64,000 bases of DNA from Rhodospirillales bacterium (GTDB taxonomy: Bacteria; Pseudomonadota; Alphaproteobacteria; ATCC43930; CGMCC-115725). Shown piece after piece: positions 1 to 64,000 of the stretch. The stretch covers positions 1 to 64,000 of the forward strand of contig JAQGIC010000008.1 of assembly GCA_028288725.1 (NCBI GenBank), read 5' to 3'. Position numbers and translations under genes: made by a program. The notes beneath the pieces are model-generated. The model did not search any database and had not been told where the DNA came from. It saw nothing but the letters and a program-made list of their open reading frames with translations. Position 1 is the stretch's first letter. Each line of letters begins with the position of its first letter.

Positions 1-11
1 CGGACCGGCAA

Positions 12-1298
12 TCAGGCGCGGTCGATCAGATGCAGGAACGAGCCGCACACGCGGCCCACGACGGCACCGGCGGGTCCCTGGCCGTCGCCGTCGCAGAAAT
101 ATGGGGCATCCTGCCGGGCGATCTCGCTCGCGAAATGGAACTCGTGGCCGCGATACCGGGCACCGGCCCGCCCGAGCGGGGTTTCGGCGGCGAGGGTGAT
201 GCGGCGATAGCCCAGCTGCCGGCGCGGGGCGGCATAGCTGGTCTCGACCGGCAGCAGGCCCAGCATCTCATGGCGGACGCCATCACCATCGACCAGGCCG
301 GCACCCAAGATCATGTAGCCGCCGCACTCACCATAGATGACGGTCCCCTGCGCCGCCGCGGCCCGCATCGCCTGGCGAAACCGGCCGGCGTCGGCGAGGC
401 GCCCGGCATGGAGTTCCGGATAACCGCCGGGCAGATAGATCGCATCGGCCGACGCCGACGGCGCCTCGTCGCCAAGCGGCGAGAAGAAGCTGAGTTCCGT
501 GCCGGCCAGCCGCCAGCCGTCCAGCACATGTGGATAGGCAAAGGCGAAACCGATGTCGCGCGCCACGGCGATATGCTGCCCGAGCGGTGGGATCGCGACC
601 GAGCTTTCGCCCCGTCGGCCGAGCGGCTGCGCCGCGGCCATCAGCCGATCGAGATCGACCGCGGCATCGATCGCGTCGGCGGCGCGCTCCAGGAAGCCTT
701 CGAGATCCGCCTGCTCGCCGGCCTGGACCAGGCCCAGATGGCGCGACGGCAACACGATATCGTCCGTGCGGGCGAGCGCGCCCAGCACCGGCAGGCCGAG
801 GGCCTCGAACGCCGGCCGGATCAGTTCGGCATGGCGGGCCGAGCCGACCCGGTTCAGCAGCACGGCCGCGATGCGGACATCGTCCCGATAGGTCGCGAAG
901 CCCTTGGCGACGGCCGCCGCCGAGACGGTCTGGCCGCGCACGTCCTGCACCAGCAGGACCGGCAGCCCCAGCAGCGCTGCCAGATCTGCGGTCGATCCGC
1001 CGCCGTCGGCGGCACCGTCGAACAGGCCCATGACCCCCTCGACGATCAGCAGATCGGCCCCGTCCGCCGACCGATCCACCTGGCAGAGCAGGGTTTCCGG
1101 CCGCATCGCCCAGGGATCGAGATTGCGGCACGGGCGGCCGCTCGCGGCCGCATGGAACGCCGGATCGATATAGTCGGGCCCGACCTTGGCCGAGGCGACG
1201 GCGATGCCGCGCCGCTTGAGCGCGCGCAGCAGGCCGAGCGTGACGGTCGTCTTGCCGGCGCCCGAGGCGGGCGCCGCGATGATGAGGGCGCGGGTCAT
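12..1298 (-). CDS. cobB: Cobyrinic acid a,c-diamide synthase
   Basis: MTRALIIAAPASGAGKTTVTLGLL P-loop start and C-terminal glutaminase-type YGECGGYMILG; internal ATG at 1298 chosen over the longer ORF. Confidence 0.93.
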   Translation of the reverse strand: MTRALIIAAPASGAGKTTVTLGLLRALKRRGIAVASAKVGPDYIDPAFHAAASGRPCRNLDPWAMRPETLLCQVDRSADGADLLIVEGVMGLFDGAADGGGSTADLAALLGLPVLLVQDVRGQTVSAAAVAKGFATYRDDVRIAAVLLNRVGSARHAELIRPAFEALGLPVLGALARTDDIVLPSRHLGLVQAGEQADLEGFLERAADAIDAAVDLDRLMAAAQPLGRRGESSVAIPPLGQHIAVARDIGFAFAYPHVLDGWRLAGTELSFFSPLGDEAPSASADAIYLPGGYPELHAGRLADAGRFRQAMRAAAAQGTVIYGECGGYMILGAGLVDGDGVRHEMLGLLPVETSYAAPRRQLGYRRITLAAETPLGRAGARYRGHEFHFASEIARQDAPYFCDGDGQGPAGAVVGRVCGSFLHLIDRA

Positions 1299-1384
1299 GG
1301 CCGCGACCCTAATGCAGCCGGTCGCCCATGGCGACCGTGAACGGGATTGCGCGGCGGCTTTGCACCGGTATGATCGGCGCCACC

Positions 1385-2620
1385 ATGACCCAGGCTCTCG
1401 CCGATTTCTGTCCCGGCATCCTTCATGCGGTGCCGGCGAAGGACGGGCTGCTGATGCGCGTGCGCCTGCCGGGCGGCCAGTTGCCGGCCGCGACCCTGGC
1501 GGCGATCGCCGGTCTGGCGGCACGCCATGCCGACGGCGGGCTCGACCTGACGGCGCGGGCCAACATCCAGTTGCGCGGTATCCGGCCGGCGGCATTGGCA
1601 CCGTTGGTCGAGGGCCTGTGCGCGGCCGGCCTGCTGCCGTCCGCCGCCCACGACCGCATCCGCAATATCCTCGTCAGTCCGTTCGCCGGGGTCGATCCCA
1701 CGGAGCTGATCGACCTGACGCCCCTCGCCGCCACCTTGGACCGGGCGCTGATCGCCGACGCCGCGCTCGCCCGCCTGCCGGCCAAGTTCGCCTTTACGCT
1801 CGACGGCGGCGGGCGCGGCTTCGATCCGGGTGGCGGCGACCTGACGCTGACCGCGGTCGCGACCGGGGCGGGGCCGCGCCTGCACCTGAGCCTCGCCGGC
1901 CGGCCGACCGGGTTGGGCGTGACGGCCGACGCGGCGACCACCCTGCTCGTCCGGGCATGCCACGCGCTGCTGGCGATCGCCGCCGACCGGGATCTGCCGG
2001 CGCGCGGCCGGGTGATCGTCAGGGATCCGGCGGCGTATGAGGATTTTCTTCGGCGCGTGGCGGCGGGGGCTTGTCCCGCCCCGCCCCGCCGCAAGCCATC
2101 CGCGGCCTTCGGCATTCTGGCGGAAGCGACCGGGCACGCGACGCTGCTACCGACGATAGCGTTCGGGCGGTTGACCGCGACCGAAGCGACGAGATTGTCG
2201 GAACAAGCAAATCGTTTCGATTTCGATATAAGACTGACACCGTGGCGCAATCTGGCCCTGCGGCATGTCGATCGTTCGGACATTCCGACGCTCGGCGTGC
2301 CGCTTGACGGATCGACCGGGTTTGCCGGGCTGGCCGCCTGCGCCGGCAGCGAGGGTTGTGCGCAATCGCTGGCCGACGTTCGCGGCGATGCCCGGATGTT
2401 CGCAAACGCCATCGCCGGAACCGCGCCGCCCGACGATTGGGCCATTCATTTCGCCGGCTGCGCCAAGCGCTGCGCGCTGCGTGGGCGAGCCAGGGTCGAT
2501 CTGATTGCGACCCAAAACGGCTATGATGTGCTATTCGACGGCACGCTCGCCCATGCCGGCCTCCCGCCGGAGCAGGCTTTGGCCGCCGCACGCACCGCTT
2601 ATCCGACGAAAGCGCCTTGA
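1385..2620 (+). CDS. cobG: Precorrin-3B synthase (nitrite/sulfite reductase-like)
   Basis: MTQALADFCPGILHAVPAKDGLLMRVRLPGG; Cys motifs ACAGSEGCAQ and HFAGCAKRCA; in cob cluster upstream of cobH. Confidence 0.88.
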   Translation: MTQALADFCPGILHAVPAKDGLLMRVRLPGGQLPAATLAAIAGLAARHADGGLDLTARANIQLRGIRPAALAPLVEGLCAAGLLPSAAHDRIRNILVSPFAGVDPTELIDLTPLAATLDRALIADAALARLPAKFAFTLDGGGRGFDPGGGDLTLTAVATGAGPRLHLSLAGRPTGLGVTADAATTLLVRACHALLAIAADRDLPARGRVIVRDPAAYEDFLRRVAAGACPAPPRRKPSAAFGILAEATGHATLLPTIAFGRLTATEATRLSEQANRFDFDIRLTPWRNLALRHVDRSDIPTLGVPLDGSTGFAGLAACAGSEGCAQSLADVRGDARMFANAIAGTAPPDDWAIHFAGCAKRCALRGRARVDLIATQNGYDVLFDGTLAHAGLPPEQALAAARTAYPTKAP

Positions 2621-3249
2621 TGCCCCGCGATTACCTGACCGACGGCGCCGAGATCTACCGCCGCTCCTTCGCCATCATCCGGGCCGAGGCCGACCTCGAC
2701 GGCCTCGCGCCCGATCTCGCCCGCACCATGGTGCGCATGATCCATGCCTGCGGCATGACCGACCTGCCGCGCGACCTGGCCGCCTCCCCCGGCGCCGCAG
2801 AGGCGGGCCGCGCCGCCCTGCTGGCGGGCGCCCCGATCCTGTGCGACAGCGCCATGCTGGCTGCCGGCGTCACGCGCGCCCGCCTGCCGGCCGCGAACGC
2901 GGTGATCTGCACGCTGAACGCGCCGGAGGTGCCGGATCTCGCCGCCCGGATGGGGACGACCCGCAGTGCGGCCGCGCTCGAGCTGTGGCGCGATCATCTG
3001 GCCGGCGCCGTCGTCGCCATCGGCAATGCGCCAACCGCGCTCTACCATCTGTTCGACATGCTGGATGCCGGCGCCGCCAAGCCGGCGCTGATCCTGGGCC
3101 TGCCCGTCGGCTTCGTCGGCGCCGCCGAGTCGAAGGACGCGCTCACGGCCGACAGCCGCGGCGTGCCGTTCATCACCATCCTGGGTCGGCGCGGCGGCAG
3201 CGCCATGGCGTCGGCCGCGATCAACGCGCTGGCGAGCGAGGCGGAATGA
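2620..3249 (+). CDS. cobH: Precorrin-8X methylmutase
   Basis: DYLTDGAEIYRRSFAIIRAEADL...MIHACGMTDL...PVGFVGAAESKDAL are CobH/CbiC signatures. Confidence 0.95.
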   Translation: MPRDYLTDGAEIYRRSFAIIRAEADLDGLAPDLARTMVRMIHACGMTDLPRDLAASPGAAEAGRAALLAGAPILCDSAMLAAGVTRARLPAANAVICTLNAPEVPDLAARMGTTRSAAALELWRDHLAGAVVAIGNAPTALYHLFDMLDAGAAKPALILGLPVGFVGAAESKDALTADSRGVPFITILGRRGGSAMASAAINALASEAE

Positions 3250-4754
3250 CCGGCGTGAAGCCCGGCCGGCTGTTCGGCGTCGGCGTCGGTCCGGGCGATC
3301 CGGACCTGATCACGGTCAAGGCGCTGAAGGCGGTGCAATCCGCCGATGTCGTGGCCTATCTGGCGGCGCGTCATGGCCGCAGCAACGCCCGCGCCATCGT
3401 CGCCGGCACCTTGACCCGCGGCCAGCCCGAACTGGCGCTGATCTATCCGCTGACCACCGAAACGACCGACCATCCGGACGGCTATGACGGCGCCATCGCG
3501 GAATTCTATGACGAGGCCGCCGCCAGGATCGCCGTCGAGCTGGACGCCGGCCGCGACGTCGCCGTGCTGTGCGAGGGCGATCCGTTCTTCTACGGCTCCT
3601 ACATGTATCTGCATGATCGGCTGACCGGGCGCTACGAGACCGAAGTCATTCCCGGTGTCTGCTCGGTCATGGCCGGCGCGGCGCGGCTCGGCCGGCCGCT
3701 GGTCCGGCGCGACACCGAACTCGCGATCCTGCCCGGCACCCTGCCCGAGGCAGAGCTGGTCCGACGTTTGTCTCAAGGCCAAGCGGTGGCGGTCATGAAG
3801 CTCGGCCGCAATTTCGCGAAGGTGCGCCGCGCGATCGAGCGCGCCGGCGCCGCCGATCGTGCGCTCTATATCGAGCGCGCGACCATGAGCGCCGAGCGCG
3901 CCATTCCGCTGGCCGAGGTCGATCCGGCCCAGGTACCGTATTTCTCGCTCGTGCTGGTGCCCGGCGCCGAAGTGGTCCCGGTCAAATGCGTGCCCGGCGC
4001 CGCCGGACAGCTGGTCGTGCTGGGCCTTGGCCCCGGCGCGCCGGAATGGCTGTCGCCCGAGGCGCGCGACGCGCTGGCCGACGCGACCGACCTGGTGGGC
4101 TATCAGCCCTATCTGGACCGGGTGGCACCGCAGCCGGGCCAGATCCGCCACGGCTCCGACAATAAGGTCGAGGCCGCCCGTGCGCGCCATGCCCTGGAAT
4201 TGGCCGTGGCCGGCCGGCGGGTCTGCGTCGTCTCATCGGGCGACCCCGGCATCTTCGCCATGGCGAGCGCCGTGCTGGAGCAGGCCGAGGCCGGCCCCGA
4301 GGCCTGGCGCGCGCTCGATATCAAGATATTGCCCGGGATTTCGGCGATGCAGGCGGCGTCGGCCCGGGCCGGCGCCATCCTGGGCCATGATTTCTGCGTC
4401 ATCTCGCTGTCCGACCGGCTGAAGCCCTGGCCCACCATCGCGGAGCGGCTCGATGCCGCCGCCAAGGCCGATTTCGCCCTGGCGTTCTACAACCCGATCT
4501 CGTCGGAGCGGCAATGGCAGCTGGGCGAGGCGCGCTCGATCCTGGCCCGCCATCGCGCGCCCGAAACGCCGGTCATCATGGCCCGCGACGTCGGCGGCCC
4601 GGGCGAGCGGATCATCGTGACTGACCTCAAGGGCCTCGACCCGGCTTTGGTTGACATGCGGACCATCCTGCTGATCGGCAATTCCCAGACAAGGCGCTTC
4701 GAGGGATCCGACGGCAAGCCGGTCGTCTATACGCCGCGCCGCTACGGCGTGTGA
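3246..4754 (+). CDS. cobIJ: Fused precorrin-2 C20-methyltransferase / precorrin-3B C17-methyltransferase
   Basis: One ORF: N-terminal CobI (LFGVGVGPGDPDLITVKA) followed by CobJ (LVVLGLGPGAPEWLSPEARDAL...SSGDPGIFAMA); ATG 3246 overlaps cobH stop. Confidence 0.93.
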   Translation: MTGVKPGRLFGVGVGPGDPDLITVKALKAVQSADVVAYLAARHGRSNARAIVAGTLTRGQPELALIYPLTTETTDHPDGYDGAIAEFYDEAAARIAVELDAGRDVAVLCEGDPFFYGSYMYLHDRLTGRYETEVIPGVCSVMAGAARLGRPLVRRDTELAILPGTLPEAELVRRLSQGQAVAVMKLGRNFAKVRRAIERAGAADRALYIERATMSAERAIPLAEVDPAQVPYFSLVLVPGAEVVPVKCVPGAAGQLVVLGLGPGAPEWLSPEARDALADATDLVGYQPYLDRVAPQPGQIRHGSDNKVEAARARHALELAVAGRRVCVVSSGDPGIFAMASAVLEQAEAGPEAWRALDIKILPGISAMQAASARAGAILGHDFCVISLSDRLKPWPTIAERLDAAAKADFALAFYNPISSERQWQLGEARSILARHRAPETPVIMARDVGGPGERIIVTDLKGLDPALVDMRTILLIGNSQTRRFEGSDGKPVVYTPRRYGV

Positions 4755-5476
4755 GGCAGGCGGCCGAGCCAACCGGCAACCGCGTCCAGGCTTGACGCCT
4801 GCTCGGTCGCCGGGCGGGCCGGCCGTTCGACCATGACCACCGGCAGACCCCGCGCGCGGGCCGCCGCGATCTTGGCATGGGTCGCCGGGCCGCCGCTGTT
4901 CTTGGACACGAGCAGATCGATCTGATGGTCCCGCAGCAGAGCGATCTCGTCGGCGAGGGTGAAGGGGCCGCGCTTCAGCATCAGTTGGTGATGGGCCGGC
5001 AGGGGGCCGTCCGGCGGATCGATGGCGCGGATCAGGAACCAGGCATCGCTCGGAGCAAACGGCGCCAATTCCTGGCGGCCGACGGTCAGGAACACGCGTC
5101 CCCGGCATAGGGCCGCCGCCGCTGCCATATCGGCGACGGGCAGCCAGCGATCGCCCGGTTCCGGGGCCCAGGCCGGGCGCACGAAGGCGAGCAACGGTAC
5201 GCCCAGGCGCTTGCAGGCCTCGGCCGCATGGAAGCTCATCCGAGCCGCGAACGGATGGGTCGCGTCCACGACCGCATCGATCCCTTCCGCGGCCAGATAG
5301 GCCGCCAACCCCTCGACGCCGCCGAAGCCGCCGATGCGGACGGCGCCCGGCGGCAGCACGGGTGCGGCGACCCGGCCGGCCAGCGACGAGATGACGTGCA
5401 GGTTGGGTCGGTCGGCCAAATGACGGGCTAGAGCCGCGGCCTCGCCGGTGCCGCCGAGGATCAGGAGGCGGATCAT
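4742..5476 (-). CDS. cobK: Precorrin-6A reductase
   Basis: MIRLLILGGTGEAAALARHLADRPN...DATHPFAARMS signature. Confidence 0.93.
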   Translation of the reverse strand: MIRLLILGGTGEAAALARHLADRPNLHVISSLAGRVAAPVLPPGAVRIGGFGGVEGLAAYLAAEGIDAVVDATHPFAARMSFHAAEACKRLGVPLLAFVRPAWAPEPGDRWLPVADMAAAAALCRGRVFLTVGRQELAPFAPSDAWFLIRAIDPPDGPLPAHHQLMLKRGPFTLADEIALLRDHQIDLLVSKNSGGPATHAKIAAARARGLPVVMVERPARPATEQASSLDAVAGWLGRLPHTP

Positions 5477-5484
5477 GGGGATAG

Positions 5485-5583
5485 GCCCTCACTCTCCCGC
5501 TGACGCGGGCCCCCTCCCTCTCCCGCAAGCGGTAGAGGGCGAAGAAAACTCCCTCCCCTGCTTGCGGGGGAGGGTCGGGGTGG
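5485..5583. repeat. GC-rich inverted-repeat element (CCCTCCCTCTCCCGCAAGC / GCTTGCGGGGGAGGG)
   Basis: Direct reading; lies between cobM stop and cobK start. Confidence 0.6.
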
Positions 5584-5598
5584 TGGACGTGCCGATAC

Positions 5599-6354
5599 TC
5601 ACATCCCGCGCCGGGGCCGATCGCGCTCGGCGGAATAGAGATGGCTGGCGCCGAAGCTGGGCCGTCCCAACCCGCGCCCGACCAGGATCAGCGAGTTCTT
5701 GTCGATGCCGGCGTCCTTGACTTGCGACCCGATGGTTTCGAGCGTGCCGCGCAGCACCCGCTGGTCGGGCCAGCTCGCGCGGAACACGATCGCGACGGGG
5801 CAGTCGGCGCCATAGAGCGGCGTCAGATCCGCCACGACCTGGGCGAGGTTCATGATCGACAGGTGGATCGCCAAGGTGGCGCCGGTCGCCCCCAGGCTTT
5901 TGAGATCCTCGCCCGGCGGCATGGCGGTCGACCGGGTCGAGGTCCGGGTCAGGATCACGGTCTGCGCCACCTCGGGCAGGGTCAGTTCCTGGCCCAGCAC
6001 GGCCGCGGCCGCGGCGAAGGACGGCACGCCCGGCGTCACGTCATAGCCGATCCCGAGCGCGTCCAGGCGGCGCATCTGTTCGGCCATGGCGCTCCAGACC
6101 GACAGGTCGCCCGAGTGCAGCCGCGCGACATCCTGGCCCGCGGCACGGGCCGCCGCCATCTCGCCGATGATCTCGTCCAGATGCATCTCGGCGGTATCGA
6201 CCAGGCGCGCGCCGGCCGGGGCATGGGCCAGCATGCCCGGAGGCACGAGCGAGCCGGCATAGAGGCAGACCGGCGAGGCCGCGATCAGATCGCGGCCGCG
6301 CAGGGTCAGGAGGTCGGCGGCGCCGGGGCCGGCGCCGATGAAATGGACGATCAT
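5599..6354 (-). CDS. cobM: Precorrin-4 C11-methyltransferase
   Basis: [38 protein letters not shown] signature. Confidence 0.95.
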
Positions 6355-6716
6355 GGAAGCTCCGCGAGCGCACAGGTACAGAGAATGCCGGTCTTGCGCG
6401 GAATGGCGAGCCAGCCGGTGGGGCCGAGCGCGGCCAGGGCCGCCGCCTCCGCCACGCTGGGGCTGCCGACCGCGTCGGCCGAACGGGATGAAATCGTGAC
6501 GGTGCCGGGCGTGGCGGCCAATTGCTCGGCCGGAAACAGGCGCAGTTCCAGATCGAGCCGCTCGGCAACCTGCCGCGCCAGATCGGCCCGCCGGTCGAGG
6601 GTGGCGAGACAGGCCCAGGCGCCGATATGCCCGACGGTGGCCTGGATCAGCGCCAGCACGTCCTCGAGCTTGGCATCCGACGAAGCGCCGATGCCGATGG
6701 CGCGCTGGATCCTCAT
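6351..6716 (-). CDS. cobE: Cobalamin biosynthesis protein CobE (CbiG C-terminal-like)
   Basis: [24 protein letters not shown]...; between cobM and cobL with overlapping starts/stops. Confidence 0.85.
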
Positions 6717-7900
6717 GGCTTCACGACCGCCCATTGGGTGACCGGCGCCAGGCTTTTCCAGCCGAGCATGCCCCCGACGGCACGAGCCCGCGACACGGAG
6801 ATCCGGGTCAGCTCGCCGCCGAGCCGCTGCTGCCAATCTGCCAGCGTCGCCTCGCCGCCCACGGTCACGACATTGGCGACCAGGCGGCCGCCGGGCTGGA
6901 GCGCCGCCCAGCACAGCGCGACCAGCCCCTCCGTCCCGATGCCGCCGCCGATGAAGATCGCATCCGGTGCCGGCAGCCCCTCGAGCGCGCCGGGCAACTC
7001 GCCCTCGACCACGCGGAGCAGCGGCACGCCCAGAGCCTTGGCATTGCCGGCGATGCGCTGCACCCGGTCCGGCCGGCGCTCGATTGCGATTGCGCGGCAG
7101 GACGGATGGGCCCGCGACCATTCGACCCCGATCGTGCCGGTGCCGGCGCCGACGTCCCACAGCAGTTGGCCCGGCAAAGGGACCAGCCGGGCGAGCGTGG
7201 CGGCCCGGACCTCGCGCTTGGTCATCTGGCCGTCGCTCTCGAACGCCTCGTCGGGCAATCCCGCGAGCGTCGGGAGCGGACGGGTGCCGGCATCCGCGAG
7301 GCAGGTCACCGCGACCAGGGCCAGATCGGCGGTTGGATCGGCCCAGTGACGGGCGATGCCGTCCCGGCGCGCCTCGGCCGGGCCACCCAGATGCTCCAAC
7401 AGGGTGAGGCCGCTGTCGCCATAACCCATCCGGGTCAAGAGGCCGGCGACCTCGGCCGCGACCGCGCCATAGATCACCAGCCGCCGTCCGGGCTGCACCG
7501 CCGGTCGCATCAGGTCGAGCGGACGGCCGACCGCGGAGACCAGCGCGACCTCGGCCTGCGGCCAGCCGAGCCGGGCGCAGGCGAGGCTGAAGGCGGAGAC
7601 CTGCGGGATGACGCGATAATCGCCCGCCTCCAACCGCGACGCGAAGGTGGCCCCGACGCCATGCAGCATCGGATCGCCGCTCGCCAGCACGATGATTTTG
7701 CGGTCGCGCGGGCCCGCAACGATCTCGTCGACCAGCGGCAGCATCGGCGAGGGCCAGACCCGCCGTTCAGCCGTCGCCTCGACCAGCGCCAGATGGCGCG
7801 CGCCGCCGACGATCAGGTCGGCCCGGTCGATGGCCGCGCGGGCCTCGGCCCCCAGCGCGCCATCCTCGCCGATACCGACAATGGTCAGCCAAGGGCTCAA
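6713..7900 (-). CDS. cobL: Precorrin-6Y C5,15-methyltransferase (decarboxylating)
   Basis: [32 protein letters not shown] and [18 protein letters not shown]. Confidence 0.95.
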
Positions 7901-8514
7901 AATTCGATGCCCCGCTGCGCCTTGACCCCGGCGGCGAACGGATGCTTGACCGCTTCCATCTCGGTCACCAGATCGGCGGCCTCGATCAGTTCGGGCTTGG
8001 CGTTGCGGCCGGTGACGATGATGTGCAGGCCCTCGGGCCGGCCGACGAGCGCCGCCACGACCGCGTCGATCGGCAGATGGTCGTAGCGCAGCGCGATGTT
8101 GAGCTCGTCGAACACCAGGAGATCATAGGCGCCGCTGGTGCGCGCCGCCTCGATCATGCCGACGGCGAGCGCCCAGGCCGCCTCGGCGCTGGCGATGTCG
8201 CGCGCCCGGTCCTGGGTTTCCCAGGTGAAGCCCTCGCCATGGGCATGGATCGTGACCTGATCGCCGAACCGCGCGAAGGCCGCGCGTTCGCCGGATTCCC
8301 ACTTGCCCTTGACGAACTGCACGATGCCGATGCGCTTGCCGTGACCCAGCGCGCGAAAGGCGACCCCGAACGCCGCGGTCGACTTGCCCTTGCCCTTGCC
8401 GGTATGGACCATCAGCAGGCCCTTCTCCAGGGTCTTGGTCGCCATCATCCGGTCGCGCATTTCCTTGCGCTTGCGCGACTTCTCGTCGGCGCGGGCGAAA
8501 TCCTCGTCACTCAT
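7897..8514 (-). CDS. cobO: Cob(I)yrinic acid a,c-diamide adenosyltransferase
   Basis: KGLLMVHTGKGKGKSTAAFGVAFRALGHGKRIGIVQFVKGKW signature. Confidence 0.95.
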   Translation of the reverse strand: MSDEDFARADEKSRKRKEMRDRMMATKTLEKGLLMVHTGKGKGKSTAAFGVAFRALGHGKRIGIVQFVKGKWESGERAAFARFGDQVTIHAHGEGFTWETQDRARDIASAEAAWALAVGMIEAARTSGAYDLLVFDELNIALRYDHLPIDAVVAALVGRPEGLHIIVTGRNAKPELIEAADLVTEMEAVKHPFAAGVKAQRGIEF

Positions 8515-11500
8515 ACTTGAAGCTCCTGAAGCAGATCATGCGCGCGGTTGTGGCGCGGTTGCCAGCGCCCGGCCGCGATCATCGACGATAGGCGACGACC
8601 GACCGCCCGCGCGGCAGCGGGATTGCGGGTAATGAGGAAATTGCGCACGGCATCGTCGGCGACATAGGCGTCGTAAATCGCCTCGAAATGCTGCGGCGTC
8701 ACGACCGGGACCAGGCCCGCGAAGGCGGCCAGGTAATCCACCGTGGCGGCGATCTCGGCCGCCCCCTTATGGCCGTGGCGCATCACGCCGGCCAGCCATT
8801 TGGGATTGGCCGCCCGGCCGCGCACGACCCGCGCCATCTCCTCGGCCAAGGTCCGGATGCGCGGATGTTCCGGGTTGGCCGTATCGGCATGGAACATCGC
8901 CGGTGCCTGGCCGCGCAGCTTGGTGACGGTCGCCGCCAGCCCGCCCTCGAAGCCCCAATAGGCGTCGCTGTCGAGCAGGTCGTGCTCGCGATTGTCCTGG
9001 TTCTGCACCACCGCCTCGACCCCGGCCAGCCGTTCGGCGAAACGGTCGTGCAGGCCTGCGCCGGCGAGGCCGGCGCCATAGGCATAGCCGCCGGCGGCCA
9101 GATAGGCGTCGGTCGCGTCGATCTCGGCCAGCGCATCGGTCAGCAGCGCCTCGAGCCCGCTGCCGTAGCGGCCGGGTGCCGCGCCGAATACGCGCGCACC
9201 CGCTTGCAAGCGGGCCTGCTGGGGGGCCATGCCGACCGCCTCCAGGGCGGCGACCTCGCCCCGGACGCGCGCGGCGAGCGGGTTCAGATGATCGGGCTCG
9301 TCGAGCGCCGCGACCGCCCGGGCGGCCGCGTCGAACAGATCGACCTGGGCCGGAAACGCATCGCGGAAGAAACCCGAAATGCGCAAGGTCACGTCGACCC
9401 GGGGCCGGTCGAGGATCGACTGCGGCAGGATCTCGTAGCCCGTCACCCGGTTGGAGGCACCATCCCAGGTCGGACGCACGCCCATCAGCGCCAGCGCCTG
9501 GGCGATATCGTCGCCGCCGGTGCGCATGTTGGCGGTGCCCCAGGCGGTGATCGCCATGCGCCGGGGCCAGTCGCCCTCGTCCTGGCGATAGCGGTCGATC
9601 AGCAGGCCCGCCGCCCGCCAACCGAGCAGCCAGGCGGTCGGCGTCGGCACGGCCCGGCTGTCGAGCGCATGAAAATTGCGCCCCGTCGGCAGCACGTCGA
9701 GCCGCCCCCGGGTCGGCGCGCCCGATGGGCCGGACGGCACGAAACGGCCCGCGAGCCCTCGGAGCAGCCCGTCGAATTCATGAACGGCGCAGCCCTCGAC
9801 CGCGGGCCGCAGACGGGCGTCGATCCCATCGAGCACGGCGCGGGTCCGGGTCCAGGCGCCATCACACGCCCGGCTGCCGCCGACCAGGGCGCGGGCCAGG
9901 AACTCGATCCGCTCGACCGTATCGCCGGTGCTGCGCCAGGCGTCCGGTCCCTCCAGCGCCCCGGGCCTCGGCCCCGTCCAGGGTGCGGCGAGATCGGTGA
10001 TCAGCGGGTCGAAATCGAGCGCCAGATCCTGGGCCAGCGCGCGCGTCAGCGAGGCGTCGCCGCGCTGGCCCGTTCCGCGCGGCTGTCGCGTCAAGGCCAC
10101 CAGCAGGTCGGTCAATTGATCGCCGGTCGGCGCGGCGCCGAAGATATGCAGCCCGTCGCGGATCTGCATTTCCTTCAGCTCGCACAGGTGATTGTCGAGC
10201 TTGGCAAGGGCCTGGTCCGACGGCTCGCCGGGCGCGATGCCGCAGTCGCGATCGAGGCCGCTGCGCGCCGCCAGATCCAGGATCGCGCCCTGCAGCAGCG
10301 CCAGCCGCCGCGGATCGACACCGGCAGCCTCGTAATATTCATCGACCAGCCGTTCCAGCTCGGCCAGGGGTCCATAGGCCTCGGCCCGGGTCAGCGGCGG
10401 GGTCAGGTGATCGACGATCACCGCCTGGGCGCGGCGCTTGGCCTGGCTGCCCTCGCCCGGGTCGTTGACGATGAAGGGATAGAGATGCGGCACGGAGCCC
10501 AGCACGACCTCGGGCAGGCACGCCTCGGACAGGGCCACCGCCTTGCCCGGCAGCCATTCGAGCGTGCCGTGCTTGCCCAGATGGATGAGGACATGGGCGT
10601 CGAATGCGCGGCGCAGCCAGCCGTAGGCGGCCAGATAGGCATGGGGCGGCACCAGGGCCAGGTCATGATGCGCCTGGCGCGGATCGAGCCCGGGGCCGCG
10701 GCTCGGCTGGACCAGCACCGCGACATGGCCGACGCGCAGGATCTTCAGCCGGAACGCACCCTCCAGCACGTCCGGATCCTCGGCCGGCTCGCCCCAGCGT
10801 GCGCGCACGGCCTCTCGGACCGTGGCCGGCAGGGTCGCGAAGAAACCGAGATAGTCGGCAACCGGATAGAGTTCGGCCGAAGCCGCCAAGTCGCGCATCA
10901 ACCGGTCGCCGTCCTCGCGGGCATCCGTGACGTAACCCTCCTCGGCCAGCCGGCGGAGCATGCCGATCGCAGATGCCGGCGTGTCGAGCCCGACGCCGCA
11001 GCCGATCCGTCCGTCCTGTCCCGGATAGGAGGCGATGATCAGACCGACCCGCCGCCCGGCCGCAGCGGTCCGGCGCAGGCGGACCCAACCGGCCGCGACC
11101 CGTGCGACGAAGCCGACCCGGTCGGCGACCGGACGATGGCGCACCAGCGCGCTATCGACCAGCGGATCGAGCGCGCCGGCCGATTTGAACGAGATCGCCC
11201 GGGTGATGATGCGCCCGTCGATCTCGGGCAGGGCCACGTTCATCGCCAGATCGCGCGCCGGCAGTCCCGCCTTGCCGGCCGCCCAGGTCGCCTCGTCCTG
11301 GCCGGCGAGGATGACTTGCAGCACCGGGCAGTCGGCCGCGGCGAACGGGTTGGCCGCCCCGTCGCCGCCCTGGGCCGAGACCGCGAAGCCGGTCAGGTTG
11401 AGGATCACGTCGGGTGGCCGGCGCGCGAAACTCTGGGTGACGAGAGCGGCCGAGATCGGGTCCTTGAGGCTGGAGACATAGATTGGCATCGCGGCCAGAC

Positions 11501-12140
11501 CTTGGGCGTCGAGCGCTTCCACCAGCGCGTCGATCGGCGCCAGATCGCCGGCCTGCAGCAGCGCGCGATAGAACACGATCGGCACCAGCGGCCGGTCGTC
11601 CGTCTCGTTCGGCCGATAGAGCCCGGCGCGCGGCAGCGGCACGGGCCCGGCCGCCTCGACATCATGGCCGAGCAGGCCGGCGGCGTGATCCAGCAGCGCG
11701 CGCATATTGGCTGGGCCGCCTTCCAGGCAATAGCGCCACAGCCGATCGACCTGGCCCCGATCGAGGCTTGAGGCCGCGCACAGATCCGGGTCCGGCCGCT
11801 CGTCGCCCGGCAGGAAGGCGCAAGGGATGCCGCTGGCCGCGATCCGCTCGACGCCGTAGGACCAATATCCCAGGCCCCCGATCACGCGCACGATCACCAG
11901 CTTCGCCCGGGCGATCACCTCGTCCAGATAGAGATCCACCGTCATCGGGTGCGACAGCTGCAGCAGGCTGGCGACCCGCAGGCTCGGATAGGCATCCGGG
12001 CAGCCGGCGCGGGCGGCGGCCAGGGCGGCCAGCTCGGTATCCGCCGCCGACAGAAACACGATGTCGCCCGGCGACTGGACGAGCCGGACGGCTTGGTCGG
12101 CCGTCGGGGCCTGCCCGGGGGTCGCCTTGAGGAGATGCAT
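8511..12140 (-). CDS. cobN: Cobaltochelatase subunit CobN
   Basis: 1209 aa; [29 protein letters not shown] and C-terminal TKLRGQAP region. Confidence 0.95.
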   Translation of the reverse strand: [1209 protein letters not shown]

Positions 12141-13210
12141 CAGCCGGCGAGCTCGGCCCGGATCGCGGCCTGATCCAGCCCCTTGAGCCCGATCACGACC
12201 AGCCGGCCGACCATCGCCTCGCCCGGCGCCCAGGCCCGGTCGAAATAATGCCCGAACCGCGCGCCGACACCCTGCACCACCAGCCGCATCGGCTTGCCCG
12301 CGATCGCGGCGAAACCCTTGATGCGCAGGATGTCGTGACGGCCGGCGACCGACTTCAGCCGATCGACCAGCAGGGCCGGCGAGACCGCTTGCGGGATTTC
12401 CAGCCAGAAGCTGTCGAAATCATCGTGATCATGCTCGCCCGCGCCGTCATGGACCGACTTGCGGCCGGCGACATCGTCCTCGGCCGCGGCACCCAGGCCC
12501 AAGAGGACCGCGGCCGGCAATTCGCCGAAGCTCGCCCTCACCGTCTTGACCCCGGGCCGGGTGAATTGGTCGAGCTGGCGCTGCGCCGCTTCGATCCGGC
12601 CGGCATCCAGCAGATCGGTCTTGGTCAGTACGACCAGATCGGCGCAGGCGAGTTGATCGTGGAACAGCTCTTCCAGCGGCGCGTCATGGTCGAAATTCGG
12701 ATCGGCCGCGCGTTGCGCCGCGAGCAATGCCGGATCGGTCGCGAACCGGCCGGCGGACGTGGCTTCCGCGTCGATCACGGCGACGACGCCGTCGACCGTG
12801 ACCCGCGTGCGGATCGAGGGCCAGTCGAACGCCTGTACCAGCGGCTTCGGCAGCGCCAGGCCCGAGGTCTCGATGATGATGTGATCGGGCAGCTGGGCAC
12901 GGCCGAGCAGCGCCTCCATGGTCGGCAGGAAATCGTCGGCGACGGTGCAGCAGATGCAGCCGTTCGCCAGCTCGACGATGTCCTCCTCGCGGCAGGTATC
13001 GGACGCGCACCCTTTCAGCAGATCGCCGTCGAAGCCCAATTCGCCGAATTCATTGACGATCAGCGCCAGGCGCCGGCCGCCGGCATTGGCGATCAGATGG
13101 CGGATCAATGTGGTTTTTCCGGCACCGAGAAAGCCGGTGACGATGGTCGCGGGAATCTTCTTGATCTGGCTCACGCTCGTCGAACTCCACCCGTTCGCCA
13201 TCGCGTGCAA
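12140..13210 (-). CDS. cobW: Cobalamin biosynthesis protein CobW (G3E GTPase); start uncertain
   Basis: KIPATIVTGFLGAGKTTLIRHLIANAGGRRLALIVNEFGELGFDG, CICC motif. Confidence 0.92.
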   Translation of the reverse strand: MHAMANGWSSTSVSQIKKIPATIVTGFLGAGKTTLIRHLIANAGGRRLALIVNEFGELGFDGDLLKGCASDTCREEDIVELANGCICCTVADDFLPTMEALLGRAQLPDHIIIETSGLALPKPLVQAFDWPSIRTRVTVDGVVAVIDAEATSAGRFATDPALLAAQRAADPNFDHDAPLEELFHDQLACADLVVLTKTDLLDAGRIEAAQRQLDQFTRPGVKTVRASFGELPAAVLLGLGAAAEDDVAGRKSVHDGAGEHDHDDFDSFWLEIPQAVSPALLVDRLKSVAGRHDILRIKGFAAIAGKPMRLVVQGVGARFGHYFDRAWAPGEAMVGRLVVIGLKGLDQAAIRAELAG

Positions 13211-13280
13211 GGCCGGTCCCGGAGAGTTCGTCCGAAACCATCCCGCCGGTGCACCCCGCCCGTCGTTGCCGCTTTGGCGC

Positions 13281-13452
13281 GTTTCGACGGCAGGTCTCCT
13301 GGCTCGCGGGTCGGCGCCATCGCATCCGCCTTCCCGGGAAATCCCAGTGGCGCTTCGGATGCGGGCTCGTCGCTTACAGTTGCGGGGGCAGCCGCGGTTT
13401 TACGCGTTCCCTTTTGATCCCCCGAGGGGGAACCGTCGAACCGACATTCTAG
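13281..13452 (-). promoter_or_regulatory. Cobalamin (B12) riboswitch upstream of cobW
   Basis: Reverse complement contains GGCTGCCCCCGCAACTGTAAGC, GCCACTGG (B12-box-like) and CGAGCCAGGAGACCTGCC. Confidence 0.93.
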
Positions 13453-13577
13453 GCGACCTCGCCGCCCGGCGAAAGGGGGGCCGGACCGGGGGCCGACCGG
13501 AGAACGGTTGCGCGCGGAACCGGCGGGCGGCAAGGTGCCGGGCAACGAGGGCCGAGATGCCCCCTTAGGAGACGCTT

Positions 13578-14555
13578 ATGAGCCTGCCCGCCATCCTCAG
13601 CGATCGTCTGCGACTGCCCGTCATCGCCTCGCCGCTGTTCATCATCTCGTGTCCCGATCTGGTGATCGCGCAATGCAAGGCCGGTGTGATCGGCAGCTTT
13701 CCGGCGCTGAACGCGCGCCCGGCCGAGGTGCTCGAAGAATGGCTGCAGCGCATCACCAGCGAACTGGCGGCCTATGATGCGGCCCACCCGGATCGCCCGT
13801 CGGCGCCGTTCGCGGTCAACCAGATCGTCCATAAATCGAATGACCGGCTGGAGCATGACCTGGCGCTCTGCGTCAAATATCGCGTGCCGATCGTCATCAC
13901 CTCGCTGGGCGCGCGCGCGGACCTGAATGCCGCGATCCATTCCTATGGCGGCATCGTGCTCCATGACGTGATCAACGACAAATTCGCCCGCAAGGCGATC
14001 GAGAAGGGCGCGGACGGCCTGATCGCGGTCGCGTCGGGGGCGGGCGGCCATGCCGGCGTGCTGTCGCCCTTCGCGCTCATCCAGGAGATCCGCGAATGGT
14101 TCGACGGGCCGCTCGTGCTGTCGGGGGCCATCGCCACCGGCAGTGCCGTGCTGGCGGCCCAGGCGATGGGAGCGGATCTCGGCTATATCGGTTCCGCCTT
14201 CATCGCGACCAAGGAAGCGAACGCGGCCGAGGCCTATAAGCAGGCGATCGTCGACGGGCGCGCCGACGATATCGTCTATACCAATCTGTTCACCGGCGTG
14301 CACGGCAACTACCTGAGGGCCTCGATCGTCCAGGCCGGGCTCGATCCGGAGCATTTGCCGGAATCCGATCCGTCCAAGATGAATTTCGGCACCGGCGGGA
14401 GCAAGTCGAAGGCCTGGCGCGACATCTGGGGTTCGGGCCAGGGCATCGGCGCGGTCAAGGCCGTGGTCGGCACCGGCGAGCTGGTCGAGCGCCTGAAACA
14501 GGAATATGCCGCGGCCCGGGCGCGTCTTCTGCCCGCGCGCCTTGCGGCCGAATAG
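13578..14555 (+). CDS. NAD(P)H-dependent flavin oxidoreductase / nitronate monooxygenase family
   Basis: MSLPAILSDRLRLPVIASPLFIISCPDLVIAQCKAGVIGSFPALNARP; GAGGHAG; SD taggaga upstream. Confidence 0.88.
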   Translation: MSLPAILSDRLRLPVIASPLFIISCPDLVIAQCKAGVIGSFPALNARPAEVLEEWLQRITSELAAYDAAHPDRPSAPFAVNQIVHKSNDRLEHDLALCVKYRVPIVITSLGARADLNAAIHSYGGIVLHDVINDKFARKAIEKGADGLIAVASGAGGHAGVLSPFALIQEIREWFDGPLVLSGAIATGSAVLAAQAMGADLGYIGSAFIATKEANAAEAYKQAIVDGRADDIVYTNLFTGVHGNYLRASIVQAGLDPEHLPESDPSKMNFGTGGSKSKAWRDIWGSGQGIGAVKAVVGTGELVERLKQEYAAARARLLPARLAAE

Positions 14556-14574
14556 CAACAGAAAGACCCCGATT

Positions 14575-15264
14575 TTGACCAGGATCCACCGCTCCTTCGC
14601 AGCACTCGCCCTCGTGCTGGCGCTTGCCGCCTGCAACGGCGACGACGGACACAAGCCGTTTACCATCGCGGTGACCACACCCAACGGCGAACCGCTGCCG
14701 ACCCCGCCGCTGCAGGGCTTCGATTCGCCCGGCTGCCCGGCCATTCTCGGGACCTGGTTCGAACGCATCGACACCAACCACGACGGCGTGGTCGATCGGG
14801 CCGAGTTCATCACCGATGCCGAGGCCCAGTTCGCCCGGATGGATCTGAACCATGACGGCATCATCACGCCGGGGACGCTTGCGCAATATCGCGCCGGCTT
14901 TGTCGGTCACGCGCAGCCCGATCTCAGAAACAGGACGGGGGGCAGCGATGAAGGCACGACCTTGCCCAGGCAGATCGCCGATGCCAGTTCGAGCGCCGGG
15001 GGATCGAACCCGCTTTACGGCAAGAAGCCCCGTGGCCTGACCGACCTGCAGCAAGGCGGCGGCAACGATCCCCGGGTCGAACCGGATCCCGTGATGTCGG
15101 CCGACACCAGCCTGCGTTTCCAGGTCACCAGGAAAGAATTCATGGACCAGGCGGCCCGTCGCTTCGCCCGGTTGGACATGGATCACAACGGCCGCGTTAC
15201 CAAGGCGGAAGCGATGTATTGGTGCCTGAAGCCGGTCCGCTGGCCCGATCAGACGCCGCAATAG
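14575..15264 (+). CDS. EF-hand domain lipoprotein (TTG start proposed)
   Basis: Lipobox LALAACNGD; EF-hand loops DTNHDGVVDRAEF, DLNHDGIITPG, DMDHNGRVTKAE. Confidence 0.75.
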   Translation: MTRIHRSFAALALVLALAACNGDDGHKPFTIAVTTPNGEPLPTPPLQGFDSPGCPAILGTWFERIDTNHDGVVDRAEFITDAEAQFARMDLNHDGIITPGTLAQYRAGFVGHAQPDLRNRTGGSDEGTTLPRQIADASSSAGGSNPLYGKKPRGLTDLQQGGGNDPRVEPDPVMSADTSLRFQVTRKEFMDQAARRFARLDMDHNGRVTKAEAMYWCLKPVRWPDQTPQ

Positions 15265-15287
15265 CCGTTCAGGCGCGGTAGCGCCTG

Positions 15288-16622
15288 TTAATAGTGGAAT
15301 TCGGCGACCACGACCTGTCCGTCGGCGAGCGGGGCCGTCCGCACCGTCAGCTGCTCGCCGTTCAAACTGACCGGGACCGAACGGGCGGGGCCGGCATCGT
15401 AGGTTTTGGAGACCGCGTCGACCGCCGGCACGCCGCTCGGGACACCGTCCGGCACCGCCCCGTCGATTGCATAGTGGTCGCGGCCTTGGGCGATATAGCC
15501 GCGCGGCCGCGACAGGATCACCAGGCTACCCGCCTTGGCATCGGCCGGCGCGACCGGCGCCAGTCTTAGCTGCAGGTACCGCAGTGATCGGGGAAACGGC
15601 GTGCGGTAGATATGCCGCGTCGGATAGCCTGCGGCGGCCACGACGAATTCATAATACGCGGTCGAACTGCCGGTGAACGGTCCCCAGCGGCCGTCGGTCT
15701 CGGTCACATGGCGGTAGGCGGCATCGCCCAGGCGGAGGCCGGTCTTGGGATCGACCTCGTAGAGTTCGACCGTGGCGCCGGCGAGCGGCAGATTGGTAAA
15801 CTCGCCATTCTCATAACCGCTGACCATGCCGTCCAGCACCGGATGATCGATCGGCGTCGGATCGAGCGTCGCGGGCTCGTGCCCGGTCACCGCCCGGTAG
15901 ATCTCGCGGAAGGCCTGGCGATGGAATGCGACCTCGCGGTGATCCAGGCCGGGCAACTCGATATTCTCGGCCCCGTCCAGCGCCGGCCCCATATGGTCGA
16001 CGAATGTCGGGAGATAGGGGAACCCGACGAATTCTCCGGTCCATTGGGCGAACTTGTCGTAGCGGTCGCTGCGCAGCGTGACGAAGCGGACGCCGGGGTC
16101 CGTCTCCCGCGGCTTGTTCAGCCCGGTCAGAAACGGGCCGTCGCCGTTGAATTCGGACGCCAGCTTGAACGGCAGCGCGAACACCCCGTGATTGGGCACG
16201 CCGGCCAGAATGGCGAGCGAGACCGTGGCCGTCCCGCCGCCGTTGCGAAGGTAGTTGCGGACCGGATAGCCGCCGCGCGACGAAGCGACCAGCACCAGCT
16301 TGTCGCGGCCGGCCGCGGCCAGCACCCGATCGACCGCGCGTTTCAGCTCGGCCATCTCGTCTGCCGTGCTGCTGCGATTGGCCTGCGGCACGTCATCGGC
16401 GGATCGTGCCGCCGGATGCGGGAAATCGATCGCCGACAACAGGGCCGGATCATAGCCGTTGCTCTCGAACCGCCAGAGGTCGGTTTCCCAGAGGGCGGCA
16501 CTGTCGCCGTTGCCGTGCACGAACAGAATCGGCGCATCCGCTACCGCCGCTGCCGCTACCGGCGATGTGGCGAGCAGGATCGCGAGTGCCCAGAACCCGT
16601 GTTTAAGCGCGCTTCTCATCAT
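15288..16622 (-). CDS. Secreted alpha/beta hydrolase (lipase/depolymerase-like)
   Basis: Signal peptide; ILFVHGNGDSAALWETD; VASSRGGYPVRNYL nucleophile elbow. Confidence 0.75.
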   Translation of the reverse strand: MMRSALKHGFWALAILLATSPVAAAAVADAPILFVHGNGDSAALWETDLWRFESNGYDPALLSAIDFPHPAARSADDVPQANRSSTADEMAELKRAVDRVLAAAGRDKLVLVASSRGGYPVRNYLRNGGGTATVSLAILAGVPNHGVFALPFKLASEFNGDGPFLTGLNKPRETDPGVRFVTLRSDRYDKFAQWTGEFVGFPYLPTFVDHMGPALDGAENIELPGLDHREVAFHRQAFREIYRAVTGHEPATLDPTPIDHPVLDGMVSGYENGEFTNLPLAGATVELYEVDPKTGLRLGDAAYRHVTETDGRWGPFTGSSTAYYEFVVAAAGYPTRHIYRTPFPRSLRYLQLRLAPVAPADAKAGSLVILSRPRGYIAQGRDHYAIDGAVPDGVPSGVPAVDAVSKTYDAGPARSVPVSLNGEQLTVRTAPLADGQVVVAEFHY

Positions 16623-16802
16623 TGCCCCTTCCGCCCGATGGCGGCGCCATCATCGGGCAGGTTCCGGCTGGAGGCTAGTAGGCGTTCTTCGGTCGCATCG
16701 AGGGCCGGCTGTTCAACGGCCGGGCCGGGCTGGTCTTCTTCGTCCTGCAGTGCTTCTGGTTCACCTTCCTGATCCACGCCAAGCTGTGGGAACGGCGACA
16801 GC

Positions 16803-17894
16803 TTACTTCGTCTGGTAAGGATACTGCGCCGCCTTGATGAATTGGCCGTAGAACCGGTCGAGATCGACGGCCTGGACGATCGTGACCTTCTGCTCACCCT
16901 GATGCGGCGTGATCGCATCCGGCCAGACATGGACTTGGCCGTAGTGCATGCCATGCTCCAGATCGACATCCATATTGGCCTCGATCGACCGGGTAATCAG
17001 GCTGCGGTCGATCGCGACCGCAGCCGTCATCTCGTCCCAGAGCGGCAGGTTGACCGCGTATTTCGCCAGGAACTCGGTCACCGGTGTCTTGACCGATGCC
17101 ATGCGGGCGATCAATTCCGGCGTCATCATGGTCTGGTTGGTCACGTCGCCCAGCACCGTGATCCTGGCCCAGGGCGCGGTCAGCACGATATGGGCGGCCT
17201 CCGGGTCGAACAGGATATTGAAGTCGGAATTGATGTCGGCGTCGCCGGAGACCTGCAGGATATTGGCACCGAGGAAAGCGCCCATGAACACCAGTTCCTT
17301 GGCCAGGCCGGCGAACTGCGGATCGAGCCGGATCGCCAGTGCCAGGTTGGTCAGCGGTCCGCTCGCCAGGATCGTCACCTGATGCGGATATTTATGGACC
17401 TGCTGGATCATGAAGTCGGCGGCCGTGCCGGGCGCGGGCTTGGTCGTGGGATTGCCCGACGGATTGTCCGGCACCAGGTAGGGATCGTCGGGATGGAAAT
17501 TCTCCCCCGGCTTCGGGTCGTTCCAGGCGCCCTTCCACGGCAGCTTGCCATAGGCCTGCTCCCAGGCGCGCATCCGCGCCACTGAATTGATCAGCGGAAA
17601 CACCGCGCCGTTGACGACCGGAATGTCGGTCCGGCGGGCGATTTCCAGGAAGCGCAGCAGGTGGGCGGTTTCCTCGTCGCGCCAGCCGTCGCCGCTGACC
17701 ACGGTGAAGCCCAGCACCTTGACCGAGGGATTGGCCAATAACATGACGACCGGCTGGATATCCGGGCCGCCGGGGCCGACGAAGTCATTGTCGTGGATCA
17801 CCAGCATCGGCGCGACCTCGGCCCGGGCCGGGGCCGCGACGACGCACAGGCCGGCCAGAGCCGCGAGGAGGAGGCCTTTGGGAGACGAGCGCAT
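16803..17894 (-). CDS. Secreted nucleoside hydrolase (IUNH family)
   Basis: Signal peptide MRSSPKGLLLAALAGLCVVAAPARA; DNDFVGPGGPD, LASGPLTNLALAIRLDP, ITVLGDVTNQ. Confidence 0.85.
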   Translation of the reverse strand: MRSSPKGLLLAALAGLCVVAAPARAEVAPMLVIHDNDFVGPGGPDIQPVVMLLANPSVKVLGFTVVSGDGWRDEETAHLLRFLEIARRTDIPVVNGAVFPLINSVARMRAWEQAYGKLPWKGAWNDPKPGENFHPDDPYLVPDNPSGNPTTKPAPGTAADFMIQQVHKYPHQVTILASGPLTNLALAIRLDPQFAGLAKELVFMGAFLGANILQVSGDADINSDFNILFDPEAAHIVLTAPWARITVLGDVTNQTMMTPELIARMASVKTPVTEFLAKYAVNLPLWDEMTAAVAIDRSLITRSIEANMDVDLEHGMHYGQVHVWPDAITPHQGEQKVTIVQAVDLDRFYGQFIKAAQYPYQTK

Positions 17895-17944
17895 GGAGCG
17901 AAATTCTTTTCGTGAGCGTGGGAAAAGTCGGGAAGCAGGCATGA

Positions 17945-18397
17945 TCATCCGCCCGGCCGGGCGTTCGGGTTGCCCCAGCCGGCCGGGCTCGGCACCTCGA
18001 CGTCGTCATCCTCGGTCCAGGCGGGCGCGGTGATGGCGTAGAATTCGAACGGCTCCACCCCGGTGACCCGCAGCGACCGGATCACCAGCGCCGGAACCCG
18101 GATGACCGATCCGGGTCCGACCGGAATGATGTCGGCGCCGCGCAGCACCTCGCCGTGGCCGTGGGCGACGATGAAGATTTCCTCGCCCAATTTGTCGTAG
18201 GTCGCCCGAGCGACGGTGCCGGGGGTGAACCGGAAGAGCGCGACGCTGACGCGTTCGCTATGGTCCGCCGCCGCGCGGCCGACCAGTTCCTGCAGCGAAA
18301 TTTCAGGGTGGGGTGCGGCGGCGGCACAGGCCCCGACGGCGACGAGCGCCCCGGCGGACAGCCCCGTCCGGATCCAGCCGTCGATCAAGCGATGCAT
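17945..18397 (-). CDS. Secreted cupin-domain protein
   Basis: ALFRFTPGTVARATYDKLGEEIFIVAHGHGEVLRG; N-terminal signal; same strand between TonB receptor and nucleoside hydrolase. Confidence 0.65.
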   Translation of the reverse strand: MHRLIDGWIRTGLSAGALVAVGACAAAAPHPEISLQELVGRAAADHSERVSVALFRFTPGTVARATYDKLGEEIFIVAHGHGEVLRGADIIPVGPGSVIRVPALVIRSLRVTGVEPFEFYAITAPAWTEDDDVEVPSPAGWGNPNARPGG

Positions 18398-18480
18398 GAT
18401 GGTTGGTCTCGGCTTCGACGGGTTCGAAAGGAGAAAGGGGCCGGGCGCCTGCCCGCCCCCCTGGTCTTCGTCGCTAAGAT

Positions 18481-20760
18481 CTAGAACTTGTACCGGAGCT
18501 CGAACCCGTAGGTGCGGGGATCGTTGACGAAACCGGTCAGGTTGTCGAAATCGATGGCGCCCGTCACCTTCACCTCGTCGAGGATGTTGTGGACATAGGC
18601 CGCGACTTCGAACCCGCGGGCATGGTCGATGTAGCCTACGCGCAAGCCACCCAGCAACAGGGCCTGGCCTTTGAATTCCTTCGCCTGATAGAGGAAGAAA
18701 TTCTCCGTGCCGCGATAGGACCAATCGGTCAGGCCATAGATCTCGTTGTCCTTGTTCAACGGGATGCTATAGCGCGCGGAGCCGCTCACCACCCAGCGGG
18801 GCGCGTTCGGCAGCGGATTGCCGTTGATCTTGACGTTCCCGGTCACGGGATCGATCGGGTTGGTGATGGTACAGGCGCCGCACTGGCTGACCTCCAGGCC
18901 GGAATCCTGGATCTGGGTGAAGTTGTAGCTGCCGCTGGCCGTCAACAGCAGAGCATCGATCGGCTTGTATTCGAATGCCGCCTCGAAGCCCTCGCCGATC
19001 GCGGTCTTGGCATTGATCAGATTGGTGCCCTGGGACGAACCGCCGACCGCGGCCAGCTGCAGGTTGTCGGTGTTCCAGGCATAGGCGGTCAGGTTGAGGT
19101 TGGCGCGATGATCCAGCAGGCTCGACTTGAGACCGATCTCGTAGGAGGTCGTGGTCTCCGCCTTGGCGACCGAAAGCGGCGCGGGTCCGGAAAAGCCGTC
19201 GAATTCCACGTTGCGGCCATCGAGCGCCGGCGCCAGATAGCCCGTGGCGACGCGGCCGTAGACGTTCATGTCGGGTGTCAGCGCGTAAGTCGCGCTCAGG
19301 TCGAACGTCGTGGAGGAATCATTGATGTGCAGCGTCGGAACCAACGGGTTAAAGCAGCCGACGAAGCAGCCGACGTTATAATCTTTGGAGTCCGTGCTGA
19401 AGCGCACGCCGGCACCGAGGGTCAGGTTCGACGTCAGCTTATAGGTCGCGGAATCGAATATGCCGAAGGACTCCGTGCCCTGCGTCTGATTCATCGAAAC
19501 CGCGGTCGAGCCGTCCGTGTTGTAGGAGTATGAATTGAGCCGCAGATATTCGTGAAAATAGAAGAAACCGCCTTGGTTGAAAAAGCGGCCGTCGCCATTG
19601 GTCGACAGCCGCAGTTCCTGGGTGATCTGATCGAGGCCGGGCACCGAGTCGCTGGTCTCATCGCTGAAGAAATTCGGGCCGGGGGTCAAAAAGGGCGAGC
19701 CGGCGGGCGCGGAGAAATTGCCGCCGTCGATGTCGCCGCGGCTGCGGATGCTGCCGTGTTCGTAGGCGCTGACCGAGGTCAGCGTGACCGGACCGAAGTT
19801 ATTGTTGACGGTGAGATGCGTGCCCCAGGTTCCGAGATTCTGGTAATTGTCGCCATCGAGATTGACCTGATCGACCTTGAAGCCCGGCACCAGGTTGTTG
19901 GTACCCTTCTGGATGATGTTGGCCCGGAACACGCGCGCGGTGCCGTCGAGCGAACGGCCGTCGACTTCGAGCAGGGCATCCAGCGTATCGCTCGGCTTGA
20001 ACAGCAGCTGCAGGCGGGCGGCCGTATCGGTATAGCCTTCCAAATTCTTGTTGTAGGCCGTGGTCGGATTGATGTTGTGGACCCAGTCGTCCCGGCGCTC
20101 TTCCAGGATCGAAACTCGGAAATCCAGCTTGTTCGGCACGATGGCGCCGCCGACGGCCGCGGTGAAATCGACCGTGTTATAATTGCCGTAGCTGAGATCG
20201 GCGAAGCCGCTGTATTCGTCGTTCGGCTTGACCGAATCGACCTTGACCACGCCGGCCGGGGTATTGCGGCCGAACAGCGTGCCCTGCGGGCCGCGTAGCA
20301 CTTCGACGTCCTGCACGTCGAACACGGGGAAGGCCTTGAGGATCGGATTTTCCACGACCACGTCGTCGTAGACGACCGAGACGGGCTGCTGGGCATTGTA
20401 GGTGAAGTCGGGATTGCCGAGACCCCGGATATAGAAGCGCGGATAGGTTCGGCCGAACGAGGATTCGATGTTCAGGCTGGGCACGCGCGCCGCCAGGAAG
20501 CGGATGTCGTCGCCGCTCGAGCTCAGCGCATCCAGCGTCTGGCCGCTGAGCGACGTCACCGCCAGCGGCACGTCTTTTTCATATTCCGGCTTATGTTCCG
20601 CCGTGACGACGATCTGTTCGAGCGCCCCACTGGACGCCGCCGCGTCCTGCGCCAGCGCCGGTTGCGCCATTCCCGCCGTCAAGGCCATCGTCGAGACGCC
20701 GCAGGTGCTCAACAATGTCGCCCATCGGCCCGTTGCCGGACCGTGCCTGAAACCCCTCAT
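18481..20760 (-). CDS. TonB-dependent receptor (TBDR1)
   Basis: LEQIVVTAEHK TonB box, plug VEVLRGPQGTLFGRNTPAGVV, C-terminal YGFELRYKF; ATG 20760 preferred over the TTG at 20766. Confidence 0.9.
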   Translation of the reverse strand: MRGFRHGPATGRWATLLSTCGVSTMALTAGMAQPALAQDAAASSGALEQIVVTAEHKPEYEKDVPLAVTSLSGQTLDALSSSGDDIRFLAARVPSLNIESSFGRTYPRFYIRGLGNPDFTYNAQQPVSVVYDDVVVENPILKAFPVFDVQDVEVLRGPQGTLFGRNTPAGVVKVDSVKPNDEYSGFADLSYGNYNTVDFTAAVGGAIVPNKLDFRVSILEERRDDWVHNINPTTAYNKNLEGYTDTAARLQLLFKPSDTLDALLEVDGRSLDGTARVFRANIIQKGTNNLVPGFKVDQVNLDGDNYQNLGTWGTHLTVNNNFGPVTLTSVSAYEHGSIRSRGDIDGGNFSAPAGSPFLTPGPNFFSDETSDSVPGLDQITQELRLSTNGDGRFFNQGGFFYFHEYLRLNSYSYNTDGSTAVSMNQTQGTESFGIFDSATYKLTSNLTLGAGVRFSTDSKDYNVGCFVGCFNPLVPTLHINDSSTTFDLSATYALTPDMNVYGRVATGYLAPALDGRNVEFDGFSGPAPLSVAKAETTTSYEIGLKSSLLDHRANLNLTAYAWNTDNLQLAAVGGSSQGTNLINAKTAIGEGFEAAFEYKPIDALLLTASGSYNFTQIQDSGLEVSQCGACTITNPIDPVTGNVKINGNPLPNAPRWVVSGSARYSIPLNKDNEIYGLTDWSYRGTENFFLYQAKEFKGQALLLGGLRVGYIDHARGFEVAAYVHNILDEVKVTGAIDFDNLTGFVNDPRTYGFELRYKF

Positions 20761-20806
20761 CCTCAATCCCCCGAATTAGCTTGCTAGACAGGCAGCGCCG
20801 GCTCCG

Positions 20807-20853
20807 TCGATCTCTTTGGATCGAACGGGACCGGTGCCGCGTAGAATTCAGAA
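20807..20853 (-). promoter_or_regulatory. Conserved leader element of TBDR1 (CGATC-N6-GATCG hairpin plus GAATTC block)
   Basis: Aligns with 23858-23904 upstream of TBDR2. Confidence 0.5.
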
Positions 20854-20930
20854 AACCCCCAACAGGACGCCTCGTGCATTTCGCGACTTACTATTCGCGA
20901 CGCTCGATCGACAAACCTTCACAAATCGGT

Positions 20931-20946
20931 AGCAGGAACCATGCCA
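20931..20946 (-). promoter_or_regulatory. Sigma-54 type promoter TGGCATGGTTCCTGCT for TBDR1
   Basis: -24 GG and -12 GC with the required 10-nt spacing; near-identical to site at 24008-24023. Confidence 0.7.
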
Positions 20947-21184
20947 GCGGGCGACCCAAAAGGCCCGGCATCCGCATCGTGCGGATCGCCTGTATCCGCG
21001 AGATCACAGTCCCGCGACCGACCCGCTCGAAAACCGGTCAACCGTTTGAAAACGCGACCTGTTCGAAGGCTTCGCGCGTGCGCATATCGGCAACGGTCTC
21101 GGATAATTTCTACATGGATTCGAAGCGTGGCGGCCCGACGGCCAAATCGACGGCAGGCTGCATCCCGATCTGCCCGAATTCTAT

Positions 21185-21205
21185 CTGTTGCTGGAACGGC
21201 AACAG
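21185..21205. promoter_or_regulatory. Palindrome CTGTTGC-N7-GCAACAG, putative enhancer-binding site
   Basis: Same palindrome and same distance to the sigma-54 site as at TBDR2. Confidence 0.55.
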
Positions 21206-21230
21206 GGCGGGTCGATTTCCCGCCCTGTTG
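21200..21230 (-). terminator. 12-bp perfect stem-loop CAACAGGGCGGG-N7-CCCGCCCTGTTG, possible terminator of TBDR2
   Basis: Direct reading, ~58 nt beyond TBDR2 stop; no clear U-tract. Confidence 0.5.
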
Positions 21231-21287
21231 ATCCGTGTGGGTCCTCACCCTGCTCCGCATCGGCGGGTGAGTGAGGGCCTCAGCCTC

Positions 21288-23735
21288 TTAGAACTTGACC
21301 TTCATGGTGAAATTGACGCTCGCCGGCGGGAGGACGGTGAGGAAGTCATTGCCGTAGAAGGGGTTGTCGTTCACCAGATTGCGCTGATTGGTGATGTTGT
21401 TGCCCGCCAGCTTGAATTCGTACCGGCCGACATCCCAATAGACCGCGGCGTTGAGCGTGTACTGCCACGGGATTTCCGGCGAAACGTAGTGACCGCCGTT
21501 GGCGACGAGGTAGGCCGGCACAAAGCCGGGGAAGCCGGCCTGCGTGGCGGCCACGTCGATCGTACCCGAGGTTGTGGTCGGGATCGGACCGGTGACCTGC
21601 ATGCTGGTCTGGATGCCCACGCCATTGTCGAAGCGATAATTGCCGAGGAAGTTGAACACGTGCTCCGGAATGCCCGGATCCTTGAACTGCTGGTTCGGGG
21701 CCCACACGATCGACGCGGCGGCGCCATCGACATTCATCCCCGCCTGGGCCGGGAAGTTGTAGAAGCCCGCCGGGGTCTCGAGGATGGTCCGGGCGAAGGA
21801 GTAGCTGGCGGTCAGGAAGAGATGCGGCTGCGGCTGATAGTTGAGCTCCGCTTCGACGCCCCGAATATGCGCGAAGGAGGAGCTGGCGCCGCCGGGCCCG
21901 GTCGGAACCGACCGGGATTGGCTGAAGGCGGCCGTCGACAGGAACAGCGTGTTTTCGATCAGCGAGAATTTCAGGCCGCCCTCATAGAGCCGCGTGGTCT
22001 GCTGCAGCTGCGACTTGTCGGCGGTCCCGAAGGTGGCAATGCCGCCGTCATTGGTCGTGGAGTTCGTGTACTGGGCATAATTATAGGTGAAGTAGGCCGT
22101 GCCCCAGGGTGCGAACTGATAGACCGGGCTGATATTGCCGTTGCCGAGGGCGTACCAAGCGGAGGTGTGATGGTCCGGGATGCCGTTCAGGACGGCACCG
22201 CCGAGCGGGTCGCGCTCGTCGAGCTGCACGACGTCGCCGCGCAGGCCGTACAACAGGCTCACTTCCGGCGTGAACTGGATGCGGTGCTCCAGGAACAAGC
22301 CGAAGTCGTAGGTGTCGGAGTCGACCGTGTTGTTGGGCAAGGCCGCGTTGCGGCCGGCGGCGCCATACACGAGGCGGCCGAAGGCGTCCGTATATTTCAC
22401 GGTGCCGAACTCGAGACCGCCGCCCTGCAAGGCGGCCGGGAATACGAAGGTGCTGGGCGCGCCGCTCAGGTCGAAGATGCTGATCGGCTCGTTGACGAAG
22501 TTCTGGATGTTCTGGACATGGGCGTTGCGGAACGTGACGCCGGCGTCGATCTGGCTGTTCGGCTTGAAGCTGTCGCTGAACGGCGTTGAGAATTTATATT
22601 GGAAGTCGGTCTTATTCTCGATCGTGTAGCTGCCCTTGGTCGAATCCGAGAAATAGTCCTGAGTCTGGTTGTCACGATTCATCAGGTTGAAGAACGTGTT
22701 GTTGCTGACGCTCGTCGCGTCGTTGAACTGATAATTCTGCTGGACCTGGACATTGAAGCGTAGCGAGTGCGCCTGGGTGTCCGGCGGCTCGTCGATATTG
22801 ACCTGGCGACCGAGCTTGACCGGATTGCCGAGTACGAACTGAGTGCCGAAGCCCGCGACGGCCACCGGCGCCGGACTGCCGGTGAGATACTCGCCGTTGT
22901 TGATAAGCTGCTGGTTGACGCGGTTGATGCCGTCGTTTTCCTTGTAGTCCGCGTACGCGATCTCGCTGTTGACGTTGATCGTGTACTTGTCGTTCACGTT
23001 GATCGTTGCGGCGCCATAGACGGCCTGCTCGCGGAAATACATGCCGGTGTAATAGCTGCCGCTATCCTCGCCGGTATAGCTGAAGCGATAGGCGACCCTG
23101 TCGTTGACCGGCCCGCCGAAATCCAGGCTCCAGCGGCGCTTGTCGTTGCTGTCGAACTCCGCCGTCGCCGCGCCCTTGAACTCGTCGAAATAGGGCTGCT
23201 TCGTCGAGATATTGATCGAACCGCCGACGCCGGCGCCGGGACCGGCCTGGACGCTGGCCGGCCCTTTGATGATGTCCATCGTGTCGATGCTGTTGTAGCT
23301 CAAGGGCGCGCCATAGCCGTTCAGCGTGAAGCTGTCGCGCATGCCATTGAAGAAGACGTCGGCGAACTGGCCGCGGATGCGCGGAATGTTCGGCGTGCCG
23401 AATGACGCGTCGGTGTAGGCGCTCGAGGTCAGATAGGAGAGTTCCCTCGGATCCTGGATATTGAGCGCGTCGAGCTGGGCGTGGGTCAGCACCGTGTTGT
23501 TGCGCGGCGTCTCCATCACGTTGAGATCGAGGCCATAGGCCGTGCTCGAACTGAGCGAGGTCGGCAGAACGCTCAAATCCTTCGAAACACCAACGACGGT
23601 GATCTGCTCGGCGCCGCCTTGTTGCGTCGCGCCGGCCGGAGGTGTCGTCCCCGTGACGGCCTGTGCCGAGGCTTGTTCGATCGACGCGGCGCCGGTCAGC
23701 ACCGTCATCATCATCAGATTGATTTTATATCCCAT
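21288..23735 (-). CDS. TonB-dependent receptor (TBDR2, siderophore-receptor-like architecture)
   Basis: Plug NIPRIRGQFADVFFNGMRDSFT...DIIKGPASVQAGPGAGVGGSINISTKQP; C-terminal VNFTMKVKF. Confidence 0.9.
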   Translation of the reverse strand: MGYKINLMMMTVLTGAASIEQASAQAVTGTTPPAGATQQGGAEQITVVGVSKDLSVLPTSLSSSTAYGLDLNVMETPRNNTVLTHAQLDALNIQDPRELSYLTSSAYTDASFGTPNIPRIRGQFADVFFNGMRDSFTLNGYGAPLSYNSIDTMDIIKGPASVQAGPGAGVGGSINISTKQPYFDEFKGAATAEFDSNDKRRWSLDFGGPVNDRVAYRFSYTGEDSGSYYTGMYFREQAVYGAATINVNDKYTINVNSEIAYADYKENDGINRVNQQLINNGEYLTGSPAPVAVAGFGTQFVLGNPVKLGRQVNIDEPPDTQAHSLRFNVQVQQNYQFNDATSVSNNTFFNLMNRDNQTQDYFSDSTKGSYTIENKTDFQYKFSTPFSDSFKPNSQIDAGVTFRNAHVQNIQNFVNEPISIFDLSGAPSTFVFPAALQGGGLEFGTVKYTDAFGRLVYGAAGRNAALPNNTVDSDTYDFGLFLEHRIQFTPEVSLLYGLRGDVVQLDERDPLGGAVLNGIPDHHTSAWYALGNGNISPVYQFAPWGTAYFTYNYAQYTNSTTNDGGIATFGTADKSQLQQTTRLYEGGLKFSLIENTLFLSTAAFSQSRSVPTGPGGASSSFAHIRGVEAELNYQPQPHLFLTASYSFARTILETPAGFYNFPAQAGMNVDGAAASIVWAPNQQFKDPGIPEHVFNFLGNYRFDNGVGIQTSMQVTGPIPTTTSGTIDVAATQAGFPGFVPAYLVANGGHYVSPEIPWQYTLNAAVYWDVGRYEFKLAGNNITNQRNLVNDNPFYGNDFLTVLPPASVNFTMKVKF

Positions 23736-23836
23736 GTATCGCCCCCAGTTTCATTAATGTAAGCCCCCGCCGCGCCCCTCTTTTTGTGCAAGCATTTGCG
23801 GCAGTACTGTTCGCCCGGCCGCCAGACGTAAATCCT

Positions 23837-23849
23837 GTGAAAGTTTCAC
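23837..23849. promoter_or_regulatory. Palindrome GTGAAA-G-TTTCAC in TBDR2 leader
   Basis: Direct reading; function unknown. Confidence 0.35.
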
Positions 23850-23857
23850 CGAAATCT

Positions 23858-23904
23858 TCGATCTCTTCGGATCGCAGGGAACCAGCCCGAGCGGAATTCG
23901 AAGA
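23858..23904 (-). promoter_or_regulatory. Conserved leader element of TBDR2 (CGATC-N6-GATCG hairpin plus GAATTC block)
   Basis: Aligns with 20807-20853. Confidence 0.5.
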
Positions 23905-24007
23905 AATCCCATTCAGCCCATTCTGAACTTTTATTTTTTGCGGCTGACGCCTCGCCCGCGCCGGTCCAGATCCGAGACGGGCGAGCGGAAAACTTTCACA
24001 AATCGGT

Positions 24008-24023
24008 AGCAGGAACCGTGCCA
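24008..24023 (-). promoter_or_regulatory. Sigma-54 type promoter TGGCACGGTTCCTGCT for TBDR2
   Basis: Matches TGGCACG-N4-TTGCW with one mismatch. Confidence 0.75.
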
Positions 24024-24227
24024 GCGGAAGGCGCTGGAACGCGCCGATCCCTTCATGCGGAACGGCTGTAGCGGCCGGGCCACACTCGGACGCGAGACAC
24101 GCGGAAAAGGCGAGCGAACGCCCTTGGATTCAGGCCGGCCGGATGGCTATCGCGCCCGCCGATCGATACCGCCCCGTGGGCCTTTTCGAATGGGTCCGGA
24201 GCAATGCGCCGAAATGACCAAATCGAC

Positions 24228-24281
24228 GGCAGGTTGCGCCTGGATCTGCCCGAAGGCTGCCTGTTGCCGATCCGGCAACAG
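24228..24281 (-). promoter_or_regulatory. Enhancer-like module: CTGTTGC-N7-GCAACAG palindrome plus GCAGATCC-N4-GCAACCTGCC
   Basis: Same order, orientation and spacing as the ABC-importer copy (39547-39600). Confidence 0.6.
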
Positions 24282-24297
24282 GGCGCGACCCAACTCT

Positions 24298-25437
24298 CTA
24301 TCCAAGCCGGGACGGAATGGCGTCGCCGATCAACTGGATGGCGCGGTCGATGTCGGCCTCGCCGGTAAACCGCCCGAGGCCGATCCGCAGCGTGCTCTGC
24401 GCCGCGGCGGCATCGAGCCCGATCGCGGTCAGCACCGAAGAGGGCAACCCGCTCGCAGCATTGCAGGCCGCACCGCTGGAAAGCGCCAGATCCGGCAGAT
24501 CCTCCATCAACGCCGTCGCGTCGATGCCGGGAAAGCGGAGGCTGAGCAGGCCCGCCACGCTGTGCGCCGGATCGCCGTTCCGGCGGATATCGGGCAGGCG
24601 TCGGCGTAGCCCCTGCCACAGACGGTCGGTCAGGGCGGCGAGCCGGACCTGTTCAGCCGTCCGCGCCGCCCCCGCAAGCGCCGCGGCCTGTCCGAAGCCG
24701 ACGCAGAGCGGCGTCGGCAGCGTGCCCGGCCGCACGCCCCGCTCCTGCCCGCCGCCCTGCAGCAGCGGCACCGGATCGCCCGCGCGCAGATAGAGCGCGC
24801 CGATCCCCGGCGGGCCATAGAGCTTGTGTGCGCTCAGGCTCATGAGATCGATCCCGAGCGCATCCACATCGAGGGCCAGGCGGTCGGCCGCCTGGGCCGC
24901 GTCGCTGTGCAACGGGATGCCGCGCGCCCGGCACAGCGCACCGATCGCACCCAGGGGCTGGATCGTGCCGATCTCGTTGTTCGCCGCCATGACCGAAACC
25001 AGGATCGTGTCAGGCCGCAGCGCGTGGGCCACACGCTCCGGATCGACCAGACCGGCCGCATCGACCGGCAGGACGGTGATATCGAACCCGTCCCGCGCCA
25101 GCGCCCGCAGCGGTTCGAGCACGGACGCATGCTCGCTCGCCACGGTGACGATATGCCGGCCCCGCGCCTGCCGGGCGCGCGCCATGCCGTGCAGGGCCAG
25201 ATTGTTGGCCTCGGTCGCCCCCGAGGTGAAGAGGATCTGGGCCGGCCGCGCCCCGATCAGGGCCGCGATCTGCGACCGGGCCTGCTCGATCGCCGCCGCG
25301 GCCGCCCGGCCCGCGGCATGCTGACGGTTATGCGGATTGCCGGCCTTGGCCGAGAAAAACGGCAGCATCGCCTCGATCACACGCGGATCGCACGGCGTGG
25401 TCGCCGGGTAATCCAGGTAGATCGCGGGCGCCGCCAT
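24298..25437 (-). CDS. NifS/IscS-like cysteine desulfurase, probably for XDH molybdenum-cofactor sulfuration
   Basis: YLDYPATTPCDPRV, SGATEANNLAL, DLMSLSAHKLYGPPGIGALYLR; last gene of the xdh-type operon. Confidence 0.85.
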   Translation of the reverse strand: MAAPAIYLDYPATTPCDPRVIEAMLPFFSAKAGNPHNRQHAAGRAAAAAIEQARSQIAALIGARPAQILFTSGATEANNLALHGMARARQARGRHIVTVASEHASVLEPLRALARDGFDITVLPVDAAGLVDPERVAHALRPDTILVSVMAANNEIGTIQPLGAIGALCRARGIPLHSDAAQAADRLALDVDALGIDLMSLSAHKLYGPPGIGALYLRAGDPVPLLQGGGQERGVRPGTLPTPLCVGFGQAAALAGAARTAEQVRLAALTDRLWQGLRRRLPDIRRNGDPAHSVAGLLSLRFPGIDATALMEDLPDLALSSGAACNAASGLPSSVLTAIGLDAAAAQSTLRIGLGRFTGEADIDRAIQLIGDAIPSRLG

Positions 25438-25439
25438 GA

Positions 25440-25910
25440 TCAGTAATGGACCTTGTCCATCGTCTCTTCCCAGGTGGTGAAGGCGGCGATCGCCTCCTCG
25501 TGCAGCAACTGATCAATGGGGATGCTGCGCTGGTCGAGCGGGAGCGGGATTTCGTCATAGAGAAACGCATCGTCGAAGCCGACCCGGGCCGCGTCCGTCC
25601 GGCCGTTGCCGTAATGGATCCGATCGAGCCTGGCCCAATAGATCGCGGCCAGACACATCGGGCAGGGCTCGCAGCTGGTGTAGATCTCGCAGCCGGCCAG
25701 GCTGAAATCATGCAGCGCCGCGCACGCGTTTCGGATCGCGACGATCTCGGCATGGGCGGTGGGGTCATGCGACGCGGTCACCCGGTTGGCACCCTCGGCG
25801 ATGATGCGCCCGTCCTTGACGATGACCGCGCCGAACGGACCACCGGCTCCGGATTGCGCCTGCTCGACCGATAGGGCGATGGCCCGGCGCATGAAAATTT
25901 CGGCACTCAC
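25440..25910 (-). CDS. guaD: Guanine deaminase (CDA-fold nucleoside deaminase)
   Basis: HAEIVAIRNAC and SCEPCPMCLAAIYWARLDRIHYG zinc motifs; terminal KVHY; purine operon context. Confidence 0.82.
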   Translation of the reverse strand: MSAEIFMRRAIALSVEQAQSGAGGPFGAVIVKDGRIIAEGANRVTASHDPTAHAEIVAIRNACAALHDFSLAGCEIYTSCEPCPMCLAAIYWARLDRIHYGNGRTDAARVGFDDAFLYDEIPLPLDQRSIPIDQLLHEEAIAAFTTWEETMDKVHY

Positions 25911-26731
25911 GAGAATATTCCCCCCTTCGACGCCGCCGGGGCGTCGGTTTCGATCGGTTTGACCCGGACGGACTGGTCGATCTGCAGAATTTGCGCCGCG
26001 ACCGCGATCGCGATTTCGGCGGGATGCTTGCCGCCGGCACCGGCGATGCCGATCGGGCAGACCAGCCGCCGGATCGCGTCCGGCCCATGGCCGCGCAGAC
26101 CCAGCCGCTTGACGAAGCGGGCCCGTTTGGTCAGCGAGCCGATCAGCCCGACCGCGGCGAAATCGACCCGGCGCAGCGCCGCGTCGACCAGATCCAGGTC
26201 GAGCTGGTGACTGTGGGTCATGACCAGCACCTGGCAGCCGCCCGGCAACGTGTCGATCTCATGCACCGGCAAACCCGAGACCCGGACCTCGACATTGGAT
26301 GGGACCGTCGCCGGGAATTCGTCGGATCGGGGATCGATCCAGATCACCCGGGCCGGCAGGGTGCCCAGCACATGGGCCAGCGCGCGGCCGACATGGCCGG
26401 CGCCGAACAGCGCGATTTCCAGGCCCGGCGGCAGGATCGGTTCGAACAGCAGGCTGGCCGCCCCGCCGCAGCATTGGCCCAGCGCCGGCCCGAGCGGAAA
26501 CTCCCGCAGGGTCGGGCCGGCAGCGGGATCCGCCAGCAACGCGCGCGCGATCTCCAGCGCGCGGAACTCCAGATGGCCGCCGCCGATCGTGCCGTGGAGC
26601 CGGTCCAGGGTGACGACCATCTTGCAACCGGCGTCGCGCGGGGTCGATCCGGTCGCCGTCACGACGGTGACCAGCACGGCCGCCTCGCGCCGGGCCTTGA
26701 GGCGGGCGAGCGCTTCGATCCAGTCGCTCAT
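25907..26731 (-). CDS. xdhC: Xanthine dehydrogenase accessory protein XdhC
   Basis: VTATGSTPRDAGCKMVV, GTIGGGHLEFRAL, GAGHVGRAL, GLIGSLTKRARF. Confidence 0.93.
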   Translation of the reverse strand: MSDWIEALARLKARREAAVLVTVVTATGSTPRDAGCKMVVTLDRLHGTIGGGHLEFRALEIARALLADPAAGPTLREFPLGPALGQCCGGAASLLFEPILPPGLEIALFGAGHVGRALAHVLGTLPARVIWIDPRSDEFPATVPSNVEVRVSGLPVHEIDTLPGGCQVLVMTHSHQLDLDLVDAALRRVDFAAVGLIGSLTKRARFVKRLGLRGHGPDAIRRLVCPIGIAGAGGKHPAEIAIAVAAQILQIDQSVRVKPIETDAPAASKGGIFS

Positions 26732-29025
26732 CGATTGGCCTCGATCGCCAGCAGCACCCGCTCCGGCGTCGCCGGTGCGTCGAACCGGACCGGTCCGGCG
26801 GCGGCCGCGACCGCATCCTTCAGGGCGTGGAACACCGAAATGCCGAGCATCAGCGGTGGCTCGCCGACCGCCTTGGAGCGATAGATCGCGTCCTCGCGAT
26901 TGTCGCCCCGATAGAGCGCCACGCGGAAATCCCGCGGCACGTCGGACGCGGTCGGGATCTTGTAGGTCGAGGGGGCATGGGTCGTCAGCCGCCCGGCCGC
27001 GTCCCAGGCCAGCTCCTCGGTCGTGAGCCAGCCCATGCCCTGGACGAAGCCGCCTTCGACCTGGCCCAGATCGATCGCCGGGTTCAGCGAGCGGCCGCAA
27101 TCATGCAGGATATCGACCCGCAGTATCTTGGTTTCGCCGGTCAGCACATCGATCGCGACCTCGCTGACCGAGGCGCCATAGGCGAAATAGAAAAACGGCC
27201 GGCCCTGGTGGGTCGCCTCGTTCCAATCGAGCCGCGGCGTGGTGTAGAAGCCGGTCGCCGACAGCTGGATGCGCGCGAAATAGGCCGCCTTGACCAGATC
27301 GGGGAACGCGATCACCTGGCCGCCGCCGCTGACCTGCCCGTCGCGGAAGGTGATCGCATCGGCCGGCACGCCGAACCGGGCCGCGGCCAGGTCCGCCAGC
27401 CGCTCGCGGATCGTCCGCGCCGCCGCCTGGGCCGCCTTGCCGTTGAGATCGGCGCCGGACGAGGCCGCGGTCGGCGAGGTATTGGGCACCTTCGCCGTGC
27501 TGGTCGCCGTAAGCTTGACCCGATCCAGCGCCACGCCCAGTTCCTCGGCCACGACCTGGGCGACCTTGACGAACAGGCCCTGGCCCATCTCGGTCCCGCC
27601 ATGATTCAGCTGGATGCTGCCGTCGGTATAGACATGGACCAGCGCACCGGCCTGGTTCAGATGCTTCGCCGTAAACGAGATGCCGAACTTGACCGGCGTC
27701 AGCGCCAGGCCTTTCTTCAGCCAGGGGCTGGTCCGGTTGAATTCATCGACCGCGGCCCGCCGGGCGGCATAATCGGAACTCGCCTCCAGTTCGGCGACCA
27801 ACGCCGGGATGATGTTGTCCTCGACCGTCATGCCATAGGGCGTGACGTTGCGCTCGGTCGTCCCGTAGAAATTGGCCTTGCGCACCTCGAGCGGATCCAG
27901 CCCCAGATCGCGCGCGATCTCGTCCATCACATATTCGATCGCCATCATGCCCTGGGGTCCGCCGAAGCCGCGGAACGCGGTGTTCGACACCGTATGGGTC
28001 TTGCAGCGGTGCGAGACGATCGTGACGTTTTGCAGGAAGTAGCAATTGTCGGCATGGAACATGGCGCGGTCGTTGATCGAGGCCGACAGGTCCGGCGACA
28101 TGCCGCAGCGCGAGGCCAACATGAATTCCACGCCCGCGATCCGGCCGTCCGCGCCGAAACCCACGTCGTAATCGATCAGGAAATCGTGCCGCTTGCCGGT
28201 CAGGATCATGTCGTCGTCGCGGTCGAGGCGGAGCTTGACCGGCCGGCCGGTCCGCCGCGCCAGCAGCGCCGCGACGCAGGCGACGATGGCCGCCTGGGTC
28301 TCCTTGCCGCCGAAGCCTCCCCCCATGCGCCGGACCTCGGTCACGACCGCATGGTCGGGCAATCCCAGCACCTTGGCGACCAGGTGCTGCACCTCGGTCG
28401 GGTGCTGGGTCGAGCTATGGATCAGCATGTCGCCATCCTCGCCCGGCACGGCCATGGCGACCTGGCCCTCCAGGTAGAAATGATCCTGGCCGCCGACGCC
28501 GAAGCGCCCCTTCAGGCGACGGGATGCCCCGGCCAGCGCCGCCGCCGCATCGCCGCGCCGCAGGATCCTGGTCGGCAGGATATAGCTTTCGTCGGCCAGC
28601 GCCTGCTCGATCGTCAGCACCGCCGGCAGATCCTGATACTCGACCCGGGCCAGCCGGGCCGCCCGCCGCGCCGCGCCGACGCAGTCGGCTGCGACGGCGA
28701 AGATCGACTGGCCGTGATATTCGACCAGCCCGTCGGCGAACACCGGATCGCCCGGCAGCACCGGCCCGATATCGTTGCTGGCGGTCAGATCCCGCGCCGC
28801 CAGCACCGCGACCACGCCCGGCGCCGCCGCGACCGCCGCCAGATCGAGCGACAGGATGCGGGCATGCGCGCGGCTGCTCCAGCCGATCGCGGCATGGAGC
28901 AGATCGCGCGGCTCGGGGATATCGTCGACATAGAGCGCCGCCCCGCGCACATGCTTGTCGGCACTGTCATGGGCGATCGCGCGATGCACGGTTTCGGGGA
29001 TTGCCGGCTCCGGCAGGGCGTTCAT
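26728..29025 (-). CDS. xdhB: Xanthine dehydrogenase molybdopterin-binding subunit
   Basis: HVRGAALYVDDIPEP, RMGGGFGGKETQA, AFRGFGGPQGM; internal ATG at 29025. Confidence 0.95.
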   Translation of the reverse strand: MNALPEPAIPETVHRAIAHDSADKHVRGAALYVDDIPEPRDLLHAAIGWSSRAHARILSLDLAAVAAAPGVVAVLAARDLTASNDIGPVLPGDPVFADGLVEYHGQSIFAVAADCVGAARRAARLARVEYQDLPAVLTIEQALADESYILPTRILRRGDAAAALAGASRRLKGRFGVGGQDHFYLEGQVAMAVPGEDGDMLIHSSTQHPTEVQHLVAKVLGLPDHAVVTEVRRMGGGFGGKETQAAIVACVAALLARRTGRPVKLRLDRDDDMILTGKRHDFLIDYDVGFGADGRIAGVEFMLASRCGMSPDLSASINDRAMFHADNCYFLQNVTIVSHRCKTHTVSNTAFRGFGGPQGMMAIEYVMDEIARDLGLDPLEVRKANFYGTTERNVTPYGMTVEDNIIPALVAELEASSDYAARRAAVDEFNRTSPWLKKGLALTPVKFGISFTAKHLNQAGALVHVYTDGSIQLNHGGTEMGQGLFVKVAQVVAEELGVALDRVKLTATSTAKVPNTSPTAASSGADLNGKAAQAAARTIRERLADLAAARFGVPADAITFRDGQVSGGGQVIAFPDLVKAAYFARIQLSATGFYTTPRLDWNEATHQGRPFFYFAYGASVSEVAIDVLTGETKILRVDILHDCGRSLNPAIDLGQVEGGFVQGMGWLTTEELAWDAAGRLTTHAPSTYKIPTASDVPRDFRVALYRGDNREDAIYRSKAVGEPPLMLGISVFHALKDAVAAAAGPVRFDAPATPERVLLAIEANR

Positions 29026-30473
29026 GGTTGCGCCTCGGCCAGGGCCAGCACACCGACCGGACCCGCCCCGCTCGTCTCGATCTGGAACTTGCGGACCAGG
29101 TTGGCGGCGACGCGCGCGCGATAGTCCGCACTGGCCCGCATGTCCGACAGCGGTGCGAAATCCTGGGTCAGCAGCGGCAGCGCCGCCAGGACCGCAGCCT
29201 GCGTCCAGGGCTGGCCGATCAACGCCTGCTCGCAGGCCCGCGCGCGCGCCGGAATCCCGGCCATGCCGCCGAACGCCAGCCGGAGGTCGACAACCCGGTC
29301 GGCGCGGATCGTCACCGCGAAGCCGGCGCACACGGCCGAGATATCCTGGTCGAAGCGCTTGGCGATCTTGTAGGTGCGGAACCGTGTGTCGGCGGCGGCC
29401 ATCGGCACCCGGATGCGCGCCACGAACTCGCCCGGCGCGAGCGCGGTCTTGCGATAGGCCAGGAAGTAGTCTTCCAGCGGCAGCGTGCGCTCGACCGGCC
29501 CCCGGCGCAGCACGAGGCTGGCGCCCAATGCGATGAGCGCCGGCAGGCTGTCCCCGATCGGCGAGCCATTGGCGATATTGCCGCCGATCGTACCGGCATT
29601 GCGGATCTGGACGGAGCCCAGGCGGCGCAGCAGCCCGTCGATCTCGGGATGGTATTTTGCCAGCACCGGCATGGCGTCGGTGTAGGTGACGCCGGCGCCG
29701 ATCTCGATCCGATCGGTCCCGACGGCCAGGTCGGCCAGACCGGCGACCCGGCCCAGATAGATCACTGTCGGCAGCCGGCGCTGCTGCTTGGTCACCCACA
29801 GGCCGACATCGGTGCCGCCGGCGAGCAGGACCGCATCCGGATGGGCCAGCACCAGGTGGGCCAACTCGTCGAGGCCGGTCGGCGCGAGGAACCGGCGGCC
29901 GTTTTGCTCGATCGCCAGCATTTCGGTCGGCCGGATCGCCCGGAGCTGTTCCGCGGTCGCGACCCGCCGGCTCTCGCTGCGGTCGCTCGCGGCGCAGGCC
30001 CGCTCGGCCGCGGCCACGATCGGGCGATAACCGGTGCAGCGACAGAGATTGCCGGCGAGCGCCTGCTCGATCCCGGACCGGGTCGGCGCATCGCCCTCGC
30101 GCCACACCGCGTAGAGCGACATGACGAAGCCGGGGGTGCAGAAGCCGCATTGCGACCCATGGCACTCGACCAGGGCCTGCTGGACCGGATGGGCCGGGGC
30201 CTCCGGCTTGGCCAGACTTTCGACCGTGACCAGTTCCTTGCCGTCGATCGCGCCCAGGAACAGGATGCAGGCATTGACGGCGCGATGGCGCACCGCCCCG
30301 TCGACCAGCTCGCCCAGCGCCACGGTGCAGGCGCCGCAATCGCCCTCGGCGCAGCCCTCCTTCGTGCCGCAGCGCCCCTCGGTCTCGCGCAGATATTCCA
30401 GCACGGTCCGGGTCGGGTCGAACCTTTCGACCGTCCGGACCTCGCCATCGATGACGAAGCGAATGCGGTCCAT
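29022..30473 (-). CDS. xdhA: Xanthine dehydrogenase small subunit (2Fe-2S/FAD)
   Basis: LRETEGRCGTKEGCAEGDCGACTVALGEL, CGFCTPGFVMSLYA, LCRCTGYRPI. Confidence 0.95.
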   Translation of the reverse strand: MDRIRFVIDGEVRTVERFDPTRTVLEYLRETEGRCGTKEGCAEGDCGACTVALGELVDGAVRHRAVNACILFLGAIDGKELVTVESLAKPEAPAHPVQQALVECHGSQCGFCTPGFVMSLYAVWREGDAPTRSGIEQALAGNLCRCTGYRPIVAAAERACAASDRSESRRVATAEQLRAIRPTEMLAIEQNGRRFLAPTGLDELAHLVLAHPDAVLLAGGTDVGLWVTKQQRRLPTVIYLGRVAGLADLAVGTDRIEIGAGVTYTDAMPVLAKYHPEIDGLLRRLGSVQIRNAGTIGGNIANGSPIGDSLPALIALGASLVLRRGPVERTLPLEDYFLAYRKTALAPGEFVARIRVPMAAADTRFRTYKIAKRFDQDISAVCAGFAVTIRADRVVDLRLAFGGMAGIPARARACEQALIGQPWTQAAVLAALPLLTQDFAPLSDMRASADYRARVAANLVRKFQIETSGAGPVGVLALAEAQP

Positions 30474-30820
30474 CAGCTGCCCCGGTAGGTCGTGTAGCCG
30501 TAGCGCGCCAGGATCAGCGGCACGTGATAATTCTGCGTCGGATCGCCGACGCGGAAGCGGATCGGGATCTGGTCGAAGAACAGATCGGCCGCCGGCACGC
30601 CGGTGGTCTGCAGATAGGCGCCGGCCTCGAACCGGATTTCGTAGAGCCCGGGCTGGAGCGCCTCGCCGGACAGCAGCGGGCCCGCGCCACGGCCGTCCGG
30701 TCCGGTCTTGCCGGCCGCGAGCGGCTCACCGTCCCCGACCCGGTACAGCGCATAGGCCAGGCCCTCGGCCGGCAGGCCCAGGCTGGTATCGAGCACATGG
30801 ATCGACAGACGGCCGCTCAT
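30473..30820 (-). CDS. uraH: 5-hydroxyisourate hydrolase
   Basis: SIHVLDTSLGLPAEGL ... NYHVPLILARYGYTTYRGS transthyretin-like signature. Confidence 0.95.
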   Translation of the reverse strand: MSGRLSIHVLDTSLGLPAEGLAYALYRVGDGEPLAAGKTGPDGRGAGPLLSGEALQPGLYEIRFEAGAYLQTTGVPAADLFFDQIPIRFRVGDPTQNYHVPLILARYGYTTYRGS

Positions 30821-31314
30821 GATGCCAATGCCTCCAGCCGGAACCGGGCGATCCTGGCGACCTCGGCCAAGGCCGTGGCCAGTTCGGTCGCCCGGTCGTG
30901 CCCCGCGCGCGTCTCCAGCGCGTCGAGGATCGCGCGCCGGTCGCGCTGGGCCTTGACCGCGATGATGAAGGGAAAGCCGAACCGCGCGCGATAGATCTCG
31001 TTCGCCCGGTCGAACCGCGCGATCTCGTCCGCGTCGAGCCGATCCAATCCGAGGCTGGCCTGTTCGCCGGCCGAGGCCTGGGTGAGACCGCCCGCGCGCG
31101 CAAGCTTGCCGGCCAGTTCCGGATGGGCCTGCAACAGCGCCAATTGCCGGTCGGGACCCGCCGCCATCACGACCGCGACCATGGCCGCGTGCAGCCGGTC
31201 GAGCGTGCCGAACGGCCGAGCGTCCGCGACCGCTTCTGCAACCCAGGGCGAATGTTCGAAGATGCCGCCGAGCGTGGCGACGAAATCCTCAGGCGATAGA
31301 AGATCGAGCTTCAT
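30817..31314 (-). CDS. uraD: OHCU decarboxylase
   Basis: FVATLGGIFEHSPWVAEAV, AHPELAGKLA, FGFPFIIAVK. Confidence 0.93.
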   Translation of the reverse strand: MKLDLLSPEDFVATLGGIFEHSPWVAEAVADARPFGTLDRLHAAMVAVVMAAGPDRQLALLQAHPELAGKLARAGGLTQASAGEQASLGLDRLDADEIARFDRANEIYRARFGFPFIIAVKAQRDRRAILDALETRAGHDRATELATALAEVARIARFRLEALAS

Positions 31315-32249
31315 CGGACCGCCCTCGCGCACGGATGCTCGGCGATCCAGTGCCGGGCGATATCGACGCGCCGGCAGACCCAGACATCCTGGTGCGCCCG
31401 GACATGGTGCAGGAAGCGGCGCAGACCCTGGGCCCGACCCGGCCGGCCGATCAGCCGGCAATGCAACCCGACCGACATCATCCGGCCGCCCTCGGCATAA
31501 AGCGCGTCGAACGCGTCCCGGGCGTAGATGAAAAAATCGTCGCCCTGGTTGAAGCCCTGGGCCGTGCCGAATTTCATGTCGTTGACGTCGAGCGTATAGG
31601 GCACGACCAGATGCGGCCTGCCGGCCTCGGTCACCCAATAGGGCAGGTCGTCGTTATAGGCGTCGGCATCATAGAGAAAGCCGCCATGCTCGGCGACCAG
31701 CCGGCGGGTATTGGGGCTGAGCCGGCCGGTGTACCAGCCCTGGGGCGCCGCACCGGTCAGGCGAGTCAGCACCTCCACAGCGCGGCGGATCTGTTCGCGC
31801 TCCTCGTCCTCCGGCATGTGCTGATGATCGATCCAGCGCCAGCCATGGCTGGCGATCTCGTGGCCCGCGGCCAGGATCGCGGCGCAAGCATCCGGATGGC
31901 GCTCCAGCGCCATGGCGACCGCGAACACGGTCACCGGCATGTCGAACTCCTTGAACAGCCGCATCAGCCGCCAGAAGCCGGCGCGGCTGCCGTATTCATA
32001 GATCGATTCGACCTGCAGGTTGCGGGCTCCCTGGATCGCCGGCGCGCCGACGACCTCCTGCAGATAGGTCTCGGCATGGGCGTCGCCATGCAGAATCGAT
32101 GCTTCGCCGCCCTCCTCGTAATTCATCACGATCTGCACAGCCAGCCGCGCGCCGTCCGGCCAGCGCGGATCCGGCGGATGGGCGCCATAGCCGATCAGGT
32201 CGCGTGGATAGTCGCCGCTCATGGGGTCGCGTGCCGCATAAAGTCCCAT
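31311..32249 (-). CDS. puuE: Allantoinase PuuE (polysaccharide deacetylase fold); start may be 32222
   Basis: DYPRDLIGYGAHPPDPRWPDGARLAVQIVMNYEEGGE, ASHGWRWIDHQHM. Confidence 0.93.
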   Translation of the reverse strand: MGLYAARDPMSGDYPRDLIGYGAHPPDPRWPDGARLAVQIVMNYEEGGEASILHGDAHAETYLQEVVGAPAIQGARNLQVESIYEYGSRAGFWRLMRLFKEFDMPVTVFAVAMALERHPDACAAILAAGHEIASHGWRWIDHQHMPEDEEREQIRRAVEVLTRLTGAAPQGWYTGRLSPNTRRLVAEHGGFLYDADAYNDDLPYWVTEAGRPHLVVPYTLDVNDMKFGTAQGFNQGDDFFIYARDAFDALYAEGGRMMSVGLHCRLIGRPGRAQGLRRFLHHVRAHQDVWVCRRVDIARHWIAEHPCARAVR

Positions 32250-32456
32250 CCATCAGATCTGCCTATCGGATCAGCGTCGGTCCGGACTGCCCAAACGGCA
32301 AGCACCATTTGGCGAGCGGCCCGAGCGCGTTTCGGCATCGATGGATAGGATACTGCCATCGAATAGAGATCGGATAGGATGAGCCAATGCACCGCCGGCT
32401 TCACATCCAGGAGCTTCGGTGCCATTTTATATGCTTCACGCCATGGGATGGGCGAC

Positions 32457-32666
32457 ATGACGACGATCGACTTCAGCCACCTGTCACCGGAAGAGCGGCT
32501 CGACCTAATCGGCGAGATCTGGGACAGTCTTGAGGCGGAGCATGTGCCGTTGACCCCGGAACAGGCGGCCGAGATCGACCGACGGCTCAAGACGGCCGAC
32601 GCCGACCTGGCGACAAGCGTGCCTTGGGAAACTCTCCGCGCGGAACTTGCCAATCGTTATCGTTAA
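32457..32666 (+). CDS. Addiction-module antitoxin-like protein
   Basis: LSPEERLDLIGEIWDSLE...LTPEQAAEIDRRL; stop overlaps toxin start (TAATG). Confidence 0.82.
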   Translation: MTTIDFSHLSPEERLDLIGEIWDSLEAEHVPLTPEQAAEIDRRLKTADADLATSVPWETLRAELANRYR

Positions 32667-32947
32667 TGCTGCCGGTCTTCTTCACCGCGTCAGCCCGTAC
32701 AGAGATTCTGGAAGCGCGCGATTGGTACGAAGCTCAGCAGAGTCATCTGGCACAACAGTTTGACACCGATCTGGAAGCTGTGGTTTTGCGCATCAGCGAA
32801 AACCCGCTCCAATTCCGTATCGTCAGCAACAAGGTCCGCAGAGCATTGTTGCGCCAATTTCCCTACGGCGTGTTCTTCCGGATTTTGACGGATCGCGTCC
32901 ATGTAATTGCTTACCTCCATACACGCCGCGATCCGAGACGGTGGTAG
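32666..32947 (+). CDS. RelE/ParE-family toxin
   Basis: FFTASARTEILEARDWYEAQ...FRIVSNKVRRALLRQFPYGVFFRI...VIAYLHTRRDPRRW. Confidence 0.88.
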   Translation: MLPVFFTASARTEILEARDWYEAQQSHLAQQFDTDLEAVVLRISENPLQFRIVSNKVRRALLRQFPYGVFFRILTDRVHVIAYLHTRRDPRRW

Positions 32948-33882
32948 CACCCTTCCGCGACAAGCTCGCCCGCGCGCTCTATGGCCCGGCGCTCTATTAT
33001 TTCGCCGCCGTGTGCGAGAGCCTGTCGATCCGCGCCGCCGCACGCCGGCTCAACATTGCGTCCTCCGCCGTCAATCGGCAGATCCTGCAGTTGGAGGAAA
33101 CCATCGGCGGGCCGCTGTTCGAGCGGCAGGGGCGGACGCTGCGGCTGTTGCCGATGGGCGAGATCCTGGCGCGCCACGCCCGCATGACGCTCGGCGATCT
33201 GGACGCGACCGCGGCCGACATGGACGCGGTGCAGGGCCTGCGCCGGGGGCTGGTGCGGGTCGCCTGCGTCGAGAGCATCGCCAGCGACCTGCTGCCGGCG
33301 ATCGTCGCCGAATTCGCCCGGCGCTTTCCACTGATCCATGTCGCCGTCACGGTCGAGAGCTCCAGCGCCGTCACCGGCCTGGTCGCGCGCGGCGAGGTCG
33401 AGATCGGCCTGACCTTCAACCCGCCGAAGCAGACGCAGCTGAGCGTGGCACTGGCGCGCGATCTGCCGATCGGCGCGGTCGTGGCGCGCGACCATCCGCT
33501 GGCCGGGCGGGCGGGCGTGACCGTGGCGGACTGCCTGGATTATCCGCTGGTGCTGCCGACCAAGGGCATGTCGATCCGCGATGCACTGGATGCCGCCTTC
33601 GCCGCGACCGGCCTGGTGCCGCGCAGCTTCGTCGAGGCCAATCTGCTGCGCTTCATGGCGACGCTGGCGCTGCAGGGCCGGTTCGTCGCGTTCCAGACCC
33701 GATTGGGCATCGCCCGGCAATTGGCCGACGGCAGCCTGGTCTTCGTCCCGCTCGCCGATGCCGGCCTGCCGGTCGATCGCCTGGCCGTGGTGACGCGCAC
33801 CGACGCGACGCTCAGGCTGGCGCCGGCGATCTTTTTCGACGTCAGCCGGCAGGTGCTGGCCGAGATGCTGCCGCTGGATTAG
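32941..33882 (+). CDS. LysR-family transcriptional regulator (GTG start)
   Basis: SIRAAARRLNIASSAVNRQILQLEETIGGPLFERQGR HTH. Confidence 0.9.
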   Translation: MVAPFRDKLARALYGPALYYFAAVCESLSIRAAARRLNIASSAVNRQILQLEETIGGPLFERQGRTLRLLPMGEILARHARMTLGDLDATAADMDAVQGLRRGLVRVACVESIASDLLPAIVAEFARRFPLIHVAVTVESSSAVTGLVARGEVEIGLTFNPPKQTQLSVALARDLPIGAVVARDHPLAGRAGVTVADCLDYPLVLPTKGMSIRDALDAAFAATGLVPRSFVEANLLRFMATLALQGRFVAFQTRLGIARQLADGSLVFVPLADAGLPVDRLAVVTRTDATLRLAPAIFFDVSRQVLAEMLPLD

Positions 33883-35597
33883 CTGTCGAGCCCCACAACC
33901 GCGAACCGGTCGACATCGATCAGGCCGTGGTCGGTGATCTTGAGATGGGGAATGACCGACAGCGGCAGAAATGCCATCTGCACGAAGGGTTCGGACAGGT
34001 GGCAGCCCATCTCGCGCACGGCGGCGCGGAGCGACCTGAGGCTGGCCTCGACCGCCTCGGCCGATTGGTCGCTCATCAATCCGGCGATCGGCAGGGCCAA
34101 CTCGCCCAGCACCGCGCCATCGCGCGCCGCGACGAAGCCGCCCTGCAACTGGATCAGCCGGTTGACCGCCAACGCCATGTCCGCATCGTCATGGCCGACC
34201 ACGATGATGTTGTGGGCGTCATGGCCGATGCTCGACGCGATGGCCCCGCCCTTGAGGCCGAAGCCCTTGACGAAGCCGCGGCCGATATTGCCGTTCTTGC
34301 CATGGCGCTCCAGCACCGCGACCTTGGCGACATCCTGAGCCGGGTCCGGATGGCGATGGCCGTCGCGATAGGGCAGCGACAGGCGGAGCGCGTCGGTCAC
34401 GATCTGATTGACGCGCAAGCCGATGACCGGCCCGGTCGGCCCGTTGCAGGGCACGGCGAAATCGCCGGCGGAGACCGGCGCCCGCTTGACCGAGCCATAG
34501 CCGACCGGGGCCGGCAGAGGACGGTTCCGGAACGTCTCGGGCCCGACCAGCTTGCCCTGGCGGATGACCTGGGCGACCGCGCAGCTGTCGAGATCGTCGA
34601 GCAGCACGATATCGGCCAGTCGCCCCGGCGCGATGATGCCCCGGTCCTTCAGCCCGAAGTGATGGGCCGCCGACCAGGTCGCCGCGCGATAGACGGCATG
34701 GGCCGGCCTTCCCTCCGCGATGGCGGTGCGGATCAGATAGTCCAGATGGCCGTGCTCGACGATATGCAGCGGCGTGCGGTCGTCGGTGCAGAAGCACAGG
34801 AACGGCGAATGGGCGATATCGATCAGCGGCGCCAGCGCATGCACGTCCTTGGTCACGCTGCCGTCGCGGATCAGCACCTGCATGCCCTTGCGCATCTTTT
34901 CGTGCGCCTCGACCAGGCTGGTCGATTCGTGGCAATTGCGGATGCCGCAGGAAAGATAGGCGTTGAGGTCGCGCCCGAGCAGCAAGGGCGCATGGCCATC
35001 GATATGGCCGTCCTGGAACGCCACCAGCTTGTCCAGCACCTCGTCGACCTTGGCGAGCACGCCCGGGAAATTCATGAACTCGGCGAGGCCCAGGACCTGG
35101 GGATGATCGCGGAGCGCCACCAGCGCCGCCGCGTCCAGGCGGGCGCCGGAGGTCTCGAGCGGCGTCGCCGGCACGCAGGAGGCCAGATTGATCCTGAGAT
35201 CCATCGCCAGGCCGGCGGCCGCCTCGATGAAATATTGCAGGCCCGGCGTGCCCAGCACGTTGGCGATCTCGTGCGGATCGGCGATCGCCGTCGTGGTGCC
35301 CCGAGACAGCAGCAACCGGTCGAACTGATCGGGCAGCACCAGGGTCGATTCCGGATGGACATGGGTATCGATGAAGCCCGGCACGGCGAAATACCGGCTG
35401 CCGTCGATCTCCTGGACCCCGCGATAGTCATTGTCGTAGGTACCGACGATCAGGTCGCCGCAGATCGCGATGTCGGTCCGCACGATCTCGCCGGTCACGA
35501 TATCCAGCATGCGCACATGTTTGACGACCAGATCGGCGGCCCCGGCCCCCCGCGCCTGGTCGATCCGGCGTTTCAGATCGTCCCGCGTCAAGCTCAT
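33879..35597 (-). CDS. ade: Adenine deaminase
   Basis: PGFIDTHVHPESTLV, ADPHEIANVLG, GHDAHNIIVVGHDDADMALAVNRL. Confidence 0.93.
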   Translation of the reverse strand: MSLTRDDLKRRIDQARGAGAADLVVKHVRMLDIVTGEIVRTDIAICGDLIVGTYDNDYRGVQEIDGSRYFAVPGFIDTHVHPESTLVLPDQFDRLLLSRGTTTAIADPHEIANVLGTPGLQYFIEAAAGLAMDLRINLASCVPATPLETSGARLDAAALVALRDHPQVLGLAEFMNFPGVLAKVDEVLDKLVAFQDGHIDGHAPLLLGRDLNAYLSCGIRNCHESTSLVEAHEKMRKGMQVLIRDGSVTKDVHALAPLIDIAHSPFLCFCTDDRTPLHIVEHGHLDYLIRTAIAEGRPAHAVYRAATWSAAHHFGLKDRGIIAPGRLADIVLLDDLDSCAVAQVIRQGKLVGPETFRNRPLPAPVGYGSVKRAPVSAGDFAVPCNGPTGPVIGLRVNQIVTDALRLSLPYRDGHRHPDPAQDVAKVAVLERHGKNGNIGRGFVKGFGLKGGAIASSIGHDAHNIIVVGHDDADMALAVNRLIQLQGGFVAARDGAVLGELALPIAGLMSDQSAEAVEASLRSLRAAVREMGCHLSEPFVQMAFLPLSVIPHLKITDHGLIDVDRFAVVGLDS

Positions 35598-37084
35598 CGG
35601 AACGCCGTTTCCGAGAAGCTGCGCAGCTTGCGGCTATGCAGTCGCTCGAGGCCGCCGTCGCGCAGCATCTCCATGGTCTGAACGCCGATCTTCAGGTGCT
35701 GGTCGACCCGCTCGCGATAGAACCGGTCGGCCATGCCGGGCAGTTTGAGGTTGCCGTGCATCGGCTTGTCCGAAATGCACAGCAAGGTGCCGTAGGGCAC
35801 GCGGAAGCGATAGCCGTTGGCGGCGATGGTGGCGGATTCCATGTCGAGCGCGATGGCGCGGGACAGGTTGAAGCGGGCGACCAGTTCCTTCTGGTCCTTC
35901 AGCTCCCAGTTCCGGTCGTCGGTGGTCGCGACCGTGCCGGTCTGCATCAGGGCCTTCAGGCCGTAGCCGCTGACGCCGGCGACCTTGGCGACGGTCGCCT
36001 CCAGCGCTTGCTGCACTTCGGCCAACGCCGGCAGCGGGACCCAGGTCGGCAGCGCGTCGTCCAGCACATGATCGTCGCGCACATAGGCATGGGCCAGCAC
36101 ATAGTCGCCCAGCTTCTGCGAACCGCGCAATCCCGCGCAATGGCCGAGCATCAGCCAGGCATGGGGCCTCAAGACGGCGACATGGTCGGTGATGGTCTTC
36201 GCGTTCGACGGGCCGATGCCGATATTGATCAGCGTGATGCCGGCGCCGTCGGCGCGCTTCAGGTGATAGGCCGGCATCTGCGGCAGGCGTGGCGGCTTGG
36301 CCCCGCTGGCGGCCGCCGCAGGGTCGAGCGCCCGGCTGGGCGTCAACACGTTGCCGGGCTCGACAAACGCGACATAGCCGTGCTCCTGGCCGTCCTGCAT
36401 CATGGCCTGGCCGAAGCGGACGAACTCGTCGACATAGAACTGATAATTGGTGAACAGCACGAATTGCTGGAAATGCTCCGGCCCGGTCGCGGTGTAGTGC
36501 TTCAGGCGCTGCAGCGACAGATCGACCCGGGCGGCGGTGAACAGGGCGAGCGGCTGGCGATTGGCGGTCGGCAGGAAATAGGTCCCGTTCGGCACCGCAT
36601 CGTCGACATAGGTCAATTCGGGCAGATCGAAGAAGTCACCGACCAGATCCAGCCGGTCCAAATCGAGATTGGCCTCCGGATGCATGTTTTCGCCGAGCGC
36701 GAAATGGATCGGGATCGGCCGATTGGACAGGCCGACCTCGAGCGAGACCTTGTGGTTGTTCAGCAGCAACTCGAACTGCGTCCGGTAATAGGCACCGAAC
36801 AGATCGGGCCGGGTCAGCGTCGCGCGATAGGTGCCGGGCGCCAGCACGAAACCGTAGGACAGGCGGCTGTCGAGCCGCGCGTGGGTCGTGGTCGAGATCT
36901 CGACATAGGGATAGAAGCCGCGCACCCGCCGGGGCAGATCGGTGCCGCGGACATATTCCTTGAACCGGGTCACCAGATAGGTGGTCTGCGCGTCGTAGAT
37001 CGCGCGCACGGCCGACAACGCCAGGGCGGCATCATCGAAACGGGTCGGAACCGGCCGCGGCTTGGACATGTCGATCAGCGACAT
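35594..37084 (-). CDS. amn: AMP nucleosidase
   Basis: RGFYPYVEISTTTHARLDSRLSYGFV, TRPDLFGAYYRTQFELLL; phosphorylase-type C-terminus. Confidence 0.92.
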   Translation of the reverse strand: MSLIDMSKPRPVPTRFDDAALALSAVRAIYDAQTTYLVTRFKEYVRGTDLPRRVRGFYPYVEISTTTHARLDSRLSYGFVLAPGTYRATLTRPDLFGAYYRTQFELLLNNHKVSLEVGLSNRPIPIHFALGENMHPEANLDLDRLDLVGDFFDLPELTYVDDAVPNGTYFLPTANRQPLALFTAARVDLSLQRLKHYTATGPEHFQQFVLFTNYQFYVDEFVRFGQAMMQDGQEHGYVAFVEPGNVLTPSRALDPAAAASGAKPPRLPQMPAYHLKRADGAGITLINIGIGPSNAKTITDHVAVLRPHAWLMLGHCAGLRGSQKLGDYVLAHAYVRDDHVLDDALPTWVPLPALAEVQQALEATVAKVAGVSGYGLKALMQTGTVATTDDRNWELKDQKELVARFNLSRAIALDMESATIAANGYRFRVPYGTLLCISDKPMHGNLKLPGMADRFYRERVDQHLKIGVQTMEMLRDGGLERLHSRKLRSFSETAFR

Positions 37085-37130
37085 TCAAACAGACTTTCCA
37101 AATCTGGCATCCCGCCAACGCATGAGACCG

Positions 37131-38057
37131 TCATGCCGCGGCATCCTGGCGCTCGAGCAATGACAACTCGTCGCGCACCAGGGCGATAAAGGCGTCGAGC
37201 GCCACCGGCAGCGACCGCCCCTCGCGCAAATATACGCCCAATTCCGTGGTCAGCGCGCCGGCGCCGTGCAACGGCACATGGACCAGCCGGCCGGCGGCCA
37301 GTTCCGCCTCCAACCCGATCCGGGACTGGAACGCGACGGCGCCCAGCCGGATCGTCAGGTTCTTCATCAGTTCGAGCGAACTCACCTCGGCCAACACGTC
37401 GAGCTTACCCCGAAACCGCCGGAGCTGCGGCTCCAGCAGCGTGTGGATCGACAGGTCCGCGCTGGGCAGGATCAGCGGATAGCGCACGCAATGGGGAAAC
37501 GTGACTTGGGCCTCGCCCGCCAGCGGATGGTCCGGCCGCATCACGGCGCCCAGCCGGAACCGGCCGACTGCGACCTGGGTCAGGCCCGGATGATGGGCCA
37601 GCGAGAAGGCCAGCCCCAGATCCGCGTCGCCGGCCGCCAGCGCCTGGGGGATCGAGTTCGAGCCGGCGGTGCGGACCTTGAGCGAAATACCGGGATATTT
37701 CCGGGCCATGCGTTCGATCAGCCCCGGCAGGAAGGCCGCGTTCAGCGATTCGACCGCGATCATGCTGACCTCGCCCCGGCGCAGGCCTTTCAGCGCGTCG
37801 AACTCGCTGGCCGCGCGCTTCTCGTCCTGCAGCACGGCGATCGCATGGCGGGCGAAGATCTCGCCGGCCGGGGTCAGCTTCATGCCGTCCGACAGCCGCT
37901 CGAACAGGGGCAATCCCACCTCGCCCTCGAACTTCAGGATCTGGCGATTGACGGCGGAGGCCGCGACGTCGAGCCGGCGCGCGGCCTCGCGGATCGAGCC
38001 GTAGCGCCGGACGGCATCGAAATAGCCCATGGAGCGGTAATGGATCGGCCGGCTCAT
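37131..38057 (-). CDS. LysR-family transcriptional regulator
   Basis: MGYFDAVRRYGSIREAARRLDVAASAVNRQILKFEGEVGLPLFERL. Confidence 0.88.
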   Translation of the reverse strand: MSRPIHYRSMGYFDAVRRYGSIREAARRLDVAASAVNRQILKFEGEVGLPLFERLSDGMKLTPAGEIFARHAIAVLQDEKRAASEFDALKGLRRGEVSMIAVESLNAAFLPGLIERMARKYPGISLKVRTAGSNSIPQALAAGDADLGLAFSLAHHPGLTQVAVGRFRLGAVMRPDHPLAGEAQVTFPHCVRYPLILPSADLSIHTLLEPQLRRFRGKLDVLAEVSSLELMKNLTIRLGAVAFQSRIGLEAELAAGRLVHVPLHGAGALTTELGVYLREGRSLPVALDAFIALVRDELSLLERQDAAA

Positions 38058-39463
38058 GGCGGCGGCCCGTCCAGATGCAGCAGTTCCAGCTCCTCGTACG
38101 CCATCAGGCTGGCGCAATGGGTCTCGGCATCCTCGGTGAACAGGGATTTCGCGATGCCGCCGACCAGGCGCCGGACGCCGTATTTCAGCCCGCTGATCGA
38201 CCCGCCGGTCAGGCCCATGCTGGGCATGGTGGCAAAGGTGAAATCATGGATATGGGCCAGATGCGGATGGGTTCCCGGCTGCTTTGCGGTGAAGGAACAA
38301 TCCGGCGCCAGATAGGGGAACTGGCCCAGCGCCGCATGGCCCTCGCCGGCCGGCGGATCGAAGCGGTCGGCCCAGGTCGCGATGTCGGGTGCGAGCGCCG
38401 CCAGTTCTGGCCGAAGCGACAGATCGACGGTGAAGCCGGTGCCGATGATCAGGAAATCGAAGGCGAATTCGCCCTTGGGCGTCCGGGCCGCGACGGCATC
38501 GCCCACGATCCCCAGACCGGTCCAGGGGCTGCCGGTATGCAGCGCGAAATTGGCGAAATGCTGGCAGCGCCACAAAGTGTCCTGCGGCGGCGGCTGGTTC
38601 ATATCGAAGATCCGGCGCGTCATGCGCCAGCGTAGCGGGTCCGGCAGATCGGCGAAATGGCCGAGATAACCGACGTTTTCCATCCAGCGGTAGGGATTGA
38701 TCCGGGGCAGTTCGGGCCGCCGGACGAACAGATCGACCGAGGCGGCGCCGGCTTCGAGCGCGGTCGCCGCATTGTCGAATGCCGAGGCGCCGCCGCCCAG
38801 CACGCCGATGCGTTTGCCCGCGAGCGCCGCGAAATCGATCGCCTGGGCGGTATGGGCATAGCGATCGGCCGGCACATTCTGCGACACGATCGCCGGGATC
38901 TGCCAGCGGCCGCCGCCTTCGAGGCCCGTCGCCAGCACGATGCGGCGCGCCCAGCGCCGTTCGCCGGTGTCGAGCACGGCCACCAGCAGGTCGCCGTCGG
39001 GCCGGATCTCCGTCACCCGCACGCCATTCACCACCGGCAGACCCAGCACCCGGCGGTACCAGCCGAGATAGTCCTGCCAATCCCGCCGATCGATCTTGTT
39101 CAAGGCGTTCCAGGCCTCGGCACCATGGCGGGCCTCGAACCAGGCGCGCGGCGCCAGGCTGGGCAGACCCAGATCCGGCCCGGTCACGGTCTTGGGCGTG
39201 CGGAGCGTCACCATCCGGGCGAAATCGATCCAGGGCCCTTCGAGCCCGGCCGGTTTCGCGTCCAGCACTTCGATATTGTCGATCCGTTCGCGGCGCAGGC
39301 CAAAGCAGGCGGCGAGACCAGCCTGTCCGCCGCCGACGATCAGCACGTCGAGCACACGAACGCCGTCCCGTTGTCGCGGCGGCACCCAGTTGCGCGCGGG
39401 ATAGTTCAGAAATTCCAGTTCCTGCCGCACGCGGCGTTCGAGGGCCTCGAGGCTCATGGGCAT
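38054..39463 (-). CDS. FAD/NAD(P)-binding flavin-monooxygenase-like oxidoreductase
   Basis: Two dinucleotide-binding motifs (VLIVGGGQAGLAA; IGVLGGGASAFDNA); FMO-like order. Confidence 0.8.
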   Translation of the reverse strand: MPMSLEALERRVRQELEFLNYPARNWVPPRQRDGVRVLDVLIVGGGQAGLAACFGLRRERIDNIEVLDAKPAGLEGPWIDFARMVTLRTPKTVTGPDLGLPSLAPRAWFEARHGAEAWNALNKIDRRDWQDYLGWYRRVLGLPVVNGVRVTEIRPDGDLLVAVLDTGERRWARRIVLATGLEGGGRWQIPAIVSQNVPADRYAHTAQAIDFAALAGKRIGVLGGGASAFDNAATALEAGAASVDLFVRRPELPRINPYRWMENVGYLGHFADLPDPLRWRMTRRIFDMNQPPPQDTLWRCQHFANFALHTGSPWTGLGIVGDAVAARTPKGEFAFDFLIIGTGFTVDLSLRPELAALAPDIATWADRFDPPAGEGHAALGQFPYLAPDCSFTAKQPGTHPHLAHIHDFTFATMPSMGLTGGSISGLKYGVRRLVGGIAKSLFTEDAETHCASLMAYEELELLHLDGPPP

Positions 39464-39546
39464 CGTCCGGGATCGAGAGGTCGCAGGTTCATCGTCCTAT
39501 TCTGCGCGATTGCCCGCTGCCGTCTATGAAAATGAAGAGCGCCATC

Positions 39547-39600
39547 CGTTGCCGAAACGGCAACGATGCCTTTTGATGCAGATCCGGCAGGCAACCTGCC
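39547..39600 (+). promoter_or_regulatory. Enhancer-like module: CGTTGC-N7-GCAACG palindrome plus GCAGATCC-N5-GCAACCTGCC
   Basis: Same elements and spacing as upstream of TBDR2. Confidence 0.6.
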
Positions 39601-39656
39601 TTCCCCGGCGCCAAGCGCCTCGCGGCAAAGGGTTTCACACTCGGGTGCCGCCGCAC

Positions 39657-39671
39657 TGGCACGCTTCCTGC
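39657..39671 (+). promoter_or_regulatory. Sigma-54 type promoter TGGCACGCTTCCTGC for the ABC importer
   Basis: TGGCACG-N4-CTGC; -24 GG/-12 GC spacing correct. Confidence 0.7.
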
Positions 39672-39692
39672 GGAGATGCCACGATGCGAGCG

Positions 39693-41225
39693 ATGAGCCC
39701 TATTCCATCCATCAAGCCGGCCCCCCGCCTGGAAGCCCGCGGCATCACCAAGCGGTTCGGCGCGCTCGCGGCCAATGAAGCGATCGATTTCGCCGTCGAG
39801 CCCGGCGAGATTCATGCGCTGCTGGGCGAGAATGGCGCCGGCAAATCGACCCTGGTGAAAATCCTCTACGGCCTGCTGCAGGCCGACGAGGGCGAGATGC
39901 TTTGGAATGGCCGCGAAACGCGGATCGCCTCGCCGCGTGCCGCCCGGGCGCTCGGCATCGGCATGGTGTTTCAGCATTTCTCGCTGTTCGAGGCGATGAG
40001 CGTGCTGGAGAACGTGGCGCTCGGTCTCGACCGGCCCGGGCCGGGCCTGGCGGAGCGCGTCCGGGACGTGAGCCGCACCTACAGCCTGCCGCTCGACCCC
40101 GACCGCATGGTCAGCACGCTGTCGATCGGCGAGCGCCAGCGCATCGAGATCGTGCGCTGCCTGCTGCAGTCGCCGCGCCTCCTGATCCTGGACGAGCCGA
40201 CGTCAGTCCTGACCCCGCAGGAGGCCGACGCGCTGTTCGGCACGCTGCGGCTGCTGGCGGCCGACGGTTGCGCCATCCTCTATATCAGCCACAAGCTGGA
40301 CGAAATCCGTGCGCTGTGCGACCGGGCGACGATCCTGCGCGGCGGCAAGGTGGTCGGCCGGTGCGTGCCGGCCGAGACACCCGTGCGGCAGATGGCGCAG
40401 ATGATGATCGGCAGCGGGTTGCGCGATGCCGTCGCCAAGACCACCCGACCGGCCGGTGCGGTGCGACTCAAGGTCCAGGGCCTGGACCTGCCGCCGGCGA
40501 CGCTCCATGGCACCGCCTTGCGCGATATCGGGTTCGAACTGCGCGCCGGCGAGATTCTGGGCATCGCCGGCGTCGCCGGCAACGGCCAGGGCGAGCTGCA
40601 GCAGGCCTTGAGCGGCGAGCGCCCGGTCAGACAGGCCGACGCGGTCATGATCGACGCCGTTCCGGCCGGCGATCGCGACGCCGCCTGGCGCCGCCGTCGC
40701 GGTCTGTGCTGCGTGCCGGAGGAACGCAACGGCCATGCCGCGGTCCCCGAGTTCAGCCTGATCGACAATGCCTTTCTGACCGCCCACGACCGGGCCGATC
40801 TGGTCAGCCGCGGCCTGGTCCGCCGGGACCGGGCCAGGGCGCTGACCCGGCGGATCATCGCCGACTGCGACGTGCGCGCCGCCGGGCCCGACGCCGCGGC
40901 CGCGACCCTGTCGGGCGGCAATCTGCAGAAGTTCATCCTGGGCCGCGAGCTGGCGCAGGACCCGGCCGTGCTGGTCGTGGCGCAACCGACCTGGGGGGTC
41001 GACACCAACGCCGCCGCCGCGATCCACCAGGCCCTGGTGGGTTTGGCCGAGGCGGGCGGCGCCGTCGTGGTGATCAGCCAAGATCTGGACGAGCTCTTGA
41101 TGTTGAGCGACCGGATCGCCGTGCTGCAGGGCGGCACCCTGTCGGCGACCCTGCCGACCGACGGGCTGTCGAGCGAGCATCTGGGCCTGCTGATGGGCGG
41201 TGCCGGGGCCGCGGCGGCACCATGA
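39693..41225 (+). CDS. ABC transporter, duplicated ATP-binding protein (BMP/nucleoside type); start may be 39684
   Basis: GENGAGKSTLVKILYG; second half TLSGGNLQKFILGRELAQDPAVLVVAQPTWGVD. Confidence 0.93.
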   Translation: MSPIPSIKPAPRLEARGITKRFGALAANEAIDFAVEPGEIHALLGENGAGKSTLVKILYGLLQADEGEMLWNGRETRIASPRAARALGIGMVFQHFSLFEAMSVLENVALGLDRPGPGLAERVRDVSRTYSLPLDPDRMVSTLSIGERQRIEIVRCLLQSPRLLILDEPTSVLTPQEADALFGTLRLLAADGCAILYISHKLDEIRALCDRATILRGGKVVGRCVPAETPVRQMAQMMIGSGLRDAVAKTTRPAGAVRLKVQGLDLPPATLHGTALRDIGFELRAGEILGIAGVAGNGQGELQQALSGERPVRQADAVMIDAVPAGDRDAAWRRRRGLCCVPEERNGHAAVPEFSLIDNAFLTAHDRADLVSRGLVRRDRARALTRRIIADCDVRAAGPDAAAATLSGGNLQKFILGRELAQDPAVLVVAQPTWGVDTNAAAAIHQALVGLAEAGGAVVVISQDLDELLMLSDRIAVLQGGTLSATLPTDGLSSEHLGLLMGGAGAAAAP

Positions 41226-42298
41226 GGATCCTGGTCGAACCTCGGCGCCAGCCGTCGCGCCGGCTGTGGACGCTGACGCCGATCCTGGCGCTCGTCCTGA
41301 CCATGGCGATCGCGACCGCCCTGTTCGCGGCGCTGGGCTATGACGCCGCCGACAGTTTCATGGCCTTTTTCGTCTCGCCGCTCACCGATCTCACCGGCCT
41401 GACCGAGCTGGCGGTCAAGGGCGCGCCGCTGCTGATGATCGCGGCCGGCCTCGCCATGGCGTTCCGGGCCGGCGTTTCGAACATCGGCGCGGAGGGGCAA
41501 TTGATCATGGGCGCCGTCGCCGGCGGCGGCGTGGCGCTGGCGTTCTGGGAGCAGTCGGGCCCCTGGATCCTGCCGCTGATGGCGCTGGCCGGCATCGGCG
41601 GCGGCATGGCCTGGGCCGCCATCCCGGCCTTCCTGCGCGTGCGCTTCGCAGTAAGCGAGATCCTGACCAGCCTGATGCTGACCTATGTCGCGGATCTGTT
41701 CCTGAACCTGCTGGTCTATGGCCCCTGGCGCGATCCGGACGGCATGAATTTCCCGCAGTCGCGCCTGTTCAACGACGACGAGACCCTGGGCATCCTGGTC
41801 GACGGCACGCGGCTGCATACCGGCACCCTGGTGGCGCTCGTCCTGGCCCTGGCGGTCTGGGTCGTCATGACCCGCTCGCTTCTGGGCTTCCGCATCCGCA
41901 CGGTCGGCGCCTCGGCGGCGGCCGCGCGCTATGCCGGCTTCGGCAACGACCGGGTGATCTGGTTCACGCTGCTCGCGAGCGGCGGGCTGGCGGGCCTGGC
42001 CGGACTGTTCGAGGTGGCGGGGCCGATCGGCCAGATCATTCCCCAGATCACGCCCGGCTACGGCTTCACCGCCATCATCGTCGCGTTCCTCGGCCGCCTG
42101 CATCCGCTGGGCATCGTGCCCGCGGCGCTGGTCGTGGCGCTCTCCTATATCGGCGGCGAGAACGCCCAGGTGCTGGTGGGCCTGCCCAAGGCGGTGACCG
42201 GCGTGGTCCAGGGGCTGCTGCTGTTCATCCTGCTGGCATCCGATTTCCTTGTGCGCTACCGCCTGCGCCTCGCCCGCCGCGCCGGGGCCGCGGCATGA
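41222..42298 (+). CDS. ABC transporter permease (BMP/nucleoside type)
   Basis: LAMAFRAGVSNIGAEGQLIMGAVAG; overlaps ATPase stop. Confidence 0.92.
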   Translation: MRILVEPRRQPSRRLWTLTPILALVLTMAIATALFAALGYDAADSFMAFFVSPLTDLTGLTELAVKGAPLLMIAAGLAMAFRAGVSNIGAEGQLIMGAVAGGGVALAFWEQSGPWILPLMALAGIGGGMAWAAIPAFLRVRFAVSEILTSLMLTYVADLFLNLLVYGPWRDPDGMNFPQSRLFNDDETLGILVDGTRLHTGTLVALVLALAVWVVMTRSLLGFRIRTVGASAAAARYAGFGNDRVIWFTLLASGGLAGLAGLFEVAGPIGQIIPQITPGYGFTAIIVAFLGRLHPLGIVPAALVVALSYIGGENAQVLVGLPKAVTGVVQGLLLFILLASDFLVRYRLRLARRAGAAA

Positions 42299-43221
42299 GT
42301 GCCGAGATGCTGGTCTCGCTGCTGCTGACCACCATGACGGCCGCGACGCCCCTGCTGCTGGCGGCGCTGGGCGAGTTGGTCGTCGAACGCGCGGGCGTGC
42401 TCAATCTGGGTGTCGAGGGCATGATGCTGACCGGTGCCGTTTCAGGCTTCGCCATCATGTCGCTGACCGGCAATCCCGCCCTGGCGATCCTGACGGCCGT
42501 CGCGGCCGGGGCGCTGCTGGCGGCGATCTTCGGCTTTCTGGTGCTGAGCCTGATGAGCAACCAGGTCGCGACCGGCCTGGCGCTGACCATCTTCGGCACG
42601 GGGCTGAGCGCGCTGATCGGCACCGGCTTCACCGGCCGTCCGGTGCCGGGGCTGGCCAAGCTGCCCGTGCCGGTCCTGAGCGCCATCCCGCTCGTGGGCC
42701 GGCTGTTCGATCAGGACGCGCTGGTCTATCTGGCGATCGTCGCGGTCGCGGCCATCGCCTGGTTCCTGAAATCCACCCGCGGCGGCCTGGTCCTGCGCGC
42801 GGTCGGCGAGGCGGATCTGTCGGCCCATTCGATTGGCTATCCGGTCCTGCGCATCCGCTTCCTGGCGATCCTGTTCGGCGGTGCCATGGCGGGCCTGGGC
42901 GGCGCCTATCTGTCGCTGGCCTACACGCCGATGTGGGTCGAGAACATGACGGCCGGCCGCGGCTGGATCGCGCTGGCGATCGTCGTGTTTGCCGCCTGGC
43001 GGCCCTGGCGGGCGGCGGGCGGCGCCTATCTGTTCGGCGGCATCACCGTACTGCAGCTCTATCTGCAGGGCAGCGGCCTCTTGCCCATTCCACCGCAATT
43101 GCTATCCATGTTGCCCTACCTGGGGACGATCCTGGTGCTGACGCTGATCTCGTCGGGACCGTTCCGCGCCCGTTTCAGCCCACCGGCCTGCCTCGGCAAG
43201 CCGTTCCGACCGCCCACTTGA
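42295..43221 (+). CDS. ABC transporter permease (BMP/nucleoside type)
   Basis: LVVERAGVLNLGVEGMMLTGAVSGFAIMSLTGN. Confidence 0.92.
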   Translation: MSAEMLVSLLLTTMTAATPLLLAALGELVVERAGVLNLGVEGMMLTGAVSGFAIMSLTGNPALAILTAVAAGALLAAIFGFLVLSLMSNQVATGLALTIFGTGLSALIGTGFTGRPVPGLAKLPVPVLSAIPLVGRLFDQDALVYLAIVAVAAIAWFLKSTRGGLVLRAVGEADLSAHSIGYPVLRIRFLAILFGGAMAGLGGAYLSLAYTPMWVENMTAGRGWIALAIVVFAAWRPWRAAGGAYLFGGITVLQLYLQGSGLLPIPPQLLSMLPYLGTILVLTLISSGPFRARFSPPACLGKPFRPPT

Positions 43222-43232
43222 GAGGATCCGCC

Positions 43233-44315
43233 ATGCTCCACGTCGATCGCCGTCGCCTGCTGCTGGGTGCGGCCGCCCTCGGAACCACCGCGCTCGCCGG
43301 CCGCATTCTGCCGGCCCGCGCGGCCGGGCCGTTCCAGATCGGCTTTCTCTATGTCGGTCCGGTCGGCGATTTCGGCTGGAGCTATCAGCACGACAAGGGG
43401 CGCAAGGCGGTCGAGGCCAAATTCGGCGATCAGGTGAAGACGAGCTTCGTCGAGAGCGTCGCCGAGGGACCGGATTCCGAACGGGTCATCCGCCAGCTGG
43501 CCAGCGGCGGCAGCCAGCTGATCTTCTCGACCTCGTTCGGCTTCATGAACTCGGCGCTCAAGGTCGCCAAGCAATTCCCCGCCGTGAAGTTCGAGCAGGC
43601 GACCGGCTACAAGACCGCACCCAACGTCGCCGAATACAACGGCCGGTTTTACGAGGGCCGCGCGGTGTGCGGCGCCATCGCCGGCCATGTCTCGAAATCC
43701 GGCGTGATCGGCTATGTCGGGTCCTTCCCGATTCCCGAGGTCGTGATGGGCATCAACGCCTTCACGCTCGCCGCCCGCAAAATCAACCCGGCGATCAAGG
43801 TCAAGGTGATCTGGGTCAACAGCTGGTTCGACCCGGGCAAGGAGGCGGACGCGGCCAAATCGCTGATCGACCAGGGCGCCGACATCATCTGCACCCATAC
43901 CGACAGCTCCGCCATCGTGCAGACCGCCGAGGCGCGCGGCGTCCATGCCTTCGGCCAGGATTCCGACATGAAGCAGTTCGGCCCGAACGCCCACTTGACC
44001 GCCATCGTCAACCATTGGGACGATTATTACATCGCGCGGACCAAGGCGGCGATGGACGGCAGCTGGAAGGAGCAGAGCGTCTGGGAGGGGCTGAAGGACG
44101 GCATCGTCGAGATGGCGCCGTACGGTCCAGGCGTGACCGACGCCGCCCGCGCCGCGGCCGAGGCGACGCGGACCGGCATCATCGCCGGCACGCTGCATCC
44201 CTTCACCGGCCCGGTCAAAGACAACAAGGGCACCGTCCGCATCGCCGCCGGCGCCACGCCCGGCGACGCCGACCTGTTCAAGCAGGACTGGTACGTGGAG
44301 GGCGTGCAGGCCTGA
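43233..44315 (+). CDS. BMP-family substrate-binding protein
   Basis: IGFLYVGPVGDFGWSYQHDKGRKAVEAKFG; DPGKEADAAKSLIDQGADIICTHTDSSA. Confidence 0.93.
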   Translation: MLHVDRRRLLLGAAALGTTALAGRILPARAAGPFQIGFLYVGPVGDFGWSYQHDKGRKAVEAKFGDQVKTSFVESVAEGPDSERVIRQLASGGSQLIFSTSFGFMNSALKVAKQFPAVKFEQATGYKTAPNVAEYNGRFYEGRAVCGAIAGHVSKSGVIGYVGSFPIPEVVMGINAFTLAARKINPAIKVKVIWVNSWFDPGKEADAAKSLIDQGADIICTHTDSSAIVQTAEARGVHAFGQDSDMKQFGPNAHLTAIVNHWDDYYIARTKAAMDGSWKEQSVWEGLKDGIVEMAPYGPGVTDAARAAAEATRTGIIAGTLHPFTGPVKDNKGTVRIAAGATPGDADLFKQDWYVEGVQA

Positions 44316-44367
44316 TCGCAGCAGACAAAGGGCACTCTCTGATGGCCGTTGACGGCATCAGACGGTC

Positions 44368-44571
44368 ATGACCGACAAGAGGCACGAGCTTCTGCGCCAT
44401 CTCCATTCTCATCCGGCGCATTCTATTCGTGCGCTCGCCCGCGACCTCGGGCGTGACTACAAGCGGGTCCACGACGACGTGGCAGCCCTGGTTTCGGTCG
44501 GTCTCGTCGAGAAGGACGGCCGGACGCTTCGTGTCGATTACGCGGAGATCCGATCGGTGATCGCCGTCTGA
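44368..44571 (+). CDS. Small winged-helix DNA-binding protein (antitoxin-like)
   Basis: HPAHSIRALARDLGRDYKRVHDDVAALVSVGLVEKDGRTLRVDYAEI. Confidence 0.65.
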   Translation: MTDKRHELLRHLHSHPAHSIRALARDLGRDYKRVHDDVAALVSVGLVEKDGRTLRVDYAEIRSVIAV

Positions 44572-44577
44572 CGAGCG

Positions 44578-45078
44578 TCAAACGCGCTTCGTGCCCACGA
44601 CCTTGTTCACCGCCCGACCGAACTTGGCCGAACCGGGTTTGGTCGGGCTGGCGAACCAATCCTTCAACTGCCCATCGCGGCCGATCAGGTACTTGTAGAA
44701 ATTCCAGCGCGGACGGGAAAAGAACCCGCCCTCGGCCGCGAGCCAGCGGAACAGCGGATGCGCCTCCGGTCCGCGGACATGCACCTTTTCCATCATCGGA
44801 AAATCGACGCCGTAATTGATCTCGCAGAATGAGCCGATATCGTCGGCGCTACCCGGTTCTTGGGCTCCGAAATCGTTGGACGGCACGCCGATCACGACCA
44901 GCCCTTGGGCCTGATGCTGCTTCCAGACCTCGGTCAGCCCGGCATATTGCGGGGTGAAGCCGCATTTCGACGCGGTGTTGACGACCAGCAACGGCCGACC
45001 GGCGAATTGGCCCAGCGCGAACCGCTCGCCCTTCAAGGTCGCGAATTCGAAATCATAGGCGGTCTTGCCGTCGGCCAT
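44578..45078 (-). CDS. Glutathione peroxidase family protein
   Basis: VVNTASKCGFTPQYAGL, GVPSNDFGAQEPG, WNFYKYLIGRDG. Confidence 0.95.
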   Translation of the reverse strand: MADGKTAYDFEFATLKGERFALGQFAGRPLLVVNTASKCGFTPQYAGLTEVWKQHQAQGLVVIGVPSNDFGAQEPGSADDIGSFCEINYGVDFPMMEKVHVRGPEAHPLFRWLAAEGGFFSRPRWNFYKYLIGRDGQLKDWFASPTKPGSAKFGRAVNKVVGTKRV

Positions 45079-45226
45079 GTGCGCTTCCCCCTATCGATCA
45101 AGGCCATACTATCTGCAACCGGATGACGCGTAATCGGGTATTATTCCTGACCGCCGCCCGTCCGGAACGGGCAAGATGGTCGATCAATGACCGCCGGCGG
45201 CGAACATGCGACCAAGGGAGGCTTCC

Positions 45227-45667
45227 ATGACCACAGCGGCCGATATCCTTCAGTCCAAGCCTGATGCGACCGTGCATTCGGTGACGCCCGAGACCTCGAT
45301 GTTCCAGGCCATCACGCTGATGGCGGAAAAGAACATCGGTGCGCTGCTGGTCGCCGAAGGCGAAACGATCCGGGGCATCGTGTCCGAGCGCGACTATGCC
45401 CGGAAGATCATTCTGGCCGGTCGCTCGTCTCGTGAAACACCCGTGCGCGACGTCATGACCTCGCCGGTGATGTATGTCGGTCCCGCCACCAGCACCCAGG
45501 AATGCATGGCCCTTATGACCGGCAAACGGCTGCGCCATCTGCCGGTGATGGAGAACGGCAAACTGCTGGGCATGATCTCGATCGGCGATCTGGTGAAGGA
45601 TATCATCTCCGAGCAAAGCTTCATGATCGAGCAGTTGCAACATTATATCTCCGGTCGGCCTGCGTAG
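45227..45667 (+). CDS. CBS-domain protein
   Basis: Two CBS repeats; SD aagggagg upstream. Confidence 0.9.
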   Translation: MTTAADILQSKPDATVHSVTPETSMFQAITLMAEKNIGALLVAEGETIRGIVSERDYARKIILAGRSSRETPVRDVMTSPVMYVGPATSTQECMALMTGKRLRHLPVMENGKLLGMISIGDLVKDIISEQSFMIEQLQHYISGRPA

Positions 45668-45784
45668 AATCGACTTAAACCACACAACTCGCGAAAATAT
45701 CGCGGCAGGGTCACGAAATATGACGGTTGCCGCCCGGCCCCGCCTTATGGTTCGTCCTGCCATCGATCGAGCGAGGAAACCAGG

Positions 45785-46717
45785 TTGCAGTCCGGTCCCA
45801 TTCAAATCCCCTCTACCGGCGCGCTGACGCATCTGCAGCGCCTGGAGGCCGAGAGCATCCACATTCTGCGCGAGGTCGTGGCCGAGGCCGAGAACCCGGT
45901 GATGCTCTATTCGATCGGCAAGGACAGCGCGGTCATGCTGCATCTGGCACTGAAGGCCTTCTTTCCGGGCAAGCTGCCGTTCCCGCTGCTGCATGTCGAC
46001 ACGACGTGGAAATTCCGCGAGATGATCCAGTTCCGCGACCGGATCGCCGAACGGTTCGGCGTCGATCTGCGCGTCCATATCAATCCGGACGGGCTGGCCC
46101 AGGGCGTCGGACCCTTCACCCACGGGTCGGAAATCCACACCCACATCATGAAGACCGAGGGGTTGAAGCAGGCGCTCGATGCCGGCCGGTTCGACGCGGC
46201 TTTCGGCGGCGCCCGGCGCGACGAGGAGAAGAGCCGCGCCAAGGAGCGCATCTTCAGCTTCCGCTCGGCCCAGCATCGCTGGGACCCCAAGCACCAGCGG
46301 CCGGAACTCTGGCGGCTCTACAATACGCGCAAGAACAAGGGCGAGAGCATCCGCGTCTTCCCGCTGTCCAATTGGACCGAGCTCGACATCTGGCTTTATA
46401 TCCATCGGGAAAGCATCCCGATCGTGCCGCTCTATTTCGCCAAGGAGCGGCCGGTGGTCGAGCGCGACGGCACGCTGCTGATGGTCGACGACGATCGCCT
46501 GCCGCTCAAGGCCGGCGAGGTGCCTCAGCTGCGCCGGGTGCGCTTCCGCACGCTCGGCTGCTACCCGCTGACCGGCGCCATCGAAAGCGATGCCGACACC
46601 CTGCCCAAGATCATCGAGGAGATGCTGGCGGCGACCAGTTCCGAGCGCCAGGGCCGCATGATCGACAAAGATGCATCGGCCTCCATGGAGCAGAAGAAGC
46701 AGGAGGGCTATTTCTGA
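45785..46717 (+). CDS. cysD: Sulfate adenylyltransferase subunit 2
   Basis: [58 protein letters not shown]. Confidence 0.96.
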
Positions 46718-48573
46718 TGGCCCAAAAAATCGACCAGGGCAGCCTGCTGCGCTTCATCACCTGCGGCAGCGTCGACGATGGCAAGAGCACGCTGATCGGC
46801 CGGCTGCTGTATGAAGCGAAGATGCTGTTCGACGACCAGTTGGCGGCGCTCGAAAGCGACAGCCGGCGCGTCGGGACCCAGGGCGGTGATCTGGATTTCG
46901 CCCTGCTGGTCGACGGCCTGGCGGCCGAGCGCGAGCAAGGCATCACCATCGATGTCGCCTATCGCTTCTTCGCGACCGACAAGCGCAAATTCATCGTCGC
47001 CGACACGCCGGGTCACGAACAATATACCCGCAACATGGTGACGGGTGCGTCGACCGCCGACCTCGCCATCATCCTGATCGACGCGCGCAAGGGCGTGCTG
47101 ACCCAGACGAGGCGCCATGCCTATCTGGTCTCGCTCCTGGGCATCCGCCGGGTGGTGCTGGCGATCAACAAGATGGACCTGGTCGATTTCGCCCAGGACG
47201 TCCATGACCGGATCCTGGCCGAGTTCACCGGCTTCGCCGAACAGCTGGGCCTCGCCGACATCGTCGCGATCCCGATGTCCGCGCTGCGCGGCGACAATGT
47301 CACCCAGCACAGCGATGCCATGCCCTGGTACGAGGGCCCGGCGCTGATGCCCTATCTCGACGACATGGAACTGCCCGGCGCCGCCGAGGGCCGGCCGTTC
47401 CGCATGCCGGTGCAATGGGTCAACCGGCCCAATCTGGATTTCCGCGGCTTCAGCGGCCTGATCGCGTCGGGACGCATCCGCCCGGGCGACGCGATCCGGG
47501 TCGTGCCGTCGGGCCGGACCAGCACGGTGGCACGGATCGTGACCGCCGACGGGGACCTGCCGCAGGCGATCGAAGGCCAGTCGGTCACGCTGACGCTCGC
47601 CGACGAGATCGACATCAGCCGCGGCGACATGCTGGCCGATGCCGCGCGCCCGCCCGAAGCCGCCGACCAGTTCGAGGTGACGCTGATCTGGATGGCGGAG
47701 GAGCCGATGCTGCCCGGCCGGTCCTATCTGTTGAAGCTGGGCGCCAAGACCGTCACCGCCACCGTGACCTCGGCCAAGTACAAGGTGAACGTCAATACGC
47801 TGGAGCATCTGGCCGCGAAATCGCTGGCGCTGAACGAGATCGGCATCTGCAACATCGGGCTGGACCAGCCGATCGCGTTCGACGCCTACAAGGACAATCG
47901 CGACACCGGCGGCTTCATCCTGATCGACCGCATGACCAACGAGACCGTCGGCGCCGGCCTGCTGCATTTCGGCCTGCGCCGGGCCCAGAACGTCCATTGG
48001 CAGCCGGTCGATATCGACAAGGCGGCCCAGGCCAAGCTCAAGGGCCAGCAGCCGTGCGTCCTATGGTTCACCGGCCTGTCGGGCGCCGGCAAATCGACCA
48101 TCGCCAATCTGGTCGAGCAGGATCTGTTCGGGCGCGGCCGGCACACGGCCCTGCTCGACGGCGACAATGTCCGCCACGGGCTGAACAAGGATCTGGGCTT
48201 CACCGATGCCGACCGTGTCGAGAACATCCGCCGGGTGGCCGAGGTCGGCAAGCTGATGGTCGAGGCCGGCCTGATCGTCATGATCTCGTTCATCTCGCCG
48301 TTCCGCGCCGAGCGGCGCATGGCGCGCGAGTTGATGCAACCCGGCGAATTCATCGAGATCTTCGTCGATACGCCCCTGGCCGTGGCCGAGCAGCGCGACG
48401 TGAAGGGCCTGTATAAGAAGGCGCGGCGCGGCGAGCTCGCCCATTTCACCGGCATCGACAGCCCGTATGAAGCGCCGGAGCAGCCCGATATCACGGTCAA
48501 TACCTCGGTCATGACCGCGCGCGAGGCGGCCGACGCCATCGTGCGCTATCTGGTCGATCACCGGATCGTTTAG
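46717..48573 (+). CDS. cysNC: Bifunctional sulfate adenylyltransferase subunit 1/APS kinase
   Basis: [16 protein letters not shown] GTPase then C-terminal [19 protein letters not shown] kinase in one ORF. Confidence 0.95.
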
Positions 48574-48631
48574 GGGCTTGTCGGGACCGCCTCCTTCGCC
48601 AATCTATAGGGCCACGACAGGAGCGGTCACC

Positions 48632-48910
48632 ATGAAAGCGATCTGGAACGGTACGGTCGTTGCCGAGAGCGACGATATCGTGACGGTCGAAGGCAACGCC
48701 TATTTCCCGGCGGCTTCGCTGAAGCGCGAGCTGACGATGGACAGCGCGCTCACCAGCGTCTGCCCGTGGAAGGGCAAGGCCAAGTACCTGAGCCTGAAGG
48801 TCGATGGCCGGACCAACGAGAACGCGATCTGGTATTATTCCGAGCCCAAGGAAGCCGCGGCCGAGATCGCGGGGCGCTTCGCGTTCTGGAAGGGCGTCGA
48901 AATCGTCTGA
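48632..48910 (+). CDS. DUF427-family protein
   Basis: MKAIWNGTVVAESDDIVTVEGNAYFP...TSVCPWKGKAKYLSLKVDG. Confidence 0.88.
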   Translation: MKAIWNGTVVAESDDIVTVEGNAYFPAASLKRELTMDSALTSVCPWKGKAKYLSLKVDGRTNENAIWYYSEPKEAAAEIAGRFAFWKGVEIV

Positions 48911-49037
48911 CGCCGGGCTCGAATATCCAGGCGCATTCCGCTCAACAATGGTTTAAGACATCTGCTTCATAGAATTTTTTCCGGCGCGCCCGAACGGGAT
49001 GGCGTCATCCGCATTTTCCAAAGAAAATAGCCTGACC

Positions 49038-49820
49038 ATGAGCTCGAAAATCCCGCCAGCGGAATGGGACGCCATCGCCGCGCGTCGCGACAAGGGCGAA
49101 TCCGTCGCCTATATCGCGCGTACCTATGAGACCAGCCCGGCCACGATCTATGGCGTCCTGAAGAAGGTCGCCGAGGCCAGGGGCGAAGAAGCACCGGCGC
49201 CCGAGCCGACGGCGCCGCCCGCGGCGACCGCGGCCGAGGCACCGCCTGCCCCGGTTCCGCCCCCGACGCCCGCACCTGCCCCGGTGCCGACCCCGACGCG
49301 CCTGACGCTGACCTCGTCGCGGCCGCAGCCGCCGGCACCGAGCGAGCCCGCACCGGTCCCGGCGCCCGTCGTCGCGACCGCGCCGGTCGAGCCGGCACCG
49401 CCGCCGGCGCCCCCGGCACCGCAGCAGCCGTTCAAATTCACCTATGAGAACCGGGCCGTCGATCCGCCGGTGCGTCAGCCGCGCGTGCCGGCGCCGCCCC
49501 GGCCCTTCGCCGACGTCGAGCCCAAGACCGCGCTGACCGCGAACCTGGATACGGAGCTGCGCGCCCAGGCCGATGCCGCCATTCTGATCTTCCAGACCGC
49601 GTTCGCCGCCGTGCTGGGCGAGGAGACCGTGGCGACCCGCAAGGAACTGCGCCAGGCCGCCTCGGACCTGATGCGCGTCGCAGCCCGCACGACGATCGCG
49701 CTCGAGCGCAAGGACGCCCTGGTCGATCGCGCTGCGATGCCGCCGATGCAGCGTCCGCGCAACGACGCGCCGAGCGAGCCCGGCGAATACCGGCAGAACC
49801 GTCGGCCGCCGCGCGGCTAG
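49038..49820 (+). CDS. HTH plus Pro/Ala-rich low-complexity protein, unknown function
   Basis: N-terminal VAYIARTYETSPATIYGVLKKV HTH-like, then Pro/Ala-rich linker. Confidence 0.65.
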   Translation: MSSKIPPAEWDAIAARRDKGESVAYIARTYETSPATIYGVLKKVAEARGEEAPAPEPTAPPAATAAEAPPAPVPPPTPAPAPVPTPTRLTLTSSRPQPPAPSEPAPVPAPVVATAPVEPAPPPAPPAPQQPFKFTYENRAVDPPVRQPRVPAPPRPFADVEPKTALTANLDTELRAQADAAILIFQTAFAAVLGEETVATRKELRQAASDLMRVAARTTIALERKDALVDRAAMPPMQRPRNDAPSEPGEYRQNRRPPRG

Positions 49821-49835
49821 CCTGCCATCACCGGC

Positions 49836-51269
49836 ATGAGCGGACGGGACGAAACGCCGCTGTTCGTCCCGCGTCCGCACCAGATCCTGGCGCGCGACGC
49901 GATCCTCGACGCGCGCCACCGGGGCCGCCCCGGCTTTCTGCTGGGCGACCTGACCGGGCTCGGCAAGACACTCGCGGTCTGGCTCGCCGTCGCCGCGATG
50001 CCGGAGGCCGACCTGCTGATCGTCTGTCCCAAGGGCGCCATGCCGCAATGGCGCCGCACGATCCTGCTGTCGGGCGGGACCGATAAAGCGGTCACAATCA
50101 TCAATTACGAGCGGACCAAGTCGCTGTTCGCGCCGCCGCCCGCCAGCCTGAAGCGGTCGGTTCGGGCCAAGAACAACGAGCTGGCCAAGGCGGGCACGCC
50201 CAAGCGCACTTGGCCGCTGGTGATTTTCGACGAGAGCCATCGCCTGCGGAACCCCGGTTCGCAGCAAAGCATGGCCTGCCGGCGGCTCGCCGATGCGGCC
50301 TCCTTCACCGTCTATATGAGCGCGACCGCCGGGCAGTCGCCGCACGAACTGTCCTATCTGGGCCGGCTGCTGGTCCATGCCGCCGGCGGCGAGACCGACA
50401 CGATCGGCGGCTTCCGCGAGCTGATGAAGCGTCTCAGGATCGGGCGGGCCAAGGGCCGCTGGAAGAATTGGAGCTGGGACCCGAACGACCGCGACCGGCA
50501 GATGATGGCCGACCTGCTCTATAAGGGCGGCGACGCGATCGGGCTGCGCCGGCGACCCGGCGACATCGTCGGCTGGCCCGAGGTCCAGCGCGAAGTGGCC
50601 CCGGTGGCGCTCGATGCCGCGGCCCGCAAGCTCTACGAGGCGACCTGGCGCGCGTTCCGGCACGAGTTGGGCCTGGCCGGGGGCAGCACGCGCACGCCTG
50701 TCGGCCGCGTCGTGGGCATCCGCTATCGCCAGAAGGCGAGCCTGCTGAGGATTGCCGGCACGGCGGAGTTCGCCACCGACCTGCTGGATGACGGTCTGCA
50801 GGTCGCCCTGTCCGTGGCGTTTCTGGAAACGGGGGCCGCGCTGGAGCAGAAGCTCGCGGCCGGCGGCTGGCGCGTCGGTCAGATCAACGGCGAGCGCGAA
50901 GCGGCCGCGAACGAGGCGACCCGCCTCGCGTTCCAGACCGGCCGGCTCGACGCGGTCATCTTCACCGTGACCGAGTCCATTTCGCTGCATCGGGGCGAGA
51001 TGCCCGGCGGCGATCGGGACCGGGCACTGATCCTGCACGACATGCGCCATAGCGCCGTGCAATTGCAGCAGATCGAGGGCCGCTGCCATCGCGACGGCCA
51101 GCAGGCGACGATCTATTACGCCTTCGCCGAGGGCACCGTGGAAGAACAGATCGCGGCCCGCGTCGTCGGCCGCATGGCCGCGATGGACGGCATGGCCGGC
51201 GACGACACGGCGGAGTTGGACGACATCGCCCGCATGATTGACGATCTCGCCGCGGAACGAGATACCTGA
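49836..51269 (+). CDS. SNF2/DEAD-like helicase
   Basis: LLGDLTGLGKTLAVWLA (Walker A-like), VIFDESHRLRNPGSQQS (DESH), C-terminal LQQIEGRCHRDGQ motif VI. Confidence 0.8.
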   Translation: MSGRDETPLFVPRPHQILARDAILDARHRGRPGFLLGDLTGLGKTLAVWLAVAAMPEADLLIVCPKGAMPQWRRTILLSGGTDKAVTIINYERTKSLFAPPPASLKRSVRAKNNELAKAGTPKRTWPLVIFDESHRLRNPGSQQSMACRRLADAASFTVYMSATAGQSPHELSYLGRLLVHAAGGETDTIGGFRELMKRLRIGRAKGRWKNWSWDPNDRDRQMMADLLYKGGDAIGLRRRPGDIVGWPEVQREVAPVALDAAARKLYEATWRAFRHELGLAGGSTRTPVGRVVGIRYRQKASLLRIAGTAEFATDLLDDGLQVALSVAFLETGAALEQKLAAGGWRVGQINGEREAAANEATRLAFQTGRLDAVIFTVTESISLHRGEMPGGDRDRALILHDMRHSAVQLQQIEGRCHRDGQQATIYYAFAEGTVEEQIAARVVGRMAAMDGMAGDDTAELDDIARMIDDLAAERDT

Positions 51270-51386
51270 GCTTCCATCTTGCTCGAAAGACGGCCTTCAA
51301 CACTCAGATTCTAGAGAGTTATTGCTCTTTTATTCGGTCTATGGTTAACGTATCGCTTCGAAGCCAGTTGGGGGAGACATCTGGCG

Positions 51387-52607
51387 ATGCGACACATGCT
51401 TTTCGTCCGAAAAATCAGGGGGTTGGTGCCGCAACGGCGCCAGGTCGAGCTGCGCCGGGCCATCGCCGGCGTGGCACTCATGTCCGGCCTCGCCGCCTGT
51501 TCCGGGCCACCGCAGACCGCCGCCCGCGCGCCGCTGCAACCCTCCACGCCGGTTTACACCGCCAGCTATGCCCCGCCGGGACCGTCCAGCGACCCGTGGG
51601 GTCCCTATATCAAAGAGGCATCGACCCGCTTCACCGTCCCGGAGAAATGGATCCGGGAGGTCATGCGCCAGGAATCCGGCGGCCACGAATATATCAACGG
51701 GGGCCTCACCACCTCGTCGGTCGGCGCCATGGGCCTGATGCAGCTGATGCCTGCGACCTATGCCCAGATGCGCGACCGCTACGGCCTCGGACCCGACCCG
51801 TACGCGCCGCACGACAACATCATGGCCGGCACCGCCTATATCGGCGAGATGTACGCCCGCTACGGCTCGCCCGGCTTTCTCGCCGCCTATAATGCCGGGC
51901 CCGGGCGGCTCGATTCCTATCTGGTCGGCGGCACGCCGCTGCCGCACGAGACGGTCGGCTACCTGGCCTCGATCGGGCCGCGGCTGGGCGATGCCTCGGC
52001 CCCGACCGGGCCGCTCGCCCATTATGCGTCGGCGGAAATGTCGGCCGACGCGCTGAACGCCCGGTCGCTGAACGGCACGCTGCCGGTACCGCGTCCGGTC
52101 GCGGCGCCGGCCGTCCAACTGGCCAGCTACCAGCCGTCGGTGCCGGCTCCCACCGGTGATCTCGGCCGCGAACTGGCGGCGCGCAACGCCAGGCCGATCG
52201 AAGCCTCGCCGCTCGCCCCCTATGCCCCGCCGCCGGCGCCGGCCCAGCCGGTCCGCCAGGCGGCGCCCGCCCCGGTAGCCCCCGCCCCGGTAGCCCATGT
52301 CGTGCTGGCTTCGGCCAATGTCGCCCTGCCCGCCGCCGCGTTCGCGGGCGGCGGCTGGACCGTCCAGGTCGGCGCCTTCAGCACCCAGGCCCAGGCCCAG
52401 GCTGCCGCGGCGGACGCCAAGGGTCGTGCCCATGGTGCGCTCGACCGGGCCCGCCCGGCCGTCGCCGCCGTACCGCGCGCCGGTGCCGCGATGGTCTACC
52501 GGGCACAGCTGACCGGCTTCACGGCCGATGGGGCGAACGACGCCTGCGACCGGCTCACGCGCGAACATGTCGCCTGCCTGGTCGTGGCACCCCGCGGCGA
52601 ACTTTAG
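51387..52607 (+). CDS. Lytic transglycosylase (SLT) with C-terminal SPOR domain, lipoprotein
   Basis: LAACSGPP lipobox; RQESGGHEYINGG...GAMGLMQLMPATY; WTVQVGAFSTQAQAQ. Confidence 0.88.
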   Translation: MRHMLFVRKIRGLVPQRRQVELRRAIAGVALMSGLAACSGPPQTAARAPLQPSTPVYTASYAPPGPSSDPWGPYIKEASTRFTVPEKWIREVMRQESGGHEYINGGLTTSSVGAMGLMQLMPATYAQMRDRYGLGPDPYAPHDNIMAGTAYIGEMYARYGSPGFLAAYNAGPGRLDSYLVGGTPLPHETVGYLASIGPRLGDASAPTGPLAHYASAEMSADALNARSLNGTLPVPRPVAAPAVQLASYQPSVPAPTGDLGRELAARNARPIEASPLAPYAPPPAPAQPVRQAAPAPVAPAPVAHVVLASANVALPAAAFAGGGWTVQVGAFSTQAQAQAAAADAKGRAHGALDRARPAVAAVPRAGAAMVYRAQLTGFTADGANDACDRLTREHVACLVVAPRGEL

Positions 52608-52727
52608 CTAGAGCGCGATGATATGAGGCCCCATCGGCCTCATATCTGAATCGCCCTCTAAATCAAATAACTAGAGCCTGATTCACCGATCAAACCGAGT
52701 CGGTTTGATCGGTGAATCAGGCTCTAG
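52608..52727. repeat. Convergent-intergenic repeat copy A, including 57-bp perfect inverted repeat 52671-52727
   Basis: CTAGAGCCTGATTCACCGATCAAACCGA-G-TCGGTTTGATCGGTGAATCAGGCTCTAG. Confidence 0.85.
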
Positions 52728-53674
52728 CGGCAGATGAAATCGTCGACGGTCCCGGCCTCGCCCGGGCTGATGCCGCAGAGCTGCGTGCCTTTCGCATACT
52801 CGACCCGATAGACCTCCAGCGGGTGCTCGCGCGGGTCGAACGGGTGGCGCGGCAGCAGCTGATCCAGATAGGTCATGCCCTGCAGCGGCCCCAGTTCGCT
52901 CTGGCCCGCCTGCATATCGCCCAGCTCGTTCTTCAGCCGGACCGCCGCCTCGGGCGCATAGCGCCCGGCTGTCAGGCGCCCGCCGCCGATATCGGCCAGC
53001 ACGTCGCGCACCAGCGGCGCGCTCGGCCGTTCGGCCCCGTCCGGCGGCACGGTCAGCCTGGTCGCCTCGATCGGCACGCCGCCGGTCATCCGGGCGCCGA
53101 GTGCCCCGCCGCTGATCGATCCCACCAGCGACGAGCCGGAGCGCGCCGACGCCGTCAGGATCAGGTTGGCCGGACCGATCCAGGACGTGAGCGTGATCTG
53201 GTTGCCGTCGATGCTACCGGCCACGTTCCTGGCCAGGCGCAGGCAATGCGCGTCGAGCCGGTCGCCGGTCTGGCGCAGCTCGCAGATATCGCGGTCGCCG
53301 GTCTCCCCGCTGTAGCGGATATGCACGCCCGACAGCAGCCCGACATCCATGCCGAGCCGCTTGGGCGAATTCACCTTCCACAGGCCGGTAAAGCTGTGGC
53401 CAAGCACGGTGATCTGCTCGGTGGTCGGGTTGGGGGGCGCCGCGATTTCGGGTGGCTCGGCTGCCGCAGGCCCGGCCTGTTGCGCCGCGATCGGCGGTTC
53501 GGATCGAACGGGAGCCGCCGCCGGCTCGGTCGTCGCCGCGACCGGGATCGACAGGTCCGTGACATCGCCCTGGCGCGAGACGCAGCCACCGGCCAGCCCG
53601 AGGGCCAGCATCGCCATCCATCCTATCCGGCAACCCGAGGCCATCACCCTTCCCTCCAGAACGCCCAATATCAT
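52724..53674 (-). CDS. Lipoprotein of unknown function
   Basis: LALGLAGGCVSRQ lipobox; long conserved-looking ORF. Confidence 0.6.
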   Translation of the reverse strand: MILGVLEGRVMASGCRIGWMAMLALGLAGGCVSRQGDVTDLSIPVAATTEPAAAPVRSEPPIAAQQAGPAAAEPPEIAAPPNPTTEQITVLGHSFTGLWKVNSPKRLGMDVGLLSGVHIRYSGETGDRDICELRQTGDRLDAHCLRLARNVAGSIDGNQITLTSWIGPANLILTASARSGSSLVGSISGGALGARMTGGVPIEATRLTVPPDGAERPSAPLVRDVLADIGGGRLTAGRYAPEAAVRLKNELGDMQAGQSELGPLQGMTYLDQLLPRHPFDPREHPLEVYRVEYAKGTQLCGISPGEAGTVDDFICR

Positions 53675-53732
53675 ATAGAAACATCAAACGCGGGGCGCCC
53701 GCGCTTTCTTCCGCGACAAGTTGGATATCGCC

Positions 53733-54826
<1,094 letters not shown>

Positions 54827-54830
<4 letters not shown>

Positions 54831-54896
54831 AGCCTGATCCGATCAAGCCTGCTCGGCTTGATCGGTGAATCAGTCTCTAAATATTTGATTTAGAGC
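54827..54896. repeat. Convergent-intergenic repeat copy B
   Basis: CCGATCAAGCC-tgctc-GGCTTGATCGG followed by GAATCAGTCTCTAAATATTTGATTTAGAG. Confidence 0.75.
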
Positions 54897-56200
54897 GAGG
54901 CGGTGGCGGTCGCCCTGGCGAAGGGGCGCCGCCCGGCCAGCGCCAGCAGCGGTCCGACGATGCCGGCGGCCAGGATCACGATCAGCAGGGACCGGCCCAA
55001 CGCCCGTTCGTCCTGAAACAGCTGGTCGGTCAGGAGACCGACCAGCGCCGGCCCGAGACCGAGGCCGACCAGGGTCACGATCGACAGGAACAGCGCGCTG
55101 AGCGTGCCGCGATACCGGTCGGGCGTCAGCAGTTGCAGGGCGGCTAGGCTGGTCGGCGTCGCGGCCGAGACCAGGAACGCGAACAGTGGATAGCTCGCCT
55201 GGGCCAGCCACAGCCGATCGGTCATGCAGAAGATCGCGCCGGGCACCAGTGCCAGGGCCAGGAATACCGCCATGACCAGATGCTGTGCGGCCGGGATGCC
55301 GCGCGCCTGCAGCCGATCGGTAAGGAACCCCCCGAAGAATTGCCCGGTCGGCGCCGAGATCAGGAACATCGTCCCGATCAGCATCGCGCCGGCCCCCGGT
55401 GCCAAGCCGAACTGCCGGACGAAGAACAGCGGCGCCCAGGCGCCCTGCGTCTGGGCGATCGTGACGTTGCAGCAGGCTGCGGCGGTCAGGAAGGCGTAGG
55501 CGCGCAGATGGGTGCGGACGTGACCCAGGGCCGCGCCAAGGCCGGCCTGCTCCTGCGGCATGGCCGCCCGCGCGGGTTCGCGGAGGGTCGTGACCAGGGC
55601 GGCAACCACCAGTCCGGGCGGGCCCGCGAGCAGGAACAGCACCTGCCAGGGGGCCACCATGCCCAGCAGCGGCAGCTCGATCGGGCCCGCGCCGCCGAGG
55701 CGCGTCAGCAGATAGCCGCCGCCCATCAGCGCCGTCGAGGTGCCGATCGTGGCGCCCATGATGAACACCGCCACCCCGCGCGCCATCTTCGGCCGCGGCA
55801 TCACGCTGCCGAGCAGGGACATGCCGGCCGGCACCAGGCTGGCCTCGCCCAGGCCGACCCCGATGCGGGCGAGAAAGAACATCGCGAACGACCCGGCGAG
55901 CCCGCAGATCGCGGTCATGGCGGTCCAGAACAGGATGCCGAGCGCGATCATCGCGCGCCGATCGACCCGGTCGGCCAGCCGCCCGAACGGAATGCCGCCT
56001 AGGCTATAGAGGATGACGAAGGAGGTGCCGTGCAACAGGCCGAACTGGGTGTCGCTCAAGCCCAGATCGTGCTTGATCGGCACGCCGGCGACGCTGACGA
56101 GAGCGCGGTCCAGGAAGGAAACGGCATAGCCACAACCCAGCAATCCCGCCATATACCAAGGGGAACGGCGGATGCCGCCCCCGCGCGTCGAGCTCTGCAC
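54890..56200 (-). CDS. MFS transporter
   Basis: GYAVSFLDRALVSVAGVPIKHDLGLSDTQFGLLHGTSF; GIPFGRLADRVDRR. Confidence 0.9.
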   Translation of the reverse strand: MQSSTRGGGIRRSPWYMAGLLGCGYAVSFLDRALVSVAGVPIKHDLGLSDTQFGLLHGTSFVILYSLGGIPFGRLADRVDRRAMIALGILFWTAMTAICGLAGSFAMFFLARIGVGLGEASLVPAGMSLLGSVMPRPKMARGVAVFIMGATIGTSTALMGGGYLLTRLGGAGPIELPLLGMVAPWQVLFLLAGPPGLVVAALVTTLREPARAAMPQEQAGLGAALGHVRTHLRAYAFLTAAACCNVTIAQTQGAWAPLFFVRQFGLAPGAGAMLIGTMFLISAPTGQFFGGFLTDRLQARGIPAAQHLVMAVFLALALVPGAIFCMTDRLWLAQASYPLFAFLVSAATPTSLAALQLLTPDRYRGTLSALFLSIVTLVGLGLGPALVGLLTDQLFQDERALGRSLLIVILAAGIVGPLLALAGRRPFARATATASL

Positions 56201-56265
56201 TGCGCCGGAATTCCTTGAAAGTGCAAACGATCGTTCGCTGAAACTTCCGCAAATTCATCGCTCCG

Positions 56266-57378
56266 TCAAGCGGGCGATGGAGCGGCTTCTTCCAGCAATG
56301 CCATGACCGCCGACTCTTCGGCGCTCAGCCCCTCCTGCGGCCGGGCCGTGAAGCGGGCGACGAGCGCCCGGTACCGCGGCGCGAGCGTGCCGGTCATATG
56401 GCCGTCGAGCACCGTCGGGTGAATATAGCATTTGCGGCAGATCGCCGGCGTATTGCCGAGCGCCGCCGACACCTGCCCGATCGCCTGCAGCATGGTGCGC
56501 TTGCGGGCGGCATCGCTGTCATCGACCGGCTGGGCCGCGAGGGCCATGACCGACAGATAGGTGCCGGCCCAGGTGCGGAAATCCTTGGCGGTGATCTCTT
56601 CGTCGCTGGCTTGGCGCAGGTATTCGTTGACGTCGGCGGAGCCGACGGCGTGGCGCTGGCCGGTCTCGTCCAGATATTGGAACAGCTCCTGCCCGGGCAG
56701 GTCGCGCAGCCGGCGCACCAGCGAGACGAGCTGTCGATTGCGTACGACCACGTGCCATTTGATGCCCGACTTCGCCTGAAACGACAGCTCGACCTTGTTG
56801 CCGTCGATGCGCGCGTGTCGATTGCGCAAGGTCGTCAGGCCGAAGCTTTTGTTCTGCCTGGCATATTCCGGGTTGCCGATCCGGATGAAGGTCGTTTCCA
56901 TCAGGCGCACGATGGTGGCCAGCACCTTGTCGCGCGGCAGACCGTGCTTCGCCAGATCGGCCGCCACGCGCCGGCGCAACCGCGGCAGCGCCCGGATGAA
57001 GCTCGCCACCCGCTCGTATTTGGCGGCGTCGCGGAAATTGCGCCAGGCCGGATGATAGCGATATTGCTTGCGCCCCCGCGCATCCCGCCCGCTGGCCTGG
57101 ATATGGCCGTTCGGGTCCGGACAGATCCAGACATCGCGATAGGCGGGCGGCACCGCCAGCGCGCGGATCCGGGCGAGCCTGGCCGGGTCGCGGATGATCG
57201 CGCCGTCCGGATCGCGATAATACCAGCCGCGCCCGGCGCGGTGCCGGCTGATGCCCGGTGTCGCGTCGCTGACATAAAGCAGCTTGACCGTAAGGGCGAC
57301 GATCTCAGTCGGCGGCTTGTCAGTTCGAGGCGGCTTATCGAGCCTGAGCTCGCCCGCCGGCAGTTTGAAGACGGCCAT
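56266..57378 (-). CDS. DNA topoisomerase IB (poxvirus type)
   Basis: YYRDPDGAIIRDPARLARIRALAVPPAYRDVWICPDPNGHIQASGRDARGRKQYRYHP. Confidence 0.93.
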   Translation of the reverse strand: MAVFKLPAGELRLDKPPRTDKPPTEIVALTVKLLYVSDATPGISRHRAGRGWYYRDPDGAIIRDPARLARIRALAVPPAYRDVWICPDPNGHIQASGRDARGRKQYRYHPAWRNFRDAAKYERVASFIRALPRLRRRVAADLAKHGLPRDKVLATIVRLMETTFIRIGNPEYARQNKSFGLTTLRNRHARIDGNKVELSFQAKSGIKWHVVVRNRQLVSLVRRLRDLPGQELFQYLDETGQRHAVGSADVNEYLRQASDEEITAKDFRTWAGTYLSVMALAAQPVDDSDAARKRTMLQAIGQVSAALGNTPAICRKCYIHPTVLDGHMTGTLAPRYRALVARFTARPQEGLSAEESAVMALLEEAAPSPA

Positions 57379-57384
57379 CGGTCG

Positions 57385-57783
57385 TCAGGCGCTCGGGTCC
57401 CGGTGCCCGCGCGGACGGGGATTCTGCGCGGCGGTCGATTGAACCGCCGGCGGCAAGCTGTCGTTCATATTCCCACCATGCACCGTCGATTCCGCCGGGC
57501 CATATTCGCGCAGAATCGCATCGACTGCCGAGGCCTCGGCGAGGTCAGCCTCGACCGCGACCAGCGTCCGGCCCTGGCCGAGGCTCGCAAGATAGGGATC
57601 GATCGTCTCCGGCGGCAGCCAGTCCACCTCGATCCGTGCGGCCTCCGTGCCGGTCGGGTCGACCCGATGGACGATGGCGCCCGGAACCCGCGCCTTGACC
57701 GCACCCGCCGCCAGACCCGCGGCTTCCGCATTGTCGAACAGCGCCACGATGGTCGCGGCCGATGTGATCGCACTCGCCGACAT
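57385..57783 (-). CDS. Hypothetical protein
   Basis: MSASAITSAATIVALFDNAEAAGLAAGAV...; divergent to 57912 gene. Confidence 0.55.
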   Translation of the reverse strand: MSASAITSAATIVALFDNAEAAGLAAGAVKARVPGAIVHRVDPTGTEAARIEVDWLPPETIDPYLASLGQGRTLVAVEADLAEASAVDAILREYGPAESTVHGGNMNDSLPPAVQSTAAQNPRPRGHRDPSA

Positions 57784-57815
57784 GACATTTCTCCCGGGCG
57801 ACGGCCCCGAACAGA

Positions 57816-57840
57816 AACCGTTGAAGCCGCCTCGGGTTCC
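57816..57840 (-). promoter_or_regulatory. Candidate general-stress (EcfG-type) promoter GGAAC-N16-GGTT
   Basis: Close to GGAAC-N16/17-CGTT; upstream of hypothetical plus topoisomerase IB. Confidence 0.35.
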
Positions 57841-57845
57841 GCCGA

Positions 57846-57871
57846 GGAACACGCCTCGACGGCTGCGTGTT
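57846..57871 (+). promoter_or_regulatory. Candidate EcfG-type promoter GGAAC-N17-TGTT
   Basis: Upstream of DUF2934 gene; divergent with preceding site. Confidence 0.35.
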
Positions 57872-57911
57872 ATCCGGTCAGACGACGGCCCCATCCGGAG
57901 CGGAGCAAACC

Positions 57912-58247
57912 ATGACCGACACCTATGACGCCTACGAAGAGCGGGTTCGCGCCCGGGCCCATGAGATCTGGGTCCGCGAAGGCAAGCCCGACGGCCGGGC
58001 CGAAGACCATTGGGCGCTCGCCCGCGAGGAGGTTTCTGAAGAGGAAGGCATCCCAAACTCGCTGAAGCCGATCGAACCGGAGGGGCCGATCGCCGAACCG
58101 CTGCTGGCGGTCGAAAGCCTGGGCGACCTGCCCGGCCGCCTGTCGGACCAGGGCGAGAGGCAGGACTATCCGGTGCGCCGCAAAGCGCCGAAGGCCACGG
58201 CCGACGCGACCAAGCCTTCCTCGAAGCGGAAATCTGTCGCCCTGTGA
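57912..58247 (+). CDS. DUF2934-family protein
   Basis: RVRARAHEIWVREGKPDGRAEDHWALAREEV. Confidence 0.8.
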   Translation: MTDTYDAYEERVRARAHEIWVREGKPDGRAEDHWALAREEVSEEEGIPNSLKPIEPEGPIAEPLLAVESLGDLPGRLSDQGERQDYPVRRKAPKATADATKPSSKRKSVAL

Positions 58248-58248
58248 C

Positions 58249-58357
58249 GCTAGAGTATCCGTTCAACCGCTGCGGTTTGATCGATGAATCACTCTAAATA
58301 TCTGGTTTAGAGGGCGATTCAAACACGAGGCCGAGTTGTCCTCATCTCATCGCGTTA
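58249..58357. repeat. Convergent-intergenic repeat copy C
   Basis: Aligns with reverse complement of copy A along most of its length. Confidence 0.75.
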
Positions 58358-59359
58358 ATCGGCCACCAGCGCCGGACCGGGCGGGCTGTCCGCCCCGCCG
58401 AGCTGGTAGTCGACCGCATCGCGCATCAGCCGGTACTTCACCTGGTTCAGGTTCACGTCGCGGAAGTAATTCACCAGATCGCCCCAGGGATCGGCCATCT
58501 TGCCGATGCCCGAGATGAAGGCGACGATGCCGCCGACCTCCAGCTCGCCTGCATGAACCAGCCAACCGCCGACCAGCAGCGCCGCGATGATCTGCAGCTG
58601 GGTGCTGAGATTCATCAGGAAGTTCATGGAGAACTTGAGCTTCAGAATGCCGACGTTGAGGTGGAATACCCGCTCGATCCGTTCGTCGTCGCGCAGATCG
58701 TCGGCATCGAGATCATCCTCGGCGGGGCGGCCCACCACGCTGATGCTGAGGCGCCGAATGATCTTCACCCGCTTCTTCGTCCGCCGGTTCATCGACCGCT
58801 GCATCAAGGGCACGAAGATCAGCTGGGGAACGAACAGGCCCAGCGCCGAGAGGCCCATACGCCAATCGACATGGACCATATAGCCGAGCACCGACGCCAG
58901 AATGCCGATCTCGAGCAGCGGTTCGGAGATGGCACCGCCGACGAAGCCGCCGATCGGCTCGACCTCGGAGACGACCATGGACGCTTGTATGCCGGTCGCT
59001 TCCGAGCTGCTCGACGCATCGGAGGCGGAACTGGACAGCAGGCGGACCCGATGGCGCAGGTCTCGCGTCGCCCATTCGCCGACCCAGCCCCGATAGACAT
59101 TCAGGATCAGCTTGGTGCCGCCCTGCAATAGAACGGCGCCCAGATAGCCGCCGCACAGCACGACGATCATCTGGTATTCGCGATGCTTGACCAGATCGTT
59201 GATGACCCGGCGCTGGATTTCCAGCGGTACGATTTCCAGCAGGAACACGGCGATCGTCAGCAGCGCGATGCCGATCTGATGGCGGCCGGTCGCCCGGATG
59301 ACATAGCCAAAGAGGCCGCGATGGAGCCGGATCGCGGTTTCGTCGAGCGGTTGGGGCAC
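58355..59359 (-). CDS. ABC-exporter-like transmembrane domain protein without nucleotide-binding domain
   Basis: FLLEIVPLEIQRRVINDLV..., IVAFISGIGKMADPWGDLVNYFRD; no Walker A in ORF. Confidence 0.65.
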   Translation of the reverse strand: MPQPLDETAIRLHRGLFGYVIRATGRHQIGIALLTIAVFLLEIVPLEIQRRVINDLVKHREYQMIVVLCGGYLGAVLLQGGTKLILNVYRGWVGEWATRDLRHRVRLLSSSASDASSSSEATGIQASMVVSEVEPIGGFVGGAISEPLLEIGILASVLGYMVHVDWRMGLSALGLFVPQLIFVPLMQRSMNRRTKKRVKIIRRLSISVVGRPAEDDLDADDLRDDERIERVFHLNVGILKLKFSMNFLMNLSTQLQIIAALLVGGWLVHAGELEVGGIVAFISGIGKMADPWGDLVNYFRDVNLNQVKYRLMRDAVDYQLGGADSPPGPALVAD

Positions 59360-59503
59360 GGGACGGGAATCTCCGGAACAAGGGGCAAGGGCTTTCGATC
59401 AACACTCAACACCCGGTTACGTTCGCAAATGCCACGGAACCCACGGCGGGGGCGAAGAATTCCTTCTGATAGCGGCCCATCACTTGTCACAGGAGAGCAG
59501 GCC

Positions 59504-59710
59504 ATGCCGGAAAGATATCCCCCGAAGCTCGCGACGGAAGACGCCCGCCAGGGCGAAACCAGCGGCCATATGCGCGTCGTGCTGACGCTGTCGTTCATCG
59601 GCGCCGTCATCGTGCTCGCGGCCTTGCTGGTCTGGTGGTCGAAGGTCGGACAGAACCATCTGCCCGCCGCAGTCGCGGCCCCGCCCGCGATCAGCCAGCC
59701 AGCCCATTAA
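59504..59710 (+). CDS. Small single-TM protein
   Basis: SD aggaga; VVLTLSFIGAVIVLAALLVWW. Confidence 0.6.
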   Translation: MPERYPPKLATEDARQGETSGHMRVVLTLSFIGAVIVLAALLVWWSKVGQNHLPAAVAAPPAISQPAH

Positions 59711-59733
59711 CCCCAGCCCGAGGAGACTGACTC

Positions 59734-60285
59734 ATGGCCAATGAACTGGCAGGCAAACACATCGCCATCCTGGCAACCGACGGGTTCGAACAGAGCGAAC
59801 TCACAGAGCCGCGCAAGGCGCTCATCGCCGCCGGCGCCTCGGTCGACATCGTGGCGCCCCAGGCAGGCCGGATCCAGGGCATGCGGCATCACGACAAGGG
59901 CGACCGGGTGACGGTCGACAAGCCATTGGACCAGGCCGACGCCGACGCCTACGAGGCCCTGGTGTTGCCGGGCGGTGTCGCCAACCCCGATACGCTGCGG
60001 ACCGACGAACGGGCCGTCGCCTTCGTGCGCGCCTTCGCGACGGCGGGCAAGCCGATCGCCGCGATCTGCCACGGCCCCTGGACGCTGATCGAAGCGGAGG
60101 CGGTCCAGGGCAGAACACTTACCTCCTGGCCGTCGCTCAAGACCGATCTTCGCAACGCCGGCGCCGAATGGGTCGACCAGGAAGTGGTCGTCGATCACGG
60201 TCTGGTCACCAGCCGCAAGCCGGACGATCTGCCCGCCTTCTGCGCCAAGATGATCGAAGAATTTCGCGAAGGCAGCCACGCCTGA
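59734..60285 (+). CDS. PfpI/DJ-1 family protein (type 1 glutamine amidotransferase-like)
   Basis: KHIAILATDGFEQSELTEPRKAL...PIAAICHGPWTLIEA. Confidence 0.92.
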   Translation: MANELAGKHIAILATDGFEQSELTEPRKALIAAGASVDIVAPQAGRIQGMRHHDKGDRVTVDKPLDQADADAYEALVLPGGVANPDTLRTDERAVAFVRAFATAGKPIAAICHGPWTLIEAEAVQGRTLTSWPSLKTDLRNAGAEWVDQEVVVDHGLVTSRKPDDLPAFCAKMIEEFREGSHA

Positions 60286-60312
60286 AACAGCCAACCGGAT
60301 CGGAGGTGTGTC

Positions 60313-60627
60313 ATGCCCCGGGGCGATAAATCGAAATACACCGACAAGCAGGAACGCAAGGCCGACCATATCGCCGAAAGCTACGAGCAGCGCGGCGTGT
60401 CGGAAGGGGAGGCCGAGCGTCGCGCCTGGGCCACCGTCAATAAGGAAAGCGGGGGCGGCAACAAGAGCGGATCGGGCCGCGGCCATGCGGAGAACCATGC
60501 CTCTTCGCGCAAGGGCGGCAAGATCGGCGGGAAGGCCGCCGCGTCGCGCACGGCCGCAGAGCGATCGGCATCAGCCAAGAAAGCGGCCGAGACCCGCAAG
60601 CGCAACGCCGAGCATCACACGCATTAA
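60313..60627 (+). CDS. KGG-motif small stress/plasmid-stabilization-like protein
   Basis: ASSRKGGKIGGKAAASRTAAERSASAKKAAETRKRN. Confidence 0.75.
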   Translation: MPRGDKSKYTDKQERKADHIAESYEQRGVSEGEAERRAWATVNKESGGGNKSGSGRGHAENHASSRKGGKIGGKAAASRTAAERSASAKKAAETRKRNAEHHTH

Positions 60628-60698
60628 GCTCAGTCTCCAAGCAACCGGGAGCGGGTCGAAAGACTTGTTGTTCCTGATAGAAAACAGGAGGACGCCCC

Positions 60699-61151
60699 AT
60701 GGCATCGACGCAGCACGACCTTGATATCCTCAACAATCTGATCGAGGTGACGCTCGACAGCGCGCACGGTTACGAGGATGCCGCCAAGGATACGCGCAAC
60801 CCGTATTTCAAGACGCTGTTCGGCAAGCGCGCGATCGAGCGCAAGCAGGTCACGGCCGAACTGCAGACCGAGGTGCGCCGCCTGCTGGGCGGCAAGCCGG
60901 CCCAGTCGGGCACGACCGCCGGCAAGGCCCACCGCGCCTTCATGAACCTGAAGGCCGCCGTCACCGGCAGCGACAAGGGCATCGTCAATTCGGTCGAATC
61001 CGGCGAGGATCATATCAAGAAGGAATATGACGAGGCGCTGGCCGATCAGGCTCTGTCCATGCCGGCACTCGACCTGGTGCGTCGCATGTATGTCTCCATC
61101 CGAGCCGGACATGACGAGATGCGCGAGTTGAAGCACCATATGGAAGTCTAA
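60699..61151 (+). CDS. PA2169-family four-helix-bundle protein
   Basis: LDILNNLIEVTLDSAHGYEDAAKDTRNPYFKTLFGKRAIERKQ. Confidence 0.88.
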   Translation: MASTQHDLDILNNLIEVTLDSAHGYEDAAKDTRNPYFKTLFGKRAIERKQVTAELQTEVRRLLGGKPAQSGTTAGKAHRAFMNLKAAVTGSDKGIVNSVESGEDHIKKEYDEALADQALSMPALDLVRRMYVSIRAGHDEMRELKHHMEV

Positions 61152-61208
61152 GCGTTTAAAGCGTACGGCGGCGGATACGACACCCTCGGTGTCGGCCGCC
61201 GCCAAGCG

Positions 61209-61655
61209 TCACCGTCCCCGCTTCGCGGCCAGGATATCGGCGAAGAAGCCCCGGACGGTCTCGACCGCGCGCAACCCGTCATGCGCCATCCCGGCGACGA
61301 GATCGAATTGCACTGCGATGCCGGCCGCCACGAACGAGCGGCGCAGGTTGCCCGGCCGTTCCAGCCGGGTCTTGCCGGCGCCGTTGGCGCCGGGCGTCGA
61401 ATGCTTGCCGCCCTCGCGGTGGGTGATTTCCCAGGTTTCCAGATCGGCACCGCCGACGACCATCTACACCTGGACTTTCGCCATGGTATCCGGATCGACC
61501 GCGATGCCGAAGCGCGCCTGAACATCGCGCGTGCCGACCCACCAATCGCGCGTCAGATCCAATAGCGTGACGGAGCCCGGCGCCCCGATCGAGGCCGCCC
61601 AGAGCCGGTCCGGATGCAGCATCAGGAAGCGATGGGTTTTGGTGCCGGGTCTTCA
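61209..61655 (-). pseudogene. Alpha/beta hydrolase remnant with internal TAG (61464-61466)
   Basis: GTKTHRFLMLHPDRLWAASIGAPGSVTLLD...DTMAKVQV*MVVGGADLETWEITHREGGKH... same frame through the stop. Confidence 0.7.
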
Positions 61656-61970
61656 CGGCGTGGTGCTGACCTCAAGCGTGACGCGCGACCCGCCACAAGA
61701 CCCGGGCAGCGTCTTCGCGATCGATCTCAGCCGCATCACTCTGCCCACGCTCTTGATCAATCATCGCGACGATGGCTGCTTCGTGGCCGTCCCGGCCGAC
61801 GCCCCCCGGCTGCTGGAGGCCTTGTCCCGGGCGCCGGCCAAGCAGGCGCTGCTCTATGACGGGGCGCCCCCGGCCCGCACCAGGTGTGCGAAGCCCTGTC
61901 GGTCCACGGCTACTACGGCATCGAGCCCCAGGTCGTGATCGGTATCGCGGATTGGATTGCGCAGCATTGA
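61656..61970 (+). pseudogene. Alpha/beta hydrolase C-terminal remnant, frameshifted
   Basis: GVVLTSSVTRDPPQDPGSVFAIDLSRITLPTLLINHRDDGCF...LLYDG then frame change to GAPGPHQVCEALSVHGYYGIEPQVVIGIADWIAQH*. Confidence 0.7.
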
Positions 61971-62064
61971 GCGCGGTATCCTTGTCGGCAACGCCGCCAA
62001 CCGGCTAGTCTGGCACGCCAAAAAACGGCCGACCGGCCGAATGATAAAAACAGGGAGGACCTCG

Positions 62065-63261
62065 ATGTCCGCATTCACCAAAGCCTTGACCATGGCTGGG
62101 CTTGGCCTGGCATTGCTGACGCCGCTCGACGCCGGAGCCGACCTGCTCGTCGTCGCCAATGACGAAAAGCTGGTCTGGGACGATGCCGGCAAGCCGGTCT
62201 ACAAGGCGCCGGGCAATGACACGGTCACGATCCTGGATCTGGCCAAGCCGGCGCGGCCGGTGACGATCGCGACGTTCAAGCTGGAGAACACCGTGATCGG
62301 CCCGCCGACCAATCTCGCCATCACGCCGGACCAGCATCTGGCGCTGGTCGCCAATTCGCTGCATTGGATCGATGACGGCGCCGGCGGCTGGAAGGGCGTG
62401 CCCGATACCAAGCTCTATGTCATCGACCTTGCCGCCAAGCCGGCAGTGCAAATGGCGACGATCGAGGTCGGCAAGCAGCCGTCGGGCCTCGCCATCAACC
62501 GCAAGGGCGACCTGTGCCTGATCGCCAACCGCGTCGACAATACCGTGAGCGTGCTGTCGATCTCGGGCAAGGAGGTGAAACTGATCGACACGGTGGCACT
62601 CGCCGCTGCCGGCGCGCCCAATGAACAGCTGGCAGCCATCGCGATCACGCCCGACGGCAAACAGGCGCTCGTGGTCAAGGCGGCAACCGGCAAGGTGGCG
62701 CTCCTGAAGATCGACGGGCAGAAGGTGACCTATGCCAATTACGACATGAACGTCGGCATCTTCCCCTACAACGTCAAGATCCCGCCCGGCGGCCAGATCG
62801 GCATCGTCAACGTCAACGGCAATGGCGGCGCGTCCGACGGCCAGGTCGACACGGTCGCGATCGTCGACATGAAGGCAAACCCGCCCCATGTGATTGATCA
62901 GGTCGTCGTTGGCGATGGACCCGAAGGCCTTGCGGTCAGCCCGACCGGCAAGCTCGCCGTCTCGGTCATCCTCGACGGCGCCGGCAACGTGCCCAAGGCC
63001 GCGTTCTTCCATCACGGCCATTCCTATCTCGCCATCCTGAAGCTCGACGGCAAGAAAGTGACCAAGGTCGGCGAGGCACCGGTCGGCCAGCTGGCCGAAG
63101 GCATCGCGTTCAGCGCCGACGGCAGATATCTCTACGTCGGCAACTATCTCGACGCCGATATCGCCGTGTTCAAGGTCGAGGGCACCAAGCTGACCAAGCT
63201 CGGCGCCAACCTCAGGACGCCGGGCCAGCATCCGGCGGCGATGCGGGGCAGCACGCCTTAA
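62065..63261 (+). CDS. Secreted YncE-like beta-propeller protein
   Basis: Signal peptide; repeated motifs TILDLAKPARP, SGLAINRKGDLCLIANRVDNTVSVL, AEGIAFSADGRYLYVGNYLDADIAV. Confidence 0.82.
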   Translation: MSAFTKALTMAGLGLALLTPLDAGADLLVVANDEKLVWDDAGKPVYKAPGNDTVTILDLAKPARPVTIATFKLENTVIGPPTNLAITPDQHLALVANSLHWIDDGAGGWKGVPDTKLYVIDLAAKPAVQMATIEVGKQPSGLAINRKGDLCLIANRVDNTVSVLSISGKEVKLIDTVALAAAGAPNEQLAAIAITPDGKQALVVKAATGKVALLKIDGQKVTYANYDMNVGIFPYNVKIPPGGQIGIVNVNGNGGASDGQVDTVAIVDMKANPPHVIDQVVVGDGPEGLAVSPTGKLAVSVILDGAGNVPKAAFFHHGHSYLAILKLDGKKVTKVGEAPVGQLAEGIAFSADGRYLYVGNYLDADIAVFKVEGTKLTKLGANLRTPGQHPAAMRGSTP

Positions 63262-63264
63262 ATC

Positions 63265-63297
63265 TCATCCCTCTCCCGCCGTTCGCGGGAAAGGGAT
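63265..63297. terminator. Hairpin CATCCCTCTCCCGC-N5-GCGGGAAAGGGATG between convergent genes
   Basis: Direct reading. Confidence 0.6.
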
Positions 63298-63302
63298 GCC
63301 CG

Positions 63303-63929
63303 TCACGCGCCGAACTCGTCCAACACCGCCTGCGGCAGCGGTTCGTCGAAATCGTCGCCGAGTTCCGTCACGCCCCGCGCATTCGCCGGCGAGCGGGGGA
63401 TGACGTGTAAGATCCGCTGCACTCGCTCCATCACGCTTCCCGGTGCGATCCGGATGCAGCGATAGCCGAACGCGCGATAGGTCTCCTCATGGACCCGCTC
63501 GAAGCGCAACGCGTCTTCGAAGCTGATCCGCCGCGCCTCGGTCGCCGTGCAGAAACCCAGATTGTCGATGAAGAACACGTCGGCCTCATAGACGCGCTCG
63601 CGCTCGATCCGCGCCATCTCTTCAATCAACGAGATCGACGGTGAATAGCCCAGGAACAGAGCGAGCGCGTAGGTGCAGACCGGCGAGCGGTCGAAGAACT
63701 GCACAGGCGTCGGTAGGCCGGCCATGCGTTCCTGGCGCCGGCGCTGCAGCGTTGCGATCCGGTCGATGAAATCCGGTTGGCGCTAGGGTTCGGCGATGCC
63801 TTCGACTTGGTCGAGCGCAATGATATCGGTCGCCGCCTCCTCGACGACGGCGTGCCCCAGCACCTCCAGCCGGCGGACGATGGATGTCTTCCCGGCGCCG
63901 GGCGTGCCGGTCAGGATGTAGCGGCGCAT
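63303..63929 (-). pseudogene. AAA-type ATPase gene interrupted by in-frame TAG (63783-63785)
   Basis: MRRYILTGTPGAGKTSIVRRLEVLGHAVVEEAATDIIALDQVEGIAEP*RQPDFIDRIATLQRRRQERM... frame intact on both sides. Confidence 0.75.
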
Positions 63930-64000
63930 GGAGTTCCCTTTGCTCTGCGGGGACGGCGGAGTCCGACTGCACTTACGCCGCCAACGCGCCCCGCTCGTCG

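Follow-up and report, generated by a model that had tools for sequence, protein, structure and literature searches.

Many alphaproteobacteria carry dozens of TonB-dependent transporters per genome, and a cargo has been assigned for few of them. As a class of pump, TonB-dependent receptors (TBDRs) are not known to serve purine nucleosides. In the 64,000-nucleotide stretch of Rhodospirillales DNA analysed here (the window), genes for a receptor (TBDR1), a small cupin and a secreted nucleoside hydrolase (NH) follow immediately downstream of a cluster of purine-catabolic genes, which raises the question of what this receptor and its orphan neighbour, TBDR2, carry. Our answer, to which we give a probability of about three in four, is that the locus is a sigma-54-controlled system for scavenging purine nucleosides. 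The gene identities, the conserved TBDR1-NH pairing, the enrichment of purine context and a genome-rare common promoter module were established computationally; the features are listed in Table 1.

Table 1. Features of the receptor, purine-catabolic and ABC transporter genes and of their promoters, in window coordinates.
Feature	Position	Strand	Remarks
NH, secreted nucleoside hydrolase (IU_nuc_hydro)	16803..17948	-	PF01156 2.3e-55; likely start 17894
Small cupin, predicted lipoprotein	17945..18397	-	PF07883 26.5 bits, cut-off 27.2
TonB-dependent receptor TBDR1	18481..20760	-	PF07715 + PF00593; family clade 100/100
Sigma-54-type -24/-12 site of TBDR1, TGGCATGGTTCCTGCTA	20930..20946	-	
Operator half 2 of TBDR1, GCAGATC-N5-GCAGCCTGCC	21152..21173	-	one of 3 genome copies
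Operator half 1 of TBDR1, palindrome CTGTTGC-N7-GCAACAG	21185..21205	-	overlaps strong hairpin ending TBDR2
TonB-dependent receptor TBDR2, siderophore-receptor-like, orphan	21288..23735	-	PF07715 + PF00593
Sigma-54-type -24/-12 site of TBDR2	24007..24023	-	
Operator half 2 of TBDR2	24228..24249	-	exact copy
Operator half 1 of TBDR2	24261..24281	-	
IscS/NifS-type cysteine desulfurase, end of xdh operon	24298..25437	-	PF00266 3.4e-76; NCBIfam IscS-type
CMP/guanine-deaminase-type deaminase	25440..25910	-	PF00383
XdhC (true start internal)	25907..27100	-	TIGR02964 285 bits, cut-off 162
Xanthine dehydrogenase molybdopterin subunit (start approximate)	26728..29025	-	PF02738/PF20256
Xanthine dehydrogenase FAD/2Fe-2S subunit	29022..30473	-	family match
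Hydroxyisourate hydrolase	30473..30820	-	TIGR02962 over cut-off
OHCU decarboxylase (true start internal)	30817..31638	-	PF09349
Allantoinase PuuE	31311..32249	-	TIGR03212 over cut-off
Adenine deaminase	33879..35597	-	TIGR01178 587 bits, cut-off 472
AMP nucleosidase	35594..37084	-	TIGR01717 633 bits, cut-off 365
Operator half 1 of ABC operon, GTTGCCGAAACGGCAAC	39548..39564	+	
Operator half 2 of ABC operon	39578..39600	+	exact copy
Sigma-54-type site of ABC operon, TGGCACGCTTCCTGC	39657..39671	+	
ABC ATPase, duplicated (start 39684 or 39693)	39684..41225	+	PF00005 x2
ABC permease 1 (start approximate)	41222..42298	+	PF02653 2.1e-42
ABC permease 2	42295..43221	+	PF02653 3.1e-36
BMP/PnrA-like substrate-binding protein (start approximate)	43239..44315	+	PF02608 1.4e-52

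TBDR1, cupin and NH are real open reading frames with family matches. The initial annotation had described them as one sigma-54 unit, collinear on the minus strand with short gaps and with a signal peptide on NH; the collinearity, the signal peptide and a sigma-54-type site ahead of TBDR1 were recovered. A gap of 83 bp containing a GC-rich hairpin separates TBDR1 from cupin, the reading frames of cupin and NH share 4 bp, and no sigma-70-like or sigma-54-like start was found inside the three-gene set, which is likely co-transcribed. The further proposal that the three form a functional set is supported for TBDR1 and NH and is weaker for cupin, which is missing from G001 and from every other TBDR1-NH pair with a readable gap. 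The cupin has an N-terminus compatible with a lipobox (VGAC), falls just below the cut-off for its family (5.3e-6) and lacks the metal-binding histidines.

Both receptors score above the cut-offs for PF07715 and PF00593 (E=4.5e-15 and 6.8e-32 for the plug and barrel domains of TBDR1). By eye, a TonB-box-like stretch follows the signal peptide in each (EQIVVTA in TBDR1, EQITVVG in TBDR2), and both are predicted to be TonB-dependent. Their closest characterised sequence relatives are siderophore/bacteriocin receptors and a cobalamin riboswitch with a cob operon lies 5 kb off, as might be expected if TBDR1 and TBDR2 took up siderophores, haem or cobalamin and stood beside the purine cluster by chance. 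We consider this very improbable: the riboswitch (13272-13452) belongs to the cob operon and not to TBDR1, no Fur-like box was found in the window at 3 mismatches, which led us to reject a link to iron, TBDR1 is still accompanied by NH or by purine genes where the genomes are unrelated, and its operator is common to a BMP importer.

NH matches the inosine-uridine nucleoside hydrolases (PF01156, 189 bits), and its fold matches those of solved enzymes with TMt of 0.78-0.85. It shares with them the GPLTN and DPEAAH core, and N244 and D305, which do not vary among 15 relatives, align with Asn168 and Asp242 of the solved structures. Unlike known PF01156 enzymes, NH is predicted to be exported (signal sequence MRSSPKGLLLAALAGLCVVAAPARA|E, counted from the internal ATG at 17894), the canonical DxDxxxDD calcium/ribose motif is replaced by DNDFVGPGGPDIQ (DNDFLGPGQSNIQ in most relatives), an invariant Trp occupies the position of His241 of group I enzymes, and Asp occupies that of Asn39. 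Because the metal-site motif is altered, the specificity of NH, and even its activity, are predictions. A role for Trp304 like that of Trp260 in IAG-NHs was dropped, as the profile alignment to those enzymes ends before this residue. Some NH genes have no receptor nearby, namely those on plasmids of Rhizobium and Devosia and the further copies in G371, a point against the scavenging reading.

The association of TBDR1 with NH recurs in different families and beyond the class, with direct adjacency in five more genomes and near-adjacency in a sixth. The two genes adjoin in G001, in G371, in an Acetobacteraceae MAG (L038) and in G681 (L085), which belongs to another class, and G363 (L082) holds the pair as a remnant; in G567, also of another class, the two are separated by one alpha/beta hydrolase gene and have a BMP ABC operon as neighbour. 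The order in G371 is TBDR1, NH, NCS2 permease and adenine-deaminase-like gene. Purine genes were present within ~9 kb of 7/16 TBDR1-family loci, three of the seven being close relatives, and of 2/60 control TBDR loci, both of which look like paralogues (p=1.5e-4); the other 9/16 family loci had no purine marker nearby, which weighs against the scavenging reading. The subclade containing TBDR1 (support 100/99) comprises the window copy and those of G001, G371, G054, G186 and G567, and a secreted NH is encoded in 6/6 of these genomes. In G186 and G054, NH lies inside an xdh/urate oxidase/allantoinase cluster, and the TBDR1 copies themselves are not beside purine genes.

These data also bear on an alternative that we regard as unlikely, namely that TBDR1 carries another purine-containing compound (a free base, urate, a nucleotide, a dinucleotide or a modified nucleoside) and that NH works on a later or side product. 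Five TBDR1-family loci (L086, L087, L089, L090 and L095) adjoin genes for adenosine deaminase, AMP nucleosidase or allantoinase without an NH, and the non-canonical active-site residues of NH point the same way. However, the subclade of the window gene always comes with a secreted NH in the sampled genomes, and the immediate neighbourhood of TBDR1 and NH, seen in several lineages, suggests that the receptor carries what NH acts on.

For TBDR2 the context is different. No homologue at 1e-80 was found in 384 other genomes of the class, so its cargo is not inferable from context, and conservation of TBDR2, like that of cupin, fails even inside the genus. The suggestion that both receptors carry purines or nucleosides is therefore upheld for TBDR1, by its NH pairing and purine context, while a purine role for TBDR2 would follow from its promoter and position only.

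That promoter is part of an upstream module shared by TBDR1, TBDR2 and the BMP ABC operon, in which a bipartite operator of two dyads in fixed order stands ahead of a sigma-54-type site. Exact operator half 2 has three copies in the 5.5-Mb genome, all at these promoters; elsewhere there is one in G001 and none in 59 further genomes. The whole genome holds two sites matching TGGCATGGTTCCTGCTA with ≤2 mismatches, ahead of TBDR1 and TBDR2 only, and the exact -24/-12 core occurs within the window solely at the three promoters. With the GG/GC 10-bp core spacing, fits to TGGCAYG-N4-YTGCW were 12/14 (TBDR1), 13/14 (TBDR2) and 11/14 (ABC operon). In G001, TBDR1 and the ABC operon both keep operator half 1 and a -24/-12 site (13/14 and 11/14).

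The TBDR1 and TBDR2 promoters are tandem and 3 kb apart, and their modules could be alike through promoter duplication and neutral drift, with a fortuitous sigma-54 match. We find this hard to credit, because the duplicated regions have diverged save for the operator halves, the -24/-12 site together with its start region, and a short repeat in the leader, and because the same module stands 15 kb away on the opposite strand, ahead of the ABC operon, and partly in G001. The best reading is that a small regulon under sigma-54 serves to scavenge purine nucleosides across both membranes, with all three promoters presumably used by sigma-54. No gene for a dedicated AAA+ enhancer-binding protein (EBP) was found at the locus, a point against this reading. 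The genome encodes six clear EBPs: NtrC, NtrX, one at a flagellar locus, one resembling PspF and two of the response-regulator type on other contigs. For none of them was there an evident link to purines or a copy of the module in the vicinity. The enteric NtrC dyad is TGC-N11-GCA, and NtrC was rejected as activator because the spacing here, TGC-N7-GCA, does not fit it.

The ABC operon has the complete make-up of a BMP/PnrA-type purine nucleoside importer, with a PnrA-like Bmp domain (PF02608), two BPD_transp_2 permeases (PF02653) and a double ATPase (PF00005); matches to NCBIfam B6-transporter models were all below cut-off. It differs from known importers of this type in sharing an operator with the genes of outer-membrane receptors and of a secreted NH, and its ligand is predicted. 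Within the purine-catabolic cluster, a class V aminotransferase (24298-25437) was considered as a ureidoglycine-glyoxylate aminotransferase and rejected, as NCBIfam places it among IscS-type cysteine desulfurases.

The recurrent TBDR1-NH pair and the rare promoter in common with the importer make this look like a dedicated purine-nucleoside route. TBDR1 would draw (purine) nucleosides inward across the outer membrane using TonB energy, and exported NH would split them in the periplasm into base and ribose. Bases or leftover nucleosides would then enter through the co-regulated BMP/PnrA-like importer (elsewhere in the family, perhaps through an NCS2 permease instead), and breakdown by adenine deaminase, Xdh, HIU hydrolase, OHCU decarboxylase and allantoinase would provide a nitrogen source. 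TBDR2 may be a second, lineage-specific receptor that has been brought under the same promoter. This route, from the outer membrane through periplasmic NH to BMP import, was proposed in the initial annotation and gains independent support from the conserved pairing, the purine enrichment, the presence of NH in operons with NCS2 permeases and adenosine deaminases, and the common module. Points against it include the small size of nucleosides, which would let them pass through porins, and the competition between a periplasmic NH and the importer that would arise if the latter takes intact nucleosides.

In Nitrospirillum, Sphingomonas and Novosphingobium, receptors of unrelated TBDR families are encoded ahead of NH-NCS2-adenosine deaminase operons. 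We lean slightly towards a broader interpretation, in which a distinct receptor family dedicated to active purine nucleoside uptake, a catalytically re-shaped NH subfamily and a BMP importer form one sigma-54 regulon; because unrelated receptors sit on the same NH-permease-deaminase operon elsewhere, active outer-membrane purine scavenging would have arisen more than once. A 2024 review of TonB-dependent transporters (TBDTs) names none for purines or nucleosides (PMC11658791), and our literature search, which did not extend to subscription papers, found no earlier purine TBDT. Caulobacter has 67 TonB-dependent transporters and is without classical porins or Tsx-type channels (PMC4659666). Assigning a receptor family, with a matching secreted enzyme and importer, to purine nucleosides from genomic context and against control loci makes the cargo directly testable and, if true, would widen the range of substrates actively transported across the outer membrane to include nitrogen-rich nucleosides.

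The CUT loci of Xanthomonas and Caulobacter are carbohydrate-utilisation loci with TonB-dependent transporters. Like the locus described here, they group a TBDT gene with genes for a periplasmic hydrolase, for transport across the inner membrane and for a catabolic pathway, and their regulation is of the substrate type; here, in contrast, the predicted cargo is purine nucleosides and control looks to be of the sigma-54/enhancer type. A Bacteroides SusC/D locus for ribose/nucleoside scavenging, set alongside by description only, likewise combines a TonB-type receptor with a nucleoside-cleaving enzyme and a sugar kinase, but is SusD-dependent, phylogenetically remote and aimed at ribose. Tsx of enterobacteria is an outer-membrane nucleoside channel (PMC11658791) and resembles the proposed system in nucleoside entry across the outer membrane, although it is passive, not TonB-dependent and unrelated to TBDTs. 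The locus is a variant of the TBDT nutrient-utilisation locus, and what is new is the operator/sigma-54 module common to TBDR1, TBDR2 and the ABC operon.

The initial annotation placed TBDR1, a TonB-dependent receptor gene, in a collinear row with a cupin gene and NH, a nucleoside hydrolase gene (PF01156), on the minus strand, and its coordinates, gene calls and NH signal peptide were all correct (see table). A purine-catabolic cluster lies upstream of the second receptor gene, TBDR2, on the same strand as the receptors. It encodes a NifS/IscS-type desulfurase, a deaminase, XdhC, two xanthine dehydrogenase subunits, hydroxyisourate hydrolase, OHCU decarboxylase and the allantoinase PuuE; the genes for adenine deaminase and AMP nucleosidase come after these. 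The stretches of the window that were scanned showed no urate oxidase (PF06181), and in G309 a 56% homologue of the FAD-dependent oxidoreductase is flanked by the genes for OHCU decarboxylase and HIU hydrolase (L090:14665-16089); this oxidoreductase is therefore a candidate flavin-dependent urate hydroxylase.

Features of the window, with promoter elements and structured RNAs
Feature	Position	Strand	Remark
TBDR1	20760-18481	minus	
Small cupin	18397-17945	minus	lipobox-like N-terminus
NH	17948-16803	minus	likely start 17894; classical signal peptide
TBDR2	23735-21288	minus	second receptor, upstream of TBDR1
BMP/PnrA-type ABC importer	from 39684	plus	
TBDR1 sigma-54-type site	20946-20930		TGGCATGGTTCCTGCTA
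TBDR2 sigma-54-type site	24023-24007		TGGCACGGTTCCTGCTA
Third copy of promoter module	39548-39671	opposite to receptor copies	before ABC operon
Hairpin after TBDR2	21195-21287	minus	-50.5 kcal/mol, z -5.2
FAD-dependent oxidoreductase	38054-39463	minus	divergent from ABC operon
Cobalamin riboswitch	13272-13452	minus	127 bits; precedes CobW-CobN-CobO-type operon

The pairing of TBDR1 with NH recurs in other genomes. In the congener G001, TBDR1 (84%) comes after the purine cluster and NH (77%) lies a further 80 bp on; the cupin and TBDR2 are absent. NH also directly follows TBDR1 in an Acetobacteraceae MAG (L038; identities of 63% and 68%), in G371 (L076), where the operon extends into genes for an NCS2 permease and an adenine-deaminase-like protein, and in G681 (L085), from another class. 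In G567, also from another class, an alpha/beta hydrolase gene separates the two, and a divergent BMP ABC operon lies alongside. G363 retains a remnant of the pair broken by an inserted gene (L082:8224-12661; TBDR1 remnant, 62%, adjoining NH split by an insert at 10082-12160, recombinase-like judging from its N-terminal sequence). Across a class sample of 385 genomes, 16 encode a TBDR1-family receptor and six encode NH, five of these together with such a receptor. The TBDR1 family formed a single clade (100/100) in a tree of 35 receptors, and every genome in the subclade holding the window's TBDR1 (100/99) encodes the secreted NH. A very stable hairpin between TBDR1 and NH in G001 (L009:15958-16042; -42.9 kcal/mol, z -3.5) possibly allows differential expression of receptor and enzyme.

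We additionally scanned species-representative genomes with NH (14 loci). Nitrospirillum, Azospirillum sp. B4 and Sphingomonas glacialis carry, in order, an unrelated receptor, NH, an NCS2 permease and adenosine deaminase; Novosphingobium has the same NH-permease-deaminase block, here preceded by a third type of receptor and a gene of the M20 peptidase family. NH lies inside an xdh/urate oxidase cluster in G186 (L044/L079) and G054, and alone beside a LysR gene on Rhizobium and Devosia plasmids. On Rhizobium bangladeshense p4 (L173:1-7000), the NH homologue and the LysR gene adjoin nitrogen-starvation-type genes (MSMEG_0567/0572 families, Nit6803 nitrilase). In most of these settings, NH is therefore associated with purine use, and its association with TonB receptors is recurrent. 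A separate G567 locus (L083:3475-10513) carries a TBDR, an NCS2 permease, a ribokinase-like gene and NH on one strand, which suggests ribose use as well.

Purine context was scored as a match of at least 100 bits to any of twelve purine marker proteins within about 9 kb of the receptor. Of the 16 TBDR1-family loci from outside the genus, 7 had a marker, three of them (G240, G265, G162) in close relatives. The control set, 60 other TBDR loci drawn from five genomes of the comparison set plus the window's genome and its congener, had 2 (Fisher p=1.5e-4), which appear to be paralogues (30% to PuuE and 41% to a Mo-hydroxylase subunit). Adenosine deaminase genes, one scoring over the NCBIfam cut-off, flank the receptor in the three relatives. 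Because the other nine TBDR1-family loci had no marker, purine specificity need not extend to the whole family.

The AlphaFold model of NH (pLDDT 73.5) matches solved nucleoside hydrolases with TMt up to 0.85. The protein retains the core GPLTN and DPEAAH segments, N244 (equivalent to Asn168) and D305 (equivalent to Asp242), and has DNDF-GPG---Q in place of DxDxxxDD, Asp for Asn39 and Trp for His241, the Trp being invariant in 15 relatives. From sequence and model, the most fitting description is a predicted exported nucleoside hydrolase of an atypical kind. The atypical NH of G567 is followed by a second, likewise exported nucleoside hydrolase that has the canonical DTDIGDDIDD motif (L084:8417-9424), so both types coexist in one locus.

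With up to two mismatches allowed, the two sigma-54-type sites listed in the table have no further match in the 5.5-Mb genome. Alignment of the TBDR1 and TBDR2 upstream regions revealed conserved islands within otherwise diverged DNA: a palindrome (CTGTTGC-N7-GCAACAG) 257-258 bp upstream of the -24 site in both, a second dyad (GCAGATC-N5-GCARCCTGCC), the -24/-12 site along with the first bases of the transcript, and a short repeat in the leader. Perfect copies of this palindrome occur nowhere else in the genome, and scanning the window for these elements showed that the BMP ABC operon is preceded by the complete module as well, its third copy. Genome-wide, the second dyad matches only at these three promoters, once each; in G001 it matches once, upstream of TBDR1, and in 59 other relatives not at all. 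The reversed pattern, used as a control, had zero matches. G001 retains the palindrome and sigma-54-type site before both TBDR1 and the ABC operon. By this shared module, the importer, the secreted hydrolase and both receptors would seem to form a single small regulon, and the site pattern suggests sigma-54 use. None of the six clear enhancer-binding proteins in the genome is encoded beside module-bearing genes. One arm of the strong hairpin after TBDR2 includes part of the TBDR1 palindrome, a possible overlap of terminator and operator.

The initial annotation had proposed nucleoside uptake by a TBDR, periplasmic hydrolysis by NH and import by the BMP transporter. The purine reading is supported for TBDR1 and NH, and the common operator before the ABC operon extends it; for TBDR2 and the cupin the reading is weak. 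TBDR2 has the same type of promoter as TBDR1, had no relatives in the sample, and has an enantio-pyochelin receptor as its nearest solved relative. The cupin, which by eye lacks the usual metal-binding histidines, is evolutionarily dispensable. Judging from context, TBDR1 would carry out outer-membrane uptake; NH, given its signal peptide and fold, would act in the periplasm; and the importer, by family and operator, would bring bases or nucleosides across the inner membrane, with cytosolic breakdown to ureides following from the established roles of the cluster enzymes. If the importer carries nucleosides, NH would compete with it.

Among 5.4 million open-access papers we found no purine or nucleoside TonB-dependent transporter (TBDT), and in a 2024 review of TonB-dependent transport nucleosides are named only for Tsx (PMC11658791). 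Caulobacter, also an alphaproteobacterium, is described as lacking classical porins and Tsx and having 67 TBDTs (PMC4659666), and this offers a rationale for actively importing even small molecules.
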